A stretch of DNA of 64,000 bases from Pontiella desulfatans (GTDB taxonomy: Bacteria > Verrucomicrobiota > Kiritimatiellia > Kiritimatiellales > Pontiellaceae), in contig NZ_CAAHFG010000001.1 of NCBI RefSeq assembly GCF_900890425.1, positions 3,286,001-3,350,000 on the forward strand, read 5' to 3'. This document shows positions 1 to 64,000 of the stretch, one piece after another. Position 1 is the first letter of the stretch, and each line of letters begins with the position of its first letter. The notes below the pieces were generated by a model. It searched no databases and was not told the origin of the DNA. It saw only the letters and a list, made by a program, of their open reading frames with translations. Position numbers and translations under genes: made by a program.

Positions 1-49
1 CAACCGGTGGTAGACGTATAGGCATTGAACCCTAACCCGGAGGTCATGA

Positions 50-1231
50 ATGAAACGGTTCTTTGCCAAGCACGCAAAATCGAGTGCCCTGCTCCTCACG
101 CTATCCATCCATGCCGCCCTGCTGATTGTGGCAACGGGTTTCGTGGCCTTCAAAATCCTGGTTGAGCCGCCCGTCGAATTCCGCCCGGCGCAGTTCGATC
201 GCAAAAGGCCGAATGTACCGCTCAAACTGAAGCCGCCCAAAACACGAACCCCCAAGGCCCCCAAGCCAAGACTCCAGGAGCCGAAACGGATTACAGCAAT
301 CAAACCGACGAATGTAATCCTTCCCCGGATGGCCATGATCGGTGTGCCCATGCTCGGCAACACGGACGGAGCCAACGAGGGACTATCGATTGGGTTCGAT
401 ACGGAATTCAACTTTTTCGATTCGCAGGCCAAGGGGGAAAAGGTTTGCTTCATCGTCCACTTCGGCCCGGCCACCATCGGCAAGACCCCCTACAGCCGAA
501 TGACCGGCTATACGATCCGCAAGCGGCTGGAGGACATTGTTGGCCAGCTGCCGGACTATGCGCTGTTCAATGTGGCCTGCTATTGGGCGGGCGACACCTG
601 CGCCATGGCGCCGCAAATGATGCTGGCCAACCCGGCCAACAAGGAAAAGGTGCTCGACTGGATGGAACCCGTTAATCCGCTGGAAGGCAACTACAGCCAT
701 TGCTTTGCCTGGAACGATGCGGAAAGCCGCGTACGCTCCGCACGCAACCAGTGGCCCACCCGCGTCGAACCGCTTCCGGGCTATTCGACGAAATGGGCCT
801 ACCCCTACGTCGTCCCCGAACCTCTCGAAAAAAAATATCTCGGCAACAAGGGCTTCACGCACTGGGGCCGCGCCGTCGCCTGGTCGATCCTGACCCAGCA
901 GCCGGACACCATCTTTGTGCTGACCACCAACTATATCGACGGTTGGGGCGGCGGCGGGAAAGGTGAACCGGCCAAGATGGTGGCGGGCTACAAAAAGATG
1001 ATGCTCGATGCCTACGGGCCCGACAAAAAACGCTGGCCCACCATCAACGTCGTGGTGCTCGCCCATGCCGGCAAGGATTCAACCGGAGCCCACAACGTGC
1101 TCGATTCCCAGTTCGGCCCCATCGTCCGCGCCTTCCATGGCGACGGCTCCGTCATCGAAGACATTTCCAAGTTCATGAACGATGCGGAAAAGAAGCTGCT
1201 TCGGCAGTATGCTTCGGAGCATGGAGAATAA
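50..1231 (+). CDS. TonB-like membrane-anchored protein with a degenerate VWA-like domain
   Basis: The protein has 393 residues. One membrane helix (about residues 12-36) is followed by a Pro/Lys-rich stretch (about 55-90) of the kind that crosses the periplasm in TonB-type proteins. The rest (about 125-393) is a globular periplasmic domain whose strand-helix order recalls a von Willebrand A fold, starting with KVCFIVHFGP. The metal-binding DxSxS motif of true VWA domains is missing, so metal-dependent ligand binding is unlikely. A GGAGG ribosome binding site at 39-43 fixes the start. ExbB/ExbD-like partners might lie upstream, outside the window. The anchor is clear; the function is unknown. 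Confidence 0.8.
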   Translation: MKRFFAKHAKSSALLLTLSIHAALLIVATGFVAFKILVEPPVEFRPAQFDRKRPNVPLKLKPPKTRTPKAPKPRLQEPKRITAIKPTNVILPRMAMIGVPMLGNTDGANEGLSIGFDTEFNFFDSQAKGEKVCFIVHFGPATIGKTPYSRMTGYTIRKRLEDIVGQLPDYALFNVACYWAGDTCAMAPQMMLANPANKEKVLDWMEPVNPLEGNYSHCFAWNDAESRVRSARNQWPTRVEPLPGYSTKWAYPYVVPEPLEKKYLGNKGFTHWGRAVAWSILTQQPDTIFVLTTNYIDGWGGGGKGEPAKMVAGYKKMMLDAYGPDKKRWPTINVVVLAHAGKDSTGAHNVLDSQFGPIVRAFHGDGSVIEDISKFMNDAEKKLLRQYASEHGE

Positions 1232-1261
1232 TCGCCGCTCCGGCGCCCGGGGAGCGCAGCC

Positions 1262-2722
1262 CTATTCAAAATAGACGCCGCCCTTTTCCAGGGCCAGGCG
1301 CAAGTCCAAGTAGGGCAACGATCTGGAATCGTGGCCATTCAGCGCGCAGAGGGCGGCGGCCGTTCCGCTGGCCTGCCCCTGCCCCATGCAGCTGACCGTG
1401 TTGCGGGTCGACATGTGCGCCTTATGGTCGGAGGTGATCATCATCCCGGACACATAGAGGTTGTCCAGCCCCTTCACGCAGAGCGCGCGGTATGGGATGC
1501 CGTAGCTTCCGCCGTTGGCGATCTGGAAGCGCGGCGCCATGTCGTGGAATCCATACACGAAGACGTCGTCGTCGAAATGCATGCCATGGATCACGTCCTC
1601 GTGCGTGATGTCGTAGTCGCAGGCGACGCAGCGACCGCGGCGGATAACGAGCGAGGGGCTGGTGCGGGTCATGAACGCTTTCTCGAAGCCGGGGATGTGC
1701 GCGCGGAACAGCTCGACCCCCTTTTTCATGCGCTTGCGCAATTCCAGCTCGGCCTTCGCCACCGCATCGCGGTCGGTCGGGCTGACCGGCAGCTTCATGT
1801 TCATCTTGATGAACATCAGATAGTTGTCCTGCGTGGTGGTCGAGATGGCCGACATGCCGATCTTACGCGCGCCTTTGACGAACTCCTCGGGATAGCCCTG
1901 CGAACCCTCGGCGCCGATCCGGATGATGCGCCCCGGCTCGCCGCTACGCACGCCGTAGGCCAGCTGGTGGACGGCGTCGCGGTCGGCCAGGAATTGGTAG
2001 TAGCGTTCCAGGTCGACGTTCCCGAGCCCCATGCTGTTGACCACCGCATAGTCGTTGGGTTCGGTATACTCCGCGCCGGCGTGCGCGGCCAGGTCGGCAT
2101 AGCCGGTGCAGTCGACGAACGACTTGGCATACACCACCTCGCGCCCCGAACGGCTTTCGAGGATCACCCCTTTCACGCGCGGGCCCTCGGTCACCGCGCC
2201 CGCGAGGAAGGTGTTCACGCACACGTAGACGCCCGCCTCATCCAGCATTTCGTGCGCGTTCAACTTGTAGAGTTCGGTATCGATCGCCGTGCAGACCGAA
2301 TCGTACGCATAGTGCTTTTCCATTTCGGCATATCCCGTCGCACCGCCCATGGCCGTCAACCGATCGACCATTTCCGCGGGGATGCCGCGCACCAGTTGCC
2401 GCTTTTCAACGCCCGGAAACGCCTTCCAGAGATTATAGAAACTGTGTAGCGCAGTACCGCCCTCGACCGCAACCCCGCCGACATAGCCCTTGCCTTCCAC
2501 CAGGATGGTTTTGGCGCCGGTCCGCGCCGCGGCGATCGCGGCGATCACGCCCGCCGTGCCGCCCCCCGCCACCACCACATCGAATTCGCGGACGGGCAGT
2601 TTTTTGGAGGCTTCGGTGTAGAACCCCGCAACCTCCGTCTTTTCCGGGGCGGCCGTCGCCTGACCGGCCAGCAACCCCAAACCAAGTGATCCGGTCGTCC
2701 TATAAAAATCCCTGCGATCCAT
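1262..2722 (-). CDS. Tat-exported FAD-dependent oxidoreductase
   Basis: The protein has 486 residues. The N-terminus MDRRDFYRTTG followed by a hydrophobic stretch and AxA is a twin-arginine (Tat) signal, so the enzyme is probably folded with FAD before export. The dinucleotide-binding motif VVVAGGGTAGV lies at residues 49-59. The C-terminal part, with GLDNLYVSGMM and GQGQASGTAAALCA, is typical of the FAD_oxidored family (PF12831-like), which often sits near sugar or sulfatase genes. The ATG at 2722 is preferred over an in-frame TTG six codons upstream because AAGGGGG precedes it. Convergent with the gene at 50-1231. The substrate is not predictable. Confidence 0.88.
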   Translation of the reverse strand: MDRRDFYRTTGSLGLGLLAGQATAAPEKTEVAGFYTEASKKLPVREFDVVVAGGGTAGVIAAIAAARTGAKTILVEGKGYVGGVAVEGGTALHSFYNLWKAFPGVEKRQLVRGIPAEMVDRLTAMGGATGYAEMEKHYAYDSVCTAIDTELYKLNAHEMLDEAGVYVCVNTFLAGAVTEGPRVKGVILESRSGREVVYAKSFVDCTGYADLAAHAGAEYTEPNDYAVVNSMGLGNVDLERYYQFLADRDAVHQLAYGVRSGEPGRIIRIGAEGSQGYPEEFVKGARKIGMSAISTTTQDNYLMFIKMNMKLPVSPTDRDAVAKAELELRKRMKKGVELFRAHIPGFEKAFMTRTSPSLVIRRGRCVACDYDITHEDVIHGMHFDDDVFVYGFHDMAPRFQIANGGSYGIPYRALCVKGLDNLYVSGMMITSDHKAHMSTRNTVSCMGQGQASGTAAALCALNGHDSRSLPYLDLRLALEKGGVYFE

Positions 2723-2879
2723 GCCAGCCCCCTTCAACAATTTCGGTTAGTGGCAAACCGCTCCCTTCCACCCATTGGAACCCGTCCCCCGAGCGAACGG
2801 CACAAAGAGCAATGCCAGGATCAAATGGCGTAAAGGAATACGCGGCCCTTGTCAAGAGTCGGCATCCATCGCGGGTCAA

Positions 2880-3190
2880 GCATGCAACGCCGCATCCCCG
2901 GCGCTGTAGACCAGAATGATGTCGCCCGGCAGGTCGATGGTTTCCTGCAGCGAGGGAGCCAACGGTCCATTGGAATCCTCGCTGGACGGTTCGAAACCGG
3001 TTGCTCACACGAAAGCGTGATCTGATCTTTCTCCATGTCGTTGATCGCGGGATGGAATTGATGAAGCGATCCCGCGTTGACGCCCCGCCCCGTCAGCTCC
3101 CGCGCCATCAGCGATTCGAATTGATTGACACGAAACTTGCTCTCGCCGATGGCGATCACCGCCGTTTTGCCTAACTTACGTTCGGAAAAT
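2880..3190 (-). pseudogene. Decayed remnant, possibly of a small lipoprotein gene
   Basis: Between two intact genes the minus strand keeps about 45 codons of protein-like sequence, including KTAVIAIGESKFRVNQFES, ELTGRGVNAGS and a HQFHPAIND segment. It resembles the core of small PVC lipoproteins that pair a short beta strand with a GVxA turn. An in-frame TAG lies just upstream. Past about 3000 the plausible reading jumps frame to one containing SLQETIDLPGDIILVYSAGD, which ends soon after. No start, signal peptide or intact frame remains. The rest of 2723-3520 shows no other gene. The lipoprotein identity is a guess. Confidence 0.35.
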
Positions 3191-3520
3191 TCCGGGTTGG
3201 TCTACGACGGGTTCTTTCTGGACACGCACGAAGAGAGAAGGCTCGCGCACAGGGCCGCGGTGCTTAACGATAAGATCATCTTGTTCATACTGGATCATTT
3301 TTTGATGGATTGACGATGGGCAACCATAGTCCAAGCAACGGTCGCGAAGCGAGGCTTAGCCAAACAAAGCACATGGCACTATTATAGTCGAAAGGAGGAT
3401 GGTTGGTATACCTCCCATTTTCGACCGGCTCTTTTTCAGCGTGCGCGATATCGATTTGTGCATCCAGCCGGAGGCCTCCCCCTCAAGGAGGAATCATAAA
3501 AGAGAGACGATCCATCCCTC

Positions 3521-4903
3521 TTATTCGACGAGACGGAAGAAGCCGACGTCGTTGGTCGGAAGCAGCGTCCATTCCATCAGGTTGGTTCCATCCGCGATCT
3601 GGGGAACTCCAACGGTTTCCCACGTCGTGTTGGTGAGCGAGGAGCTGGACTGCAACGTGTTAGTCGTGCCCGCCTCGCCCAGCGTCGCGATGGTCCAAGC
3701 ACCGCCCGACGCGGGAAAGAGTTGAAGCATCGGGCCCCCGCCTACGGCCTCCGAGATACCGGGAAGATCGGCGTTCGTGTATAGATCGATGGAGTAAATG
3801 GTCGGCGATGTAAAATCAAGATAGGTCACGGCAATCACTGCCGTATCGCCTAATGAACCATGCTCATAGGTATCGAATGCGGCGGGCCTGCCTCTGACAT
3901 AGTTATCAAATTTTCCAATAACTCTCGCCCAAGTACCACCGCTGATCTGATAAAGCACCGTATCGCCATCGGATTGAGTTACCTGCACCCAGATTTTCCC
4001 GCTGCTCACCTGCCTAAGCTCCAACCCGAGGATGGTAACCGAGGCCAGACCGGGAACTACCTGACCAACCTTCGCGATGACGGTGGTGGTGGTGCCGTCA
4101 GAGGAAAAAAGCACGATATCCCCTCCGGATCCCACGCCCTTCACGTAGACTGTTCCCTGATCAATTTCCACAGTGTCATGATCAGGAGTGCCGGCATACG
4201 TCGTGCCCGCAACCCCCGGCATCGCGTCACCATTGCCGATGATTCGGGTCAAGGTTCCGTCAGAGGCGCGGCGTTGGATGTCATAATCCCCTATCATGCC
4301 CGTCGCGAAAGCCAACGACTCACCATCATAATCCAGTATCGAGGCCAAATCGGCGAAGTCCGAATTGTCCAGCCAGAGCTCATTCGGATTGCCCTCCGAG
4401 GCGTACCAGATGTTCACCTGTCCCAGCCCCGCATGTTCTAAATAAACGAATCGACCGTCGACATAGTTACCTAAATTAATCCGCTGTTCCGGCGTTGGAG
4501 AATCGACCGCCGACAACCCACTAGCAGTGTATGTTTGGCAGGGATAGATCAGAAGGTTGGCCACGGGACAGATCAGAAAACTTCCATCAGGCTTCGATCC
4601 CATGTAATCGAACCGTGCGGCCTCAGTGAACTCAGGCTGCGCCTTGACCGCGCAGGTATAAGCCCCGCTATCGTCCACGAAATAGACCCCGTTCCCCCAT
4701 AAACGATGCATAATGACGACCCCTGCGGAGTTAAGATAGATCTCCGATCCACTGGAAAACCTGGGAATTTCCGGCGCCCCTTGCGGCAATGAACCTCCGA
4801 CCCATATCCGACGAAAATCCTTTCCACCGAACGACGGATTTTGGGCCGAAACCTCAATCGATAGAAGGACTGCGAGAACGGGGTAAACCATGAACTGTTT
4901 CAT
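3521..4903 (-). CDS. Secreted protein of unknown function with a C-terminal module shared in this window
   Basis: The protein has 460 residues with a Sec signal peptide (about 1-20, ending EVSAQ). The body is beta-rich with repeated G-D/N-G turns (for example SSDGTTTTVIAKVGQVVPG and ASDGTLTRIIGNGDAMPG), like a beta-propeller or tandem sheet repeats of about 50-60 residues. The last 60 residues (TLGEAGTTNTLQSSSSLT through GFFRLVE) resemble the ends of the proteins at 40415-43885 and 43961-45703. A strong AAGGAG site at 4911-4916 sits seven bases before the ATG. No catalytic motif seen. Probably extracellular or cell-surface. Confidence 0.75.
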   Translation of the reverse strand: MKQFMVYPVLAVLLSIEVSAQNPSFGGKDFRRIWVGGSLPQGAPEIPRFSSGSEIYLNSAGVVIMHRLWGNGVYFVDDSGAYTCAVKAQPEFTEAARFDYMGSKPDGSFLICPVANLLIYPCQTYTASGLSAVDSPTPEQRINLGNYVDGRFVYLEHAGLGQVNIWYASEGNPNELWLDNSDFADLASILDYDGESLAFATGMIGDYDIQRRASDGTLTRIIGNGDAMPGVAGTTYAGTPDHDTVEIDQGTVYVKGVGSGGDIVLFSSDGTTTTVIAKVGQVVPGLASVTILGLELRQVSSGKIWVQVTQSDGDTVLYQISGGTWARVIGKFDNYVRGRPAAFDTYEHGSLGDTAVIAVTYLDFTSPTIYSIDLYTNADLPGISEAVGGGPMLQLFPASGGAWTIATLGEAGTTNTLQSSSSLTNTTWETVGVPQIADGTNLMEWTLLPTNDVGFFRLVE

Positions 4904-4926
4904 TGCACGTCTCCTTTTGAAGGTTG

Positions 4927-4936
4927 GGTATATACC
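4927..4936. promoter_or_regulatory. GGTATATACC dyad upstream of the secreted protein
   Basis: A perfect 10-bp palindrome 24 bp upstream of the start at 4903. It lies inside a longer imperfect dyad with outer AGGT/ACCT half sites at about 4921-4945. It could be an operator or part of a promoter. No regulator is identified, so this is only a candidate. Confidence 0.25.
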
Positions 4937-5060
4937 TTTTCACCTAGGAGTTAGCATAATCGGCCCCACCGGAACTATCCATGAGTATTATGATATTTAT
5001 TCTAGTATTTAATACTATGAACATGGGGATTTCCGCCCGTGGAGACCAAGCGATGGGCAC

Positions 5061-5204
5061 GCGGCCTTTTCGGGTGCGATGGTGACGGCGAAGCGGCTGT
5101 TGGATTCGGAGACAGCTTTGCCGTATAACAAGTTCATAGAGAACGCCTTCTTAATGTCGTCGATCTGACCGATGAAGGAAACGAGCGATGACAGAGGTAT
5201 TGAT
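5061..5204 (-). pseudogene. Remnant of a purL 3' region
   Basis: Two blocks match the intact purL at 8064-11033 in the same order and orientation. Positions 5142-5204 align with 8590-8652 (about 54 of 63 bases by eye), and 5061-5112 align with 8209-8260 (about 43 of 52). Translated on the minus strand they read SLVSFIGQIDDIKKAFSM (purL: LLVSSIGQIDDVKKAVTM) and SNSRFAVTIAPEKAA (purL: SNSRFVVTVAPEKAA). About 330 bases of purL between the blocks are reduced to 29. No open frame joins them. It is either a decayed duplicate or a displaced 3' end left after an insertion. The rest of 4904-5235 holds only the upstream signals of the neighbouring gene. Confidence 0.82.
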
Positions 5205-5235
5205 TACCGCCCCCCCGTCCCGCCCTGGGAAGGAA

Positions 5236-5556
5236 TCAATCCATCGTGCGGCAAAACTCGATGTCGGTGTTGTCGAACGTGAGCTTGCCAAGGCGCAGGC
5301 GGACGGTTTTCTCGCGCCCGGTCGGGTGCAGCAGGTCTTCGAGCATCAGCCGCCCCTCGAACTCCTCGGGCCAGCCGACCAGGCGTAGGCGGACTTTGCG
5401 GTTGAGCGCGATGCCGAAGCGCTCGTTCAGCATACGGATCGCCTCCGCCTGCTCCGACTCAAATGCGCTCCAGCCCTTTTCCTCCACAACAACGGGAAAC
5501 TCCAGCAGGCTGTCCGCCGAAAAATCAAAGTCCAATTGAGCATCATCATGCATCAT
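5236..5556 (-). CDS. Conserved-looking small protein of unknown function
   Basis: The protein has 106 residues, is acidic at the N-terminus and has no signal or membrane segment. The C-terminal half is strand-rich (NRKVRLRLVGWPEEFEGRL, VRLRLGKLTFDNTDIEF). Its ATG overlaps the stop codon of the 68-residue gene upstream by ATGA at 5553-5556, a sign of translational coupling. It is the last gene of the purL-helicase transcription unit, so it may assist the SNF2 helicase. I do not recognise the family. Confidence 0.6.
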   Translation of the reverse strand: MMHDDAQLDFDFSADSLLEFPVVVEEKGWSAFESEQAEAIRMLNERFGIALNRKVRLRLVGWPEEFEGRLMLEDLLHPTGREKTVRLRLGKLTFDNTDIEFCRTMD

Positions 5557-5759
5557 TTCATCGCAACTCCCACAGCATCTTCCCCACCAGCCGTCTCCGG
5601 GTAGTCCCGCTCGAACACCTCGGCCACTTCGATTTCGTGCAGCAGGATCGGCAACGCCTCCTCCCAGTTTTCACGCACGGTCTGCAAGGCGCTTTCATTC
5701 ACGCCATGCCGAATTTCGCACAAGCGCTGAAGCGCCCCGTCCAATGTCATCTTTTCCAT
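5553..5759 (-). CDS. Very small helical protein coupled to the helicase gene
   Basis: The protein has 68 residues, mostly predicted helix, acidic in its second half (HEIEVAEVFERDYPE). It overlaps the helicase stop codon by 13 bases; an alternative internal ATG at 5750 would give an exact ATGA overlap. It also overlaps the next gene by ATGA. This tight coupling on both sides supports a real gene despite its size. Function unknown; a helicase partner is possible from context only. Confidence 0.55.
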   Translation of the reverse strand: MEKMTLDGALQRLCEIRHGVNESALQTVRENWEEALPILLHEIEVAEVFERDYPETAGGEDAVGVAMK

Positions 5760-8035
5760 ATTTTCCCCGACTCCGATTCCAACGGCTTGAACAAATCATC
5801 GAGGTCGGCTTCGCCCCATTTGGCGAGCGCCTCCTTCTGGTCGCCGAGCAGTCCGTCGATCAACCCTCTTTTCCTTTCCTGCATCTCGAGGATGGTTTCC
5901 TCGACGGTGCCGGAGGCAATGAACTTGTAGACAAAGACCGGCTTGTCCTGCCCAATGCGGTAGGCCCGGTCGGTCGCCTGGCTCTCCGCCGCCGGGTTCC
6001 ACCACGGATCAAAATGAATGACGGTATCGGCGGCAGTGAGGTTGAGTCCCGTTCCGCCCGCCTTGAGGCTGATCAGAAACACCGGCACCTTCCCCGCCTG
6101 GAAATCGGCGACGGGCGTCTTGCGATCCTTCGTGCTGCCCGTAATCTTGACGTAGTCCACGCCGTGTTCCTTGAGCGTGTCCTCGATCAGCTTGAGCATG
6201 GAGGTGAACTGCGAAAAGATCAGCACGCGGCGGCCTTCCGGAACCATCTCGTGCAGCATTTCGCGAAGGGCTTCGAGCTTGGCGGATTCAAAAATATCCC
6301 GGGCAGATTCGAGCTTGAGCAGCTGCGGATGGCAGCAGACCTGCCGCATTTTCAGCAACGCATCCAAAACAATGATGTGCGAGCGTGCCAGCCCCTTGCC
6401 CTTGACGGCCTCGCGCACGCGGTCTTCGGATGCGGCGCGGACGGTTTCGTAGAGTTCCTTCTGCGCCAGCGTCAGCTCAATGCGGTGGATCATTTCCGTT
6501 TTAGGCGGCAGCTCCTTGACCACCTCGTCCTTGGTGCGGCGCAGCGTGAACGGAGCAATCCGCCGCGCCAGCACGCCGCGCACCACGCCGTTGCCCGCCC
6601 GTTCTATCGGCCATCGGAAATATCGGCGGAATACGCCGTGCGTTCCGAGCAGCCCCGGCATCACGAAGGAGAAGAGCGACCACAGCTCGTCGAGGTTGTT
6701 TTCCAGCGGCGTCCCCGTCAGCGCGATGCGCTGGTGCGCATCGAACAGGCGGACGATGCGCGCGGCAATCGTCTTGTGGTTGCGGATAAACTGCGCCTCG
6801 TCGAGAATCAGCAAATGGAAACGATGCTTAAGCAGTTCCTCGCCGTCGCGCGCCAGCAGCGGATAGGAGGTGACAATCAGATCATGGTTCGCGAAATCCT
6901 CGAAATGGTCGGCGCGTCCCGCGCCATGCGAAACATGAACGTTGAGCGACGGGGCAAACTTTTTTGCCTCGGCCTCCCAGTTGTAGAGCACGCTGGTCGG
7001 TGCCACGATCAGGCACGGGGCATCCATCCGCCCGGCCTGCTTTTCCACCAGAATATGCGCGAGCGCCTGCACGGTTTTACCCAGCCCCATGTCGTCGGCC
7101 AGCACGGCGCCGAAGCCCGCATCGCGCAGGAGTTGAAGCCAATTGAGCCCTTGCCGCTGATAGTCGCGCAGGTCGGCCTTCAACGCGCGCGGTTTGCGCA
7201 CCTTGGGGGCATCGGTCACCAGGGCCAACCGCGCCGCCTTTTCCTTGAGCACCTCGGGCAGCTCCGCCTGGAAATCCTCCAGGTCCCGCAGACGCGCCAG
7301 CTCCATGGCGCGGATCCATGGTATTTCGACCGACTCGCCGCCGGCCTTCAGCGCATCCTTGTCGAGCAGCTCCAGCAGCGAGGCCGTCAGCAGGTCGATG
7401 CGCTCCGGCGGGATCGACACCCGCCGCCCGTCGTCGAGCAGCAAATAGTCCAGCGGCTTACCGCCGTGCAGCCGTTCCAGCAAAAACGGAAGAATGTTGA
7501 TGCGCCGGTTGGACAGTTCGAAACCAACCTTCGCATGGAACGACCCACCGGCGGTTTCCTCCAGATCGACGTACCAGCCTTCCGGCGAATGGACTGAAAG
7601 CTCGAACGAGGCATCCATCTCGATCCGCCAGCCCTGCGCCTCCAGGACCGGAAGGGTCAGCTCGACAAACAGCAACCATTCCTGCTCCGTCCTGCAGCTT
7701 TTCCAACCGCTGCGCGGATCGGATTTGTCGACCCAATGATACACCTTCGTCAGGTTCTGCAGCGGCGGCAGATCCAGCAAAGCCGATAGCTTCAGCTCGG
7801 CATCGCGGTTGCGACGCACCTTTTCCCCGCCGCAATCGATCAGTGCCTTGGGGTGATCGGGCGGAATGCGGACGCCGTCGTATTCAAACTCCAGCCGAAG
7901 ACAATGCACCGGACCGGTCGTCCCGGCATAGAAATAGTTCTTCGCGAACCGCTCCGTTGGCAGCGATAAAAGCGAAAGCACCCCAAACGGAGTGCCCTGC
8001 TTCTCGGCTACGGCCTCTAAGCAGAAATCTTCCAT
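5747..8035 (-). CDS. SNF2-family DEAD/DEAH helicase
   Basis: The protein has 762 residues. The N-terminal 280 residues are strand-rich with no SWIM zinc-finger cysteines. The SNF2 ATPase starts at about residue 295 (LRDYQRQGLNWLQ), with Walker A DDMGLGKT near 320 and Walker B LILDEAQ. The C-terminal helicase lobe carries RVLIFSQFTSMLKLIED, GTGLNLTAADTVIHFDPWWN and the arginine-finger motif QATDRAYRIGQ. Such proteins are double-stranded DNA translocases that remodel protein-DNA or polymerase complexes. The gene begins 28 bases after the purL stop and is followed by two overlapping small genes. Members are often longer at the N-terminus, so an upstream start was considered, but purL leaves no room for one. 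Confidence 0.93.
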   Translation of the reverse strand: MEDFCLEAVAEKQGTPFGVLSLLSLPTERFAKNYFYAGTTGPVHCLRLEFEYDGVRIPPDHPKALIDCGGEKVRRNRDAELKLSALLDLPPLQNLTKVYHWVDKSDPRSGWKSCRTEQEWLLFVELTLPVLEAQGWRIEMDASFELSVHSPEGWYVDLEETAGGSFHAKVGFELSNRRINILPFLLERLHGGKPLDYLLLDDGRRVSIPPERIDLLTASLLELLDKDALKAGGESVEIPWIRAMELARLRDLEDFQAELPEVLKEKAARLALVTDAPKVRKPRALKADLRDYQRQGLNWLQLLRDAGFGAVLADDMGLGKTVQALAHILVEKQAGRMDAPCLIVAPTSVLYNWEAEAKKFAPSLNVHVSHGAGRADHFEDFANHDLIVTSYPLLARDGEELLKHRFHLLILDEAQFIRNHKTIAARIVRLFDAHQRIALTGTPLENNLDELWSLFSFVMPGLLGTHGVFRRYFRWPIERAGNGVVRGVLARRIAPFTLRRTKDEVVKELPPKTEMIHRIELTLAQKELYETVRAASEDRVREAVKGKGLARSHIIVLDALLKMRQVCCHPQLLKLESARDIFESAKLEALREMLHEMVPEGRRVLIFSQFTSMLKLIEDTLKEHGVDYVKITGSTKDRKTPVADFQAGKVPVFLISLKAGGTGLNLTAADTVIHFDPWWNPAAESQATDRAYRIGQDKPVFVYKFIASGTVEETILEMQERKRGLIDGLLGDQKEALAKWGEADLDDLFKPLESESGKIWKR

Positions 8036-8063
8036 CTCAAGAATGAGGGACGCTCGTTCTACC

Positions 8064-11033
8064 TTAAACGCCCAGCAGCGTTTCCTTGAACGGCTTCACA
8101 AGGGCATCCAGCCCAACGTCAACCGCCCCGGCGATTTTGAGCGTTTTCTCTTCCACAACCGTTCCAATCTTCGCGATCGGCAGGCCGGCGAAGAGGGCTT
8201 CGAGTTCGGCGGCCTTTTCGGGCGCAACCGTCACAACAAAGCGGCTGTTGGATTCCGAGAAGAGCGCCGTCGCGGCATCGAGGCCCAAACCAGAGAGATC
8301 GACATCCGCACCGAGCTGCCCGCCGATGGCGGTCAGCGCGAGCGAAACGGCCAGGCCGCCCTTGCTCGGGGTCGTTGCGGATTTCAGCAGGCCGGCATCC
8401 GTGGCCTTGTTCATCGCCGCATAGATTTTGAGCGCCTTGCCGGCATCCACCGCCGGAACGGTTCCGCCATAGTTCATCGGAGCGCCCTGCTCTTCCGCCA
8501 GAAGGCGGTAGTAGGCCGACGCACCGAGTTCATCCTTGGTGTCGCCGATTACATAGATTTCATCCCCGGCATTCTTCAACGGCATGGTGACCGCCTTCTT
8601 CACATCGTCGATCTGACCGATGGAGGAAACGAGTAATGTCGGAGGTATTGATATTTTCTTTCCACCCCGTGTGGAGTCGTTCTTACAGGAGTCCTTACCC
8701 GAGACCGCTGGCGTTTTATACGCAGTTGTTAAATCGTAGAGTGCTTTGTTCGAACGGACCAGCTGCGCCATCTTGTAGGCGCCGTCGGGCGTTTTGTCCG
8801 ACTCGACCGGATCCGGCCAGCAATAGTTGTCGAGAATCGCAATACGGTTCAGATCGCCGCCCACGGCAATGACGCGGCGAACCGCTTCGTCGATCACGGA
8901 GGTGGTCATGTCGTAGGTGTCGATGTCCGAGAACCAGGGATTGATGCCTTCGGCCAGCACCGCGCCGCGATCGTTGTTGTATTCCACACGCATCATGGTG
9001 GCATCGGACGGAACGTCGGCGTTGACGCCGACGTAGGGCTTCACGACGGAGAGGCCTTTGACTTCGCCATCGTAGATGCGGCTCTTGTATTCGCGGGAGC
9101 AAATGTTCAGATCGCCCATCAGCTTGGCGAGGGTGCCGGAATAGTCGGACTGCGCTACAACGGCCGGCGACGGAACTTCGGGCTTTTTCCAAACGCCGGG
9201 CATCACGAGGGTCGGGCAACCGGTTTCGTAGAGGAAATCCATGTCGAGGCTGGCGATAACCTTGCCGTCCTGCTTGACGGTGAAATAGCCGGAATCGTTG
9301 TACTTGCCCATGAAGGCCACTTCGACATCGCGTTGCTTGGCGAGGGCTTCGAACGCTTCGCGCTTTTCGGGTTGGACGGCGAGGGTCATGCGTTCCTGCG
9401 CCTCGGAAACAAGCACTTCCCAAGGCTGGAGGCCTTCATATTTCAGCGGCGCGCCGGCGAGGTCGCATTCGCAACCGCCGGAATATTTGCCCATCTCGCC
9501 GAACGAGCAGGAGATGCCGCCCGCGCCGTTGTCGGTGATGCAGCGGAAGAGCCCGAGGTCGCGCGCCTCGATCAGGAATTCGTAAAGCTTGCGCTGGGTC
9601 AGCGGGTCGCCGATCTGCACGGCCTGCGCCGGCGATTCGGTGCGGAGCTCTTCCGAGGAAAACGTTGCGCCGTGGATGCCGTCCTTGCCGATGCGTCCGC
9701 CGCACATCACTGTCCAGTCGCCCACTTCAATCTCTTTGCGCTCGGACGGGCCGCCGGTGACCTCCACCGGAATCGTGCCCATCGTGCCGCAGTAGACCAG
9801 CGGCTTGCCGAGGAAGCGCTCGTCGAAACATTCGAAGCCACGGCTATAGGGAATGCCGGACTGGTTGCCGCCGTCGATCACACCTTCATGGACGCCGTCG
9901 CGGATGCGGCGCGGATGCATCAGTCCTTCGGGGATTTCCTTGTCGTAGAACGGCGAGCCGAGGCAGTAGCCCCACACATTGGAAACCAGCGCCGCGCCCA
10001 TGCCGGTGCCGAGCGGGTCGCGGTTGACGCCCACGATGCCGGTCATCGAACCGCCGTAGGGATCGAGCGCGGAGGGCGAGTTGTGCGTTTCCACCTTGTA
10101 GACCAGGTGGATGTCTTCGTTGAATTTCACGATGCCCGCGTTGTCGGTGAAAACCGAAACCAGCCAATCGATCGACTCCTCGATCTTCTTGGTGGAGGCC
10201 TTGACGTAGGTTTTGTAGAGCGAGTTGATCGTTTCGGTTTCGCCGGTCTCTTCGTCCTTGTAGTTGACGGTTCCGGCAAAAATCTTGTGCGAGCAGTGCT
10301 CCGACCAGGTCTGGGCGATGCACTCGAGTTCGACATCGGTCGGCCATTCCGGCAGATCCAACTCGGCGCGGTGCGCCTTGACGTCGTCGCGCAGGTAGTG
10401 GTTGCGGATGGTGCGCATCTCTTCGAGCGAGAGCGACAGGATGCCATCGGAAGAAATCTTCATCAGCGCGGCATCGTCGTCCGGCAGCTCAATGGTGTTG
10501 ACCTTGATTTCGGGATGATCGTCGAAGATCGGCGCGGTAATGTCCGGCTCGGCGGCCAGCCACTCCTCTTTGGAGTAGACGGCGATGGTCTGGATGAGGG
10601 TATTGGCCAGAAGGTCTTTGCCCAGATGCTCCACGTCCGCACGGCTAAGGTCGCCGGAGAGAAAATACTGGAGACAGGTGTAGACCTGCTCCTCCCATTC
10701 GAGTTCGCGGCCCACTTCGTCTTTCAGCGCTCCGCGGGCGGTGCGCCCCACGTTGTCGGTCACACCGGGCTTGAACCCAACCTCGAGCATCCAGTCGAAC
10801 GATTCGGGGGCGGGCAGGCGTCCCATCGCGGACTCGGCCACGACCGGATCGGCAAAGGCGTTCTGGATTTCGGCGGCCTTGGCGGCGTCGATATTGGCGA
10901 CCACTTTGTAGACGTCGCGCGTACGGCATTCCGCAATCGCCATTTTGAGGGCCCCCTCCGCCCGATGGATCACGCCACGTCCTCGCGCGTCCGGCACGCC
11001 ATCCTTCAAACCGATTTCAATACGATAAATCAT
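8064..11033 (-). CDS. purL: Phosphoribosylformylglycinamidine synthase, PurS-like plus PurL form
   Basis: The protein has 989 residues. It makes formylglycinamidine ribonucleotide (FGAM) from FGAR with ATP and ammonia in purine synthesis. Two PurS-like units lie in tandem at the N-terminus (IEIGLKDGVPDARG near 5 and LEVGFKPGVTDNVG near 85), as in the N-terminal part of large PurL enzymes. The synthase core follows, with TWSEHCSHKIF, VETHNSPSALDPYGG, GDPLTQRK and ITDNGAGGISCSFGEMGKY. The C-terminal glutaminase domain of the 1300-residue enzymes is absent, so a separate PurQ must supply ammonia. The gene heads the unit with the SNF2 helicase. A fragment of its 3' region lies at 5061-5204. Confidence 0.95.
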   Translation of the reverse strand: MIYRIEIGLKDGVPDARGRGVIHRAEGALKMAIAECRTRDVYKVVANIDAAKAAEIQNAFADPVVAESAMGRLPAPESFDWMLEVGFKPGVTDNVGRTARGALKDEVGRELEWEEQVYTCLQYFLSGDLSRADVEHLGKDLLANTLIQTIAVYSKEEWLAAEPDITAPIFDDHPEIKVNTIELPDDDAALMKISSDGILSLSLEEMRTIRNHYLRDDVKAHRAELDLPEWPTDVELECIAQTWSEHCSHKIFAGTVNYKDEETGETETINSLYKTYVKASTKKIEESIDWLVSVFTDNAGIVKFNEDIHLVYKVETHNSPSALDPYGGSMTGIVGVNRDPLGTGMGAALVSNVWGYCLGSPFYDKEIPEGLMHPRRIRDGVHEGVIDGGNQSGIPYSRGFECFDERFLGKPLVYCGTMGTIPVEVTGGPSERKEIEVGDWTVMCGGRIGKDGIHGATFSSEELRTESPAQAVQIGDPLTQRKLYEFLIEARDLGLFRCITDNGAGGISCSFGEMGKYSGGCECDLAGAPLKYEGLQPWEVLVSEAQERMTLAVQPEKREAFEALAKQRDVEVAFMGKYNDSGYFTVKQDGKVIASLDMDFLYETGCPTLVMPGVWKKPEVPSPAVVAQSDYSGTLAKLMGDLNICSREYKSRIYDGEVKGLSVVKPYVGVNADVPSDATMMRVEYNNDRGAVLAEGINPWFSDIDTYDMTTSVIDEAVRRVIAVGGDLNRIAILDNYCWPDPVESDKTPDGAYKMAQLVRSNKALYDLTTAYKTPAVSGKDSCKNDSTRGGKKISIPPTLLVSSIGQIDDVKKAVTMPLKNAGDEIYVIGDTKDELGASAYYRLLAEEQGAPMNYGGTVPAVDAGKALKIYAAMNKATDAGLLKSATTPSKGGLAVSLALTAIGGQLGADVDLSGLGLDAATALFSESNSRFVVTVAPEKAAELEALFAGLPIAKIGTVVEEKTLKIAGAVDVGLDALVKPFKETLLGV

Positions 11034-11113
11034 GCTTCAACTCCACCCGATTAGGTTCTCTTTCAAGTAAAACGGGGACAATAGCCGTTCGCGCGGGCGG
11101 GTTAAACACAGAA

Positions 11114-11144
11114 ATGAAAAATCCCGCCCCCAACGGACGGGATT
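11114..11144 (-). terminator. Rho-independent terminator of the AIM24-family gene
   Basis: Stem AATCCCG/CGGGATT with a 10-base loop, followed on the minus strand by a T-rich run. It lies between the 11214 stop and the purL start and should end transcription from the upstream gene. Confidence 0.55.
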
Positions 11145-11163
11145 CGCAAACCCAGGCAGTTCC

Positions 11164-11203
11164 CGGACGGAAAAACTGACGGCCGTCAGTTTTTCCGTCC
11201 GGA
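11164..11203. repeat. 40-bp perfect palindrome, copy 1 of the CGGAAAAACT family
   Basis: A perfect palindrome centred between 11183 and 11184, ten bases after the stop of the AIM24-family gene. The arm reads CCGGACGGAAAAACTGACGG. The A5 and T5 tracts around an ACTGACGG stem would allow termination in both directions. It shares CGGAAAAACT and the matching AGTTTTTCCG with the palindrome at 23310-23355, while paired bases elsewhere differ in a compensatory way. Confidence 0.75.
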
Positions 11204-11213
11204 CCGGGGGAGC

Positions 11214-12002
11214 CTAACGGCCACCGAGGAGGTTGCCGACGACGCCAAGCACGGAACCTTCGCCCTGGCGCTCGCCGCCGGCCTGCTGCGGGGCATGCTC
11301 GATGATGCGGTCGGCCAGGCGGGAGAACGGCAGGCTCTGGAGGAAGATGGCACCCGTTCCGCGCAGGGTGGCGAGGAATAGGCCCTCGCCGCCGAAAAAG
11401 GCGGATTTCAGACCAACGCCCTCGATGCTGTATTCGATTCCGGGGGTGAATCCGACGATGCAACCGGTGTCGACCTTGAGCACGCCGTTGTCCAACTCCT
11501 TCCTAACCACCGTTCCGCCGGCATGGAGAAAGGCCATGCCATCGCCCTTCAGACGCTGGAGAATGAAACCTTCGCCGCCAAAGAAACCGGCCCCGAACTT
11601 TTTCGTGAAGGCGATGCCGATCGACGTGCCTTTGGCCGCGCAAAGAAACGCATCCTTTTGGCAGAGGATTTCCCCGCCGCAGTCGGCGAGGTTGAGCGGC
11701 ACGATCTTGCCGGGATAGGGCGCGGCGAACGCGATGCGCTTTTTGCCCTGCCCGACATTCGTGAAGTGCGTCATGAACAGGCTCTCGCCCGTGAGTGCGC
11801 GCTTGCCCGCGCCGAGCAACTTGCCAAACATGCTTTCGTTGGCCTCGGAACCATCGCCCATCTTGGCTTCGAACGAGATTCCATCATCCATCCAGTTCAT
11901 CGCACCGGCTTCGGCCACCACGGTTTCCGCCGGATCGAGCTCCACCTCGACGGTTTGCAGGTCGTCGCCGAGGATTTCGTAGTCTAGTTCATGGCACTTC
12001 AT
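11214..12002 (-). CDS. TIGR00266/AIM24-family protein
   Basis: The protein has 262 residues with no signal peptide. It shows the family pattern: an N-terminal [21 protein letters not shown] stretch, glycine-rich beta segments ([20 protein letters not shown]) and [18 protein letters not shown], giving a double-stranded beta-helix. Bacterial members are of unknown function; the mitochondrial relative Aim24 supports inner-membrane organisation. A GGGAGG site overlaps the stop region of the upstream gene, which ends 12 bases away, so the two are probably cotranscribed. Confidence 0.88.
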
Positions 12003-12014
12003 GGTTGATCCTCC

Positions 12015-13700
12015 CTATTGAACCGGCATGCCCTGCTGTTGCTGCTGCATTTGCTGCATCTGCATCATCATGCCGATCTGGCCGAGTTTGGCGATGAGAT
12101 CGCCGGGAATATTGATGCTCCACATCACGCGGCCATCCTGCCGGAAGCCGGCGGAAGTGATCGGGTCGACTCCTTGCATCAGGGCAATCACCTGTGGAGC
12201 AAATGGCGACTGGGCATCATCCGGCATGAAGGCGGAAATCATTTCCATGTATCGGGCGACATCCCAATCCAGATAGTAGAATCCGCCCTCGGGATATACC
12301 TTGCGAGCCTTGACCGTTGAAACCGTTGCGGCGTTGTCTTTCACCCGGTCGATCACGCCTTCAATCTTGGTTCCGCCCATGGTGTAGAGCATCAGCCCGT
12401 CGAAGATGGCAATGTCGTAGCCCATGTTATCCATCTTCAGGGCCTCCATCTGCTTTTTCTGCTCCGCCATCATTTCCTCCAAAGAAATATCCATTTCGAG
12501 GTGGTGGATCTTGATGCCCTTGTGCTCACGGACGTTTTCCTTGAAGACGAGCTTCATCGGCATCCCCATGCTTTCATAGAGCTTCATGAAAGGTTCCATA
12601 TCCTTGACCATGGATTTGAGCAGGGCCAGCGAGGCGGCTTCGTCGTTGACTTCAAGCAGGTAGTTTACGCTCATGCCGGCATCGGCATCGAAATCGAAGG
12701 TTTCGCATCCGGCACCGGAGTAGAGCTTCATCCACTTGGTCATGATTCCATTGAGTGAGGCGACATCGACCTCCTTGATCTGCATGGTTTTGAACAGGTT
12801 TTCGGTTTCGGCCATGATGAAATCGGACAAAGCCGCCGGGTTCGCCATCATGAAGTCCACCAGCACCATGCCGTCGCCAAACAATCCGGACTGAACCTTG
12901 GGGTTGCCCTTGGGGGCACTCGGGGAATCGACCAGCTTGGCCAGCGCCGTCCCCGCCATTGGAACAAAGGTTTCATTGATTTTCACTGATCCGCCCTGAG
13001 GGGCCAGCACCACCTCGCCGGATTTGCACTGGCTGCTCATCGACAACAGCACCCGCAGCTCGCCTTCGAGGATCTTTGCGGTGGTCGCGGCGGAATTGGT
13101 GGAGGCGCCTGGAGCCTCCATCATGCTGGCGCCCAACAGGGCCGGCATGGATTGCAGGAAACCCTGGATGAGTTCGTTGTTGCGTTCGATGATCGCCGCC
13201 GGCTGGGCCGCGATACGCAGTGTCGGGCTGCGCTTGGCGAGCAACTTCGCCTGCACGCGCCCGGAGAGGCCGGCTCCTTTGGCCACCTGCTCCTCGGATC
13301 CTCCGAGCACCAGCAATCCGTTGGAATACGTTGATGCCATACCCTTTTGGGTGGCGATGCCGGCATAGGCCGCCGACTGGGCTTCCGCCACTTCGATGAC
13401 GGCAAAAATATTGGTGGTGTCGAGTGCGACAATCGCCAGCCCCTTGCCCGGGGCGATGCCGGCAAGCCCCGGATCGCCCAGCTGCATGCCGAGCAGATTC
13501 TTGAGCATCATGCCATTCATCATTGGAGAGCTTTGCGCCGCCACCAAACCGAATTCGTCGATGAAGCCGTGCACGTCCGATACGGTGACCGACAACATGG
13601 CCTCCGGCATTATGGCTGGTTTCTCAATGACCGGTGCCGCCTGCACCGAAACAATCGCGACGCATGCGATCGCCGCCAAACACATCTGTTTAATCTTCAT
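12015..13700 (-). CDS. Secreted or periplasmic protein of unknown function, Met/Gln-rich tail
   Basis: The protein has 561 residues with a signal peptide (MKIKQMCLAAIACVAIVSVQA). The body is an alternating helix-strand protein, notably methionine-rich (PMMNGMMLKNLLGM, MGMPMKLVFKE). It ends in a low-complexity MMQMQQMQQQQQGMPVQ tail. There are no membrane segments after the signal and no catalytic motif. The ATG at 13700 is chosen over an upstream in-frame start because AGGAG lies seven bases before it. It forms a likely two-gene unit with the AIM24-family gene. The Met content could reflect metal binding, but that is speculation. Confidence 0.72.
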   Translation of the reverse strand: MKIKQMCLAAIACVAIVSVQAAPVIEKPAIMPEAMLSVTVSDVHGFIDEFGLVAAQSSPMMNGMMLKNLLGMQLGDPGLAGIAPGKGLAIVALDTTNIFAVIEVAEAQSAAYAGIATQKGMASTYSNGLLVLGGSEEQVAKGAGLSGRVQAKLLAKRSPTLRIAAQPAAIIERNNELIQGFLQSMPALLGASMMEAPGASTNSAATTAKILEGELRVLLSMSSQCKSGEVVLAPQGGSVKINETFVPMAGTALAKLVDSPSAPKGNPKVQSGLFGDGMVLVDFMMANPAALSDFIMAETENLFKTMQIKEVDVASLNGIMTKWMKLYSGAGCETFDFDADAGMSVNYLLEVNDEAASLALLKSMVKDMEPFMKLYESMGMPMKLVFKENVREHKGIKIHHLEMDISLEEMMAEQKKQMEALKMDNMGYDIAIFDGLMLYTMGGTKIEGVIDRVKDNAATVSTVKARKVYPEGGFYYLDWDVARYMEMISAFMPDDAQSPFAPQVIALMQGVDPITSAGFRQDGRVMWSINIPGDLIAKLGQIGMMMQMQQMQQQQQGMPVQ

Positions 13701-13849
13701 GGTTTTCTCCTGGTTGCCGAACATGATTTACAAACCGCGCCCTTGGCACCACTACAAAACAGTCCTCTGTTTGTAAGGCCGGGCAAAGCGCAAACAATGC
13801 CGTGAGTTTTGCACCTAGGCAAAACAAGGGCAAAGCATTTCCGGATGTT

Positions 13850-14533
13850 TTAGAAATTGCTCTCCATCATGGGACGGTAGGTCAGGTCGTGCACCACCAC
13901 GTCGTCCGGCGCAGTGATGCAGTGGACGATCATTTTCGCGGCCGATACGGGGGAGAGGTATTCCGGTCGCTCTTCGGGCCGGAAGTCGGTGTCGGTTCCG
14001 CCTGGATAGACGGCGGTCACCTTCACGTTCTTTTCGCGGCCTTCCTTGATCAGGCACTTGGTGAATCCCATGAAACCATATTTCATGGTGGAATAAATGG
14101 AATAGTTCGGCTGCGAGGTTTTGGCGATGGTGCTGACCACATTCACGATATGTCCGGCCCCGCGGTTGCCCATCTCCTTAAGCGCCTCGCGGCTCAGCAG
14201 CATCGGTGCGCGCAGGTTGACGGCATATTGCAGCTCCCAGTCGTCCAGTCCGATTTCGGACACGGGTGCCTTGACGTGGTTGAGCCCCGCATTGTTGACC
14301 AGCACATCCACCTGTCCCAGGGCGGCCTGCGCCTTGGCATAGATTTCGACCACCTGGGCGGGCTCGGTCAGATCGGCCGTTTCGCCCAGGCATCCGGTTT
14401 CCGATTTCAAGGCCTCCAGCAACGCGGTATCGCGCCCGGTTCCGAACACCGAATACCCAAGCGCCGTCATTTGCCTGACTAGTTCCCTACCAATTCCGCG
14501 CGTCGCGCCCGTCACCAATGCTGTCCGTGCCAT
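13850..14533 (-). CDS. SDR-family NAD(P)-dependent oxidoreductase
   Basis: The protein has 227 residues, a classical short-chain dehydrogenase. The cofactor motif TGATRGIG lies at residues 8-15, NNAG near 82, the catalytic serine in VVSTIAKT, and the active-site YSTMK (YxxxK) near 147. The arginine pair after the glycine-rich loop (GTGRD) hints at NADP. The substrate cannot be read from sequence. AAAGGA precedes the start. A weak hairpin (GTTTTG/CAAAAC, 13806-13825) follows the stop. Confidence 0.92.
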   Translation of the reverse strand: MARTALVTGATRGIGRELVRQMTALGYSVFGTGRDTALLEALKSETGCLGETADLTEPAQVVEIYAKAQAALGQVDVLVNNAGLNHVKAPVSEIGLDDWELQYAVNLRAPMLLSREALKEMGNRGAGHIVNVVSTIAKTSQPNYSIYSTMKYGFMGFTKCLIKEGREKNVKVTAVYPGGTDTDFRPEERPEYLSPVSAAKMIVHCITAPDDVVVHDLTYRPMMESNF

Positions 14534-14583
14534 CTATTTTCCTTTCAACTCGAATTCAATCTATAGGGAATCGACTTTAATGG

Positions 14584-15282
14584 TCATTCCTTCACCTTCA
14601 TAGCCACCGGCAAAGCCGTTTCATCCGGGACTGCCGGAGAGAACGCAAGCACCTTCCGGCCGTCGGCGTTGAACAAGCGAAGCTCTTCGCCAACAATCTT
14701 ATAGGAAGCAGCCTGCTCCAGCGCACCCAGGAATTGCAGCTCCTGATCCATCAGTTTCTGCGGGGCCGCCATCATGTTGCTGGCCGTCTTGCCCATCTTG
14801 ATGGAAGAGCCCGTCAGTACATAGCCGCCCGAAAAACGGTTAACGCCTCCGCTTCCCGTAACCGTGCCATTTTCAAAACGCACAAAAACCTTCGATCTGG
14901 AAATACGGCCAACCAGCTCCCAGGTCGTCCCCTCCAGGGCGATCCCGGCGGGGGTTTTCGAAACCACCTCGATCAGTTCATGGATATATCTGGAGCCATC
15001 GACTGGAACGGTCACGCGCTCGATCACGCGGACGCGCAGCTTGTATTCATAGCCGGACACATAGTCGAAGCCATGGATCGGACTCGAAAACATTTGATAG
15101 TCGGACTCCGGCGACTGCTTCACCATCAGGCAGGTCATCGGCCCAACACCGACGCAATCCGCCATGGCCGGCCCCACATAGAAGGTCTGGGTTTTCCCGA
15201 TCCCCGGACCAAACGTCGAGCACGACGACAGCAAGGCCACCGCGCAACCACCAACCACACCTAGCGCATTCATCCTGTTCAT
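14584..15282 (-). CDS. Lipoprotein with DUF4377-like and META domains
   Basis: The protein has 232 residues with lipobox LLSSC near residue 21, so it is a lipid-anchored envelope protein. The first half (TFYVGPAMADCVGVGP, CLMVKQSPESDYQMF, YEYKLRVRV) matches the DUF4377 pattern; the second (ALEGTTWELVGRI, RFENGTVTGSGGVNRFSGGY) is a META/HslJ-like domain. This combination is common in stress-related lipoproteins. The second in-frame ATG (15282) is chosen because GGAG lies six bases before it; the first ATG is at 15294. Confidence 0.82.
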   Translation of the reverse strand: MNRMNALGVVGGCAVALLSSCSTFGPGIGKTQTFYVGPAMADCVGVGPMTCLMVKQSPESDYQMFSSPIHGFDYVSGYEYKLRVRVIERVTVPVDGSRYIHELIEVVSKTPAGIALEGTTWELVGRISRSKVFVRFENGTVTGSGGVNRFSGGYVLTGSSIKMGKTASNMMAAPQKLMDQELQFLGALEQAASYKIVGEELRLFNADGRKVLAFSPAVPDETALPVAMKVKE

Positions 15283-15451
15283 ACCGGTCTCCATCTTTGG
15301 AAACGGGAAGAATGGGCGCGATGCCCCGATCTTTCAACCGGAGAGTTGCCCAAACTGCCCCCCCCGGAGGCTCGGCCAAGAAAACCCGGCAACAGGCTTG
15401 CATCGCCGCGTACCTTGCATTACAAGGTAGTCAGTGGCGAGGGAACCAACC

Positions 15452-15793
15452 ATGGACTTTTTCGACAATTGGACGGTGCAGGTGCGCAAGGGGTTGCTGG
15501 AACTCTGCATCCTCAATCTATTGCTCGAAGGCGAGCAATATGGCTACGACATCATCCGAAAGGTGCTGGAGGTTCCCGGCTTCGGCATCACCGAAGGCAC
15601 CCTCTATCCCCTGCTCTCGCGCCTCCGCCTGCAAGGGCTTGTGCAGACCCGGCTGGTTGAATCCAGCTCCGGACCGGCCCGAAAATACTACGCCCTCACC
15701 GCCAAGGGCCGTAAAACCGCTTCCATCATGAACGAACATCTTCAGGAAATCCTCAACGGCCTCCGCTCGATGGACGGAACGGATGAAAGGTAA
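15452..15793 (+). CDS. PadR-family transcriptional regulator
   Basis: The protein has 113 residues. The winged-helix core (LLELCILNLLLEGEQYGYDIIRKV, ITEGTLYPLLSRLRLQGLV, ARKYYALTAKGRK) matches the PadR consensus, followed by a C-terminal dimer helix. A GAGGG site precedes the ATG at 15452; the first in-frame ATG (15434) lacks one. The stop lies five bases before the next gene, whose N-terminus looks like a PadR-associated HAAS domain. PadR proteins usually repress their own operon. Confidence 0.92.
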   Translation: MDFFDNWTVQVRKGLLELCILNLLLEGEQYGYDIIRKVLEVPGFGITEGTLYPLLSRLRLQGLVQTRLVESSSGPARKYYALTAKGRKTASIMNEHLQEILNGLRSMDGTDER

Positions 15794-15798
15794 GCCCC

Positions 15799-18411
15799 AT
15801 GGAATGGACAGAAACAGCAACCCGGGAACTTGAAGGCATCCTCGACCAACTGCGGGCATCGCTCGACCCGCAGGAGGTGGACATCGACGAAGTCGCCGAC
15901 GACATCCAAACCCGCATCGAGGCCGAGCTGGCGACCGGCACCAGCCGTGTCATCACTGCCGACAGCGTCCGGGCCGCCGCCGCGAGAATCGGCGTCCAGG
16001 AGATGGTTCCCGACCAAAAGAAAACGGAATTCGTGCAGGCCCTCGAAAAGCCGAAGCGCATCCGCAAAGGCATTGCCACGGGTTGGTTCTGGTTCACCGG
16101 CATTATCCTGCCGCTCGTTGCACTGGGCACCGAGGCCATCGCGCACCTTTGCCTGGATGCGGGACTGGTCGATCCCATCCCCACTCCGTTCCACGCCTTG
16201 CTGATCGCCGTGGTTCCGCTGACCAACCTACTCGGTTGGCTCACGATTCGGAAAAAGAAAGCCATTCCGGAAAAGTGGCTTGGCCTATTGGCAGGAATCG
16301 CCGTTGCCGTTGCAGCCTACAATACATTGTTGTTTGCCACCCTCACCCCGTTCGCGATCATGGGCTTTGCGGCGATCATTTATTTCGGCATCGGCCTGCT
16401 TTGCTTTCTGCCGCTCTCCCCCTTGCTCAGCCTCGCCGCCACCTTCCGGATGTGGGTGCTGCTGAAGCGACACTTCGGGCAGCGACTGCAGTATTTCAGA
16501 AACGGAATCCTGATCGGCCTTTCCGCCATTTTGCTTTGCTCCGCCCCGATGTACCTCACCAAGATCGGCCTGACCCTGGCGGCCTCCGACCAGCCCGGAA
16601 CGCAACTCAAAGGCATCAGGTTGCTGCGCATGGCGGGCGACGAGGTGCTCATGAACCGTGCCTGCTACTGGGGCGCCAACATGCCGACTGACCCGATCTC
16701 CTGGTTGATCAACGGCGGCAAACGGGTTAAACCCGACCAGGCGCGCGATATCTACTACCGCGTCACCGGTTCCGCCTTCAACACCGTCGCCTCCCCCACG
16801 CTCGGCCTGCGCTCCCGGCGCAATCCCGGCGAAGAGTTCGACTGGGATCCCGAACAGGGCGGCGATGTGGTGGCCGGCCGGTTGAAAGGGCTCTCGCTCA
16901 CCGATTCGCGTATGGATGGTGTGGTGGACGAGGATGCCGCAACCGCCTACATTGAATGGACGATGGTGTTCCAAAACGACTGGAAGCGCGAGCGCGAAGC
17001 CCGTGCCCAAATCGCCCTCCCCCCCGGCGCGGTGGTCTCGCGCCTGACGCTGTGGATCGATGGCGAGGAACGCGAGGCCGCGTTCGGCGGGCGCTCGCAG
17101 GTCAAGCAGGCCTACAAGAAGGTGGTGCGCCGCCGGCGCGATCCCGTGCTGGTGACCACCAGCGGCCCCGACCGAGTCCTGATGCAGTGCTATCCCGTCC
17201 CCGCCAGCGGCGACATGAAGATCCGCATCGGCATCACCGCCCCGCTCGCGCTGCTCTCGGAGAGCGAACGCGCGCTGCGCCTGCCGCACCTGCACGAACG
17301 CAACTTCCGCATCCCGGAAAGCACCGCCCACGCGGTTTGGCTCAAGGGGGGCGAATCCCTCTTTTCCGAAACCGATGCACTGGGCGCCCTGCCGAACGGC
17401 TCGCTGTTCGGAGATATTCCCGATCTGCTCCTCAACGGGGAAGCAGGCGTTGTTAAAGGAGCCAGCAACGTCAAAACCAGCTGGGCCGCCAGCAACGGGG
17501 ATTCGGTGGTTCAGCAAATCCAACCCAGGCAAAACCACCGTCCCGACCATATTGCCATTGTCATCGATGGCTCCGTCGGCATGAAAGCGCACCGAATGGA
17601 AATTGCCTCCGCCCTCGAAGCGCTTCCGCGCGATGTCCCCGTGTCCATTCTACTTTCCAGCGACGAGCCGGTCGAACTTGCCCGGGCGCAGTTGCTGACC
17701 AACGGCAAACTGCAGGTGTTGAAAAAGCAGATCCAAACCCTGAAGACCACGGGCGGACAGGACAACGGCCCCGCATTGCGGGACGTCTGGAAAATACCCT
17801 ATACCGGCAACCGTACCGCGATCGTCTGGGTGCATGGCCCGCAACCCTGGAAGCTTAATTCCGGAGAACCGCTACGGCAGGTCATGGAACGGCAAAAACA
17901 AGTGGAGCTGATCGACTTCCAGATCGGACACGGCCCGCACCGGCTGGCCGAGCAGCTGGGCGACCTGCCCGGCTTCCGCGCCGCCCCCCGCTTCGCCGAC
18001 ACCGAAAGCGACTTGAAGGATCTGTTCCGCTCGCTCTCCAACGGCCAAACGGTATGGGAAGCCAAGCGCTTCCATGCCGAAGAGCAACCGGCCGACGCGA
18101 AGCCGGCGACCGATCATCTGGTGCGGCTTTTTGCATGGGACCGGATCCGCGCGGATCTCGCCGACGGAATCCCCGGAAACGAAGAAGCGCTGCGGCTGGC
18201 CCTGAAGCACCACCTCGTCACGCCGGTGAGCGGAGCGGTGGTGCTTGAAACGAAACAACAGTTCGACGAAGCCAACCTTAAGCCGGTCAGCAGCTCCGAT
18301 GTGCCCAGCGTCCCCGAACCGGGAACGCTAGTCCTCTTCGCCATGGCCGCGCTGCTGGTCTTCTACGGCCGCCGAATCGTCCGGCGCATCAGGATTGCCC
18401 TGCACATCTAG
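15799..18411 (+). CDS. Multi-pass VIT/VWA protein with a C-terminal PEP-CTERM signal
   Basis: The protein has 870 residues. Residues 1-75 form a cytoplasmic helical domain like the PadR-associated HAAS domain. Residues 95-275 hold several membrane helices. A VIT domain (about 380-485, YIEWTMVFQNDWKREREA, YPVPASGDMKIRIGIT) is followed by a VWA-like domain at about 580-740, whose motif is DGSVG instead of DxSxS. The tail VPEPGTLVLFAMAALLVF followed by YGRR is a PEP-CTERM sorting signal for an exosortase. The gene is coupled to padR and convergent with deaD, overlapping it by four bases. A sorted surface or stress-sensing role is inferred; an exosortase must be encoded elsewhere. Confidence 0.85.
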   Translation: MEWTETATRELEGILDQLRASLDPQEVDIDEVADDIQTRIEAELATGTSRVITADSVRAAAARIGVQEMVPDQKKTEFVQALEKPKRIRKGIATGWFWFTGIILPLVALGTEAIAHLCLDAGLVDPIPTPFHALLIAVVPLTNLLGWLTIRKKKAIPEKWLGLLAGIAVAVAAYNTLLFATLTPFAIMGFAAIIYFGIGLLCFLPLSPLLSLAATFRMWVLLKRHFGQRLQYFRNGILIGLSAILLCSAPMYLTKIGLTLAASDQPGTQLKGIRLLRMAGDEVLMNRACYWGANMPTDPISWLINGGKRVKPDQARDIYYRVTGSAFNTVASPTLGLRSRRNPGEEFDWDPEQGGDVVAGRLKGLSLTDSRMDGVVDEDAATAYIEWTMVFQNDWKREREARAQIALPPGAVVSRLTLWIDGEEREAAFGGRSQVKQAYKKVVRRRRDPVLVTTSGPDRVLMQCYPVPASGDMKIRIGITAPLALLSESERALRLPHLHERNFRIPESTAHAVWLKGGESLFSETDALGALPNGSLFGDIPDLLLNGEAGVVKGASNVKTSWAASNGDSVVQQIQPRQNHRPDHIAIVIDGSVGMKAHRMEIASALEALPRDVPVSILLSSDEPVELARAQLLTNGKLQVLKKQIQTLKTTGGQDNGPALRDVWKIPYTGNRTAIVWVHGPQPWKLNSGEPLRQVMERQKQVELIDFQIGHGPHRLAEQLGDLPGFRAAPRFADTESDLKDLFRSLSNGQTVWEAKRFHAEEQPADAKPATDHLVRLFAWDRIRADLADGIPGNEEALRLALKHHLVTPVSGAVVLETKQQFDEANLKPVSSSDVPSVPEPGTLVLFAMAALLVFYGRRIVRRIRIALHI

Positions 18412-20141
18412 TCGTATTTCTTACGGCGTTCGGGGCGTCCGCCGCCTTGGCGGTTGCCGCCACCACCGGAACGGGCACCTTGGCCACCCTGGCCGCCCCC
18501 GCCCGGACCGCCTGCGGCGCGGAGGCTTACCGGGCGGCCGTCTAGCGAGAGGTTTTGCATGCCTTTGCGCAGCGTGTTGGCGGCTTCCTTCGAAACTTCG
18601 AAAAAGGAGGTGTCGCGCCCCAGATCAATCGCGCCGATCTGATTCGACTTGATGCCGCTGTTTTCGCAGACGAGCCGGACAATCGCCCCGGCATTGACAC
18701 CGTGCACCCGGCCGACGTTGATCGAGAACCCCTTGGTATCGTAGGCCTGCATGCGGTGGTTGCGCTTGGAATTTTCCGAACGCTGCTGCCCCGGTTGGCG
18801 CTCGCGGCGCGGCTTCGACTTGGCATTGAGATCCTCGGCGTTGCGGTAGTAGTCGAGGAAATGGTTGAACTCAACCGCAACGAAGCGCTTGATGATTTCC
18901 TTCTTGTCGAGGTGGCAGAGCGCCTCGTAGGCCGGTGGAAGATAATCCGCAATCTCTTCTTCCTTCACATCGACCTCGACCACGCGATGGATCAGCGCGA
19001 GCAACTGGTTTTCGCAGATGGCCCGGGCGTCCGGAATCTTTTCCAACTTGATCGTAATGTTGTTGCGGCGCTCCAGCTCGACGATGCGGCGACGCTCGTG
19101 CATGTTGATCAGCGCAATCGAAACACCGGACTTGCCGGCACGGGCCGTGCGGCCGCTGCGGTGCGTGTAGGCCGCAACTTCGTCCGAAAGCTTATAGTGG
19201 ATCACGTGCGTGATGTCGTTGACGTCGATGCCGCGGGCGGCGACATCGGTTGCCACCAGCACCTGCACCGCTTTCTGGCGGAACTTGCGCATCACGGTGT
19301 CGCGCTGCGCCTGCGACAGTTCGCCGTGCAGCGCCTCGGCGGAATAGCCGTCGGCCATCAGCTTTTCGGCCACCGTCTGCGTTTCGGCACGCGTGCGGCA
19401 GAAAATCAGGCCATAGATTTCGGGCAGGTAGTCGAGGATGCGCTTGACCGCCGGGTAGCGATCCTTTTCGTGGACCATGAAGCAAAAGTGCTCGATGTTC
19501 GCGGCCGCTTCGTTGCGGCCACCGACGGAAACCTCGACCGGGTCGGTCTGGTAGTTCTGCGCAATGCGCGCCACGCCCTTGGCCATGGTGGCCGAGAACA
19601 GCCAGGTAACACGATCTTCCGGTGCCTTTTCCAGGATGGCGTCCAGCTCATCCTTGAAGCCCATATTGAGCATTTCATCCGCTTCGTCCAAAACGACTAC
19701 GGAAACCTGATCGAGTTTTGCCGCGCGGCGTTCGATCAGGTCGAGCAGGCGACCGGGAGTCGCTACAATGATTTGTGTGCCGCGTTTAAGATCGCGGATC
19801 TGTGTGGCAATGTTCGAACCGCCATAAACCGCCGTGATCTGCAGCCCCGGGCGATGCCGGGCGAATTTTTTCAGGTCGTCGGCGATCTGCAGGCAGAGCT
19901 CGCGGGTCGGCGAAAGGATAATGCCCTGCGGCATGCCGTTGTCGGGATCCACCCGTTCCAGCAGCGGCAGACCGAATGCGGCGGTCTTGCCGGTACCGGT
20001 CGAAGCCAGGCCAACAAAATCGCGCGTCCCTTCGAGCAGTACCGGGATGGCCTGTTCCTGAATCGGGGTTGGGGTTTCGAAGCCTAGGGCTTCAATGGAT
20101 TTAAGCGTCTCGGGGCTCAGCCCCAGTTCGGTGAATTTCAT
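18408..20141 (-). CDS. deaD: DEAD-box ATP-dependent RNA helicase, DeaD/CsdA type
   Basis: The protein has 577 residues. Motifs in order: Q-motif (FETPTPIQEQAIPVLL), Walker A ASTGTGKT near 46, PTREL, VVLDEADEML, FSATMAKG, and HRSGRTARAGKSG in the second lobe. A DbpA/CsdA-type RNA-binding domain lies at about 455-525, followed by a glycine-rich tail that ends RPERRKKYD. Such helicases unwind rRNA or mRNA structure in ribosome assembly and cold adaptation. GAGAGGA precedes the ATG. Its 3' end overlaps the convergent gene. Confidence 0.94.
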   Translation of the reverse strand: MKFTELGLSPETLKSIEALGFETPTPIQEQAIPVLLEGTRDFVGLASTGTGKTAAFGLPLLERVDPDNGMPQGIILSPTRELCLQIADDLKKFARHRPGLQITAVYGGSNIATQIRDLKRGTQIIVATPGRLLDLIERRAAKLDQVSVVVLDEADEMLNMGFKDELDAILEKAPEDRVTWLFSATMAKGVARIAQNYQTDPVEVSVGGRNEAAANIEHFCFMVHEKDRYPAVKRILDYLPEIYGLIFCRTRAETQTVAEKLMADGYSAEALHGELSQAQRDTVMRKFRQKAVQVLVATDVAARGIDVNDITHVIHYKLSDEVAAYTHRSGRTARAGKSGVSIALINMHERRRIVELERRNNITIKLEKIPDARAICENQLLALIHRVVEVDVKEEEIADYLPPAYEALCHLDKKEIIKRFVAVEFNHFLDYYRNAEDLNAKSKPRRERQPGQQRSENSKRNHRMQAYDTKGFSINVGRVHGVNAGAIVRLVCENSGIKSNQIGAIDLGRDTSFFEVSKEAANTLRKGMQNLSLDGRPVSLRAAGGPGGGGQGGQGARSGGGGNRQGGGRPERRKKYD

Positions 20142-20387
20142 ACTATCCTCTCACAGTGACAAACGAACACGGCACCGGCCAAGTTTGGCGGTGCGGTACC
20201 GTCTCTCCACAATTAACAGGGCGCCAATCCCGCGCCCATCGCAAGAGTCTAGCCCCGAATCAACAGAACACTTCAACGTCGGTTCTGCAAAACGAAGGCG
20301 CGGTTATACGCACATCTGGATGAGATGCAACCTGTTTATGAAAAAGAAATGAACCTCCCCGCAGCAAGCTACGCGGTGTCGGAATAA

Positions 20388-20471
20388 TTGTAGGGATGGA
20401 ACAGTGACAAAGAAAACCTTCCCCGCCAAACGGAAGAAAGGCATCGTCCCACAGCCGTTTCATCCCTACAA
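20388..20471. repeat. Inverted repeat, arms TTGTAGGGATGGAAC and GTTTCATCCCTACAA
   Basis: Arms at 20388-20402 and 20457-20471 are complementary at 14 of 15 positions and enclose 54 bases. No gene lies inside. It could form a long hairpin in RNA, or be the two ends of a tiny element. No target duplication was evident. Confidence 0.55.
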
Positions 20472-20517
20472 ATGCCGCAAGCCACGGGGTTTTAGCCCCG
20501 AGCTTCGCACCAAGCAT

Positions 20518-20557
20518 GGCCACGGAACGGACCACGGCCGTGGTTTGTTCCGTGGCC
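20518..20557. repeat. Solitary copy of the 40-bp nested palindrome
   Basis: Left arm GGCCACGGAAC, two bases, core ACCACGGCCGTGGT, two bases, right arm GTTCCGTGGCC. Both arms and core are perfect, making this the cleanest copy seen. The same 11-2-14-2-11 layout occurs five times around the PaaX-like gene at 53455-54270. No PaaX-like gene lies near this copy. Confidence 0.85.
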
Positions 20558-20576
20558 AGCCCCTTCCGTTGCTTAA

Positions 20577-20660
20577 CCGAGGATTCCGTCTGGAGGCGGG
20601 ACTAAACCTGTTCCACGAGCTTTCGGCTTGAGCTGCCGGGAGAAGATTGCTCCGCAGATG
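20577..20660 (-). repeat. Stretch resembling the lysS 3' end and its downstream flank
   Basis: Collinear blocks are shared with 23385-23460: GGATTCCG, GGCGGGACTA and GGCTTGAGCTG, then a more diverged GGGAGAAGAT part. On the minus strand it would read AAIC..IFSRQLKPKA against lysS AIRDVILFPQLKPKSA. Similarity is partial (about 70% with gaps by eye), so this is tentative. It could be a direct-repeat remnant of insertion at lysS. Confidence 0.35.
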
Positions 20661-20757
20661 GCGGCGGGTACAGGGCTGATTCACAGGGAATTGCATAATG
20701 TCTGGAAATCCACGAATGCGCCACAGCTACTTTCACTGAAACCCCAGACACTGCTGC

Positions 20758-21777
20758 TCACATAATCCATCCACAATCATACTTGATAACTGTTTCCTCA
20801 TCCTCGTTCAAAATGCGATGAGCATGCTCTCTTGCAATGGTAATTGTTTTTCGTACTAATCCACCATGCCCGGAGAAGCTACAGAATGATACTTCGACAG
20901 AATCTTCTGCTATGCGAACCCGAGGATAGAAATCGATCACGCATGCCTGCTTCATCGAACGAGCCCCCAAACCCAGGCCCTTGTTGATAAGATTTTCATA
21001 TTGAGCCTTGGACGCCACGATTCGTCCTTCTGAACCCTTAATGGCATGCCCAGTCAAATAAAACTGATCCGCGTATCTGTAAAGGACAGCATATTCCAAA
21101 TAGCTTTCTTCCGTACCGTTCAGGTGCACTTTAAGGAACCAATCGCAGTCAACATCATCGATTGCAGGTGTCTCCCCAACGTTACGTGCGTAAATCCAAG
21201 GGCTTCCAGCAAACCAGCTTTGCGAGTATGAATAATCAAGAACGAAGCCTGATTCCATCGAGAGATTAGTAAAACAGGAGAAATAATATTGAGGATCAAA
21301 AACCCCCTCTTGCAATGCGGTAACATGGTTTCCGTCATCAGGAGACGGCAGGCCACTCCTATGCGTTTCCAGCATATCGAGTTTACGCTGGAGACATTCG
21401 CCCAAATCATTTTCAGCAAGTATGCCCTGGTGTAAACAGACGCGTCTTTCCTGAGAATATAAAACCGCATTCGCCACGCCCCATAGCATCACAAAAAAAA
21501 CACAGCACAAGACAGGGAAGGATAACATTCTCCAGTACCACCTAAGCCCGGAAGCCAGTCGAAAGCCCAGATAGAAAAACGAAAAGCAGGCAACAAGGTA
21601 GAGATACAGCGTCCATGCTAATCGGGAATCCAGCATCCATTCCAAAAGCGTGGTTCCCTCTCTATTCCCCTGCAAGTCGTTCCCGACAAACACCACTAGG
21701 TTTTTGACCAAAAAGTACGAAAGCCCGGCCAATAGCAATGCGAGAAGTATAGAGCGCAATCGTTCATTATTCCTCAT
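20758..21777 (-). CDS. Membrane protein of unknown function
   Basis: The protein has 339 residues. Three membrane helices lie in the first 110 residues (LLALLLAGLSYFLVKNLVVF, TLYLYLVACFSFFYLGF, FPVLCCVFFVMLWGVANAV), followed by a soluble domain of about 225 residues with several cysteines. Base composition is visibly AT-richer than the flanking core genes, which fits accessory DNA. It starts 12 bases after the HEPN gene ends, so it may share that transcript. I recognise no family; a role linked to the toxin-antitoxin pair is not supported. Confidence 0.65.
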   Translation of the reverse strand: MRNNERLRSILLALLLAGLSYFLVKNLVVFVGNDLQGNREGTTLLEWMLDSRLAWTLYLYLVACFSFFYLGFRLASGLRWYWRMLSFPVLCCVFFVMLWGVANAVLYSQERRVCLHQGILAENDLGECLQRKLDMLETHRSGLPSPDDGNHVTALQEGVFDPQYYFSCFTNLSMESGFVLDYSYSQSWFAGSPWIYARNVGETPAIDDVDCDWFLKVHLNGTEESYLEYAVLYRYADQFYLTGHAIKGSEGRIVASKAQYENLINKGLGLGARSMKQACVIDFYPRVRIAEDSVEVSFCSFSGHGGLVRKTITIAREHAHRILNEDEETVIKYDCGWIM

Positions 21778-21789
21778 CCGGGAAAAATC

Positions 21790-22176
21790 CTATTCATCTG
21801 CATCCAGAGCCATACGTATTTCATCCCTGCACCGCTTCATGGCATCAACCGCCTGTTTGGCCTCGGCCTTGTCGGCGGATTCTCCGGGATAGCGGAAATG
21901 GATGGCATACTGCGTAAGAAGTTCCATATCGTCCTGCATCGACTGCCAAAGCGGGAACAATCCAAGGCAGGATTGAAGCAGGATTTCCAAATCGTGGATT
22001 TTCCTGAACGGAATCCCATGCTTCTGCAAAACGGCTTTCAGGTACTTCTCGATGCATTGCTGAGCATGGAAACAGGCGGCATCATAGTTTGGGGATTTTC
22101 GGGCACGATATTCTCGAAGCGAAGTCACGCAATCCCCTTCGGCCTTGGCGATCCATTCCTCAACCAGCCTGCTCAT
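21790..22176 (-). CDS. HEPN-domain protein, likely toxin of a HEPN/MNT pair
   Basis: The protein has 128 residues, all-helical, with the PF05168-type core SPNYDAACFHAQQCIEKYLKAV followed by HGIPFRKIHDLEILLQ. In HEPN/MNT modules the HEPN partner is usually an RNase held inactive by AMPylation from the MNT partner. The catalytic RX4-6H motif is not obvious here, so activity is uncertain. The ATG at 22176 overlaps the MNT gene's end by 17 bases, giving tight coupling in the usual MNT-then-HEPN order. Confidence 0.88.
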   Translation of the reverse strand: MSRLVEEWIAKAEGDCVTSLREYRARKSPNYDAACFHAQQCIEKYLKAVLQKHGIPFRKIHDLEILLQSCLGLFPLWQSMQDDMELLTQYAIHFRYPGESADKAEAKQAVDAMKRCRDEIRMALDADE

Positions 22177-22477
22177 AGAGCACCTGCCCATTGTCCATGA
22201 TGGTTTTGAGGAAAAAATCGTTTTGCTGCACGCGGTTGCGGATTTCCTCGGATGATTTGACAATCAAATCCAACGGGAAACTTCGCTTAACGGCTTTGCG
22301 AATGGCCAATGCCTGCTGAAGGCCGGACTGGGCATGGCTCATTTCCACCAACAAATCGACATCGCTGTCTTCGGTCGCCTTGCCCTCTGCATAGGAACCA
22401 AACAGAATGATGCGCTCCGGCTGGAATTGCCGCGCCACCTCATTGGCATATTCAATGATTTCGCTTCGCTGAACCAT
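22160..22477 (-). CDS. MNT-type nucleotidyltransferase, likely antitoxin
   Basis: The protein has 105 residues. The minimal nucleotidyltransferase signature is complete: GSYAEGKATEDSDVDLLVE (GS-x-x-x-G-x5-SD-x-D). The preceding RIILF strand and following ALAIRKAVKRSFPLDLIV helix-strand fit MntA-type proteins, which transfer AMP onto a HEPN toxin. The start at 22477 is chosen by domain length; the frame stays open 81 codons upstream, but that part looks non-coding. It overlaps the HEPN gene downstream. Confidence 0.9.
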   Translation of the reverse strand: MVQRSEIIEYANEVARQFQPERIILFGSYAEGKATEDSDVDLLVEMSHAQSGLQQALAIRKAVKRSFPLDLIVKSSEEIRNRVQQNDFFLKTIMDNGQVLYEQAG

Positions 22478-22674
22478 GCCGACAAGTTGCTTGAAAGATA
22501 TGGGTAAGTCAAGACTGCCGAATATCCGCTGGCGCTTCCATCTGGCAGCAGGAATTGGATGGTGCTGAAGCAGACGACCGGGTGCATGTTGCGGATAAAT
22601 GCTGGAATGATATGGGGATCCATAATAGAAATGCTGATCAACCCTAGGCGTTTCCTTCAACAAGACGGGTGAAT

Positions 22675-23271
22675 ATGAAGAACAAGAATAGTGGAATCCT
22701 GCTGAGCATCGCACTGGCAAGCTGCGGTTTGTTCGCCGAACCGGGCGGCACGCATATCCTGACCGGCAAGGAAAAGAGCATTGAGGAAATCGTCCAAAAC
22801 GACATGGCCGACTTCCCCGAACACTACGAGGGCGAATCGTTGAAGGCCTACGTTGCGAGATTCAAAAGCAAAAACAAAATCGGCCGGAGAAAACTGCAAC
22901 CCGGGGATGCCCTGCACTTCCCCGACACCTCCGCCGCCACAAGAATCGCAAAGGAAAAGGCCGCGCGTGCGGAACGCGACGCACGGTTGCCCGGCCGTTG
23001 GAGGCTGAATGGAACCGGACAGATTATTACAATCATCTATGAATACCGCACCGATGGCACATACAAGACCGAGTTCGTGGAACCGGGCGTTTTCTATGGA
23101 GGGGTCTGGGAAATCAAAGGCGACACGCTCCGAACGAAGTTGCTGACCACGAACAAGGACGATAAAGCCGCCTTGGGAAAATGGTTCGAGAGCGACATCC
23201 GCACCCTGAATGAGAACGCGCTTGTTTTTCGGCTCAGCGGATCGGAGATGTCCTTTACGAGGGAAAAATAG
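22675..23271 (+). CDS. Secreted protein with LysM-like and lipocalin-like parts
   Basis: The protein has 198 residues. A signal sequence (LLSIALASCGLFAEPGG) carries SCG that may act as a lipobox or just be the cleavage region. Residues about 45-90 (SLKAYVARFKSKNKIGRR, LQPGDALHFP) resemble a degenerate LysM peptidoglycan-binding motif. The rest (LPGRWRLNGTG, YEYRTDGTYKTE, GGVWEIKGDTLRTKL) has the strand pattern of lipocalin-like domains. Divergent from the HEPN/MNT genes. The ATG at 22675 is preferred over a GTG two codons upstream. Assignment is by pattern only. Confidence 0.62.
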   Translation: MKNKNSGILLSIALASCGLFAEPGGTHILTGKEKSIEEIVQNDMADFPEHYEGESLKAYVARFKSKNKIGRRKLQPGDALHFPDTSAATRIAKEKAARAERDARLPGRWRLNGTGQIITIIYEYRTDGTYKTEFVEPGVFYGGVWEIKGDTLRTKLLTTNKDDKAALGKWFESDIRTLNENALVFRLSGSEMSFTREK

Positions 23272-23309
23272 TACGCATGCGCCCTGTCGAGAGCACTTAG
23301 GCAACGACA

Positions 23310-23355
23310 CTGCGTCACGGAAAAACTCACGATCGTGAGTTTTTCCGTGACGCAG
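23310..23355. repeat. 46-bp perfect palindrome, copy 2 of the CGGAAAAACT family; likely bidirectional terminator
   Basis: Perfect palindrome centred between 23332 and 23333, arm CTGCGTCACGGAAAAACTCA. It lies between two convergent genes (stops at 23271 and 23409), where a bidirectional terminator is expected. The central stem is flanked by A5 and T5. The outer arms and the inner G/C pair differ from the copy at 11164-11203 in a compensatory way. Confidence 0.75.
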
Positions 23356-23408
23356 CGAACAAATATTACAAAGCCCGAATCGACGGATTCCGCCGGAAGA
23401 AGGCGGGA

Positions 23409-24857
23409 CTACGCGCTTTTTGGCTTGAGCTGCGGGAAGAGGATGACGTCGCGAATGGCGTCGGAGCCGGTGAGCAGCATCATGAGGCGGTCGATGCCAA
23501 TGCCCATGCCACCGGTCGGCGGCATGCCGTATTCCAAGGCCGAGAGGAAATCCTCGTCGATCTTGGAGGCATCGCCGGCGGCCTGTTCCTCGAAACGCTT
23601 GCGCTGTTCGATGGGATTGTTCAGCTCGCTGTAGGCCGGCGCGATCTCCTTGCCGCCAATGATCAGCTCGAAGACATCGACCAGCTCCGGATCGTCGGCG
23701 CAGGCGTTGGCCAGCGGCACGAGCTCGGCCGGAAGACGCGTGATGAAGGTGGGCTGAATGAGCGCGCCTTCGATGGTTTTGTCGTAGATCTCGTGGGTGA
23801 CCTGCTTGAAGTCTGCCCCCTCTTCAACATGGACTTCGAGTTCAGCCGCCTTGGCCTTGGCTTCGTCGAGGCTTTTTTCGAACCAGTCGGCACCGAGGTG
23901 CTCGCGGACGAGATCGTGGTATGGCACTTCGCGCCAAGGGGATTGCAGGTTGATGGTGTTGCCCATCCATTCGAACTCCATCTTGCCGAAGATGGTTTCG
24001 GCCAGGTGGGTGAACATGGACTGGATCAGCTCCTGCATGGTGCGCATGTCGCCGTAGGCCTGGTAGATTTCGAGGCAGGTGAATTCGGGATTGTGCGTGC
24101 GGTCGAGCCCTTCGTTGCGGAAGTTGCGGTTCATTTCGTAGACCCGGTCCATGCCGCCGACGATCAGGCGTTTGAGGTATAGCTCGGGCGCGATGCGCAT
24201 GAAGACATCGATGTTGAGCGCATTGTAGTGCGCCTGGAAAGGCTTGGCCGCCGCGCCGCCGGCAATCTGCTGGAGCATCGGGGTTTCAACCTCGAAGTAG
24301 CCGCGGCCATCGAGGAAGCTTCGGATTTCCTTCATGACCTGCGTGCGCTTCTTGAACACATCCATCACTTCCGGGTTGGAGATGAGGTCGAGCGAGCGCT
24401 GGCGGTAGCGGGTTTCGACATCGGTGAGGCCGTGGAACTTTTCGGGAAGCGGCAATAGCGCCTTGGAAAGCAGCGTCCAGCCGTTCACGCGGACGGTTTG
24501 CTCTTCGGTGCGGGTGATGAAGAGATCGCCTTCAACGCCGATGATGTCGCCAAGGTCGAGCAGCTTGAAGGCATCAAACGTGTCGTCGCCGACCAGGTCT
24601 TTCTTGACCATGAGCTGGAACTTTGCGGAACCGTCGGAAACATGGGCGAAAGCCATTTTGCCCATTTTGCGGATGGCGACGATGCGACCGCAGGCCTTGA
24701 CCGCCTTGCCCTCTTCGAAATCCGCGTGCAGCTGGGCCAGCGTGGCCGTGCGCTCGAATGCGGCACCGAACGCCGGGAAACCGGCCTCGGCGAGCTTGTT
24801 CATGTTTTCGATGCGCTGCTGGCGGTATTCATTTCCTGAAAGTTGTTCTTCGCTCAT
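23409..24857 (-). CDS. lysS: Lysyl-tRNA synthetase, class II
   Basis: The protein has 482 residues. The N-terminal OB-fold anticodon-binding domain (AKACGRIVAIRKMGKMAFAH region, DIIGVEGDLFITRTEEQTV) precedes a class II catalytic core, with motif 2 region MNRNFRNEGLDRTHNPEF and motif 3 GMPPTGGMGIGIDRLMMLLTG. It charges tRNA-Lys. The ATG at 24857 follows a GGAG-type site; the longer upstream frame is not needed for the fold. The 3' end, with LFPQLKPKSA, borders the accessory patch, and a similar stretch occurs at 20577-20660. Confidence 0.96.
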   Translation of the reverse strand: MSEEQLSGNEYRQQRIENMNKLAEAGFPAFGAAFERTATLAQLHADFEEGKAVKACGRIVAIRKMGKMAFAHVSDGSAKFQLMVKKDLVGDDTFDAFKLLDLGDIIGVEGDLFITRTEEQTVRVNGWTLLSKALLPLPEKFHGLTDVETRYRQRSLDLISNPEVMDVFKKRTQVMKEIRSFLDGRGYFEVETPMLQQIAGGAAAKPFQAHYNALNIDVFMRIAPELYLKRLIVGGMDRVYEMNRNFRNEGLDRTHNPEFTCLEIYQAYGDMRTMQELIQSMFTHLAETIFGKMEFEWMGNTINLQSPWREVPYHDLVREHLGADWFEKSLDEAKAKAAELEVHVEEGADFKQVTHEIYDKTIEGALIQPTFITRLPAELVPLANACADDPELVDVFELIIGGKEIAPAYSELNNPIEQRKRFEEQAAGDASKIDEDFLSALEYGMPPTGGMGIGIDRLMMLLTGSDAIRDVILFPQLKPKSA

Positions 24858-24951
24858 GGTTTTCTCCTGAAAAATTGGCCGCGAACCATAGGGTTTCGGC
24901 AGCAGCAAGGCAAGCTTGCTGTGTGGTGGAGTACGGGAGTGGCGGAGCAAT

Positions 24952-24975
24952 GGGGTGTCCGGGCATGGACACCCC
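24952..24975 (-). terminator. Strong hairpin after tsaD
   Basis: Perfect 9-bp stem GGGGTGTCC/GGACACCCC with a 6-base loop, 16 bases downstream of the tsaD stop. No clear T-run follows on the minus strand, so termination is uncertain. Confidence 0.35.
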
Positions 24976-24990
24976 CGCCCCCATACTCCC

Positions 24991-26046
24991 CTACGCCCAA
25001 TCCGCCAACCGCAGGTTGGGATTGACGTCCAAGGGTTCGCCCATGGCCTTACCAAGGCGGGCCTTTTCGTAGGCGGCGCCGGCGATCATGGCGGCGTTGT
25101 CGGTACAGAGCGCCGGTGGGCAGAGCAAGAGCGGAACACCGGTCTTTTCCGAGAGGGCCGTCAGCTTTTCCCGCAACACTTTGTTGAGCGAGACCCCGCC
25201 GGCGCACGAAAAACTCTTGATTTCAAAACGTTTGAGCGCCCGGGCAACCCGTTTGGTCAGCGCATCGGCCACCGCTTCCTGGTAGCTGGCTGCAATATCG
25301 GCCAACTCCTGCCCCTCTGGCTCGTGGTCGAGATTCTTGACGTGGGTGAGCAACGAGGTCTTGAGCCCGCTAAAGCTGAAACAGAGTTCGCGGTCGTATT
25401 TATAGATCCACTTTCCACGATCCACACTATCGAGCCCGCGCGGGAAACGGATGGCGTCGGGGTTGCCGCCCTCGGCGGTCTTCTGGATGATCGGGCCGCC
25501 GGGATAACCGAGCTTCAGCACGGCGGCGGCTTTATCGAGCGCCTCGCCCGCGGCATCGTCGATCGTGCTGCCGAGCAGTTCGTACTGGCCGACACCGCGC
25601 ATCATCACGAGGCTGCTGTCGCCGCCTGAGACGAGCAGGCCGAGCATCGGGAACACCTCGTCTGCGGACGGGGCATCCTCCTTCATGAACACGGAATGGA
25701 GGTGGCCTTCGTGGTGGTTCACCCCGATCAGCGGCTTGCCCAGCCGCATGGCCAGGGTCTTTGCGGCGGTAAAACCGATCAACAGCGAGCTGGCCAGGCC
25801 GGGGCCGTAGGTGACGGCCAAGGCATCAATGGAATCGTAGGTTTCGCCCGCGCCCTCCAGCGCCTCCTCGATAATGCCGGGCAGCTTGGCCACATGGTTG
25901 CGCGAGGCGATCTCCGGCACCACGCCACCGTACGGGCGGTGCTTGGCGATTTGCGAGTAGATGGCGTTCGACAACACCTTGCGGCCGTCCTCCACAACGG
26001 CGGCGGCGGTTTCATCGCACGAGCTTTCGATTCCAAGAATTTTCAT
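24991..26046 (-). CDS. tsaD: tRNA N6-adenosine threonylcarbamoyltransferase
   Basis: The protein has 351 residues. The N-terminus MKILGIESSCDETAAAVV is the family signature; the metal-binding motif NHHEGHLHS lies near residue 113, and the ASKHA nucleotide loops LLVSGGDSSLVMM and GEALDKAAAVLKLGYPGG follow. With TsaB, TsaC and TsaE it forms t6A at position 37 of ANN-reading tRNAs. The ATG at 26046 is chosen over an upstream start because the extra 12 residues would run through the terminator at 26056-26092. Confidence 0.96.
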   Translation of the reverse strand: MKILGIESSCDETAAAVVEDGRKVLSNAIYSQIAKHRPYGGVVPEIASRNHVAKLPGIIEEALEGAGETYDSIDALAVTYGPGLASSLLIGFTAAKTLAMRLGKPLIGVNHHEGHLHSVFMKEDAPSADEVFPMLGLLVSGGDSSLVMMRGVGQYELLGSTIDDAAGEALDKAAAVLKLGYPGGPIIQKTAEGGNPDAIRFPRGLDSVDRGKWIYKYDRELCFSFSGLKTSLLTHVKNLDHEPEGQELADIAASYQEAVADALTKRVARALKRFEIKSFSCAGGVSLNKVLREKLTALSEKTGVPLLLCPPALCTDNAAMIAGAAYEKARLGKAMGEPLDVNPNLRLADWA

Positions 26047-26055
26047 GGCGCATAT

Positions 26056-26092
26056 AAAACGGGGCTTGAATGATGTATTCAAGCCCCGTTTT
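26056..26092 (-). terminator. Rho-independent terminator
   Basis: Perfect 16-bp stem with arm AAAACGGGGCTTGAAT, a five-base loop (GATGT) and flanking A and T tracts, so it can stop transcription both ways. It follows the LPP20-like gene and separates it from tsaD. Confidence 0.88.
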
Positions 26093-26114
26093 CAAACTTT
26101 CAGCCGAGTGGATA

Positions 26115-26693
26115 CTACATGTTCATCATCTCGGCTTTTTCGGCGGCTTCGTATTCCTTCATTTCCTTGTCGAGTTCATCGAAGGCCTTGGAGGCGCGGA
26201 AACGTTCGTAGAGGTGCTTTGCGCCATCGTTGCCCTTGAGGGACTCGTCGATGATGTCGGGATTGAGGACCATCAGGACATAGGCGGTGGTGACGCCGTC
26301 GGTGGTTTCGTATTTCTGCATTTTCGGGGTGGTGCCCTGCAGGGTTTGCGAGGTGATCTGCTTGGTGGCGGAGCTGAAGAGCTCGTTCATTTCGGAGCCG
26401 CTGGCTTCACCGACCTCCTCGATGAAGGCTTTTTCGAGGTTTTCGATTTTCACCGAAACGAGCTGGGCGAGGTTCTTGCGGGCCTCCACCTTGGCCTTGG
26501 TGATGGCCAGCTGCGTATTGCGGGATTCGCCCAGGCCCACCGAGGCCATGCCCCCTTTGTCCGTGATCTTTCCGACTTCCTCCTGCATGACTTCGAACAT
26601 GGTTTTGTCGGACGTCATCTTGGGGGTGGATTTGCATCCGGAAAATCCGATGCAGGCTGTCAGGGCTAGTAGACCAAAGGCAATACGTTTCAT
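26115..26693 (-). CDS. LPP20-like lipoprotein
   Basis: The protein has 192 residues with a lipoprotein signal (MKRIAFGLLALTACIGFSGC, lipid-modified Cys20). The GLGESRNTQLAITKAKVEARKN stretch followed by LAQLVSVKIEN matches the LPP20 pattern, and YETTDGVTTAYVLMVLNPD is the second conserved strand region. The C-terminus is an acidic coiled stretch. LPP20 proteins are outer-membrane or periplasmic lipoproteins of unknown precise function. It has its own terminator downstream. Confidence 0.82.
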   Translation of the reverse strand: MKRIAFGLLALTACIGFSGCKSTPKMTSDKTMFEVMQEEVGKITDKGGMASVGLGESRNTQLAITKAKVEARKNLAQLVSVKIENLEKAFIEEVGEASGSEMNELFSSATKQITSQTLQGTTPKMQKYETTDGVTTAYVLMVLNPDIIDESLKGNDGAKHLYERFRASKAFDELDKEMKEYEAAEKAEMMNM

Positions 26694-26845
26694 TTTCTCA
26701 TTCTCCTATTGTAGTTGGCAACGACCGGAACATTCGTTCCGCAAAGGCTCGTTTAACAAGAACGGCAGTATCCAAGGATCAGAAAGCGTCCGCAACTGTT
26801 TTTTAAGTGTAACTGAGCCGGCGGTTCGGCTAGGGTTTGCTGTGC

Positions 26846-28054
26846 ATGAAAATACTGATTCTAGCCAACCGGCTGCCGCACGGCAACGTTGCGGGCGGCC
26901 ACCGCCTGATCTATCAGCGCATGCGGCAACTGATTGACCGGGGCCACTGCGTTGGCCTGGCCTCGTTTGTCGACCCGACCGAGGAACGGCATGTTGCCGG
27001 ACTGCGCGGGCAGCTGCACGAAGTGGAAACCCTCCCGACCAAGCGGCGCAACCTGCCGGTACGCATACTGCGCGACTACGTCAGCGGCTCCCTGCCGGCC
27101 ATCTACTGGAAAAACCACACCAAGACCATGATGCGGCTGGTGGGCGACCTGGTTGAACGCACCCAGTACGACGTGGTGGTGGCGGAGTTCAGCGAAATGG
27201 GCATGTACCTCTACCGCAACCCGTACCTATCCGCCGTGCACAAGGTGGTCTCGTGCCACCGTTGCCTGACGACCGCCTTTTCAAAATATATGGAAACCGC
27301 CGGCGTCCCCCTCTCGCTTCGCATCAAGAGCGCCACCCAGGTGCGCTTGCTGGAAAAATACGAGTTCGAACTCTATAGCGCAATGGACCACATATTGACC
27401 CTCACGGCGGAGGATCGATTCACCCTGCTCCAGCATGCACCGCAGTTGCCCATCTCCGTCATCCCGCCGGGTATCGACTTCGACTACCTCGACCGCGAAC
27501 CGGTTGCAAAACCCGCCGATCCGATCATCATGATGTGTGGCTATTTCGCGGACAAATCGAACCACGACGGCGCGATGTGGTTCGCCCACGAGGTGTGGCC
27601 GATCGCCCGCAGGAAGCATCCATCGCTGAAATGCTTCTTCATCGGGGAAGGCGCCAGCAATGAAATGGAACGGCTGGCCGACAAGGACGACCGGATTTCC
27701 GTTGCGGGGGCGGTCGACGACCTGCGCCCCTACCGCGAGCAAGCCACCATTTTCATCAATCCAATGCGCCTGGGATCGGGCCTGCGCATCAAGGTGCTCG
27801 AAGCCATGGCCACCGGGCTTCCGGTGGTCAGCACGGCCCTGGGCGTGGCCGGCATCCCCGCGCAGAACGGCGTCAACTGCTTCGTGGCCGACACTCCGCA
27901 ACTCTTCGCCGATTCCATCGGCTGGCTTTTGAACGACGGGCATCTGGCCGCATCCATGGGCAGAGCCGCCAAGGGCATGGTGGAGCGGCAATACGACGTA
28001 CGTTCCACCATCCGCGAGCTTGAACAAGTTCTGGCCGAAGTGGTATCCATCTAG
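26846..28054 (+). CDS. Glycosyltransferase, GT4-like
   Basis: The protein has 402 residues with a two-domain GT-B fold. The N-terminal domain begins MKILILANRLPHGNVAGGHR. The C-terminal domain has IMMCGYFADKSNHDGAMWF, FIGEGASNEM, ISVAGAVDDLRPYREQ and the donor-binding stretch RLGSGLRIKVLEAMATGLPVV, with the acidic residue of the retaining E(x7)E-like region. It likely adds a sugar to a surface glycan. The GTG or TTG three codons earlier is not needed. It is followed 30 bases later by the Ldh-family gene in the same direction. Confidence 0.9.
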   Translation: MKILILANRLPHGNVAGGHRLIYQRMRQLIDRGHCVGLASFVDPTEERHVAGLRGQLHEVETLPTKRRNLPVRILRDYVSGSLPAIYWKNHTKTMMRLVGDLVERTQYDVVVAEFSEMGMYLYRNPYLSAVHKVVSCHRCLTTAFSKYMETAGVPLSLRIKSATQVRLLEKYEFELYSAMDHILTLTAEDRFTLLQHAPQLPISVIPPGIDFDYLDREPVAKPADPIIMMCGYFADKSNHDGAMWFAHEVWPIARRKHPSLKCFFIGEGASNEMERLADKDDRISVAGAVDDLRPYREQATIFINPMRLGSGLRIKVLEAMATGLPVVSTALGVAGIPAQNGVNCFVADTPQLFADSIGWLLNDGHLAASMGRAAKGMVERQYDVRSTIRELEQVLAEVVSI

Positions 28055-28083
28055 GTTCACAACGAACCACGGGGGAAGCCGCC

Positions 28084-29187
28084 ATGACACACCACATTCC
28101 ATTCGACCACATGCACAACTTCATGACCGATGTCTTCATCGGCATCGGCGTCCCGGAGGAAGAAGCCCGAACCTGCGCCGATGTCTTGATCGAATCCGAC
28201 AAACGCGGCATCGATTCCCACGGCATCGGCCGTCTGAAACCGATCTACTACGACCGCATCGTCCACCAGAAGATCCAGCAGGCCACCACCGAGTTCGAGG
28301 TTGTGCGCGACCATCTCGCCACCGCCGTCGTCGATGGCCACCACGGCATGGGCATGGTGATTGCGAAGCGCTGCATGGAAATGGCGATCGAGAAGGCGAA
28401 GAAGCATGGCCTCGGGATGGTGGTTGCGCGCAACTCCACCCACTACGGCATTGCCGGCTACTACCCGCTGATGGCCACCGCCCAGGACATGATCGGCATC
28501 TCCGGAACCAATGCACGCCCGTCCATCGCCCCGACCTTCGGCGTCGAAAACATGCTCGGCACCAACCCGCTCGTCTTCGGTTTCCCGACCGACGAGCCCT
28601 TCGACTTCGTGAACGACTACGCCACCTCCATCATCCAACGCGGCAAGATCGAACAGTATGCCCGCGAAGGCCGCGACTGCCCCGAAGGACTCATTGTCGG
28701 GCGCGACGGAAAATCCAAGACCGACTCCAAGCAGATTCTCGACGATCTGGTGAAGGGCGAGGCCGCCCTCGCCCCCATCGGCGGCATTGGCGAAGAGACC
28801 GGCGGCTACAAGGGCTACGGATTCGCCACCGTCACCGAAGTCCTCTCCGCCGCGTTGCAGCAGGGTGCGTTCCTCAAGCAGCTCATCGACAAGGATAGCT
28901 CCGGCAACCGCAAACCCTATGAACTCGGCCACTATTTCATGGCCATCGACATCCAATGCTTCTGCGCCCCGGCCGACTTCCGCAAAACCGCCGGCGACAT
29001 CATGCGTGCCCTGCGCGAATCCGAAAAGGCACCGGGGGCCGAACGCATCTACACCTGCGGCGAAAAGGAATATCTCGCCGGCATCGAGCGCGCCAACACC
29101 GGTGTGCCGGTTAACGAAGCGCTGCAGAACGACATCGTCACCATGCGCAACGAACTCGGCCTCGACTATCAATTCGACTTTGAATAG
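28084..29187 (+). CDS. Ldh-family (malate/L-lactate/ureidoglycolate type) dehydrogenase
   Basis: The protein has 367 residues. It shows the Ldh_2 (PF02615) pattern: ADVLIESDKRGIDSHGIGRL near the N-terminus with the catalytic His, VVDGHHGMGMVIAKRCME, VARNSTHYGIAGYYPLMA, MLGTNPLVFGFPT, and GGIGEETGGYKGYGFATVTE near the C-terminus. Members reduce 2-oxo acids or oxidise hydroxy acids with NAD(P)H. The exact substrate cannot be read. The middle region DCPEGLIVGRDGKSKTDSKQ is longer than in typical malate dehydrogenases. Cotranscription with the glycosyltransferase is likely. Confidence 0.9.
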   Translation: MTHHIPFDHMHNFMTDVFIGIGVPEEEARTCADVLIESDKRGIDSHGIGRLKPIYYDRIVHQKIQQATTEFEVVRDHLATAVVDGHHGMGMVIAKRCMEMAIEKAKKHGLGMVVARNSTHYGIAGYYPLMATAQDMIGISGTNARPSIAPTFGVENMLGTNPLVFGFPTDEPFDFVNDYATSIIQRGKIEQYAREGRDCPEGLIVGRDGKSKTDSKQILDDLVKGEAALAPIGGIGEETGGYKGYGFATVTEVLSAALQQGAFLKQLIDKDSSGNRKPYELGHYFMAIDIQCFCAPADFRKTAGDIMRALRESEKAPGAERIYTCGEKEYLAGIERANTGVPVNEALQNDIVTMRNELGLDYQFDFE

Positions 29188-29261
29188 CTCCCAACTTAGT
29201 TTTCACAGGACCATTTCCACTCCAGAATAGTCCCGTTTCAAAATCCGCAACCAAGACATCC

Positions 29262-29489
29262 ATGGAACTTAAACTATCAGACGCACAGAAGGACGGGCTT
29301 CGCAATAAACTCGTCGCGATCTATTTCGACGAGTTCGACGAAGAAATCAGCGACTTCAAGGCCGACCGGCTTCTCGATGCCTTCCTCGAAAAACTCGCCC
29401 CCGCCATTTACAACACCGCGATCCTGGACATGAAGCAATTCATGTTTACCCAGATCGAGGATCTCGAAGCCATCTTCGAAAAGAAATAG
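29262..29489 (+). CDS. DUF2164-family small protein
   Basis: The protein has 75 residues. The pattern (LKLSDAQKDGLRNKLVAIYF, DEEISDFKADRLLDAFLEKL, APAIYNTAILDMK) matches DUF2164, a family of about 80 residues found alone in many bacteria with no known function. No signal or membrane segment. It starts 74 bases after the Ldh-family gene. Confidence 0.85.
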   Translation: MELKLSDAQKDGLRNKLVAIYFDEFDEEISDFKADRLLDAFLEKLAPAIYNTAILDMKQFMFTQIEDLEAIFEKK

Positions 29490-29558
29490 TTCCCTTTTTT
29501 TCCAGACATTGCCAATTATTCCTCTAACTTGTGGTTCAACTACTTATGGGGATGCAGC

Positions 29559-29960
29559 ATGTCTACGGGGTTCCAAGGGAAATTTCATCGGCAGAATCAG
29601 CTCTCGCGCTTTGCGAAAGACCTGGTGCGTCGCTCCCGTTCGCACTGCGAGCTCTGCGATAAGCACGGTGTTAAGCTGGAGATCTTTGAAGTGCCCCCGA
29701 TTGCAGAGGAACCCTCCGTCGATGGATGCCTCTTCATTTGCGAGGGCTGCAGGAAACAGATCGAGAATCCAAAGAAGATGATCCCCTCCGCCTGGCGCTG
29801 CCTGAACAATTCGCTTTATTCCGAAGTCCCCGCCGCCCAGGCCATGTCGTTCCGCATGCTGAAGCGTTTGGCCGCCAAGAAAGAGCACTGGGCCAGCGAG
29901 CTACTCGAACACGCCTACCTCGACCCCGAAGTCGAGGACTGGGCCAACGCCGCAGACTAG
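29559..29960 (+). CDS. PhnA-like zinc-ribbon protein
   Basis: The protein has 133 residues. A zinc ribbon is formed by CELC near residue 30 and CEGC near residue 63. The following AWRCLNNSLYSEVPAAQAMS, RMLKRLA and SELLEHAYLDPEVEDWA match the C-terminal pattern of the E. coli PhnA family, which despite its name is not needed for phosphonate breakdown. Role unknown. The ATG at 29559 gives a start just before the conserved region; ten upstream codons look spurious. Confidence 0.78.
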   Translation: MSTGFQGKFHRQNQLSRFAKDLVRRSRSHCELCDKHGVKLEIFEVPPIAEEPSVDGCLFICEGCRKQIENPKKMIPSAWRCLNNSLYSEVPAAQAMSFRMLKRLAAKKEHWASELLEHAYLDPEVEDWANAAD

Positions 29961-30000
29961 CCAACCCTCGGATAAAAGCCTGCGTTTGCATGCGGCAAAC

Positions 30001-30085
30001 CATCATACTTGCATAAGTAGGATATGGCATCCCACCCAACAATATCGGGGGTAAAATCAATTATCACACTTATGCAAGTATGATG
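30001..30085. repeat. 17-bp perfect inverted repeat enclosing 51 bases
   Basis: Arms CATCATACTTGCATAAG (30001-30017) and CTTATGCAAGTATGATG (30069-30085) are perfectly complementary. The element lies between two convergent genes. Each arm also contains an ACTT/AAGT dyad. It may be a minimal MITE-like element, or a paired binding site. No matching target duplication is seen at its edges. Confidence 0.7.
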
Positions 30086-30137
30086 AATTGCGCAACCTGG
30101 GCATCTTCACAACCGCGGTATCCCGAGATCATCCCGC

Positions 30138-30584
30138 TCAATCGATATCCCGAAAAATACCAGCAAAACGGCCATCGATCCGCGAGCCTTCCACCCGGAC
30201 TTCATCGAGGAGCAGCTTTTCATCGCCGCGCAGGACGACGGTGCTGATCCAGGCCTCGCATAGACCGTCGCGGCTTTCGGCGTGGAGCAGGAGCGCATCG
30301 GTCTTGGCCGCGGAGTCCATATGCCGCGCGGTGGCCTCGGCAATGTGGATGAAGGCATAGCCGCTGCGCTCGGCGAGCATCTTTTTGAGTTCGCGGATCA
30401 TCTCGTCCTTGTCCATCCCGACAATGGGTACGACCTCCACCAACCCTTCATCGTTGAAGATAAAAAAGATTTCGACGTGGGTTCCGGCCTCAAGGAACTG
30501 TCGTCTGGCCTCGACATTGAGTTCTACGATCCACTTGCGGAGCGATCCGCCCTTGTCTTCGGTATTCCATTGGGGTGCTTGCAT
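30138..30584 (-). CDS. Cytoplasmic protein of unknown function
   Basis: The protein has 148 residues without signal or membrane segment. It has alternating strands and helices (RKWIVELNVEARRQFLEAGT, VEIFFIFNDEGLVEVVPIVG, GLCEAWISTVVLRGDEKLLL). It is divergent from the ROK regulator, with 115 bases between the two starts, so it may be one of its targets. I do not recognise the family. Confidence 0.65.
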   Translation of the reverse strand: MQAPQWNTEDKGGSLRKWIVELNVEARRQFLEAGTHVEIFFIFNDEGLVEVVPIVGMDKDEMIRELKKMLAERSGYAFIHIAEATARHMDSAAKTDALLLHAESRDGLCEAWISTVVLRGDEKLLLDEVRVEGSRIDGRFAGIFRDID

Positions 30585-30699
30585 CGGTTATCCTTTCCCT
30601 TTAAACGCATCCTACTATTGCCAAACCTTGGAAATCGCTTCTTTTCTTTTGGATTCTGGGGTAAAAGCTGTTTTCAATTTCCGGCGAACAGGAGAAGGA

Positions 30700-31881
30700 A
30701 TGCAACGGGTAAACGACAAGAAGGCGGATCAACTCACGGTTAGGCGATTCAACATGTCGGCCATCCTCAAGCTCTTGCGCGAACGCGGCACCCTGGCCCG
30801 CGCCGACCTTGCGAAGGAACTGGGCATGACGCGCAACACCGCCTCGAACATCGTGACCGACCTGTTGCAGGCCGGGCTTGTGATCGAAACCGAATTCCGC
30901 CGTGCCGGAGCAGGCCGACCCGGCCTGTTGCTGGAGCTGGCGCACAACGGCGGCTTTGCCATCGGCGCGGAGATCGACATCAACCGCATCATCGTGATTG
31001 TCGTGGATTTCAAGGGCAAGATGCTCTGGGAAGAGTCGGCCAAGACCAGCGCCACCCAATCGCAGCAGGAGACGATATCCACGGCGGAGCAGTTGGTTCA
31101 AAACGCACTCGAATGGGGCAAGGGCGAGGGGCTCAAGCCACTGGGGATCGGACTGGGCCTGGCCGGACTCGTCGATGCGGAGAACGGTTCGCTCACCTAT
31201 GCGCCGACCCTTGGTTGGAAGGATGTCCCCTTCCAGAAACTGTGGGAATCCAAATTCGAGGTGCCGGTCTATCTTGACAACGAAGCCAACACCTCGGCGC
31301 TGGGCTACCATGCCTATGCCGACCGCTCCAACGCCCGCAACCTGGCCTACCTCAGCATCGGGGTCGGCATGGCCGCCGGGCTGTTGCTCGACGGACACCT
31401 GTTCCACGGCAGCAGCGGATTCGCCGGGCAGGCCGGGCACATGAAGATCCGGACGGATGGCGAACCCTGCAGCTGCGGCGACCACGGGTGCTGGGTTACC
31501 GAGGTCGGGCTGCCGGCCCTTGCGCGGAAAACCGGCTTGAAAGAGATCGATGTCGGGAAAGTTGCGGAGTCGTTGCGGGGCCAGGACAAGGATTTGCTTG
31601 CCGTTGCCGACGGCATGGCGGAAATGCTCGGACTCGGCATTGCCAACCTGGTGAACCTGTTCAACCTCGATACCGTGGTTCTCGGCGGCGCCATGCGCCC
31701 CATCCTTCGCTACATGCTGGATAAAACCCGGGCGACCGTCGACCAGCGCGCACTGAAGCATCCGCGGCAAAACGTGCGGATCAAGGTTTCCGGCCGCGAC
31801 GACGACAGCGTGTTCGGTGCCGCCTGCCTGGTGCTCGACTCGATCATGAACGATCCGGTCAAGCTGGTTCGCTCCCTATAG
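30700..31881 (+). CDS. ROK-family transcriptional repressor, NagC/XylR type
   Basis: The protein has 393 residues. An N-terminal winged helix (MSAILKLLRERGTLARADLA, LGMTRNTASNIVTDLLQAG) precedes a sugar-kinase-like ROK domain (GIGLGLAGLVDAENGSL, PVYLDNEANTSALGYH) with the zinc motif CSCGDHGCW near 260. Such proteins repress sugar genes and release DNA on binding a sugar ligand. AGGAGAAGGA sets the start at 30700. Probable targets are itself and the divergent gene at 30584; the carbohydrate cluster further right is another candidate. Confidence 0.93.
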   Translation: MQRVNDKKADQLTVRRFNMSAILKLLRERGTLARADLAKELGMTRNTASNIVTDLLQAGLVIETEFRRAGAGRPGLLLELAHNGGFAIGAEIDINRIIVIVVDFKGKMLWEESAKTSATQSQQETISTAEQLVQNALEWGKGEGLKPLGIGLGLAGLVDAENGSLTYAPTLGWKDVPFQKLWESKFEVPVYLDNEANTSALGYHAYADRSNARNLAYLSIGVGMAAGLLLDGHLFHGSSGFAGQAGHMKIRTDGEPCSCGDHGCWVTEVGLPALARKTGLKEIDVGKVAESLRGQDKDLLAVADGMAEMLGLGIANLVNLFNLDTVVLGGAMRPILRYMLDKTRATVDQRALKHPRQNVRIKVSGRDDDSVFGAACLVLDSIMNDPVKLVRSL

Positions 31882-31884
31882 GCA

Positions 31885-32178
31885 TTAGACCTTCGGCTCT
31901 TGATCCTTTGCCGGCGCCGCATCCGCCACGACTTCTTCGGCGGTCGCGTCTTTCTTGACTTCGGGTTCCGGTTCGGTGGCGGCCTTGTGGAGATCTTTCT
32001 GGACATCGCGGAGTTCGCGTTCGAGGTCTTCCTTGCCCTTCTTGAATTCCCCGAGGCTTTTGCCGAGCGAACGGGAAAGCTCGGGCAGTTTCTTGGCACC
32101 GAACAGCAACAGGATGATGAAGAGAATCAGGATGACTTCCGATCCTCCGGGCAGTCCGAAATAGGCAATGGCATTCAT
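31885..32178 (-). CDS. tatA: Sec-independent translocase subunit TatA/E
   Basis: The protein has 97 residues. One N-terminal membrane helix (GSEVILILFIILLLFGAKKL) with the FGxKKLPEL motif is followed by an amphipathic helix (SRSLGKSLGEFKKGKED) and an acidic tail. This is the pore-forming Tat component. It fits the Tat-type signal on the FAD oxidoreductase at 1262-2722. It converges with the ROK gene, three bases between stops. tatC is not in the window. Confidence 0.93.
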   Translation of the reverse strand: MNAIAYFGLPGGSEVILILFIILLLFGAKKLPELSRSLGKSLGEFKKGKEDLERELRDVQKDLHKAATEPEPEVKKDATAEEVVADAAPAKDQEPKV

Positions 32179-32187
32179 GGTGGGCTC

Positions 32188-32661
32188 CTAATGATCAATC
32201 GTTGGGTTAAACACCGGCTTGGGCTCCGGCAGGTAGAGCAGGAACACCTGGGTTGGTCCGGTTCCCTGCACCGCACGGATTTCGACTTCCGCGCCCTTGT
32301 TTTTGGCCATGAGGCGGAAGGACTGCTTGCCGATCTCCACTTTATCGACCGTCCACCCCTGGGCCAAAAGCTCATCGCTGAAGCGGTTCCGGACCAACCT
32401 CAATCCGAGTTTGGTTCTCATCCCGGCCCCGATCAACCGGGTTTCGGGAATGCGCCCGTGCTGGCTCAGCTCGAAATCCTCCATCAACATGTAGTCCGGA
32501 AAAAGCAGCACCTCGGGACGAAGGCCGGCCTCCAGGAACGTCATGGATTCGGCGGCATCGACAACCGGTGGCCCGGGATCGTCCGGCGCGACGCACCCGT
32601 TGAGCATTCCGGCGGCGAGCATGGCGCAGATGATTGAGAAGCTGGATTTAAGTTGAGTCAT
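32188..32661 (-). CDS. Small lipoprotein of unknown function
   Basis: The protein has 157 residues. The signal FSIICAMLAAGMLNGC has a lipobox ending LNGC. The mature part (FPDYMLMEDFELSQHGRIPE, AQGWTVDKVEIGKQSFRL, AEVEIRAVQGTGPTQVFLLY) looks like a single alpha/beta domain. It lies between the CDF transporter and tatA on the same strand with short gaps, so it is probably in one transcript. The start at 32661 is used because the upstream extension lacks signal character. Confidence 0.72.
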   Translation of the reverse strand: MTQLKSSFSIICAMLAAGMLNGCVAPDDPGPPVVDAAESMTFLEAGLRPEVLLFPDYMLMEDFELSQHGRIPETRLIGAGMRTKLGLRLVRNRFSDELLAQGWTVDKVEIGKQSFRLMAKNKGAEVEIRAVQGTGPTQVFLLYLPEPKPVFNPTIDH

Positions 32662-32706
32662 AAACAGGTGCGGTATCCAACCAAAGAAGGGCTCATGATA
32701 CAAGGC

Positions 32707-33954
32707 TTAGACTTGGGGCAGGTCATATTTCCTTCGAGCCATGGGCGCACTTTCAACCGCGGCCTCGATTCCAATCTCCACATGGTTGATCCGCTCGCCG
32801 AAAACCCGTTCCATGGTGGAAAGGCATTTTTGGTAGATGGCATCATAGTCGCTGCGCCGTGTTTCCATATCGGTCACGAGGTCGAACGAAATACGGTATG
32901 GCGGGGCCTCCCCCTCGGCCCGCAAATCGTGGACGTCCACCAGGCAGGGATCGTTCCTGATGAACCAGTGCAGGGCATCGTTGAGTTCCTCGAACAGCGG
33001 ATGGGAACGGTCAACGGGATCGAGGTGCGCCAGGGCCCGCCAGTTGAAATGCTTTTCGACCTCGTCCTCCGCCCGTTCAGAAACCAAATGGGCATCGACC
33101 AGGCTCATGTTGGCATCCACTTCGATATGGAACGAAACCATCTTCACGTCCCCGTAGTGGTGGACCATGATCTCATGCACGCTCATCACCCCTTCCACCG
33201 CGAGCACCGTCTTGAAGATCTGGCGAACCTCGTCGGGGTCGGGCTTCTGCCCGAGCAGGATATCGATGGCCTCGCGGGCATAGGCCACGCCGGTGTAGAG
33301 AATGAATCCCGCCACCCCGATGGCCATCCAGCCATCGACCGCGCCCCAGCCGAACTTCGAGCACACCAGGGCCACCACCACCATGAATGTGCTGACAATA
33401 TCGAAGGTATGGTTCCACGCATCGGCCTCGAGCACCTGCGATTTCGACAACCGGGCCAGCTGCCGTGCAAAGACCGCCATCCAGGCCTTCACCGCCACCG
33501 TCACCCCCACCGCCACCAGCAGCCAGACGGGCGCTTCGATCGGCTGGGGACGCACCAGGCGCATTATCCCCGAGCGAGCCACCTCCGTCCCAACCAGGAT
33601 CAATGCGATCGCCAGCACCAACGTCGCGACCGCCTCGATGCGTCCGTGACCGAACGGATGGTCTTCGTCGCGCGGTTTGCGCGACCACTGGAACCCGAGG
33701 GCGATCACCAGCGAGCTGCCCATGTCGGTCAGGTTGTTGGTGGCATCGGCGATCATCGAGACCGATCCCGACGCGGCGCCGAGGAAAAACTTAGCCGCCG
33801 CCATCAAGGCGCTCATGACCGTACTCGCCCATCCGGCCAGCATCCCGAGCCGGGTGCGGTTTTCGTGGCCATCGGCCGGCAGCTCCTGGACCACCACGGC
33901 CTGCAGCAGCAGGTTCATGAGCGGGAACGGCAATTTGTGTGTTTTATTTTTCAT
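32707..33954 (-). CDS. Cation diffusion facilitator (CDF) transporter
   Basis: The protein has 415 residues with six predicted membrane helices in the first 220. Metal-site residues appear in SMIADATNNLTD (helix 2) and LEADAWNHTFD (helix 5). The cytoplasmic C-terminal domain begins with VEGVMSVHEIMVHHYGD and is longer than usual, reaching RRKYDLPQV. CDF proteins export Zn, Co, Mn or Fe by proton exchange. The ATG at 33954 is used; a longer frame would cross the secDF terminator. Confidence 0.9.
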   Translation of the reverse strand: MKNKTHKLPFPLMNLLLQAVVVQELPADGHENRTRLGMLAGWASTVMSALMAAAKFFLGAASGSVSMIADATNNLTDMGSSLVIALGFQWSRKPRDEDHPFGHGRIEAVATLVLAIALILVGTEVARSGIMRLVRPQPIEAPVWLLVAVGVTVAVKAWMAVFARQLARLSKSQVLEADAWNHTFDIVSTFMVVVALVCSKFGWGAVDGWMAIGVAGFILYTGVAYAREAIDILLGQKPDPDEVRQIFKTVLAVEGVMSVHEIMVHHYGDVKMVSFHIEVDANMSLVDAHLVSERAEDEVEKHFNWRALAHLDPVDRSHPLFEELNDALHWFIRNDPCLVDVHDLRAEGEAPPYRISFDLVTDMETRRSDYDAIYQKCLSTMERVFGERINHVEIGIEAAVESAPMARRKYDLPQV

Positions 33955-33955
33955 G

Positions 33956-33987
33956 AAAAAAAAGCGCCCCCCGCTTGGAGGACGCCT
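33956..33987 (-). terminator. Rho-independent terminator of the tgt-yajC-secDF operon
   Basis: Stem GCGTCC/GGGCGC (one G-U pair) followed on the minus strand by a run of eight T, starting about 30 bases after the secDF stop. Confidence 0.7.
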
Positions 33988-34017
33988 TTCAACATAGACC
34001 AATCAAGTGCAGGAAGT

Positions 34018-36504
34018 CTACTTAACCTTTTCCTCCTTGTGCCACAGCAGGACAACTGGGGTGGCGACGAAGATCGAGGAGTAGGTACCGACCAGGATGC
34101 CGATGAACAGCGCGAGTGCGAAGTCCTTCACGGAACCGCCGCCGACGACCAGCAGCATGACCACGGTCAGCAGGGTGGTGAGCGAGGTCAGCACGGTACG
34201 GCTGAGGGTCTGGTTGATGGAGAGGTTGGCGATTTCCTTGTAGGACTTGCCCTTCTCCAGCTTGAGGTCTTCGCGGATGCGGTCGAACACGACGATGGTG
34301 TCGTTGACCGAGTAACCGACGATGGTCAGCAACGCCGCGATGATCGGCATGCTCAACTCGTAGCCGAGTGCGCAGTAGATGCCGACGGTAATCAGGACGT
34401 CATGCGCCAACGCGGTGATCGCACCCATGGCGAAGGCAAACTCGAAGCGGATCGAGATATAGATGATGATGCCGATGAGGGCGAAGATGATGGCATTGAC
34501 GCCCTTCTTCTTCAGCTCGGCGCCAATCTGCGAACCCACGCTGTCGGTCTTGACGATGGAGGGATTGCCATCCAAGGCAAGGACGGCTTCCTGCGCCGTG
34601 ATCTCGGCGCCTTCCATCTCCTTAAGCTTCATGTCGAGGAAGAATTCGTCGCCATCGGCCATCGGGGTCAGCGCCGCCGAGGCAAAGCCGGCGGCTTCCA
34701 ACGCACCGCGAACGGCTTCGAGCGGCTGTTCCTGCTCGAACTGGAAGGTGGTAACCGTGCCCCCGGTGAAGTCCACACCGAAGTTGGCATCGCCCTTGGA
34801 GAAGAAGAAGCCCCAGGAACCAACAATGACCGCCAACGAGACAATCGCGGCAATCTTGCGGGCGCCGAGGAAGTTGAAGTTGGCGTTCTGCAGGAACGGG
34901 ATGGACATCATCTTGACGGATTTCAGCATGTTGGCGTCGGCCAGCGTGTTGAAGAAGAGGCGGGTCATGACGAGCACGATGAACATACTGACCAAGATGC
35001 CGGCACTCAGGGTGACCGCGAAACCGCGGATGGGGCCGGAGCCCTGCCAGAAGAGGATGATGGCGGTGAGCAACGTGGTGACGTTGGCGTCGAGAATGGT
35101 GCTGAACGCCTTGTTGTAACCCGCGTTGATGGCGCCGGAGATCGACTTGCCGACCTTCCATTCCTCACGCATGCGTTCGAACGTCAGTACGTTGGCGTCA
35201 ACCGCCATGCCGACGGTCAGCACAATACCGGCAATACCGTATAGGGTGAGGGTCGGGAGGCTGACGGCGGAACCTTCCAGCGAACCGGAGACCACGCCGA
35301 GGAAGCCGGCGGAAACCACCATGCCGACCGGCAAAAGGATCAGCACGAAGACCAGCGAGAGGTTGGCGATGATGCCGGGAACCATGTAGTACACCATCAT
35401 GAAGACCAGAACGGCGATGCCGCCGTAGATGATGGCCATCATGCCGCTATCGATCGAATCCTGGCCGAGCGTCGGGGCAACGGTGCGCTCCTCGACGATC
35501 TTGACGCGGCCCGGCAACGCGCCGGCTTTCAGGACGTTGGCCAGCTTGCGGGCTTCCGTGATGGTGAAGCTGCCGGAGATCGAGGCGCGTCCGCCATAAA
35601 TGGCTTCGCGCAGGTTCGGCGCGGAATAGAGCTTGTCGTCGAGGATGATGCCGAGCTGGCGCCCGACGTTGGCCTCGGTGATGCGGCCGAAGGATTTCTG
35701 GCCTTCCTTGTCGAACTCGAGCGTGATTTCCGGCAGGCCGGTCATCGGGTTCGGTTCCACGTTGGCGTTCACGACGGTGTCGCCACCGAGCTGGCGGCGG
35801 CGCTCGATGTAGCGCGGGCGGTAGACGGTGGAGTCGTCCTGCAGGCGGTCTTCCATCAGCATGTAGTCGGCCGACTTGCTGCCGAGGCGCTTGAGGCGCT
35901 CGAAGAAGGCGCGGTCGAGCTTGTCGTCGGAAAGCGCGGAGCGGTCGCGGATCAGGAAGGGGCCGGAAGCATCCTGGCCAGCAACCTTGAAGCCCTGCGG
36001 AAGCTGTCCGCTTCCGATCGTTTCATTCACCCAGGTTTCGCTTTCGGCGTGAACGAGTTTGAAGCTGAGCACGGCGTCGCGCGAGATCTGCATCTTGGCT
36101 TCGTGGCGCGTTGCGGTGTCGGCCCCCGGCAGGCGGATCACGATGCGCGCATCCCCTTCCGGATAGATTTCCGGTTCGGCGGTGCCGAGCACGTCGATGC
36201 GGTTGCGGATGACTTCGACGGCAATGTCGCGAACTCGCTTGATCTGCGCATTGAGCTTGGATTCGCCGAGCTGCTCGACCGAGGCGGCATCGCCGGCTTC
36301 GACCATTTTCTTGGCGACATCGGCGGCATCGACTTCAACCACGAAGCTCGATCCACCCTTGAGGTCGAGCCCCAGCTTGATCTTGCCGCGCGAGACGAGG
36401 TTGCCTTCGTCGTCGTATTTATCGAACGGAGGTACGGCGAGCGTGAGCGACCAGATGACCAGAACGCCGAGCAGCAACCACTTCCAGAGTTTGTTTTTAT
36501 CCAT
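34018..36504 (-). CDS. secDF: Fused protein-export subunits SecD and SecF
   Basis: The protein has 828 residues. The SecD half has an N-terminal helix (LLLGVLVIWSLTLAVPPFDKY), the GLDLKGGSSFVVEV motif, a large periplasmic P1 domain, and six-helix core motifs such as TLYGIAGIVLTVGMAVDANV. The SecF half starts near 560, with GVDFTGGTVTTFQFEQ and IVGYSVNDTIVVFDRIRED. It uses the proton gradient to finish Sec export, needed here for the many secreted enzymes. The fusion is known in several phyla. It is the last gene of the operon, 14 bases after yajC. Confidence 0.96.
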   Translation of the reverse strand: MDKNKLWKWLLLGVLVIWSLTLAVPPFDKYDDEGNLVSRGKIKLGLDLKGGSSFVVEVDAADVAKKMVEAGDAASVEQLGESKLNAQIKRVRDIAVEVIRNRIDVLGTAEPEIYPEGDARIVIRLPGADTATRHEAKMQISRDAVLSFKLVHAESETWVNETIGSGQLPQGFKVAGQDASGPFLIRDRSALSDDKLDRAFFERLKRLGSKSADYMLMEDRLQDDSTVYRPRYIERRRQLGGDTVVNANVEPNPMTGLPEITLEFDKEGQKSFGRITEANVGRQLGIILDDKLYSAPNLREAIYGGRASISGSFTITEARKLANVLKAGALPGRVKIVEERTVAPTLGQDSIDSGMMAIIYGGIAVLVFMMVYYMVPGIIANLSLVFVLILLPVGMVVSAGFLGVVSGSLEGSAVSLPTLTLYGIAGIVLTVGMAVDANVLTFERMREEWKVGKSISGAINAGYNKAFSTILDANVTTLLTAIILFWQGSGPIRGFAVTLSAGILVSMFIVLVMTRLFFNTLADANMLKSVKMMSIPFLQNANFNFLGARKIAAIVSLAVIVGSWGFFFSKGDANFGVDFTGGTVTTFQFEQEQPLEAVRGALEAAGFASAALTPMADGDEFFLDMKLKEMEGAEITAQEAVLALDGNPSIVKTDSVGSQIGAELKKKGVNAIIFALIGIIIYISIRFEFAFAMGAITALAHDVLITVGIYCALGYELSMPIIAALLTIVGYSVNDTIVVFDRIREDLKLEKGKSYKEIANLSINQTLSRTVLTSLTTLLTVVMLLVVGGGSVKDFALALFIGILVGTYSSIFVATPVVLLWHKEEKVK

Positions 36505-36518
36505 TGTGTAAACCTTTC

Positions 36519-36872
36519 CTACTTCGCCGGTTCAATTTCGGTGGGCATTTCGCCCTTTTCCAGAATCTGGGAGATCGCGGCGCGAACCACTTCAATCTTG
36601 GTGTTTTCGGCAATCCGGATGACCAGCGTGCTTTCCTTCACGTTGGTAACCTGGCCGATGATGCCGCTGGTGAGCAGGACGCGCTCGCCGCTTTTGACGG
36701 CGGCGATCATTTCCTTGCGTTCTTTTTCGCGGCGCTTCTGCGGGCGGATCATCATGAAATACATGATGGCGAACAGAATGGCCATCATTCCAATCATCTG
36801 GAACGGGGATCCGCCCCCGGCGGGCGCTGCTGCTGGCGCCGCTTCGGCGATAGTTAAGGGTAGTAGGTACAT
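36519..36872 (-). CDS. yajC: Preprotein translocase accessory subunit YajC
   Basis: The protein has 117 residues with one membrane helix (FQMIGMMAILFAIMYFMMIR) followed by the family motif RPQKRREKERKEMIAAVKSG and a small SH3-like part (GERVLLTSGIIGQV). It associates with SecDF. Its ATG directly abuts the stop codon of tgt (TAGATG at 36870-36875), so translation is coupled. Confidence 0.95.
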   Translation of the reverse strand: MYLLPLTIAEAAPAAAPAGGGSPFQMIGMMAILFAIMYFMMIRPQKRREKERKEMIAAVKSGERVLLTSGIIGQVTNVKESTLVIRIAENTKIEVVRAAISQILEKGEMPTEIEPAK

Positions 36873-38054
36873 CTAGTTGTTCTCCTTTACGTTTAACGCA
36901 TGTTCCTCAAGCACGACGCGATAGCCGGAGTGGAACTCCTTGCGGAATTCGTCGAATCTCCCCTTCTCTATCGCCGTTCTCATATCTCTCATAAATTCCA
37001 GATAGCAATGCAGGTTGTGCATCGTTATCAACCGCAACCCCAGGATTTCCCCGACATTGAGAAGATGCCGCACGTAGGCACGCGTAAAGTTCTGGCACGC
37101 GTAGCAGGTGCATCCTTCCTCCAGTGGCCGGGGGTCCTCCTTATAGAGGGCCGCCTTCACAGGGTAGCGTCCGCGCCGCGTCGAAACCGCACCGTTGCGC
37201 GCCTGGCGCGTGGGCATGACGCAGTCGAACATATCGACACCGCGCGCCACCGACTCCACCATCTGGGCCATCTCTCCAACACCCATCAGGTAGCGAGGCT
37301 TCTCCTGCGGCAGGTGGTCGACGGTGTCGTCCACGCCGCGCAGAATCAGTTCATCGGGCTCCCCAACGCTCACGCCGCCAATGGCATAGCCGTCGAAATC
37401 CATCCCGACGAGGGCCTTGGCGCACTCTTCGCGCAACTCCGGAAACACGCTGCCCTGCGCAATGCCAAAAAACAATTGGCCTTCCGCCCGGGGCGCTTCC
37501 CTGCAAATAGCCGCCCAATCTAGGGTTCTGCGTACGGCTTTGCAAGCGTAATCCTTGTCGCACGGGTACGGCGGGCATTCGTCGAAAACCATGGCAATAT
37601 CGGAGCCGAGCTTGCGCTGGATCTCCATCGATTCGCGTGGCCCGATGAAATGGGTGCGGCCATCGGAATGCGACTTGAACGAGACGCCGTCCTCGGTAAT
37701 CTTGTTCATGGAGCCGAGGCTGAAGACCTGGTAGCCGCCGCTATCGGTCAAAATGGCCCGGTCCCACCCCATGAACCGGTGCAGGCCGCCCATGCGCTCG
37801 ACCAGGTCGGGGCCGGGGCGGTCGTTGAGATGATAGGTGTTGCCCAGCAGGATTTCACAATCCAGTTCGTGCATCTCCTTCGGCGACATTGCCTTCACCG
37901 TGGCCTGCGTCCCGACCGGCATGAAGACCGGCGTTTCGAAAGAGCCGTGCGCCGTGTGGTAGCGCCCCCGCCGCGCCTTGCAGGAGGGATCGGTGCCGAG
38001 TAGTTCAAATTTTCCGGGAATTTGTAGTTTCCCATTGCCCGTATCACGAATCAC
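36873..38054 (-). CDS. tgt: Queuine tRNA-ribosyltransferase
   Basis: The protein has 393 residues. It exchanges guanine-34 for preQ1 in GUN-reading tRNAs. Motifs: FETPVFMPVGTQATVKAMSP, the nucleophile region LTDSGGYQVFSLG, GGVSVGEPDEL, MGVGEMAQMVESVARGVDMF, and the zinc site CTCYACQNFTRAYVRH. The likely start is a GTG at 38054 with GAGG eight bases earlier. The first 14 residues come from an ATTCGTG-repeat stretch and are atypical for Tgt, so initiation further in is possible. Follows the DUF975 gene by ten bases. Confidence 0.95.
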   Translation of the reverse strand: MIRDTGNGKLQIPGKFELLGTDPSCKARRGRYHTAHGSFETPVFMPVGTQATVKAMSPKEMHELDCEILLGNTYHLNDRPGPDLVERMGGLHRFMGWDRAILTDSGGYQVFSLGSMNKITEDGVSFKSHSDGRTHFIGPRESMEIQRKLGSDIAMVFDECPPYPCDKDYACKAVRRTLDWAAICREAPRAEGQLFFGIAQGSVFPELREECAKALVGMDFDGYAIGGVSVGEPDELILRGVDDTVDHLPQEKPRYLMGVGEMAQMVESVARGVDMFDCVMPTRQARNGAVSTRRGRYPVKAALYKEDPRPLEEGCTCYACQNFTRAYVRHLLNVGEILGLRLITMHNLHCYLEFMRDMRTAIEKGRFDEFRKEFHSGYRVVLEEHALNVKENN

Positions 38055-38064
38055 GAATCACGCC

Positions 38065-38793
38065 TCACTTTACATCCTCGTAGAATTTTGCAAACGAGGT
38101 CTGCATGTAGGGGACGAGCCAGAGCCAGCCGATCGGCAGGATGGTGCAGAGCAACGCCCACCCGAAAAAGCGCCAGTGCAGGCAGAAAAATTTCCATTTG
38201 TTGCCCTTCATCATTTCCTTGCTGCGGCCAAGCGCCTCGAACGGCCCGCAATCTTCGTCGTCGGCGATCACAAAAAACGCCATGGAAAAAGCCAGCGCGG
38301 CCATGATGCCGGGAACGATGAGCAGCAACAGCAGGAGCATAACCATGAGGCTAAAGAAAAAATAGACCACGAACGACTTCCAAAAGCGCTGGAAACCCAC
38401 GAACAGCAAATCAAGCCGGGCTTCCGATTCCTGGGCGATGCCAAGGAAAAAGCCCATGAAGCCGACAATAAAGGCTCCGGAAACGAGCAATTCGATCAGG
38501 TTGGCCGCAGAATTCATGGCCGTCGTTGCCGAGGTTGCGTCGGTTCCGCTGGCCGCACTGGTGAACGTCACGAACAGCACGGCCGATCCCACGAAAATGG
38601 AAAAGCTCATCATGAGCGCGATATAGAGCAGGTGCCCCAGCACCGCCATGCCCCAATTGCCAGAGAGCGCCATCCGCGCATCGGCCATCAAGTCCTTGTT
38701 GTCAGACCCGCCCAATCCCCCGATGTCGCCCCCGAGTCCCGGAGCCGAAGGCGCGCTGGCGCCCTCGCTCAATAAATCGTCCAAACCAGCCAT
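38065..38793 (-). CDS. DUF975-like integral membrane protein
   Basis: The protein has 242 residues. A Gly/Ser-rich cytoplasmic N-terminus precedes about five membrane helices (MAVLGHLLYIALMMSFSIFV, FFFSLMVMLLLLLLIVPGIM and others). The stretch VIADDEDCGPFEALGRSKEM followed by MKGNKW is the conserved DUF975 signature between the last helices. Function unknown, possibly envelope stress. It is the first gene of the tgt-yajC-secDF operon. Confidence 0.85.
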   Translation of the reverse strand: MAGLDDLLSEGASAPSAPGLGGDIGGLGGSDNKDLMADARMALSGNWGMAVLGHLLYIALMMSFSIFVGSAVLFVTFTSAASGTDATSATTAMNSAANLIELLVSGAFIVGFMGFFLGIAQESEARLDLLFVGFQRFWKSFVVYFFFSLMVMLLLLLLIVPGIMAALAFSMAFFVIADDEDCGPFEALGRSKEMMKGNKWKFFCLHWRFFGWALLCTILPIGWLWLVPYMQTSFAKFYEDVK

Positions 38794-38873
38794 GGCTTTC
38801 CCCTAAGAAAGAATTAAGGCGGGAATAGTGCCGAAATCCATCCGGCAAACCAAGCCGGAAGATGGAGGGAAGC

Positions 38874-38950
38874 ACCACTAATCGTCACTGATTTTCACTA
38901 ATCCTCTCCTGCTGTTTGTCCATTAGTGCAAATTAGTGACGATTAGTGGT
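38874..38950. repeat. 29-bp near-perfect inverted repeat upstream of a sulfatase
   Basis: Arms at 38874-38902 and 38922-38950 match at 27 of 29 positions and enclose 19 bases. They are built from repeated CACTAAT/ATTAGTG units. The right arm ends 24 bases before the sulfatase start, so the structure is in its promoter or leader. It could be an operator, an RNA hairpin, or a small dispersed element. Confidence 0.7.
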
Positions 38951-38974
38951 TAACATCTTACCTATAGGGGAAAC

Positions 38975-40390
38975 ATGAAACAGCTCTTCACTCTGCTCGC
39001 TATCGTATTCGCAGCCTTATCCGCACTATCGGCTCAACGACCGCCCAACGTGATTATCGTCTTCACCGATGACCAGGGCTACCAAGACATCGGTTGCTTC
39101 GGCTCGCCCGACATCGCCACCCCACACCTCGACCAAATGGCGCAGGAAGGCATGCGCTTTACCGACTTCCATGTCGCCGCACCCGTCTGCACCCCGTCGC
39201 GCGCCGCTTTGCTCACCGGGAAATATCCCCAGCGGTTGGGCATGGCCAAGGGCGTCCTCTTTCCCCACTCCGGCGACAAAGGGCTTGCGCCCGAAGAGAT
39301 CACCATCGCCGAACAGCTGAAAAAGAAAAACTATGCCACCGCCTGCATCGGCAAATGGCACCTTGGCCACACGGAGCGCGTGTTGCCGACCGCCCAGGGC
39401 TTCGACACCTACTATGGCGTCCCCTACTCCAACGACATGTGGCTCGCCCCGGAACTCAAACCGGCCGACGACATTCTGCTGCGCGAGGGCATCACGATGG
39501 AGCGGATGAAAACCATGGCCGTTAAAAAACTGGAAAAAGAAGGCCGGAACAAGGTTCCGCTCATGCGCGACAACCGGGTGGTCGAATTCCCGGCCGACCA
39601 GACCACCCTCACCAAACGCTATGCCGAAGAAGCCGTCAGGTTCATCGAACAGAACAAAGACAACCCCTTCTTCATCTACGTGACCCCGGCCATGCCCCAC
39701 ATTCCGCTCTTCGCCTCCGAAGCCTTCAAAGGCAAAAGCAAGGCCGGGCTCTACGGCGATACCATCGAGGAGATCGACTGGGCCGTCGGGCAGATCAACA
39801 CCGCCCTCAAAAAGAACGGACTCGAAGACAACACCCTCGTCATCTTCACGTCCGATAATGGCCCGTGGCTCTCCTTCGGCGACCATGGCGGCCACGCCCT
39901 GCCCCTGCGCAATGGTAAAGGATCCACCTTCGAGGGCGGGCTACGCGTTCCGTGCATCATGAAAATGCCCGGCACCATTCCCGCCGGAACCACGTGCACA
40001 GAAATGATGGGCACCCTCGACTTGCTCCCCACCATCGGTGCCCTCGCCGGAATTCCGGTCGACCACCTGATCGACGGGGCCGACGCCTCCGACCTGCTGA
40101 AAGGCAAGCCCGGTGCAAAAGCCCCGCGCGACTTTTTCCTCTACTACCTCATGAACGGCAAGCTCACCTGCATCCGCATGGGCGACTGGAAACTGATCAT
40201 GGACGTCCCGGCCATCAGCTATTCCCAAAAGGTTGAACCCAAGGACTACAGGAAAGGTAAATTCGAACCCGAACTCTACAACCTGCGCAACGACATCGGC
40301 GAAACCAACAACCTATACAAGCAACACCCCGAAATAGCCGCCAAACTCCGCGCCCGCGCCAAAGCGGAGCACGAAAAGCTCGCTAAGTAA
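38975..40390 (+). CDS. Secreted family S1 sulfatase
   Basis: The protein has 471 residues with a signal peptide (MKQLFTLLAIVFAALSALSA). Metal ligands appear in FTDDQGYQDIGCFGSPD; the modification motif CTPSRAALLTG near residue 72 has the Cys that becomes formylglycine; GKWHLGHTERV and TSDNGPW complete the active site. It removes sulfate esters from polysaccharide fragments. AGGGG precedes the ATG. It is the only rightward gene of the carbohydrate region. It is closely similar in layout to the sulfatase at 48845-50233, so they may share a subfamily. Confidence 0.95.
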   Translation: MKQLFTLLAIVFAALSALSAQRPPNVIIVFTDDQGYQDIGCFGSPDIATPHLDQMAQEGMRFTDFHVAAPVCTPSRAALLTGKYPQRLGMAKGVLFPHSGDKGLAPEEITIAEQLKKKNYATACIGKWHLGHTERVLPTAQGFDTYYGVPYSNDMWLAPELKPADDILLREGITMERMKTMAVKKLEKEGRNKVPLMRDNRVVEFPADQTTLTKRYAEEAVRFIEQNKDNPFFIYVTPAMPHIPLFASEAFKGKSKAGLYGDTIEEIDWAVGQINTALKKNGLEDNTLVIFTSDNGPWLSFGDHGGHALPLRNGKGSTFEGGLRVPCIMKMPGTIPAGTTCTEMMGTLDLLPTIGALAGIPVDHLIDGADASDLLKGKPGAKAPRDFFLYYLMNGKLTCIRMGDWKLIMDVPAISYSQKVEPKDYRKGKFEPELYNLRNDIGETNNLYKQHPEIAAKLRARAKAEHEKLAK

Positions 40391-40414
40391 GTCAACTCCA
40401 CGGCATTCCTCTCG

Positions 40415-43400
40415 TTATGGAATCACGAGACGATAGTAACGCTCTACTTGGTTCGTTGATTCTGGATCATTGTGGCGTAACATCCCGGATGGAATTGCAT
40501 TGCTGGAGACCGGTTCCCAATTTCCAGACACTAAGTTTGTGCAGACTTCGACCACGGCCAACTCACCCAGAGTTCCGACAATGTTGAATCCAAACTCGTT
40601 TGACTCAATGCCCATACTACCCAGGAAAACCTGAACCGGAGACAACCACGGAACGACTGGGCGACCACCATAGGTCGCACCCCACCCCTCCGTTCCGCCA
40701 AGATAGTGCACCGTTGAGAGGCCTGTATCGAAAAGCGCGTCCATCCCGATGGCAGGTGCATCTCCCCTGAAGTGCATTTTCGAAAGGCTTGTGCACCCAT
40801 AAAAAGTATAGTTACCGATCGACTCTACTCCGCTTCCCACAACGATATTTGTTATAGCGGAACAGAATTGGAATGCATTATTCCCAATGGTCATGACGCT
40901 GTCCGGAATCACCAGCTCAATCAGCCCGGAGCAGAAAGTGAATGCAGAGTTCCCAATGGAAACGACACTGCCAGGAATTTCAACGTGCATGAGGCTGGGG
41001 CAGTTTGCGAATACTTCATTACCGATAGAGGAAATACCTTCCGGCCATGCTATGCTTATTAACCCTGTGCAATTCCTGAATGCACCTGCGCCGATGAACG
41101 TTATGCCTTCCGGGAATTCAATGCCCGTAATATTTTCACAATTCCTGAATGCATCTCCACCGATCGACACCAAACCTGCCCCCAACGTAACATTAGTAAG
41201 TCCGGAACATTCTCGGAATGCCGAGTCCGAAATTGTATTCACGCTATCGGGTACAGTTACACTCTCCATTCCTGTGCATGCATAAAATGCATAGCTTCCC
41301 AACGACATAACACTGTCCGGAATGACAATATTCGTGAGCCCCGGGAGGATTGCAAATGCGCCGGTGCCTACAGATGTGACGCCATTGGAAATGGCGTAGT
41401 TACCGCTCTTGCCAGCCGGATAGAGTACCAGCTCTGTAAGGTCTTTACTGAACAAAACCCCATCACTGCTGACAAAAACACTGTTATTCGCATCCACCGT
41501 CACCGAAGAAATCCCGGAGCAGGATGCGAAAGCAAAAAAACCGATTGATGACACACTTTCCGGAATAACAATGTTTGTAAGTCCGGTGCACCTGAAGAAG
41601 GCATAATCGTCAATGGTCACAACCCCATCGCCGATCGTAATCATTTCCAGGTTTGTACAGTCGTAGAATGCACGTTCCCCAATGGACACAACACTGTCCG
41701 GGATGGTCACCTCTGTGAGAACCGTATTGAAGTTAAATGCATCATCCTGAATTGCGGTGACTGTTTTACCCTCAATCAACGATGGCATCGCGACTGCACC
41801 AACCGTTCCGGTGTAGCCGGTGATTGTTACGGTATTCGTATCTGATGCATTGACGACATAGGTAAAATCTACTCTCGGCAATGGAACCTCATAAACAGCC
41901 CTGCGGCGGAGAAAGTCGCCATTGATCATTGGTTGATCCTTCCAGCCAGGAATAGTCGGTCGAACGGCAGCCCCAAGCTCAAAGATAACGAAATCCTCGT
42001 TACCCACATTATTCGGCTCATTGGGCAGCCAATTCAGGAAGGCTAGCGGCTGTCCGGAATCCCAGAGGAAAGAACCTTCGGAGATTTCATCAGAAAGCCC
42101 AACCCAAACCGCCCAGCTCGTATCGCTCACCATATCCCGCAGGCGACTATCCAGATAATCGTTGACTGCCTGAGAGGATATTGTGGCTAGATGTCCACCT
42201 TGGCTTGCGGCCAGCGCCCGTGCATCGGGTATAGTCATCCCTTCAAAGGTTAAATAGTATTCATAATCTCCGAATATTCCAAGCAACGCAGCAGCGCCCA
42301 TAAATTCATAGGCTCCCATGTCAATCGTCCCGTATGAAATACGTGGATTCCCAGCCAAATCGTTGGCAGATGAGACATAGGAATTATTCCCTGAATTAAT
42401 ACAAGGTGAAGCAGCGGACAAACGGAAATCTCCGTCTTCAAAATCTACAAACGAAGGTTCATTTGTGATGTTCCCATCCATGCCGTGGGTAAGAAACGGA
42501 GAACACGAAGCAAAAAATTGCATATAGTCTGGATCAGCCGTAGCCGTATTTCCGAAAACTATCGAGTTCCTAACCTCGCCGGGGTAAAGAAAACTGCCGT
42601 CCACACCACCTCCGTTGAATATTGCCGTGTTTCCGACTACAGTGCAACTTTCAAGAATGCCGCCAAATTTACCCCCACCCGAAAAGCCAGCGGAGTTCCC
42701 TACAAACAGGCAATTGATGGCTGTTCCATAATACATCCCTCCACCAAGGTGGGTTGCAGTATTTCCAATGACAACACAGCTCGAAACAGTAGCAGAAGCA
42801 TTACCTCGACTACAAAAGACACCCGCACCCCGCGCCTCGTCAGGCAGCACCTCATCTCCCGATGAATAGCCATTCGTGATCGTGAACCCGCCCACCACAC
42901 AGGAACTGTTGGTAAGATTAAAACACCGCACCGCACCGCCTCCATCCACGACAGTCGATGCATACCCGTTAACACTCTGAACCACGATGTCGTTAGTAAC
43001 GAGGATTTCGGATGCCAGCAAATAGTTGCCGTTGGTTACTAGCACGGTATCGCCATCAACCGCCACATCAACGGCATCCTGAATATTTGTGGCGGCGGTT
43101 GCCCAACTTCCGTACGGTGACTCGGGCGTAGTATTATTGATATTCACATAATGAATAGGAGATGGTTCTGAAAGAATGGTGATACGCATCGCAGTCACAG
43201 CCCCGGCTCCAGAAACATCACCACAGCCTAGGAGTAGAGCATTGGTGGGTGATATACCAAAGATGGAAGCCGTAGATCCTGATACACCCGGCGAGACATT
43301 TTCCCAGATAACCCAATCCTGACTTTCCCAACCGACCGATCGTGTTCCAAGGTTTGCCGTGCCATCCAAACCCTCATACGTAAGAGCGGGGCGATCAATA

Positions 43401-43885
43401 CCAATTTCCAACCCTGAATCTCTTACGATGCCGTAACGTTGAAAAATTTCAACCGTTTCAATAGAACCAAGAAGTTCGATTCTGTAGGAAGATTCCGTAT
43501 CCAATCCAGAGAGAGCCATGTATATACTTCCATCAGATGGGTTTGCCAGGTAATCCTGCGCCGCTGCCGGTGTTATCCATTCTTTCGAAACCCCGGAGTT
43601 CCATAGTGCACTACTTGGTTGTCCCAAAGTCAGGCCATCGTAGACTGTCTGATCGGCGAAAAGATTTGCGAAACCCTGTATGCCTATCGATGTCGGTGTA
43701 CCGGCTTCATCATCCACTGGCCACACGGATCCACCATTAAGATCCCCTGGAGATATGTTGTTCCACCCTGACCCAGCATCATTCGACCCGAAATTAATCA
43801 TTATCGCACCATCGGCTCCCCCGATGATTAAACCCAAAGTGGCAACAGAGATCTTTAGTGGCTTTATAAAATACATCATTTTCAT
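40415..43885 (-). CDS. Giant secreted mosaic protein: beta-helix, C-type lectin, BspA-type leucine-rich repeats
   Basis: The protein has 1156 residues. A signal (about 1-26) is followed by an unassigned beta domain (27-240), a right-handed beta-helix (250-530; AATNIQDAVDVAVDGDTVLV, TATHLGGGMYYGTA), a C-type-lectin-like domain (535-688; WVGLSDEISEGSFLWDSGQP, NEPNNVGNEDFVIFE) and about 15 BspA-type LRR_5 repeats (690-1075; IPDSVVSIGERAFYDCTNL). The C-terminal 80 residues resemble the ends of two other secreted proteins here. Base composition is AT-richer than nearby enzymes. Probably binds glycans or surfaces; no catalytic residues seen. Confidence 0.85.
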   Translation of the reverse strand: MKMMYFIKPLKISVATLGLIIGGADGAIMINFGSNDAGSGWNNISPGDLNGGSVWPVDDEAGTPTSIGIQGFANLFADQTVYDGLTLGQPSSALWNSGVSKEWITPAAAQDYLANPSDGSIYMALSGLDTESSYRIELLGSIETVEIFQRYGIVRDSGLEIGIDRPALTYEGLDGTANLGTRSVGWESQDWVIWENVSPGVSGSTASIFGISPTNALLLGCGDVSGAGAVTAMRITILSEPSPIHYVNINNTTPESPYGSWATAATNIQDAVDVAVDGDTVLVTNGNYLLASEILVTNDIVVQSVNGYASTVVDGGGAVRCFNLTNSSCVVGGFTITNGYSSGDEVLPDEARGAGVFCSRGNASATVSSCVVIGNTATHLGGGMYYGTAINCLFVGNSAGFSGGGKFGGILESCTVVGNTAIFNGGGVDGSFLYPGEVRNSIVFGNTATADPDYMQFFASCSPFLTHGMDGNITNEPSFVDFEDGDFRLSAASPCINSGNNSYVSSANDLAGNPRISYGTIDMGAYEFMGAAALLGIFGDYEYYLTFEGMTIPDARALAASQGGHLATISSQAVNDYLDSRLRDMVSDTSWAVWVGLSDEISEGSFLWDSGQPLAFLNWLPNEPNNVGNEDFVIFELGAAVRPTIPGWKDQPMINGDFLRRRAVYEVPLPRVDFTYVVNASDTNTVTITGYTGTVGAVAMPSLIEGKTVTAIQDDAFNFNTVLTEVTIPDSVVSIGERAFYDCTNLEMITIGDGVVTIDDYAFFRCTGLTNIVIPESVSSIGFFAFASCSGISSVTVDANNSVFVSSDGVLFSKDLTELVLYPAGKSGNYAISNGVTSVGTGAFAILPGLTNIVIPDSVMSLGSYAFYACTGMESVTVPDSVNTISDSAFRECSGLTNVTLGAGLVSIGGDAFRNCENITGIEFPEGITFIGAGAFRNCTGLISIAWPEGISSIGNEVFANCPSLMHVEIPGSVVSIGNSAFTFCSGLIELVIPDSVMTIGNNAFQFCSAITNIVVGSGVESIGNYTFYGCTSLSKMHFRGDAPAIGMDALFDTGLSTVHYLGGTEGWGATYGGRPVVPWLSPVQVFLGSMGIESNEFGFNIVGTLGELAVVEVCTNLVSGNWEPVSSNAIPSGMLRHNDPESTNQVERYYRLVIP

Positions 43886-43960
43886 CTTCGGCTCTCCTTT
43901 TGTGGAGTGGGCTTTCCTGCCTGCTCAACCGAGGGCAGACAGGAATGTCCGCCCCACCAG

Positions 43961-45703
43961 CTAATTCCCTAATTTCACATCAACCTGATAAAACCCGCCG
44001 TCCTCCACCGTATGCACCGTGTCGGTGTAGCTGTTTTGCGGATACGGGATTGCGGCTTCCAGGGTTTGGAAACCGTTGGTCAATGAATCCGTCCATTTGA
44101 CGGAATAAGAGCGGCCTTCGAGGGCGTTCCAGTTGACGACCATGCCGGACGGGGATGGCGGGGCATTTGAAACCACGAATTGTGAAGAACCGTCGTTTGG
44201 CAAGGTGCCGGCAATGAATTCTTCGCGATCGGTCAGCTCATCACCATCGCCATTGGAAGTTGGCAACGCATTCGTGGGATTTCCGTAATACAACAACTCA
44301 AAACTGTCCGGCAGACCATCGCCATCGAGGTCGGAGCAGTCGGGATCCACTATACGGTCAAGAACAAACGAGCCGAACCACGTCATCGTGTTGCCATTGA
44401 CCACACAGGACACTCCACTTTCGCCGTCCATTCCCCATTCGCCGCAGGTATCCGTCAATGCGGTAACGGACAGCAGGCTTCCGTCCCACGAATAAACGCC
44501 GCGCTCCATGCCGTCCTGACCGGAGGGATCGAATGTGGAATCGCCATCCTGAGCAAAGAAATAGATGCCGTTGGGCAGAAAGCTGAAGACCACATTATCG
44601 TGGTTATTGACTGGATCCAAATGAACCCACCCGCCAACAATGGAGGGAGGCGTGGAAGGCTGGTAGACACGGTGAAAGATTCCGATTCCTTCATCATCAA
44701 GGTCAAAATAAACGGCATCTCCTTGAACAGTGGCGCTTAGGATCGTGGCATGCGAAAGTCCCCCTTCACCATTCGTGTCCACGGTTACCGTACGGCTGAA
44801 CGCACCGGTCTCTGAATCCCAGGTATAGGTTCCCCGTTCCATGCCCAGTCCACCGGAAAAGCCATCCGTGCTATCATGAGTAAGAAAATAGGTACCGTTT
44901 GTAAGGAAGGTTAGCGCCACGGTATCCTCAGTCGTCGGATCCCCGATAACCCAGCTTCCGACGATGGAGGAACAGTGAATACGTGCTTCCTCGTTTATTG
45001 GCATGCCTTCGTCTGACGTTGCGGTGAAGTTGTCTGCATAAACATCGCCGGAGTTGACAACCACCCCGCGGCTACCGCCATAAATGAAGACTTCAAAAAC
45101 ATCACTATTGCCCATGCCCCAAGGGGTGATATTCATGGTCTTGTTTACAACGGACCCAGCGCCTTGGTCATATGAGCTGCTTATCGTCTTGGCACTTGCA
45201 TCGAAAGAAATGGTAAAGCTGATCTCATCGCTTGATGCCGCCTGGTATTCCTTGAACTGGGAGACCCCATTCGTCCCTCCCTCAGTAACGATGTCATGAT
45301 ACCCGAAACCATTGTTGCCCTTATTGCGGTCGATACCGAAGGAGTTGCTGAACGAATTAAAGTACACGCCAATACCCAGCCATGTTTCATTGCTGCCGCT
45401 CGGTATAAGATTTTCATTCAATTGGTTGACCGTGGTGATTGAAACAGTCCAGTCATTCGTATAGCTTCCAGCATTGGCTTTCCATTTCCATGCATTGGAA
45501 CGGTCAATCCCAACTCCTGTGGCCTGGAACTCAAGCCGTCCGTTGGTTTCAGTGAATGAGGTTCCAACCTCATTCACGAAATTCGTCCAATTGCCGGAAT
45601 TCATTATGTTGTCATTGAAATCATCCCCGCCGGAAAAGTTGGCCAGGGTTGAGCCGCATGCCATCAATAGGCCAGCAAGTGTAACGCATGTTGTCTTTTT
45701 CAT
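43961..45703 (-). CDS. Secreted beta-rich protein with a calcium-binding linker
   Basis: The protein has 580 residues with a signal (MKKTTCVTLAGLLMACGSTLA). The first 240 residues form a lectin-like beta domain (DDFNDNIMNSGNWTNFVN). Two similar repeats of about 100 residues follow (SIVGSWVIGDPTTEDTVALT and SIVGGWVHLDPVNNHDNVVF, each with MERG). A thrombospondin-3/dockerin-like segment (DLDGDGLPDSFELLYYG, NGDGDELTDREEFIAGT) probably binds calcium. The C-terminus (NWNALEGRSYSVKWTDSLTN) is the module seen in other secreted proteins here. No enzyme motif. Likely a polysaccharide-binding or surface protein. Confidence 0.8.
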   Translation of the reverse strand: MKKTTCVTLAGLLMACGSTLANFSGGDDFNDNIMNSGNWTNFVNEVGTSFTETNGRLEFQATGVGIDRSNAWKWKANAGSYTNDWTVSITTVNQLNENLIPSGSNETWLGIGVYFNSFSNSFGIDRNKGNNGFGYHDIVTEGGTNGVSQFKEYQAASSDEISFTISFDASAKTISSSYDQGAGSVVNKTMNITPWGMGNSDVFEVFIYGGSRGVVVNSGDVYADNFTATSDEGMPINEEARIHCSSIVGSWVIGDPTTEDTVALTFLTNGTYFLTHDSTDGFSGGLGMERGTYTWDSETGAFSRTVTVDTNGEGGLSHATILSATVQGDAVYFDLDDEGIGIFHRVYQPSTPPSIVGGWVHLDPVNNHDNVVFSFLPNGIYFFAQDGDSTFDPSGQDGMERGVYSWDGSLLSVTALTDTCGEWGMDGESGVSCVVNGNTMTWFGSFVLDRIVDPDCSDLDGDGLPDSFELLYYGNPTNALPTSNGDGDELTDREEFIAGTLPNDGSSQFVVSNAPPSPSGMVVNWNALEGRSYSVKWTDSLTNGFQTLEAAIPYPQNSYTDTVHTVEDGGFYQVDVKLGN

Positions 45704-46404
45704 CGGACGTCTCCGGTTATGGTTGTTGAAATGAAAAGCCCGCTTCCTGTTGAAGGAAACGGGCTGTGGTGCATGGGGAGATGGGGTTGTCAGAAGTCGG
45801 CCAATGCGGAATGGGGCCAGCCTTATTCGACCGCACCGTGCCCACATTTTTAAAACCGACCTTCATGACCTCTCCCGTGAACGGAAGGACGCTACGCCTG
45901 CCCTTTGTCTTACACAATGATTATTTTTGTCATATTTTGATGTGCATAACTCGTTTAACGTATTGCCTCTGGGGGTTTATGAACCTCAACTATTTGTCCG
46001 TGAAGCCCGGATTACGGCGTTTTTCCGGCGAAATATCCGGTCTACAGGATTTCCAGAAAAAGCAGACACGCGGTCAGCGTAGTCATGCAGGCCAATAAAA
46101 CAGCCAATCGGATTCCGTTGATTTCCTTATCACTCACTTTTTCCAGCTCCCGTGTTTGGAATGGGGGCAAGGATATGGCAAGACGGCGGGGCTGTATAGA
46201 CCACTTTAGGCGTAGTTGCATTGCGTTAATACCCGGTTGCTTGCTGCGTTTTGTGGAGGGTCGATGGCCTCGGCGACATCTGAACGCAAGGCTCGGGAAG
46301 CTCGAGCCTTTTCTAGACGCGAATGGCAATAGCCCCCACGCTGATTGGGTTCCGGCATCTTCACCGTGAACATAGCCTTGTTCTTTATTGACCGAAGGCT
46401 GAAC
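45704..46404. other. Interval without a convincing gene
   Basis: About 700 bases between two leftward genes. It holds the upstream region and hairpin (45733-45765) of the secreted protein, and a possible minus-strand 59-codon frame (46042-46221) that ends in a hydrophobic stretch (RLAVLLACMTTLTACLLFLE). That frame lacks a clear ribosome binding site, so I do not call it a gene. The rest shows nothing recognisable. Confidence 0.4.
45733..45765 (-). terminator. Terminator-like hairpin upstream of the secreted protein gene
   Basis: Stem AGCCCG/CGGGCT with an inner TTCC/GGAA pairing, followed on the minus strand by TTTT. It is 30 bases upstream of the start at 45703, so it may be an attenuator in the leader or the terminator of an older upstream gene. 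Confidence 0.5.
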
Positions 46405-46437
46405 ACAAAAAAGCCCGCAGAACGAATCCTGCGGGCC
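46405..46437 (-). terminator. Rho-independent terminator
   Basis: Stem GCCCGCAG/CTGCGGGC, 8-base loop, then six T on the minus strand. It follows the gene at 46457-47101. Confidence 0.82.
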
Positions 46438-46456
46438 ATGCAAAAAGCAATCGGGC

Positions 46457-47101
46457 CTACTTCTCTTTCTTCTTTTTCTTGGAAGACGCGCCTTTGCTCG
46501 CTTTCCTTCCAGCCTCGACGGGATCGTCCAACTTGGTGAGCCATTTCTCATCCATGTATTTCTTGTCGCTGGCATAGGTTTTGATGATCTCGCCCTCTTT
46601 GCGGGCCACCACCAAATAACCGTCGTAGACATCGCCGGAAACGGACTTCGAGCTTGAGCTGCCGCTGTTGTTGCTGTTGCTGTTTCCGCTACTGGTCTTG
46701 CTGGTTTTGGTTTCAGACCAGGTCAAGGTTCCGGATTTGACCGGATGCGTGGCGCGTTTCATGCCGCCTAGCTCCATGGTCGTCTTGCCCTTTTCACAGA
46801 TGACCGGATCGCCCTCATTGCCGTCGCCGTCGAGCGGACGTTTGAAGAAATACCATTCCAGATCGAACGCCCCCTCCTGCTTGATTGTGTTGGCCAGGGT
46901 GATCTGCAGCTCATAAAACTGCGTTTCCGTTTTGGACTTCGAGCTTGACCGTTCGGATTCGTTTTTCGTGGAGTCCCGATCCTTCTCAAGCTGGCCCATC
47001 ACCTGGATACGTACTGGATGGACTTTAGGCGCAGCCGCCTGGGCGGCACCGGCGGACAATGCAACGGCGGCCATCGTTAGAAGAAACATGCTGGTTTTCA
47101 T
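46457..47101 (-). CDS. Secreted protein with Ser-rich linkers and a Lys-rich tail
   Basis: The protein has 214 residues with a signal peptide (MKTSMFLLTMAAVALSAGAAQA). The body has two strand-rich parts (FYELQITLANTIKQEGAFDL, YDGYLVVARKEGEIIKTYA) separated by low-complexity Ser/Asn/Lys stretches, and ends in a run of lysines (SSKKKKKEK). It is the last gene of the leftward series before a strong terminator. I recognise no family. The basic tail could bind anionic, for example sulfated, polysaccharide; this is speculation. Confidence 0.7.
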   Translation of the reverse strand: MKTSMFLLTMAAVALSAGAAQAAAPKVHPVRIQVMGQLEKDRDSTKNESERSSSKSKTETQFYELQITLANTIKQEGAFDLEWYFFKRPLDGDGNEGDPVICEKGKTTMELGGMKRATHPVKSGTLTWSETKTSKTSSGNSNSNNSGSSSSKSVSGDVYDGYLVVARKEGEIIKTYASDKKYMDEKWLTKLDDPVEAGRKASKGASSKKKKKEK

Positions 47102-47155
47102 TTTTTTTTATTCCCCTGTTCAGTTTGTGGATGGATGGATGGGCCAACCGATGGC

Positions 47156-48673
47156 CTAACGCATCCGTTTGCTTTTCAACAGATCCTCAAGTTCGCCCGC
47201 CATGGCCTCCGCCTTTTCCGGATGCGTCTTGATCAAATCGTCCTGCTCTCCTGGGTCGTTGGCCAGATTGAAAAGCTGTGCGGGAACCCCCTTTTTATTG
47301 TGCTTGTAGGCCTGGATATATTTCCATTCCCCCCGGCGCAGGGCGCGCTTGCCTCCGGCCTCCTCGACCATGAAGGGCAGGCCGTTGCGCTCTTCGCCCA
47401 GCAAGGCAGCCAGCGTATTCCGGCTATCGATGCCTTCGTCGTCGGCCAGCTCCTCCCCGAGCAACGCGGCAAAGGAACCCATCAGGTCCACCTGGTTCAC
47501 CAACGCGGCGGACACACCGGGCTTGATGCGCGCCGGCCAGCGGACAATGAACGGCACCCGCGTTCCGCCTTCATAGATCTGGTATTTCCCGCCGCGCCAG
47601 ATCCCGGATCCATCGTGGCCCCGGTCCACTTCTTCGGACGAGGTTTTTACCACGGTTCCGTCATCGTAGCCATCGTCGTAGACGGGGCCGTTGTCGCTCG
47701 AAAAAATCACGATGGTGTTTTCGGTCAGCCCGTTTTCCTCCAGGGCCTTCATGATTTCGCCGGTCGACCAGTCGAACTGCACCATCGCGTCGCCACGGTA
47801 GCCGAGCTGGGTTGAGCCCTGGAAACGCGGGTGCGGAGCGCGCGGCACGTGGATGTCCTGCGAGGCGAAGTAGAGGAAAAACGGACGGTCCTTGTTTTCC
47901 GCAATGTAGTTTTTTGCTTCCTTCACGAATTCATCGGCCATGGTTTCATCGTTCCAAAGCGCAGACGCTCCGCCGGCCATGAAGCCAATGCGGCCGATGC
48001 CGTTGATCACGCTATTGTTGTGGCCGTGCGAGCTTTTGTAGTAGGTCATTGCCTCGGGCGTTTCCTTGGCGTCGGGATATTGCGTGCTGCCCGCATGCTT
48101 CCGAACGTCAGCCAATTTCCGCTCCACGAAAAGTGGATCCTTTGGATCGAGCCCCACCACGTGGTGGTTCTTCAGATAGACGCAAGGCACCCGGTCGTTG
48201 GTGGAAGGCAGCAGGAAGGAATAGTCGAACCCGATTTCCAGCGGCCCCGGCTTCACGGCACCATTCCAATCCGTCGGCACCTCCTTGGCCCCGATACCCA
48301 GATGCCATTTGCCGATCACGCCGGTTTTGTAGCCCGCCCGCTGCAACATTTTGGGCAACGTGGTGATGTCGGTCGGGATCGAGAGCGGAGCATTGGGCGG
48401 CAGGATGCTCACCTTGTGCCGGAAGGCATAGACGCCCGTCAGCATCGAGAAGCGCGACGGCGAACAGGTGGCCGACGTGCAATGGCCATCCGTAAAACGC
48501 AACCCCTCCGCCGCGAGCCGGTCAATATTTGGCGTCGGGATCATTTCCGAGCCATAGGCCCCCACATCGCCAAATCCAACATCATCGCCATAGATCAATA
48601 CAATGTTCGGCCGCGGCGCGGCCACCGAAGCGGAAACCAATCCCGCCAAGACCCATGCAACTATTCTACTCAT
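47156..48673 (-). CDS. Secreted family S1 sulfatase
   Basis: The protein has 505 residues with a signal (MSRIVAWVLAGLVSASVAA). Active-site features: IYGDDVGFGDVGAYG (metal ligands), CSPSRFSMLTG near residue 70 (formylglycine precursor Cys), GVIGKWHLGIGAK, and IFSSDNGPVYDDG. It has an arylsulfatase-A-like layout. It lies 171 bases downstream of the sulfatase at 48845-50233 on the same strand. Substrate position cannot be inferred. Confidence 0.95.
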   Translation of the reverse strand: MSRIVAWVLAGLVSASVAAPRPNIVLIYGDDVGFGDVGAYGSEMIPTPNIDRLAAEGLRFTDGHCTSATCSPSRFSMLTGVYAFRHKVSILPPNAPLSIPTDITTLPKMLQRAGYKTGVIGKWHLGIGAKEVPTDWNGAVKPGPLEIGFDYSFLLPSTNDRVPCVYLKNHHVVGLDPKDPLFVERKLADVRKHAGSTQYPDAKETPEAMTYYKSSHGHNNSVINGIGRIGFMAGGASALWNDETMADEFVKEAKNYIAENKDRPFFLYFASQDIHVPRAPHPRFQGSTQLGYRGDAMVQFDWSTGEIMKALEENGLTENTIVIFSSDNGPVYDDGYDDGTVVKTSSEEVDRGHDGSGIWRGGKYQIYEGGTRVPFIVRWPARIKPGVSAALVNQVDLMGSFAALLGEELADDEGIDSRNTLAALLGEERNGLPFMVEEAGGKRALRRGEWKYIQAYKHNKKGVPAQLFNLANDPGEQDDLIKTHPEKAEAMAGELEDLLKSKRMR

Positions 48674-48844
48674 TCAAAACCCCCATATTGGTGAATCCCA
48701 ATAGACGACCACAAAGGACGCATCGGAACAAGGGCATATGCAACATTTTGGCATCGCTGACTCCGCATCATTCCCCGCCGAACCTGCACGTTGTTTTTTT
48801 CGCCGGGAACGTGCCCTCGGGCAATGCGGCCGGTTCGACCGACC

Positions 48845-50233
48845 CTACCGGTTGTGGGCTTCGAGGGCCTGGGCCAGGCGTTCCGCAATTTCCGGATGAT
48901 CGTTGATCACGTTTTTGCTTTCGCCAATGTCATCCGCCAGATTGTAGAGCGTCGGGGCCTTGGATTCCCGCTTGGTGTCCTTGACCTTGAAGATTTCCTT
49001 CTTGTGGTATTTCCAGTCGCCACTGCGCACCGCGAGGTCGCCGAAAAAGAAATATTCATGCGGCGTCTTTGCGCCCTTTTTCGCGGTGAGCAGATCCATG
49101 ATGTTTTTTCCGGCAAGCGGTTGCTGGGCCGGAAGCGCCGCCCCCGTAACCTGCGCCAAGGTCGGCAACAGATCCATGGTCAGCGCCATTTCCGAGCAGG
49201 CGCTACCCGCCGGAACCTTGCCGGGCCACCGTATGATCGCCGGAACCCGCTGCCCGCCCTCGAAGCGCGTCATCTTGCCTTCAAACAACGGAAGGGCGCA
49301 ACCGCCATGAGCCCCCTTGACCAGCCAAGGGCCATTGTCGGAGGTGAAAACCACGATAGTGTCTTTATCCACACCCAGTTGTTTCAAATGGTTCAGGATG
49401 CGCCCGGTGTTGTGGTCGATCTCCTCGATCACATCGCCATAGAGCCCGCGCGCGCTCTTGCCCTTGAAGTCGGGCGAGGCAAACAGCGGCGTGTGCGGCA
49501 TCGAGTTGGCCAGATAGAGGAAGAAGGGGTTGCCGGCCTTAACGCTTTCGCTGATGAACTGGATGCCTTCATCGGCATAGCGACGGGTTATGGTGGATTG
49601 GTCGGCCGGGAACTCGATGCACTCTTCGTTGCGCATCAGCGGAACCTTGTCCTTCATGGATCGGGGGTTTCCATTGTTGGACTTCCCGGCAAAAGCGTCA
49701 TCCAAGGCCTTGAAATCCATCCCTTCGCGGAACAGGCATCCGTCCGCATATTTCATTTCCTTGGCCGGATACATATCGTTGCTGTAGGGAATGCCATAGT
49801 AGGAATCGAAGCCCTGGTTGGTCGGCAAAAACTCCACATGATCCCCCAGGTGCCACTTGCCGACCGCCTTGGTGGAATAGCCGACCCCCTTCAGCACCTC
49901 GGCAATCGTCACATGCTCCGGCGCAAGCCCCTTGTGCCCCCGGTTCGGGAAAAAGACCCCGGGTACGCCGATCTTACTCGGATAGCATCCCGTCAGCAGA
50001 GCCGCGCGCGAGGCCGAGCAAACGCACGACGCCACATAGAAATCCGTAAAGCGCATCCCTTCGCGGGCCAGCCGGTCCACGTTCGGCGTCTTGATATCCG
50101 GCGAGCCATAGCACCCCAGATCCTGATAGCCCTGGTCGTCGTTCAGGATAATGACAATGTTCGGTTGCTCCGCCGCAAAGACCGCGGTTGCTGCGGCGGC
50201 TACGGCAAGTCCATTCAACATAATGTGTTTCAT
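48845..50233 (-). CDS. Secreted family S1 sulfatase with a CSASR maturation motif
   Basis: The protein has 462 residues with a signal (MLNGLAVAAAATAVFAAEQ region). Metal-site LNDDQGYQDLGCYGSPDIKT and GKWHLGDHVEF, FTSDNGPWLVKG. The modification motif is CSASRAALLTG: alanine replaces the usual proline, which is tolerated by Cys-type maturases. Overall layout follows the sulfatase at 38975-40390. The ATG at 50233 is preferred because the upstream 14 codons lack signal character. It lies 240 bases downstream of the GH115 gene. Confidence 0.94.
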   Translation of the reverse strand: MKHIMLNGLAVAAAATAVFAAEQPNIVIILNDDQGYQDLGCYGSPDIKTPNVDRLAREGMRFTDFYVASCVCSASRAALLTGCYPSKIGVPGVFFPNRGHKGLAPEHVTIAEVLKGVGYSTKAVGKWHLGDHVEFLPTNQGFDSYYGIPYSNDMYPAKEMKYADGCLFREGMDFKALDDAFAGKSNNGNPRSMKDKVPLMRNEECIEFPADQSTITRRYADEGIQFISESVKAGNPFFLYLANSMPHTPLFASPDFKGKSARGLYGDVIEEIDHNTGRILNHLKQLGVDKDTIVVFTSDNGPWLVKGAHGGCALPLFEGKMTRFEGGQRVPAIIRWPGKVPAGSACSEMALTMDLLPTLAQVTGAALPAQQPLAGKNIMDLLTAKKGAKTPHEYFFFGDLAVRSGDWKYHKKEIFKVKDTKRESKAPTLYNLADDIGESKNVINDHPEIAERLAQALEAHNR

Positions 50234-50472
50234 CGGTTTCCCCTGTTCGGATTTTAGCAAATGAACGCTACCCATGGCCTAAAACGGACGCGCCCACGTT
50301 AAGGCACCATACCTATCATCATAAGCCAGGCCATACAATCCCCTTCCATGCAAGACTCCGTTTTCGAAGGATTGATCCATCTGCGTGGAGCAGGCCGAAA
50401 GCACATCGACGCCGAAAAACACCCACAGCGAATGCGTGCAAAACGAAGGATAACGGCGATGGGGTTGCGCGT

Positions 50473-53106
50473 TTACAGCGCCTTGACCACCACGCCGTAC
50501 ATGGCGGAGACCCCGCTGTTGAGAATGGAGCCGAGTACGACGGTTTCGCCAGCCTTGAAGGTTTTCCCGTAGAGCAACAGATGATTTCTGGCATCAACCG
50601 ACCAACCCGTTTCCTCCCAGCTTGCAAGCCAGGCCGGGAGGTTTCGTACTTCATCCTTCAACGCCACATAGACCGTGCAGTCCTTTTTCAGCTTGAAGGT
50701 GATGAGGTCGTCGCGGTCGCTTCCCCGGTCCTGCATGGGGGTCTGGATCAGGGTTGCGCCCTCAAGCTCCGCAGGCACCTCGCCCACGGTGTATTTTCTG
50801 TCGGTCCAAAGGACGGCATTCTTGGTGAAGCCGTCCGGAACGATCGAGTAGGCATGTTGCGAGTTGAACCTTTCATCCTGAATCAGGTCGCTGGCCCGGC
50901 GGGGTTGTTGCCGAACGGTCTTCTTGAACACCTCGCCGTTTTCCAACACCTCCAACCCTCGGCCGGAATGCTTATGAAAATAGGGATAGACGCCGTCGCC
51001 GTGCTCCATGTATGCCTGGGCCGACCCCCAGAACGAACCGTTCATGTAGCCGCGGGTGGCCGAGGTGAACGGCTTGCCTTCGATCCGGGCAATCGTCTGT
51101 TTCAGGATCAGGCGCGTGCGCCAGATATCCATCAGGCGGACATGCATGAACATCGTATCCCAAATGCCATACTCCGCCTTGTGCGCCTCGGCAATGACGA
51201 GTTCCAGCTCCGCCAGCGCCCCCTGCAGGTTCCCGGCAAAGGCCTGCGGGTTGCGGTCGCGCAGATATTGGTCGAACGCGCGGTTCACGAGCGCGAGCAT
51301 CCTGCAGGAATGCATATGGACGGCCACCTGGTAGGTGAAGTGCGCCTGGTAGAATAACCTGCGATCCGGCGGAATCTGTTTTTCCAGTTTCTTGGTTTGC
51401 GCCCAGAGCCCCGGGAAAAACTCCGCGGTTTCCGCCAAGGGTTCCCTGGCCTGGCTGAACTGTTTGTCAAAGCCGTCGATGGCCCGGAGATCCTCCCCCT
51501 TCTCCACCGCCGCGGCATATTTCTTGAGCATTTCCTGCGTCAGGTATTGAAGCAGGTGCTCCGCGCGGGCACCCCGCCAACGCCCCTGCACCGGCATCTT
51601 TTCGCGCATGTAGGGAATGTCGTAATACTGCAGGCGCAGCTCGGCCAGTTCAGTCGCCAACTGCGGGGAAAACGCCTTGGCATACCACGCCGTGAGATAC
51701 TCCTTCATCGCCTCATCCGGGCTCTTGGCCAGCGCGGGCTCGGCATCCCAAAGGAAATCGGTAATGGCTTCGACCGACATCGCGGCCGGCCGGATGCCGC
51801 TGACGTTGATGATGGCGTATCGGGTGGCGCCCTTTTCCACATAGCGCCGGAGTTCACTGTAGAAACGGGCGGGCGGAACAGCCTCCGTGGTGCGGTTCTG
51901 GGTGTTCATCATCATCATGACGTGGTAGTAGAGCCCGTCGCCCGCATCAAGATCAGAGCCGTCCCCTTTGTCGCGCATATACCCCCGGCCATCGTCGGCA
52001 AACATTTTGCAAACCCCGTCCGGAACCTTCAGCAGACCGTCGTTATAGAACCTTCCGAGTTCATTCCACAGGGCGGCAACGATGGTTGCATCCGGATCGA
52101 TTTCCCGAATGATGTCCGTCTGTTTCTGCATGGCTTCCGCAATCACCGCCGCACGGCCGGCATCGTCCTTGGGGGTAGCGGGATCGCTATGCCAGAAGGC
52201 GCCGTCGGACTCCCCGCGGAAGCCGACGATCCAGGCGACCTTCTTGTCGGCCTGCGCCAGCGCGGCCTTGCGCCACGCATCTTCGAGAATGTCCTTGTGC
52301 GTGATGTAGGAGAACGGCACACCCTTCGGCCAGTTCATCATGTTCAAGCCCAGCGGCGCGATATGATGGTGGGTAATGATGACATCGCGCCGCTTGCACA
52401 GGTCGTAGACGGTCGCGTCCGGATAGGGCGAAGACTCCGGGATAATCATGTTGCCCTTGCAGCGCAGCAGGGTTTCGAGAATCTTGTCCATCCATTCCAT
52501 GGAAATCACGTTCCCGCCCAGCGGATCGCGGTGCATGCCATCGTGCAGCTCCTCGTCGTTGATGAACCACCCGCGGTTTTCGAAGGTCGGTGCCTTGGAG
52601 CAATAGGCATGATCACGGGTAAAGGCGATTTCCCCGCGCCGCGCCGGAACCTGGTCGGTGAAGACATACATTGGGTCGATGCCGAGCACCCGCTCGCAAA
52701 AGGTATAGATGGCAAAGACCGTGCCACGGGTGTCGGAGCCGATCGCGGCAATGGCCGGATTGTTTTTCACTTTCACCGGGAACAGCCGATGCTGCTCCTT
52801 GCCCTCAGGAACCTCGGCATCGAGCAAGTGCGCCGTGTTCGCCTTGGATCCAAAAACGATGATTGCCCCATCCCAGGAGTTGCGTGGATTATCCTTGAAG
52901 ACCACCGGCGGAATGCCGAACACCTTGTACCAATCGCGCTCGGCATCGCGGATGGCTTCCTGGATCGCCGGGTTTTCGTAATCCTTCTCCATGACCACCC
53001 ACGGTGTATCACCGTTGATTTTCAAGGAGGCGGGCGCGGCGAACAGCAGCTGCCCGGCGAAGGCAACGACGATAAGGAGCAAAAAGGTACGCGTCTGATA
53101 TTTCAT
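50473..53106 (-). CDS. Glycoside hydrolase family 115, alpha-glucuronidase-like
   Basis: The protein has 877 residues with a signal (FLLLIVVAFAGQLLFAAPA). It shows GH115 features: AIAAIGSDTRGTVFAIYTFC, VLGIDPMYVFTDQVP, FENRGWFINDEELHDGM, the region NMIIPESSPYPDATVYDLCK, ITHHHIAPLGLNMMNW, and VAALWNELGRFYNDG. GH115 enzymes remove 4-O-methyl-glucuronic acid or glucuronic acid side groups from xylan and other plant or algal polymers. AGGGA precedes the ATG. A perfect 16-bp palindrome lies 60-75 bases upstream of the start. Confidence 0.92.
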   Translation of the reverse strand: MKYQTRTFLLLIVVAFAGQLLFAAPASLKINGDTPWVVMEKDYENPAIQEAIRDAERDWYKVFGIPPVVFKDNPRNSWDGAIIVFGSKANTAHLLDAEVPEGKEQHRLFPVKVKNNPAIAAIGSDTRGTVFAIYTFCERVLGIDPMYVFTDQVPARRGEIAFTRDHAYCSKAPTFENRGWFINDEELHDGMHRDPLGGNVISMEWMDKILETLLRCKGNMIIPESSPYPDATVYDLCKRRDVIITHHHIAPLGLNMMNWPKGVPFSYITHKDILEDAWRKAALAQADKKVAWIVGFRGESDGAFWHSDPATPKDDAGRAAVIAEAMQKQTDIIREIDPDATIVAALWNELGRFYNDGLLKVPDGVCKMFADDGRGYMRDKGDGSDLDAGDGLYYHVMMMMNTQNRTTEAVPPARFYSELRRYVEKGATRYAIINVSGIRPAAMSVEAITDFLWDAEPALAKSPDEAMKEYLTAWYAKAFSPQLATELAELRLQYYDIPYMREKMPVQGRWRGARAEHLLQYLTQEMLKKYAAAVEKGEDLRAIDGFDKQFSQAREPLAETAEFFPGLWAQTKKLEKQIPPDRRLFYQAHFTYQVAVHMHSCRMLALVNRAFDQYLRDRNPQAFAGNLQGALAELELVIAEAHKAEYGIWDTMFMHVRLMDIWRTRLILKQTIARIEGKPFTSATRGYMNGSFWGSAQAYMEHGDGVYPYFHKHSGRGLEVLENGEVFKKTVRQQPRRASDLIQDERFNSQHAYSIVPDGFTKNAVLWTDRKYTVGEVPAELEGATLIQTPMQDRGSDRDDLITFKLKKDCTVYVALKDEVRNLPAWLASWEETGWSVDARNHLLLYGKTFKAGETVVLGSILNSGVSAMYGVVVKAL

Positions 53107-53165
53107 GAATTCATTTCCCTGGTTACATGCTCCAAACAGAATACAAGGCATATGAGACAAGCCTA

Positions 53166-53181
53166 TCCTACGTTCGTAGGA
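53166..53181. promoter_or_regulatory. Palindrome TCCTACGTTCGTAGGA, possible operator for GH115
   Basis: Arms TCCTACG/CGTAGGA separated by two bases, centred about 67 bases upstream of the GH115 start. The position suits an operator. It differs in sequence from the 40-bp palindrome family that starts 100 bases further right. Confidence 0.35.
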
Positions 53182-53283
53182 GGGTTCACAAGCATACGTC
53201 GATACGATTCACCCGGAAAATAAATATGCTACCGCCATGAAAGGTCCATTAGCTTTCTCGATGGTCATGCCGCCCCGCAATCC

Positions 53284-53323
53284 GACCACGCAACTATCCA
53301 CGGCCGTGGACAGTTGCGTGGCC
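53284..53323. repeat. 40-bp nested palindrome, copy B
   Basis: Left arm GACCACGCAAC, core TCCACGGCCGTGGA, right arm GTTGCGTGGCC, each separated by two bases. Both arms have CGCAAC/GTTGCG in place of CGGAAC/GTTCCG of the solitary copy, a paired (compensatory) change. It lies 3' of the PaaX-like gene. Confidence 0.85.
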
Positions 53324-53348
53324 AACGAATCCTGGGACGGAAACGCCA

Positions 53349-53388
53349 GGCCCCGGAAAACACCACGGCCGTGGACGGTTGCGTTACC
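53349..53388. repeat. 40-bp nested palindrome, copy C (arms degraded)
   Basis: Left arm GGCCCCGGAAA, core ACCACGGCCGTGGA, right arm GTTGCGTTACC with the same spacing. The core is almost intact; the arms no longer pair fully. It lies 25 bases from copy B. Confidence 0.7.
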
Positions 53389-53412
53389 AACGGGGTTGGA
53401 ATTTAATGTCAA

Positions 53413-53452
53413 GTTAGCAGGAAGCACCACGGCCGAGGGCCGCTCCGTGACA
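53413..53452. repeat. 40-bp nested palindrome, copy D (partly decayed)
   Basis: Core ACCACGGCCGAGGG and right arm GCTCCGTGACA keep the spacing; the left arm is no longer recognisable. It ends two bases before the stop codon of the PaaX-like gene, so it lies at the gene's 3' edge. Confidence 0.55.
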
Positions 53453-53454
53453 GG

Positions 53455-54270
53455 TCAATTGGTCGCCTGGTCGGTGATTTGGGAGACGATGCGTTGATGA
53501 CGATCCCAAACCTCTTTGCCGAGATAGCCCGAAGGGAGCAGCTCGTCGGGAAGCAGGGGATCCGTGACCATGGCTTGCGAATAGGCGAGGTTGTCCATGC
53601 GCAGGAGTTGAATCAAATCCGCATGGCCATGGTTTCCTGCCAACAACAGCGATAGATTCTTGTCGGCGGCGGCAAGGTATTGCGTGTGGAAACTTTTGAG
53701 CCTGTCGAAGTTCCACGCTTCACGAACCACCGACTGGTTGCCGTGTCCAAGCACGGTTCGCGCTTCGAACAGATGTGCAATGCTGTCAACATTCGCCGCG
53801 TGGTCTAGGTCGTCGTATTCAGGGCGGACATCCCGGGGCGTCACCCAAACGCTTTGCTGAAGGCATCCGAAGCGGAGCCGCTTCAAGAATTCCCGCAACT
53901 GGTCTCGATACAATCTTTCGCGTTCCGGCACGTCGAACATCAGCACATACCACCATCGGTTCCACGGTTTCGACCAGAGCTTGTCCGGCCAGTAGTAGAC
54001 GGGAACCAAGGATTCGGCCTCATCCGTCAGTCTCAGTTCAGGAAGCGTCCCGTCCGTGTGCGGCGCAATCAGCAGTCCTTTCTTCCGCAACCGGTTAACC
54101 GACGCGTGGAAAGCCTTCCGTGAAGGATAGCAATGACCATAGAAGTCGCAGGCTCCTGCGCTCAACACCATGCCTGCGGTTTGATCCAGCAGGGTTACAA
54201 GCTCCTCGCCCACCTTGCGGCGGATGACGGGAAGCGAAATGTCTGGATGGTGCAATGTTTCCCATTTCAT
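53455..54270 (-). CDS. PaaX-family regulator-like protein flanked by nested palindromes
   Basis: The protein has 271 residues. An N-terminal winged helix (about 15-85; SRKAFHASVNRLRKKGLLI) is followed by the PaaX middle domain, a ferredoxin-like fold related to Cas2 (WWYVLMFDVPERERLYRDQL, LKRLRFGCLQQSVWVTPRD), and the C-terminal PaaX signature DPLLPDELLPSGYLGKEVW. PaaX repressors bind short palindromes and respond to small ligands; E. coli PaaX controls phenylacetate genes, which are absent here. Three 40-bp palindromes lie just 3' and two just 5', one of them 30 bases before the ATG. It could be a local regulator that binds these, or the protein of a REP-like element. Confidence 0.85.
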   Translation of the reverse strand: MKWETLHHPDISLPVIRRKVGEELVTLLDQTAGMVLSAGACDFYGHCYPSRKAFHASVNRLRKKGLLIAPHTDGTLPELRLTDEAESLVPVYYWPDKLWSKPWNRWWYVLMFDVPERERLYRDQLREFLKRLRFGCLQQSVWVTPRDVRPEYDDLDHAANVDSIAHLFEARTVLGHGNQSVVREAWNFDRLKSFHTQYLAAADKNLSLLLAGNHGHADLIQLLRMDNLAYSQAMVTDPLLPDELLPSGYLGKEVWDRHQRIVSQITDQATN

Positions 54271-54299
54271 GAGGCAAACTTACAGGGAAACCGCCTGCA

Positions 54300-54339
54300 T
54301 GTCACGGAACTTTCCACGGCCGTGGTCGGTTCCGTTGCC
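54300..54339. repeat. 40-bp nested palindrome, copy E
   Basis: Left arm TGTCACGGAAC, core TCCACGGCCGTGGT, right arm GTTCCGTTGCC with two-base spacers. It lies 30 bases upstream of the PaaX-like ATG, over the expected promoter, so a bound regulator would affect that gene. Confidence 0.82.
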
Positions 54340-54381
54340 ACAAAGAAGGAGGATATCTTGGGACTATCTCCCCCCCCCAGG

Positions 54382-54421
54382 GGCCACGGAAAGCACCACG
54401 GCCGTGGCCAGTTCCGTGGCC
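54382..54421. repeat. 40-bp nested palindrome, copy F
   Basis: Left arm GGCCACGGAAA, core ACCACGGCCGTGGC, right arm GTTCCGTGGCC with two-base spacers. It is the rightmost copy, 62 bases before the stop of the esterase-like gene. Together with copy B it bounds a 1.14-kb unit. Confidence 0.82.
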
Positions 54422-54483
54422 CAGAGAATGCGAAGGGATGGGAGGGATTCAACGAACAGGGTCTGTTTTCTCGAATAGCCCGA

Positions 54484-56334
54484 TTATGGATCGATCCAGC
54501 GCAGGTTGCGGAACTCGGGCACCTTGCCCTTCCATGCTGCACCATATGTTGCCCTCTTCGTTTGACCATCCACCGTTTTCTTCAGCGAATCCTTTGCACC
54601 CAGCCGCAGTTCTCGGATCGCCTGATACCCCGCCATGGATTCGCCGCCTGCGTCTTTAAAATCAGAGGATGAAAGAACAACCTGCTGCCACGTCCCCCCA
54701 CCCTTCAGCGCAACTTCGGCTGCGTAGGAATCAATGCCGACGGCCATCTTGTTCGCTTCGTCGGCCTTGACTTCAAAGGCGAGCTTTGCGCCTTCGGGCG
54801 CTTTCCATCGCGGATCGTAGATCTTGTGCGTTTTACGGCCCCACTCCTCCGGCCGGTAGGTGAACCATTCCTTTTGCCAATCCCCTTCGAACGACTCGAT
54901 ATCCAATGTCGGCTTTAGCGATGCCTTGACGCCGCCGGCGTTCAACTCGCCCGGCGTACCCATTTCCATTCTCGAAGAAAGGTTAAACCGATCCGTAGTA
55001 TATTCGCCGTAATAATACCCCGCCCCGGTCACCGGATCGTCCAGCGGATAAACCACATTGGCATACACCCAAAGCGGCTTGTCGGCGCCGGATAGCGGAA
55101 GCTCCGCCGTCCAGACGCCGTCCTTTTTCTCGGTCTTCGCATGGTGCCAAAACCGGGCTTTCGTATTTTCGCGGTCGTCCTTCTCCCCGTCCATCTGCCC
55201 CTGCCGGGTATAGAACACATCCACCTCCAGTACGGGTTTCGATGGGTCGGGTTTCACGGAAAACTGCGGAACACCGCCCAACTTCAAATCCGTTGCCGGG
55301 GTTTCCGGCCATTTGAACGTACCCTTCAGATGCTCATCGAACCACAACAGCGAAGCCACCTCGTAATCCTTTGTGTCCTGATGGTTGTGGTGTGCGGCGC
55401 AGGTGGCCCGCCATTGGTCGGTTTGGATTTCGGTTATCGCCGTCTGCAAATCATTGATCCGCCCATGGAAATCGTTGGCCGGACTCAGAAACATGATCGG
55501 ACAGTTGATCTTCTTCAGCGAAACGGCATCGTCGCACTCCGCACCGCCGTCGCGGCCGCTGATGCCGCCGCAGGACGGCGCCGCCGCCTTCACCCTGGCA
55601 TCGGCTCCGGCGGTCAACACGGTCAGCTTGCCGCCCATTGAATGGCCGTATACGCCCATCCGGGTTTTATCCACCTCGGGCTGTTGTTCCAGGAAGGTCA
55701 ATGCGCGGCGTGCGGCGAGCGTGCACAAGAACCACTGGTTGTTGCGGGGCGATTCCACCGGATCGAGCGTCCACTCCGTCGGCTTTGTGTTGCCGAACGA
55801 ACCAAGGCCACTTCTGGTCGGCGCATGGTATGCATCCAGCGCGCCCCAGTCGGTCGTCACCCGATAGTTCGGGTGATCGGTTTTGTTTTCCCAAAACAAT
55901 TTAACGACGTCGGGGTTCACCTTGTGATCCGGCGCATTGATTCTTCCCGCCCAGGAAATCGACACCGTGGCGTATCCGCGCTTCGCGTTGGCCAGCGGCG
56001 CCCGGTAATCGGCATACTGCCCGCCGCCATGAATCTGCACCAACCCGGGCAGGTTATTCCCTCCTTTGGGGAAACCGTACACCCCGGCCAACATGGCCTT
56101 CTCGCCCTTAAAGATCCCGACGCGGAAGCGCACGACCCGCAGCACCACGCCGTCCTCTTCCCATTCCTTCAGGATTTCCATATCCAGCGGTTCGGCGCGT
56201 GGGTCAAATCCCGCCCAAAGCTCCGCATGCGTCTGCGGTGCCGGAGTTCCGTTCAACGGTGCCAAGGTTTCAGCAAAGAGCCCCGGCACCAGGCATGCGA
56301 CCATCCCCAAGACCTTGAATCGTTGCGTTCCCAT
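54484..56334 (-). CDS. Secreted alpha/beta hydrolase, probable carbohydrate esterase
   Basis: The protein has 616 residues with a signal (MVACLVPGLFAETLA). The alpha/beta hydrolase core has the oxyanion region VQIHGGGQYADYRAPLANAK, the nucleophile elbow YGHSMGGKL near residue 229, an acid candidate in MFLSPANDFHGR, and His in AAHHNHQDT. The last 250 residues form a beta-rich extra domain. Its layout resembles acetylxylan-esterase-like proteins of polysaccharide clusters, so it may remove acyl groups. It starts 11 bases after GH95 ends, so it is probably cotranscribed. Confidence 0.82.
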   Translation of the reverse strand: MGTQRFKVLGMVACLVPGLFAETLAPLNGTPAPQTHAELWAGFDPRAEPLDMEILKEWEEDGVVLRVVRFRVGIFKGEKAMLAGVYGFPKGGNNLPGLVQIHGGGQYADYRAPLANAKRGYATVSISWAGRINAPDHKVNPDVVKLFWENKTDHPNYRVTTDWGALDAYHAPTRSGLGSFGNTKPTEWTLDPVESPRNNQWFLCTLAARRALTFLEQQPEVDKTRMGVYGHSMGGKLTVLTAGADARVKAAAPSCGGISGRDGGAECDDAVSLKKINCPIMFLSPANDFHGRINDLQTAITEIQTDQWRATCAAHHNHQDTKDYEVASLLWFDEHLKGTFKWPETPATDLKLGGVPQFSVKPDPSKPVLEVDVFYTRQGQMDGEKDDRENTKARFWHHAKTEKKDGVWTAELPLSGADKPLWVYANVVYPLDDPVTGAGYYYGEYTTDRFNLSSRMEMGTPGELNAGGVKASLKPTLDIESFEGDWQKEWFTYRPEEWGRKTHKIYDPRWKAPEGAKLAFEVKADEANKMAVGIDSYAAEVALKGGGTWQQVVLSSSDFKDAGGESMAGYQAIRELRLGAKDSLKKTVDGQTKRATYGAAWKGKVPEFRNLRWIDP

Positions 56335-56345
56335 CCTAGCCCCTC

Positions 56346-58811
56346 CTACTTCAGTTTGATTTTAAGTTTCAGGTCGTCGCCTTTCTTCAGGGAAATCTCC
56401 CGATACTGTTCGCCATATTTCGATGCGCCGACGGCCTGCGGGCGGCTGCACTCCAGCCTCAGGATTTCACCCGGCAACTTCAGGGAGAACGTGGCGTTGC
56501 GCTTGGCAAGGAGCGTCAGTTCGACCTCCTTTTTCGCCATGTCCCATTGGGCGGACGCGCTGGCCCCGGTGCGGGTCAGCAGGCCGTGGAACTCGCCGGC
56601 CGGCCAGCTGGCCGGAAGCGCCGGCAGCAAGCGGAGCATGTCGGCGGTCGATCCGCAGAGCATTTCCATGACCGCCGCGGGAATGCCGAAATTGGCATCC
56701 ATTTGAAACGGGGCCGTACGCCCCCAGGTAATCGGCAAGGTTACACCCATCTTGCGCCAGTCGTTGTGATAGGTGAAAAGGTTTTGCCCCAGGCAGCAGC
56801 GTGAGAGGATGTTCAAGGCTTCCAGTGCCTTTTCCCCGTCGCCCAGCCGGGCATAGACATTGGCCATGTGCGCCAGCGACCACCCCGTCTGCGATTTGAG
56901 GCCAATGACCAGCCGCTTCTCGATCGCCACCCGGCAGGCGTCGTAGAGCGCCGGGTCGGACTCCGCCGTAATCTCCTGCCCAGGGAAGAGCGGATAGAGG
57001 TGCGACTGGTGGCGATGCTCATAGTTGTCTTTGAAGTCCGGATGCATCCATTCCTTCAGCGCACCCTCTTCGTTCACCTGGTAGTCCGGCATATCGGCGA
57101 TCATTTGTTTCCAGCGTTTCACGCCGCCCTGCTCCACCCCCACGGCCTCGCATGCCTCAACCAGGTTGCCGAAAACCTCTTTGGCAATGGCCACGGCGAT
57201 CGTCGAATTGATCTGCACTTTGATTTTGCCTACGCGGCCGGTTTTCGGATCCGTGATCATTTTGTCCGCCGGTTGGTTTTCCGGTGACTGGGAAGGCAGG
57301 AACATGTTTTTGCCATTTGCATCCTTGACGATGTAGTCCTCGTAGAAGAGCGCGACTTCCTTCATGAAGGGGATCGCGCGCTCCCTGAGGAATTTTTCGT
57401 CGCCGGTGAAGAGGTAGTAGTCGTAGTAGAACGAGGCCAACCAGCCGGCGGCATCCGTCCAGTAGACGACGTGCGGCGCGGTGTGGCGCATGACGCCGGA
57501 GTCCGGCGACATGAAGGGCGGGATATAGATGCCGCGGCAGCCCCAAAGTTGCTTGGCGTTATAGCGAAACTCGTCGAGATGGCTGTCGAAATAGTCGTAG
57601 AAGGCCATCATCGATTCCTGCATGTTGCCGGGCAGCGCCTGCCAATAGGTCATCTGCAGGTTTTCGTTAATGCCATACAGTCCGCTCCACGGCGGGCGGT
57701 AGTCCCCGTTCCAGATGCCCTGCAGCCCCGCCGGATAGCCCCCCGCCCGGCTGCTGGAAATCAGGAGGTAGCGGCCATAGTTGAACAGTTTTTCAACCAA
57801 CTCCGGCGATGCCGGGTTTTGATAGGCATCCAGCAGCAACCGTTCGTTCGGGGTGTCCTGCCTATCCGCCATGTTTAAACGCAGCCCCATGGAATTAAAT
57901 TTTGCACGGTGGAGCGGATGGTGGCGGTCGAAAAGTTTTCCGTAATCCCCAGCGTGCGCCGCGAGTTGCTTTTTCACACGCGGCATGGCCGTTGCGCCCT
58001 CCTCGTTCGCAAAGAACCCGACCAGCAAGACAACCTCGTCCGCATTGGAAAACCGGATCGATTTCCCATCGGCTTCCATGGTCCCGTTTTTGCAGACCAC
58101 ACGCACCGCGCCACCGAACTCCCCCCCATCGGAGCCATCGGCATGGAACTCGATAAAGTCGCCATCGGCAACCGTCCGGTAGGTAAAGCCCGGATCAAAC
58201 GATTTCCCGCTTTGCTCGATGGCATCGTTCAGATCGTGGATATCCAGCGTGACGTCGCCATTCACCGCACCCGCACGGTCGGCGCTGATCGACATCGCCG
58301 AAAGATGATCCGGAATCGAAACAAAGAGCCTTCGCGAAAAACGGGTTTCCCCATCCCGCCACTGGACCTCCACTTCGCCGGTTTCGAAGTCGAGCGTGCG
58401 CGAATAGTCCTCGAACATGCGGTCGGTGTCGGTTGTGACCAGCATATCGAAGGCCGGGTGGTAGACGGCATTGCGGGCACTGAATCCCTTTTCCAGAAGC
58501 TTCTTCTTATAGTGACCGTTCGCTTCGGAATAGTTTCCCTTAAGCAACAAATCCCGCACCACCGGAAGCTCGGCCGACATGTCCGGCACCTCGTCCACCT
58601 TGCCCATGTACCACAGCTTGTTGTGGTTGAACAGGACGCGCTCTTCATTGACCGAACCGTAGACCAGTGCGCCGATTTCCCCATTTCCCGAAGGCAACGC
58701 TTCGCGCCACTGCGCGGAAGGTTTGATCATCGTCATGCCATGCCGATATTCAGCTCCATGGGAAACAACGCAGGCACTGAACAAGGCCCATATGGTGGTT
58801 TTCTTCAGCAT
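56346..58811 (-). CDS. Glycoside hydrolase family 95, alpha-L-fucosidase/galactosidase
   Basis: The protein has 821 residues with a signal (TIWALFSACVVSHGAEYR). GH95 hallmarks: REALPSGNGEIGALVYGSVN, LFNHNKLWYMG, GGYPAGLQGIWNGDYRPPW, GINENLQMTYWQALPGNM, YEHRHQSHLYPLFPGQEI, and FQMDANFGIPAAVMEML. The (alpha/alpha)6 enzyme inverts and cleaves terminal alpha-L-fucose or alpha-L-galactose. The ATG at 58811 is chosen because AGGGA lies before it; the in-frame ATG at 58823 has no spacing for it. It follows the GH28 gene by 15 bases in one operon. Confidence 0.95.
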   Translation of the reverse strand: MLKKTTIWALFSACVVSHGAEYRHGMTMIKPSAQWREALPSGNGEIGALVYGSVNEERVLFNHNKLWYMGKVDEVPDMSAELPVVRDLLLKGNYSEANGHYKKKLLEKGFSARNAVYHPAFDMLVTTDTDRMFEDYSRTLDFETGEVEVQWRDGETRFSRRLFVSIPDHLSAMSISADRAGAVNGDVTLDIHDLNDAIEQSGKSFDPGFTYRTVADGDFIEFHADGSDGGEFGGAVRVVCKNGTMEADGKSIRFSNADEVVLLVGFFANEEGATAMPRVKKQLAAHAGDYGKLFDRHHPLHRAKFNSMGLRLNMADRQDTPNERLLLDAYQNPASPELVEKLFNYGRYLLISSSRAGGYPAGLQGIWNGDYRPPWSGLYGINENLQMTYWQALPGNMQESMMAFYDYFDSHLDEFRYNAKQLWGCRGIYIPPFMSPDSGVMRHTAPHVVYWTDAAGWLASFYYDYYLFTGDEKFLRERAIPFMKEVALFYEDYIVKDANGKNMFLPSQSPENQPADKMITDPKTGRVGKIKVQINSTIAVAIAKEVFGNLVEACEAVGVEQGGVKRWKQMIADMPDYQVNEEGALKEWMHPDFKDNYEHRHQSHLYPLFPGQEITAESDPALYDACRVAIEKRLVIGLKSQTGWSLAHMANVYARLGDGEKALEALNILSRCCLGQNLFTYHNDWRKMGVTLPITWGRTAPFQMDANFGIPAAVMEMLCGSTADMLRLLPALPASWPAGEFHGLLTRTGASASAQWDMAKKEVELTLLAKRNATFSLKLPGEILRLECSRPQAVGASKYGEQYREISLKKGDDLKLKIKLK

Positions 58812-58826
58812 AGATTTATCCATTCC

Positions 58827-60200
58827 CTATTTTACAACAAACCCTTCAACATCGTCCGCAACGATCATTTCCCGGGCATCCGGAGCACGCGTGCCCATGT
58901 TCAGATTCCGGAATTCAACGTTCTTTGCATGGCGCACATACGCCCCCCACGAAGGCAGCACCCCGAAGAAAAACTGTTCCGGATAGCGGGCAATGTCCTC
59001 GGCAATTTCACGTTCCGCATCTTCCGCGGTTCCTCCGCCCGGATAGCTGATTTCGATATTCTCCAGCATCACATTTTCAATGCAATGCCCGGGTATGCCC
59101 GAAATCATGATGCCGCAGCGCTTTTGGATATCGCTGGTCACGGTGGCCTTGATGTTGCTGATGCGAATGTTTTTACAGTTACCCACCGGCACGCCCTCCG
59201 GCTCTACATCCTGCTTCTGAATTTGCTCCGTGGGTTTGTCATACTTGCGGCCACGATTGGCCAGGCGAATAAAGATCGGCCCCTCGACATCGTTCATCAC
59301 AATGTTGTCGATCGTGATGTCTTCCAGGATGCCGCCATCCACCGACAACAACTTGATGGCGCCCATCCGGGTGCCTGAAAAATCGCAGTTGGAAACGGTG
59401 ATGTTCTTAAACCCACCACGCGACGACGTGCCGCATTTAAAGGCCGAGGTATTGCTTTCCGCCCGGCAGTTTTTCACCACAATGTTTTCGCAGAGCCGGG
59501 TGGTTGTGCTCTTCGGACAGATCGCATCGTCGCCCGTGCGGATTGTGCACTCTTCCAGCAAAACATTTTTGCAGCCGTCCAGGTCGAAGCCGTCATTGTT
59601 GCGGTTCACGTGGCTATCGATGGTCACCTTGCGGGCCACGACTTCATCGCAGTTGACCAAATGGGTGCACCAGGAGGCGGCATCCTTGAAGGTGACATTT
59701 TCAAAAACCACCCCGACGCAGTCGACGAACCGGATCAGCATCGGGCGGTCGTGGTAGGCTTCCCGAGGGCCGATGGGGAAATTTTCCGTGTGCCCACGGC
59801 CATTGATGATGCCCCCGCCGGTAATGCGTATGTTTTTCGAATTTTCCGCGTACACCAGGCACTCGTCAAAGGCGGGCCCCTCGATCGCGCCTTGGATATC
59901 GCGGGCATAATCGTTGATCGAGAGACTGCCCAGCAATTCTGCCCCCTCATCCAAGCGCAGTTCCACATTGCTTTTCAGCTTAATCGTACCGATATGGTAG
60001 CTCCCCGCCGGTACATACACCACGCCGCCTTCGCTTGCGTGGCACGCATCGATCGCGGCCTGCATGGCCTTCGTGTCCATTGCAACGCCATCGCCGATGG
60101 CACCGTAGGTTCTAACATTGAACAGCGTTGCGGCCTGGCAGGAACCCAAGCCCACGCCAAACATTACAGTCAACATAACCCAAATCTTTTGATTACCCAT
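58827..60200 (-). CDS. Glycoside hydrolase family 28-like protein (copy 1)
   Basis: The protein has 457 residues with a signal (IWVMLTVMFGVGLGSCQA). A parallel beta-helix starts with the TYGAIGDGVAMDTKAMQAAI signature. The GH28 acidic residues appear in NRNNDGFDLDGCKNV and RTGDDAICPKST, followed by KCGTSSRGGFKNITV. GH28 enzymes hydrolyse polygalacturonan and related uronic-acid or rhamnose linkages. It is about half identical by eye to the next gene upstream, so they are tandem paralogues. The start at 60200 excludes a non-signal extension. Confidence 0.9.
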   Translation of the reverse strand: MGNQKIWVMLTVMFGVGLGSCQAATLFNVRTYGAIGDGVAMDTKAMQAAIDACHASEGGVVYVPAGSYHIGTIKLKSNVELRLDEGAELLGSLSINDYARDIQGAIEGPAFDECLVYAENSKNIRITGGGIINGRGHTENFPIGPREAYHDRPMLIRFVDCVGVVFENVTFKDAASWCTHLVNCDEVVARKVTIDSHVNRNNDGFDLDGCKNVLLEECTIRTGDDAICPKSTTTRLCENIVVKNCRAESNTSAFKCGTSSRGGFKNITVSNCDFSGTRMGAIKLLSVDGGILEDITIDNIVMNDVEGPIFIRLANRGRKYDKPTEQIQKQDVEPEGVPVGNCKNIRISNIKATVTSDIQKRCGIMISGIPGHCIENVMLENIEISYPGGGTAEDAEREIAEDIARYPEQFFFGVLPSWGAYVRHAKNVEFRNLNMGTRAPDAREMIVADDVEGFVVK

Positions 60201-60332
60201 ATCTTTTTTTTCACTCCTTCCCAACGAGGGGAACGCCCTTATCGCGCATCGGTATTGATTCATTCAAGGTCCCATTCTACCCGACCATCGAAAACCGTAT
60301 ATCCTTCGTTTATGGGATATCCTTCCTATCCA

Positions 60333-61793
60333 TTACCGTTCAGCAAAGCCTTCAACATCCACCAGCACGATCTTTTCACGTTGATCTGCCAAGCGCGTTG
60401 ACAGGCTGACGTTCTTGAACTCGATGTTTTTGGCGTGGCGGACGTAGGCGCCCCACGCAGGGAGCACGCCAAAGAAATACTGTTCAGGGTAACGGGCGAC
60501 GTCTTCCGCAACCTCGCGCTTCACGTCGGCTTCGGTTCCGTGGCCGGGGAAGGAAATCTCGATATTTTCCAACACGACGTTTTCGACACGGTGTCCCGGA
60601 ATACCCGAAATCATGATCGGCCCCGCCTTCGACTTTTCGGCATCCGTCACGCCCAGGGTCTTGTCCAGCGTCAGCCCCTTGTAGGTTGCCCGAAGCGCCT
60701 TTTCGCGTTCCTCGATGGTCACCGTTGCGGACAGGTCGCTGATGCGCACGTTTTTCAGGGTGCCGACGGGCATGCCCTCCGGCTGCGACCCCGCATCCTG
60801 CCCCGCCACGTGGCGGTCGGTCTTGTTTTCATATTTCCGGCCCCGGTTCCCCAACCGAATGAAGACCGGGCATCCCACCTCTTCCATTACGATCCGGGAA
60901 ATATCGATGTTCTCCAGCCGCCCGCCGTCCACGCACTGCAGCTTGATGGCCCCCATCGGACAATCATGGAAATAGCAATTGCTCACATCGACATCGATAA
61001 AACCACCGCGCGACGAGGTGCCGAACTTGAGCGCGGCGGTGTTGCTCGCCACCCGGCATCCGCGCACGACAATGTTGCGGCAGGGATTCTTCGAGCTTTT
61101 CAGGCAGATCGCGTCGTCGCCGGACTCGATGTCGCAGTTTTCAATCAGCACGTTTTCGCAGCCGTCCAGATCGAGGCCGTCGTTGTTGTAGTTGTTGTTG
61201 CGCATCCGCACGGTAACGCCGTTGAAAACGATGTCCTTGCAGTCGATCAGGTGGATTCCCCAGAAGGCCGGACGTTTATAGGCAACGCCCGAAAAGGCGA
61301 GGTTCCTGCAGTTGACCATCCGCAACAGGCGCGGGCGCGGGAGGCGTTCCTTCGAACCGCTCCTGGTGCGCGGGAACGCCTCGGCCGTTCCCCGTCCGTC
61401 GATCACCCCAAGCCCCTCGATCCGGATGTTCACCGCATCGGCCGCATAGAGCAGGCAACGGGGGCCGCCCTCCCGGGGATCGTCGAGGCCATCGATCGGA
61501 TAGTCGGCCAGGTTTTGGCTTCCAAGCAAAGCCGCGCCATGGTCGAGCGACAGGGTCACGTCGCTTTTCAGATGAATCGTACCGATGTGGTATTGCCCCG
61601 GCGGCACGCGCACCATGCCCCCGCCCGCCGCGTTGCAGGCATCGATCGTTTTCTGCAACGCAACGGTGTCCATCGCGAGGCCATCGCCGACCGCCCCGAA
61701 TTCCTTCACATTGAACTCGGCGGAACAAGCCAGCGCCGCACCGAACAGACCCAAAAAAAGAGGGAACCGCATGGTTATTTTTGCAACGGGCAT
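60333..61793 (-). CDS. Glycoside hydrolase family 28-like protein (copy 2)
   Basis: The protein has 486 residues with a signal (FPLFLGLFGAALACSAEFN). It has the same layout as copy 1: EFGAVGDGLAMDTVALQKTI, NNDGLDLDGCENVLIENCD, ESGDDAICLKSS and KFGTSSRGGFIDVDV. The two copies end almost identically (FFGVLPAWGAYVRHAKNIEF). A GGAG site eight bases before the ATG at 61793 fixes the start. Likely substrates are galacturonic- or rhamnose-containing chains, to be matched to the neighbouring sulfatases. Confidence 0.9.
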   Translation of the reverse strand: MPVAKITMRFPLFLGLFGAALACSAEFNVKEFGAVGDGLAMDTVALQKTIDACNAAGGGMVRVPPGQYHIGTIHLKSDVTLSLDHGAALLGSQNLADYPIDGLDDPREGGPRCLLYAADAVNIRIEGLGVIDGRGTAEAFPRTRSGSKERLPRPRLLRMVNCRNLAFSGVAYKRPAFWGIHLIDCKDIVFNGVTVRMRNNNYNNDGLDLDGCENVLIENCDIESGDDAICLKSSKNPCRNIVVRGCRVASNTAALKFGTSSRGGFIDVDVSNCYFHDCPMGAIKLQCVDGGRLENIDISRIVMEEVGCPVFIRLGNRGRKYENKTDRHVAGQDAGSQPEGMPVGTLKNVRISDLSATVTIEEREKALRATYKGLTLDKTLGVTDAEKSKAGPIMISGIPGHRVENVVLENIEISFPGHGTEADVKREVAEDVARYPEQYFFGVLPAWGAYVRHAKNIEFKNVSLSTRLADQREKIVLVDVEGFAER

Positions 61794-61884
61794 CTTATTC
61801 ACTCCGCTTCATGGTTATCTGCGTTTTCATGGTTTTTTTTTTGACCGAACCACCTTGCCGGTGCGCATGCCGTGCTCCCCTTCA

Positions 61885-64000
61885 TCATTTGGCATCATCC
61901 GCCGTTATCACTCCATCCCCATTCCGATCCTGGCCCTTGAACTGCCGATGGAACGTTGTCATGAATTCCTCGCGGGTCAGCTGGTTGTTCTTGTCCTGGT
62001 CCGCGGCGTCGAAGGATTTGTGGGGCTGCTCCTCACGGCTTAGCACGCCATCCTTGTTTTTATCCTTGCGCTCGAAGCCCGGCGCAAAATGGCCGACATA
62101 TTCCTCTTCCGTAATCCGGCCATCGCCGTTCGCATCCTTTGCGGCCACCGCTTCCGGCAACGCCTTCGGCGCTTCCACGGCCACCGCGGTTCCAGCGGCC
62201 AACGCCTGTTTTATAAAACCGCCCCTTTTGATTTCCGGATAGCTGACGAGAAATTGGTTTTCATCCACCAGGTTAATCAGATAGTGCGTGGTGCCCTCCG
62301 GCAGTCCCGCAGTCGCCTTCGATCCGTTCAACTTGGCGGGCACACGGAACCATTCCTCGTATTTATCCCCGCCGTTGAGCGTATAAATCAGATCCGCCCG
62401 CACCACCTTCGCACCGTTTTCCTTGAAGGTGAACTCCACCGTGCTGCCCTTCGTTTGATGGGCCACGACGGTGCAGACGTTTCCTTGCCCCGGAAGGTCC
62501 GGGTTTTTCGGGTTGTAGCAGGGATAACTCGCATCCATGCCCTCAAGCCATTCCGACAGCCGCTGGTTCATCGCGGCTGTTTTTTCCGGCATCCTTCCCG
62601 CCAGGTTTTCCGCCTCTTCAATATCGGTGCGCTTGCCGTTTTCATAAAGCCGGAACAGCTCCAGTTCCGGGGTGGCCGGATCGCCGACATGGTCATAGTT
62701 GCGGATGAGCTTGAAGTCGCCCATGCGGATCGTGCTTTCGAGCGCCACGCCGTGCGGGAAGTGCCACATCATCGCATCCCGCTCCTGACCGTCGGCATCC
62801 CTCACCAAAGCAGGGTTGGTGGGATCCTTCAGCAGCAGCGCCGAAATATCGCAGCCGTCCAGGTTCTTGTCCTTTGGCTTTTCCGTCCCGGTCAGCGAAA
62901 GAATGGTTGGATAGAAATCGAGCCCGTTCACCATCACATCGCTCTGCACCCCCTTGGCGATGCCGGGCCCCGCGATGAGCAACGGCACGCGGGTGCCCCC
63001 CTCCTTGGCGGAAATCTTGCCGCGATCCAGCGGGGCGTTGTCGGTATAGCGCTCCTTGCCGCCCTCCATGCCGCCGTTGTCCGATGTGAAAATCACATAG
63101 GTGTTTTCGCTGAGCCTGTGCCCCGGCCAGCGCGGGTCGTCGGTGGTTTCAAGATAATCGAAAAACCGGCCAACATAATAGTCGAGCGACTCCACCATCG
63201 CGCAATAGTACGGATTCACCTGGCCCGGAACCTCCCTCGGGAATTTATCCTTCCGGTCCACCCCCAACTTTTTTTCATACTTGGCCAACAACGCTTCGTT
63301 GCGTGTCATGATGGGGCTGTGCACCAGCCACGTGCAATAGTAGAGGAAAAACGGCTTGTCCTTGTTTTCTTGGACGAACTGCATGGCATCCTCGCTGTTC
63401 TGGTGGCGCGGGAACCCGTTTTCATCCAGCCGGTACGGATCGTCCCCGGCATCGGTCGCGAAACCCTTGGTGCGATCCTTCATGTTGGAATGCGCGCCGC
63501 GGTCGGAGCGGGTGTAGTCGAACCCGACATCCTCCGGCTGCGGGAAGGCGTGGTGGTTGATGGCAATGTGCCACTTGCCCGCATGACCGGTCACATAGCC
63601 GTTCGTCTTCATCGCCCGTGCCAGCGTGAAGGTGTCCTCCGGCATGCGGCCGCTGTACCACGGATCCATCATCCGCGTACCGGGGCTCCGCGCATAGGGC
63701 GGATGGCCGCCGACCACATGCGTCTTCTGCGCGCGCGCCGGATGGTTGCCGCTCATGATCGCGCAGCGGCTCGGCGAACAGGTGGGGGCAGGCGAATAGG
63801 CCTGCCAAAACATCACGCCCTTTTTTGCAAAGGCGTCAAGGTGCGGCGTCTCCATCGGCGACGGCTCGTCGATGTCGTAGCACTTCACATCCTGCCAGCC
63901 CAGATCGTCCGTCACGATCAGCACCACGTTCGGCTTCGGCCGCGCGGCCTGCAACGGGCAAACCGCACCCCCCAGCAACAACACCAATAAACACAATCTT
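61885..64000 (-). CDS. Secreted sulfatase with C-terminal EF-hands (5' end cut by window)
   Basis: At least 704 residues; the frame runs off the window edge, so the true start lies outside. A signal core (LVLLLGGAVCPLQAARP) is present. Active site: IVTDDLGWQDVKCYD, CSPSRCAIMSG near residue 75, GHAGKWHIAINHH, and FTSDNGGMEGG. After about residue 540 a beta domain precedes four EF-hand-like loops (DANGDGRITEEE, DKNKDGVLSREE, DQDKNNQLTREE, DRNGDGVITADD). These should bind calcium and could anchor or stabilise the enzyme. It heads the leftward GH28-GH28-GH95-esterase series. Confidence 0.93.
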   Translation of the reverse strand, partial: RLCLLVLLLGGAVCPLQAARPKPNVVLIVTDDLGWQDVKCYDIDEPSPMETPHLDAFAKKGVMFWQAYSPAPTCSPSRCAIMSGNHPARAQKTHVVGGHPPYARSPGTRMMDPWYSGRMPEDTFTLARAMKTNGYVTGHAGKWHIAINHHAFPQPEDVGFDYTRSDRGAHSNMKDRTKGFATDAGDDPYRLDENGFPRHQNSEDAMQFVQENKDKPFFLYYCTWLVHSPIMTRNEALLAKYEKKLGVDRKDKFPREVPGQVNPYYCAMVESLDYYVGRFFDYLETTDDPRWPGHRLSENTYVIFTSDNGGMEGGKERYTDNAPLDRGKISAKEGGTRVPLLIAGPGIAKGVQSDVMVNGLDFYPTILSLTGTEKPKDKNLDGCDISALLLKDPTNPALVRDADGQERDAMMWHFPHGVALESTIRMGDFKLIRNYDHVGDPATPELELFRLYENGKRTDIEEAENLAGRMPEKTAAMNQRLSEWLEGMDASYPCYNPKNPDLPGQGNVCTVVAHQTKGSTVEFTFKENGAKVVRADLIYTLNGGDKYEEWFRVPAKLNGSKATAGLPEGTTHYLINLVDENQFLVSYPEIKRGGFIKQALAAGTAVAVEAPKALPEAVAAKDANGDGRITEEEYVGHFAPGFERKDKNKDGVLSREEQPHKSFDAADQDKNNQLTREEFMTTFHRQFKGQDRNGDGVITADDAK

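Follow-up and report, generated by a model that had tools for sequence, protein, structure and literature searches.

The question raised by this locus is whether the palindromes around a PaaX-like gene are operators of a repressor or copies of a dispersed repeat that the encoded protein binds, maintains or spreads. Within the window (the whole 64,000-nucleotide stretch of Pontiella desulfatans DNA analysed here), an ORF coding for a 271-aa PaaX-like protein is enclosed by five palindrome copies. The initial annotation had described three of these on the 3' side of the gene and two on the 5' side, and all five were found where it had put them, one in a decayed state. It had also correctly listed a copy in the 20518 region but had overlooked 11161-11204 and 23311-23354, two perfect palindromes that belong to sister families. 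The relevant features are given below (palindromes carry no strand).

53455..54270, minus strand: PaaX-like gene, 271 aa, with an N-terminal winged-helix-like part, a Cas2-like PaaX_M domain (residues 101-182) and PaaX_C
53282..53325: 3'-side palindrome, 18/20 paired, arm CCACGCAAC
53347..53390: 3'-side palindrome, 12/20 paired, partly decayed, core intact
53411..53454: 3'-side palindrome, 9/20 paired, decayed, core CCACGGCCGAGG
54298..54341: 5'-side palindrome, 14/20 paired, centre ~50 bp upstream of the start codon
54380..54423: second 5'-side palindrome, 16/20 paired
20516..20559: solo palindrome of the focal gene's family, 18/20 paired, intergenic
11161..11204: solo palindrome, 20/20, of the family of a paralog at C2:349578 of the window's genome, G000 (GGACGGAAAAACTGACGG)
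23311..23354: solo palindrome of GTCACGGAAAAACTCACGA type, 20/20, nearest gene arms in the sister species G016

Four of the five copies around the focal gene share the exact core CCACGGCCGTGG, the exception being the decayed third copy. When run on the window, a covariance model built from palindromes of the same class recovered three focal-locus copies and the 20516 copy, with E-values of ~1e-6 to 1e-4 that are rough, the calibration having been short. Among the genes of its own genome, the one whose arms come nearest to the 23311-23354 palindrome is the C2:349578 paralog. Profile searches (Pfam/NCBIfam) with the focal protein matched PaaX_M (E 2.5e-24), PaaX_C and, only weakly, Cas2. Sulfatases, a DUF4838-like protein, an alpha/beta hydrolase and GH95-like and pectate-lyase-like genes, all named by inspection only, make the surroundings (47156-63000) a polysaccharide utilisation neighbourhood. 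In G001, the orthologues of the two genes next to the focal locus were considered as marking an empty site, and this was rejected: a sulfatase-like gene stands between them in place of the PaaX unit, and there is no palindrome.

The palindromes are loopless and symmetric, with a conserved centre. Across forty aligned copies of very different letters, Watson-Crick or G-U pairing reaches 91%, and the two halves covary (score 0.858, versus 0.198 in shuffled alignments and at most 0.18 when slid). The core and the outer arm, which spans 10-19 bp from the centre, are strongly paired, the stretch between them less so, and pairing stops at about ±20 bp; the common core reads YCACGA/TCGTGR or TGACGG/CCGTCA. 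G-U pairs make up only ~4% of paired cells, a rarity that points to a palindrome acting as DNA and not as RNA. Near-perfect inverted repeats, many of them close to gene ends, could in principle be bidirectional terminators or mRNA-stability hairpins. Such an RNA-level role is already disfavoured, and we give it hardly any weight: besides lacking a loop, having few G-U pairs and finding no match in Rfam, the palindromes have arms that are specific to the locus and common to both sides of its gene.

The arrangement at the focal locus is a general one. The 8.66-Mb genome of the window carries nine paralogous PaaX-like genes, with 42-68% identity to the focal one, and such genes occur patchily, some of them broken, in 19 of 58 relatives. 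Almost all of those examined are flanked on both sides by ~40-bp palindromes, whose centres usually lie 25-50 bp ahead of the start codon and 20-50 bp past the stop codon. Bracketing by loopless palindromes of this size was observed in Kiritimatiellota, Lentisphaerota, Verrucomicrobiota and Patescibacteria, and one flank could be read on a Spirochaetia contig. Among ~104 unique loci with both flanks in hand, a set that may retain a few near-duplicates, a palindrome is present on both sides at 69, on one side at 26 and on neither at 9; the same palindrome score is attained by 5% of random 300-bp windows. The two palindromes of one locus match each other in their arms (similarity 0.80, versus 0.33 across loci), and arm similarity grows with protein identity (Mantel r=0.40, 0/2000 permutations). 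No other gene is common to the bracketed units. Their neighbours are unrelated and variable (ruvA/typA, nadB, GluRS-like, Cys_Met, polysaccharide genes), with no link to aromatic catabolism of the phenylacetyl-CoA type. Searches of viral and phage collections returned no relatives, so that, as far as seen, the PaaX-like genes are not phage-borne.

Several individual loci deserve mention. One paralog of the window's genome (L013/L157, C1:4199226-4200023) is interrupted by an in-frame TAG in the precise place of the codon for Q138, a residue that is otherwise invariant (see below), yet both its palindromes and several solo copies of its family are still near perfect. PaaX-like genes of P. sulfatireligans (L077) and G009 (L045) are frame-broken and still flanked by cognate palindromes. 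Patescibacterial relatives (L099, L106-L125) are often short, ~120-190 aa over the matched part, yet palindrome-bracketed, and several match PaaX_M without a PaaX_C match. In G021 (L168, C2:2408832-2413858), a PaaX-like gene, an 801-aa ORF and a 415-aa ORF lie between four successive palindromes, possibly a composite unit with cargo. In G016 (L172, 9350-9620), the ~30 bp that come after the outermost of three palindromes are similar to the sequence immediately interior to the element's own 3' palindrome, which gives the impression of a truncated tandem copy.

The upstream palindrome invites the simpler explanation already raised in the initial annotation, that of operators serving autoregulated repressors of the ordinary kind; architectural DNA-binding proteins would be a variant of it. 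The specificities of the paralogs would have diverged and the sites followed in trans by selection, with nothing mobile involved. Proteins of the PaaX family act as repressors, and that of E. coli, which represses its own promoter, has the operator TGATTC(N27)GAATCA; like the palindromes, this operator has a ~39-bp span and separated arms (PMC9493321). The placement of a palindrome centre ~25-50 bp before the start codon suits an operator as well. Most loci, however, also have a copy just downstream of the stop codon. Moreover, no palindrome pair was found at E. coli paaX or at three actinobacterial PaaX regulators used as negative controls; the latter are plasmid matches, of the catabolic type.

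Copies away from PaaX-like genes bear on the same choice. With the covariance model, at least ~70 palindrome sites, mostly solo, were found in G000, a lower bound since scoring covered no more than 150 of the 1211 first-look candidates; P. sulfatireligans has ~20 sites and five gene loci. The solo sites form families, and most families correspond to a single resident gene: in 44 of 58 solo rows the arms of the genome's own gene were matched better than those of any foreign gene (because of overlapping loci, one palindrome enters these rows three times and another twice). A TTAAATCC-type solo family in G000 fits genes of sister species, as expected if its own gene has been lost.

Palindromes and genes also occur together. 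Sites were found in 16 of 17 gene-bearing genomes versus 5 of 28 gene-less ones (p=8e-7, 45 genomes). This first model had been trained on gene-adjacent palindromes, some of them taken from the genomes under test, and a second was therefore built from other phyla; it found sites in 13 of 14 gene-bearing and in none of 18 gene-less genomes (p=4e-8). The gene-less set for the second model comes from the Pontiella side, that is, from phyla other than those of the positives, and so controls for chance palindromes, not for phylogeny. Many relatives are draft metagenome assemblies, and the five gene-less genomes with sites likely reflect either draft assemblies or gene loss, which was not tested. 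G034, G012 and G037 contain several palindromes without a detected PaaX_M gene and are candidates for recent gene loss or assembly gaps. That gene-less relatives of similar size lack sites is a further difficulty for the operator explanation.

Certain outcomes would, according to the initial annotation, have refuted a link between protein and repeat: absence of the palindrome beyond this locus and 20518, abundance in genomes without the gene, or association with a RAYT gene. None of the three came about, and the interpretation given there is supported. The palindrome proved to be widespread in the genome and mostly absent where the gene is absent. As for RAYT, the patescibacterial genomes G324 and G326 both contain palindromes and have no Y1_Tnp gene, and a RAYT partner was rejected on this ground. 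The same observation weighs against a broader proposal, that another enzyme (Y1/RAYT) or replication slippage or template switching mobilises the palindromes while the PaaX-like protein merely binds and stabilises them. G000 does contain 19 Y1_Tnp matches, and the symmetric re-lettering of arms at fixed sites (see below) resembles palindrome correction by template switching. Each palindrome family nevertheless pairs with one PaaX-like gene and with no other gene, and the bracketed units have no further gene in common; we regard the proposal as improbable.

Comparison of orthologous positions revealed element-sized empty sites; the palindromes bracket PaaX-like genes, stand alone, and are missing from some sites in relatives, the distribution that the initial annotation had suggested looking for. 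In mfd, an insert of exactly 42 bases, which adds 14 residues in frame, is present in G000, G008, G016 and G021; the stretch measures 105 nt in these occupied genomes versus 63 nt in nine empty ones, which include G001, the sister of G008. There are 33 extra bases in G013. The mfd inserts come from different families, and in G000, G008, G016 and G021 the family is that of a resident gene. No formal count of gain versus loss was made at mfd, and the rooting of the species tree on G010 is unreliable. A 42-bp insert leaves room for a target duplication of 2 bp at most; no target-site duplication, direct repeat or target consensus was found beyond ±20 bp in 108 solo copies. The SRAP gene carries palindromes of several families across seven species, that of G008 being a decayed remnant in a genome where the TAAATCC-type gene was not found. 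Palindromes also lie inside a GH2 glycosidase gene (L245, position 1551) and a B12-binding radical SAM gene (L255, position 1565); translated in the frame also used in SRAP, both yield beta-strand-like peptides (xSKxTxVxxDxT).

A single site may hold different palindrome families in different species, usually that of the species' own gene. Another intergenic site is occupied by different families in G000 and G002 and lacks a palindrome in G016 and G001. A palindrome at a further intergenic site, with flanks of ~80% identity in G016 and G008, has changed symmetrically between these two genomes, in G008 to the letters of that genome's own gene. Whole units show presence and absence too. One lies between ruvA and typA in G000, G003 and G006 and is absent from G004, G009 and G020; another separates, in G016, two genes that are direct neighbours in G027; a third, beside nadB, is found only in G000. 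The nadB locus was rejected as an exact empty site, another small gene having been gained there. Some gene-bearing units keep to one locus from species to species (ruvA-typA, GluRS-like/PALP, Cys_Met), an indication of slow movement or of vertical descent, and no transposition event was observed.

Positions that are often kept between species, with letters changing symmetrically to fit the resident gene, speak for operators, and co-evolving binding sites could also give such re-lettering. The shared sites could stem from re-insertion, from replacement in place or from selection on binding. Against a purely regulatory origin stand coding sequences that contain a complete 42-bp insertion where sister species are empty. 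The operator alternative accounts for the copy upstream of the start codon and leaves the 3' copies, the solo copies and the coding insertions unexplained; we judge it unlikely, while not dismissing it.

An AlphaFold model of the protein, built from a 76-sequence alignment (mean pLDDT 86), has the PaaX fold; in the PDB it comes closest to E. coli PaaX, Rv0674 and a Jannaschia PaaX-like protein, followed by Cas2 structures, which match the middle domain. The middle domain, for which the initial annotation cited the Cas2-like ferredoxin fold of PaaX, matches Cas2 in both sequence and structure. The three-part fold (wHTH, PaaX_M, PaaX_C) is that of the PaaX repressors (E. coli PaaX 8a39, PaaX-like 3l09, Rv0674 3kfw). 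W103, D113, R122, G135, Q138 and S140 are invariant in 76/76 relatives, and D113 lies at the end of the first strand of the ferredoxin fold, where Cas2 has its metal Asp; the focal middle domain aligns to positions 2-36 of the Cas2 profile. Resemblance to Cas2 and VapD ferredoxin-fold nucleases extends to this Asp and to the Q-S-V-W/F strand. Whereas the palindrome-linked proteins keep the Cas2-type Asp, R122 and Q138, sampled canonical PaaX members have S, Y, S or E at the Asp position, vary at the R122 and Q138 positions and lack flanking palindromes. The focal protein scores 52 bits against the NCBIfam PaaX equivalog, for which the cut-off is 265. In contrast to Cas2, the domain is set between a winged helix and PaaX_C, and the neighbourhoods inspected contained no CRISPR array or Cas1, nor any cas gene among the named neighbours.

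Residue conservation makes the D113 site suggestive of nuclease chemistry; it is no proof, and catalytic competence is untested. Nuclease-like invariant residues together with many chromosomal copies could also indicate self-marking, in which a Cas2-like nuclease recognises protective chromosomal tags (addiction or self/non-self discrimination). Neither a methylase or immunity partner nor a defence-gene context was seen, PADLOC reported weak Cas2 similarity only, and this idea seems to us very improbable.

We therefore favour, with appreciable doubt, a REP-like dispersed-palindrome system whose partner is a PaaX/Cas2-fold protein in place of RAYT. In REP/RAYT systems, the gene lies between two palindromes of its own and co-evolves with them, and the abundance of the cognate repeat follows gene presence (PMC2817692). 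All this has its counterpart here: the PaaX-like gene between two cognate palindromes, their co-evolution, dispersed cognate copies outside genes in numbers that correlate with gene presence, and orthologous units that change palindromes yet keep palindromic symmetry. The differences are that the protein has no Y1/HUH domain (Pfam/NCBIfam), that the palindromes are ~40 bp, loopless, fully symmetric and conserved at the centre, with no GTAG/CGTC head, and that about 75 copies are present here as against hundreds. Since the Y1 transposase and the headed imperfect hairpin, both defining for REP, are absent, the system works like a REP system without being one. With IS200/IS605 and other single-gene insertion sequences it shares a compact one-gene unit, two terminal palindromes and non-autonomous end copies; unlike them, it has no known transposase domain, both of its ends are complete palindromes that share one core, and no target duplication or target motif was found.

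On this favoured reading, each PaaX-like gene between two cognate ~40-bp palindromes would act as a master (REPtron-like) unit, of which the solo palindromes would be non-autonomous copies. A dimer of the protein would read the palindrome as double-stranded DNA, the winged helices probably contacting the family-specific outer arms (~9 bp each, located 10-19 bp from the centre), with the common core probably left to the central Cas2-like domains; new palindromes would arrive as discrete 42-bp insertions, the protein most likely nicking or joining DNA through its invariant Cas2-type Asp/Arg site. With the upstream palindrome just before the start codon, autoregulation would be built in. Cognate recognition by the resident protein is well supported, although binding is inferred. 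What the protein does is unproven: binding and maintenance are strongly implied, whereas spreading, insertion by this protein rather than by another enzyme, catalysis and the assignment of domains to DNA are inferences. The strongest version, in which the Cas2-fold protein is itself the transposase or integrase of the 40-bp palindromes (with no chemistry of the DDE, HUH, serine or tyrosine type) and the palindromes of fixed sites are repeatedly swapped to the resident protein's specificity, remains a tentative possibility, which we would not presume to be correct.

The recurrence of the gene-palindrome partnership in several phyla gives it the look of an undescribed system for spreading, or at least maintaining, repeats. 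No earlier description was found in open PMC papers, bioRxiv and most subscription papers being outside the search. Its newness lies in an unrelated partner protein and a palindrome of another kind, and would be lower if the operator explanation were true. The logic of REP/RAYT, private dispersed palindromes co-evolving with a gene, would here be realised by an unrelated protein. The system makes it testable whether a Cas2-like fold mobilises DNA, which bears on the place of Cas2 in the CRISPR integrase, and it offers many natural protein-palindrome specificity pairs within one genome. For the family as a whole, "PaaX regulator" annotations in PVC bacteria and Patescibacteria that carry the Cas2-type Asp may not denote metabolic repressors.
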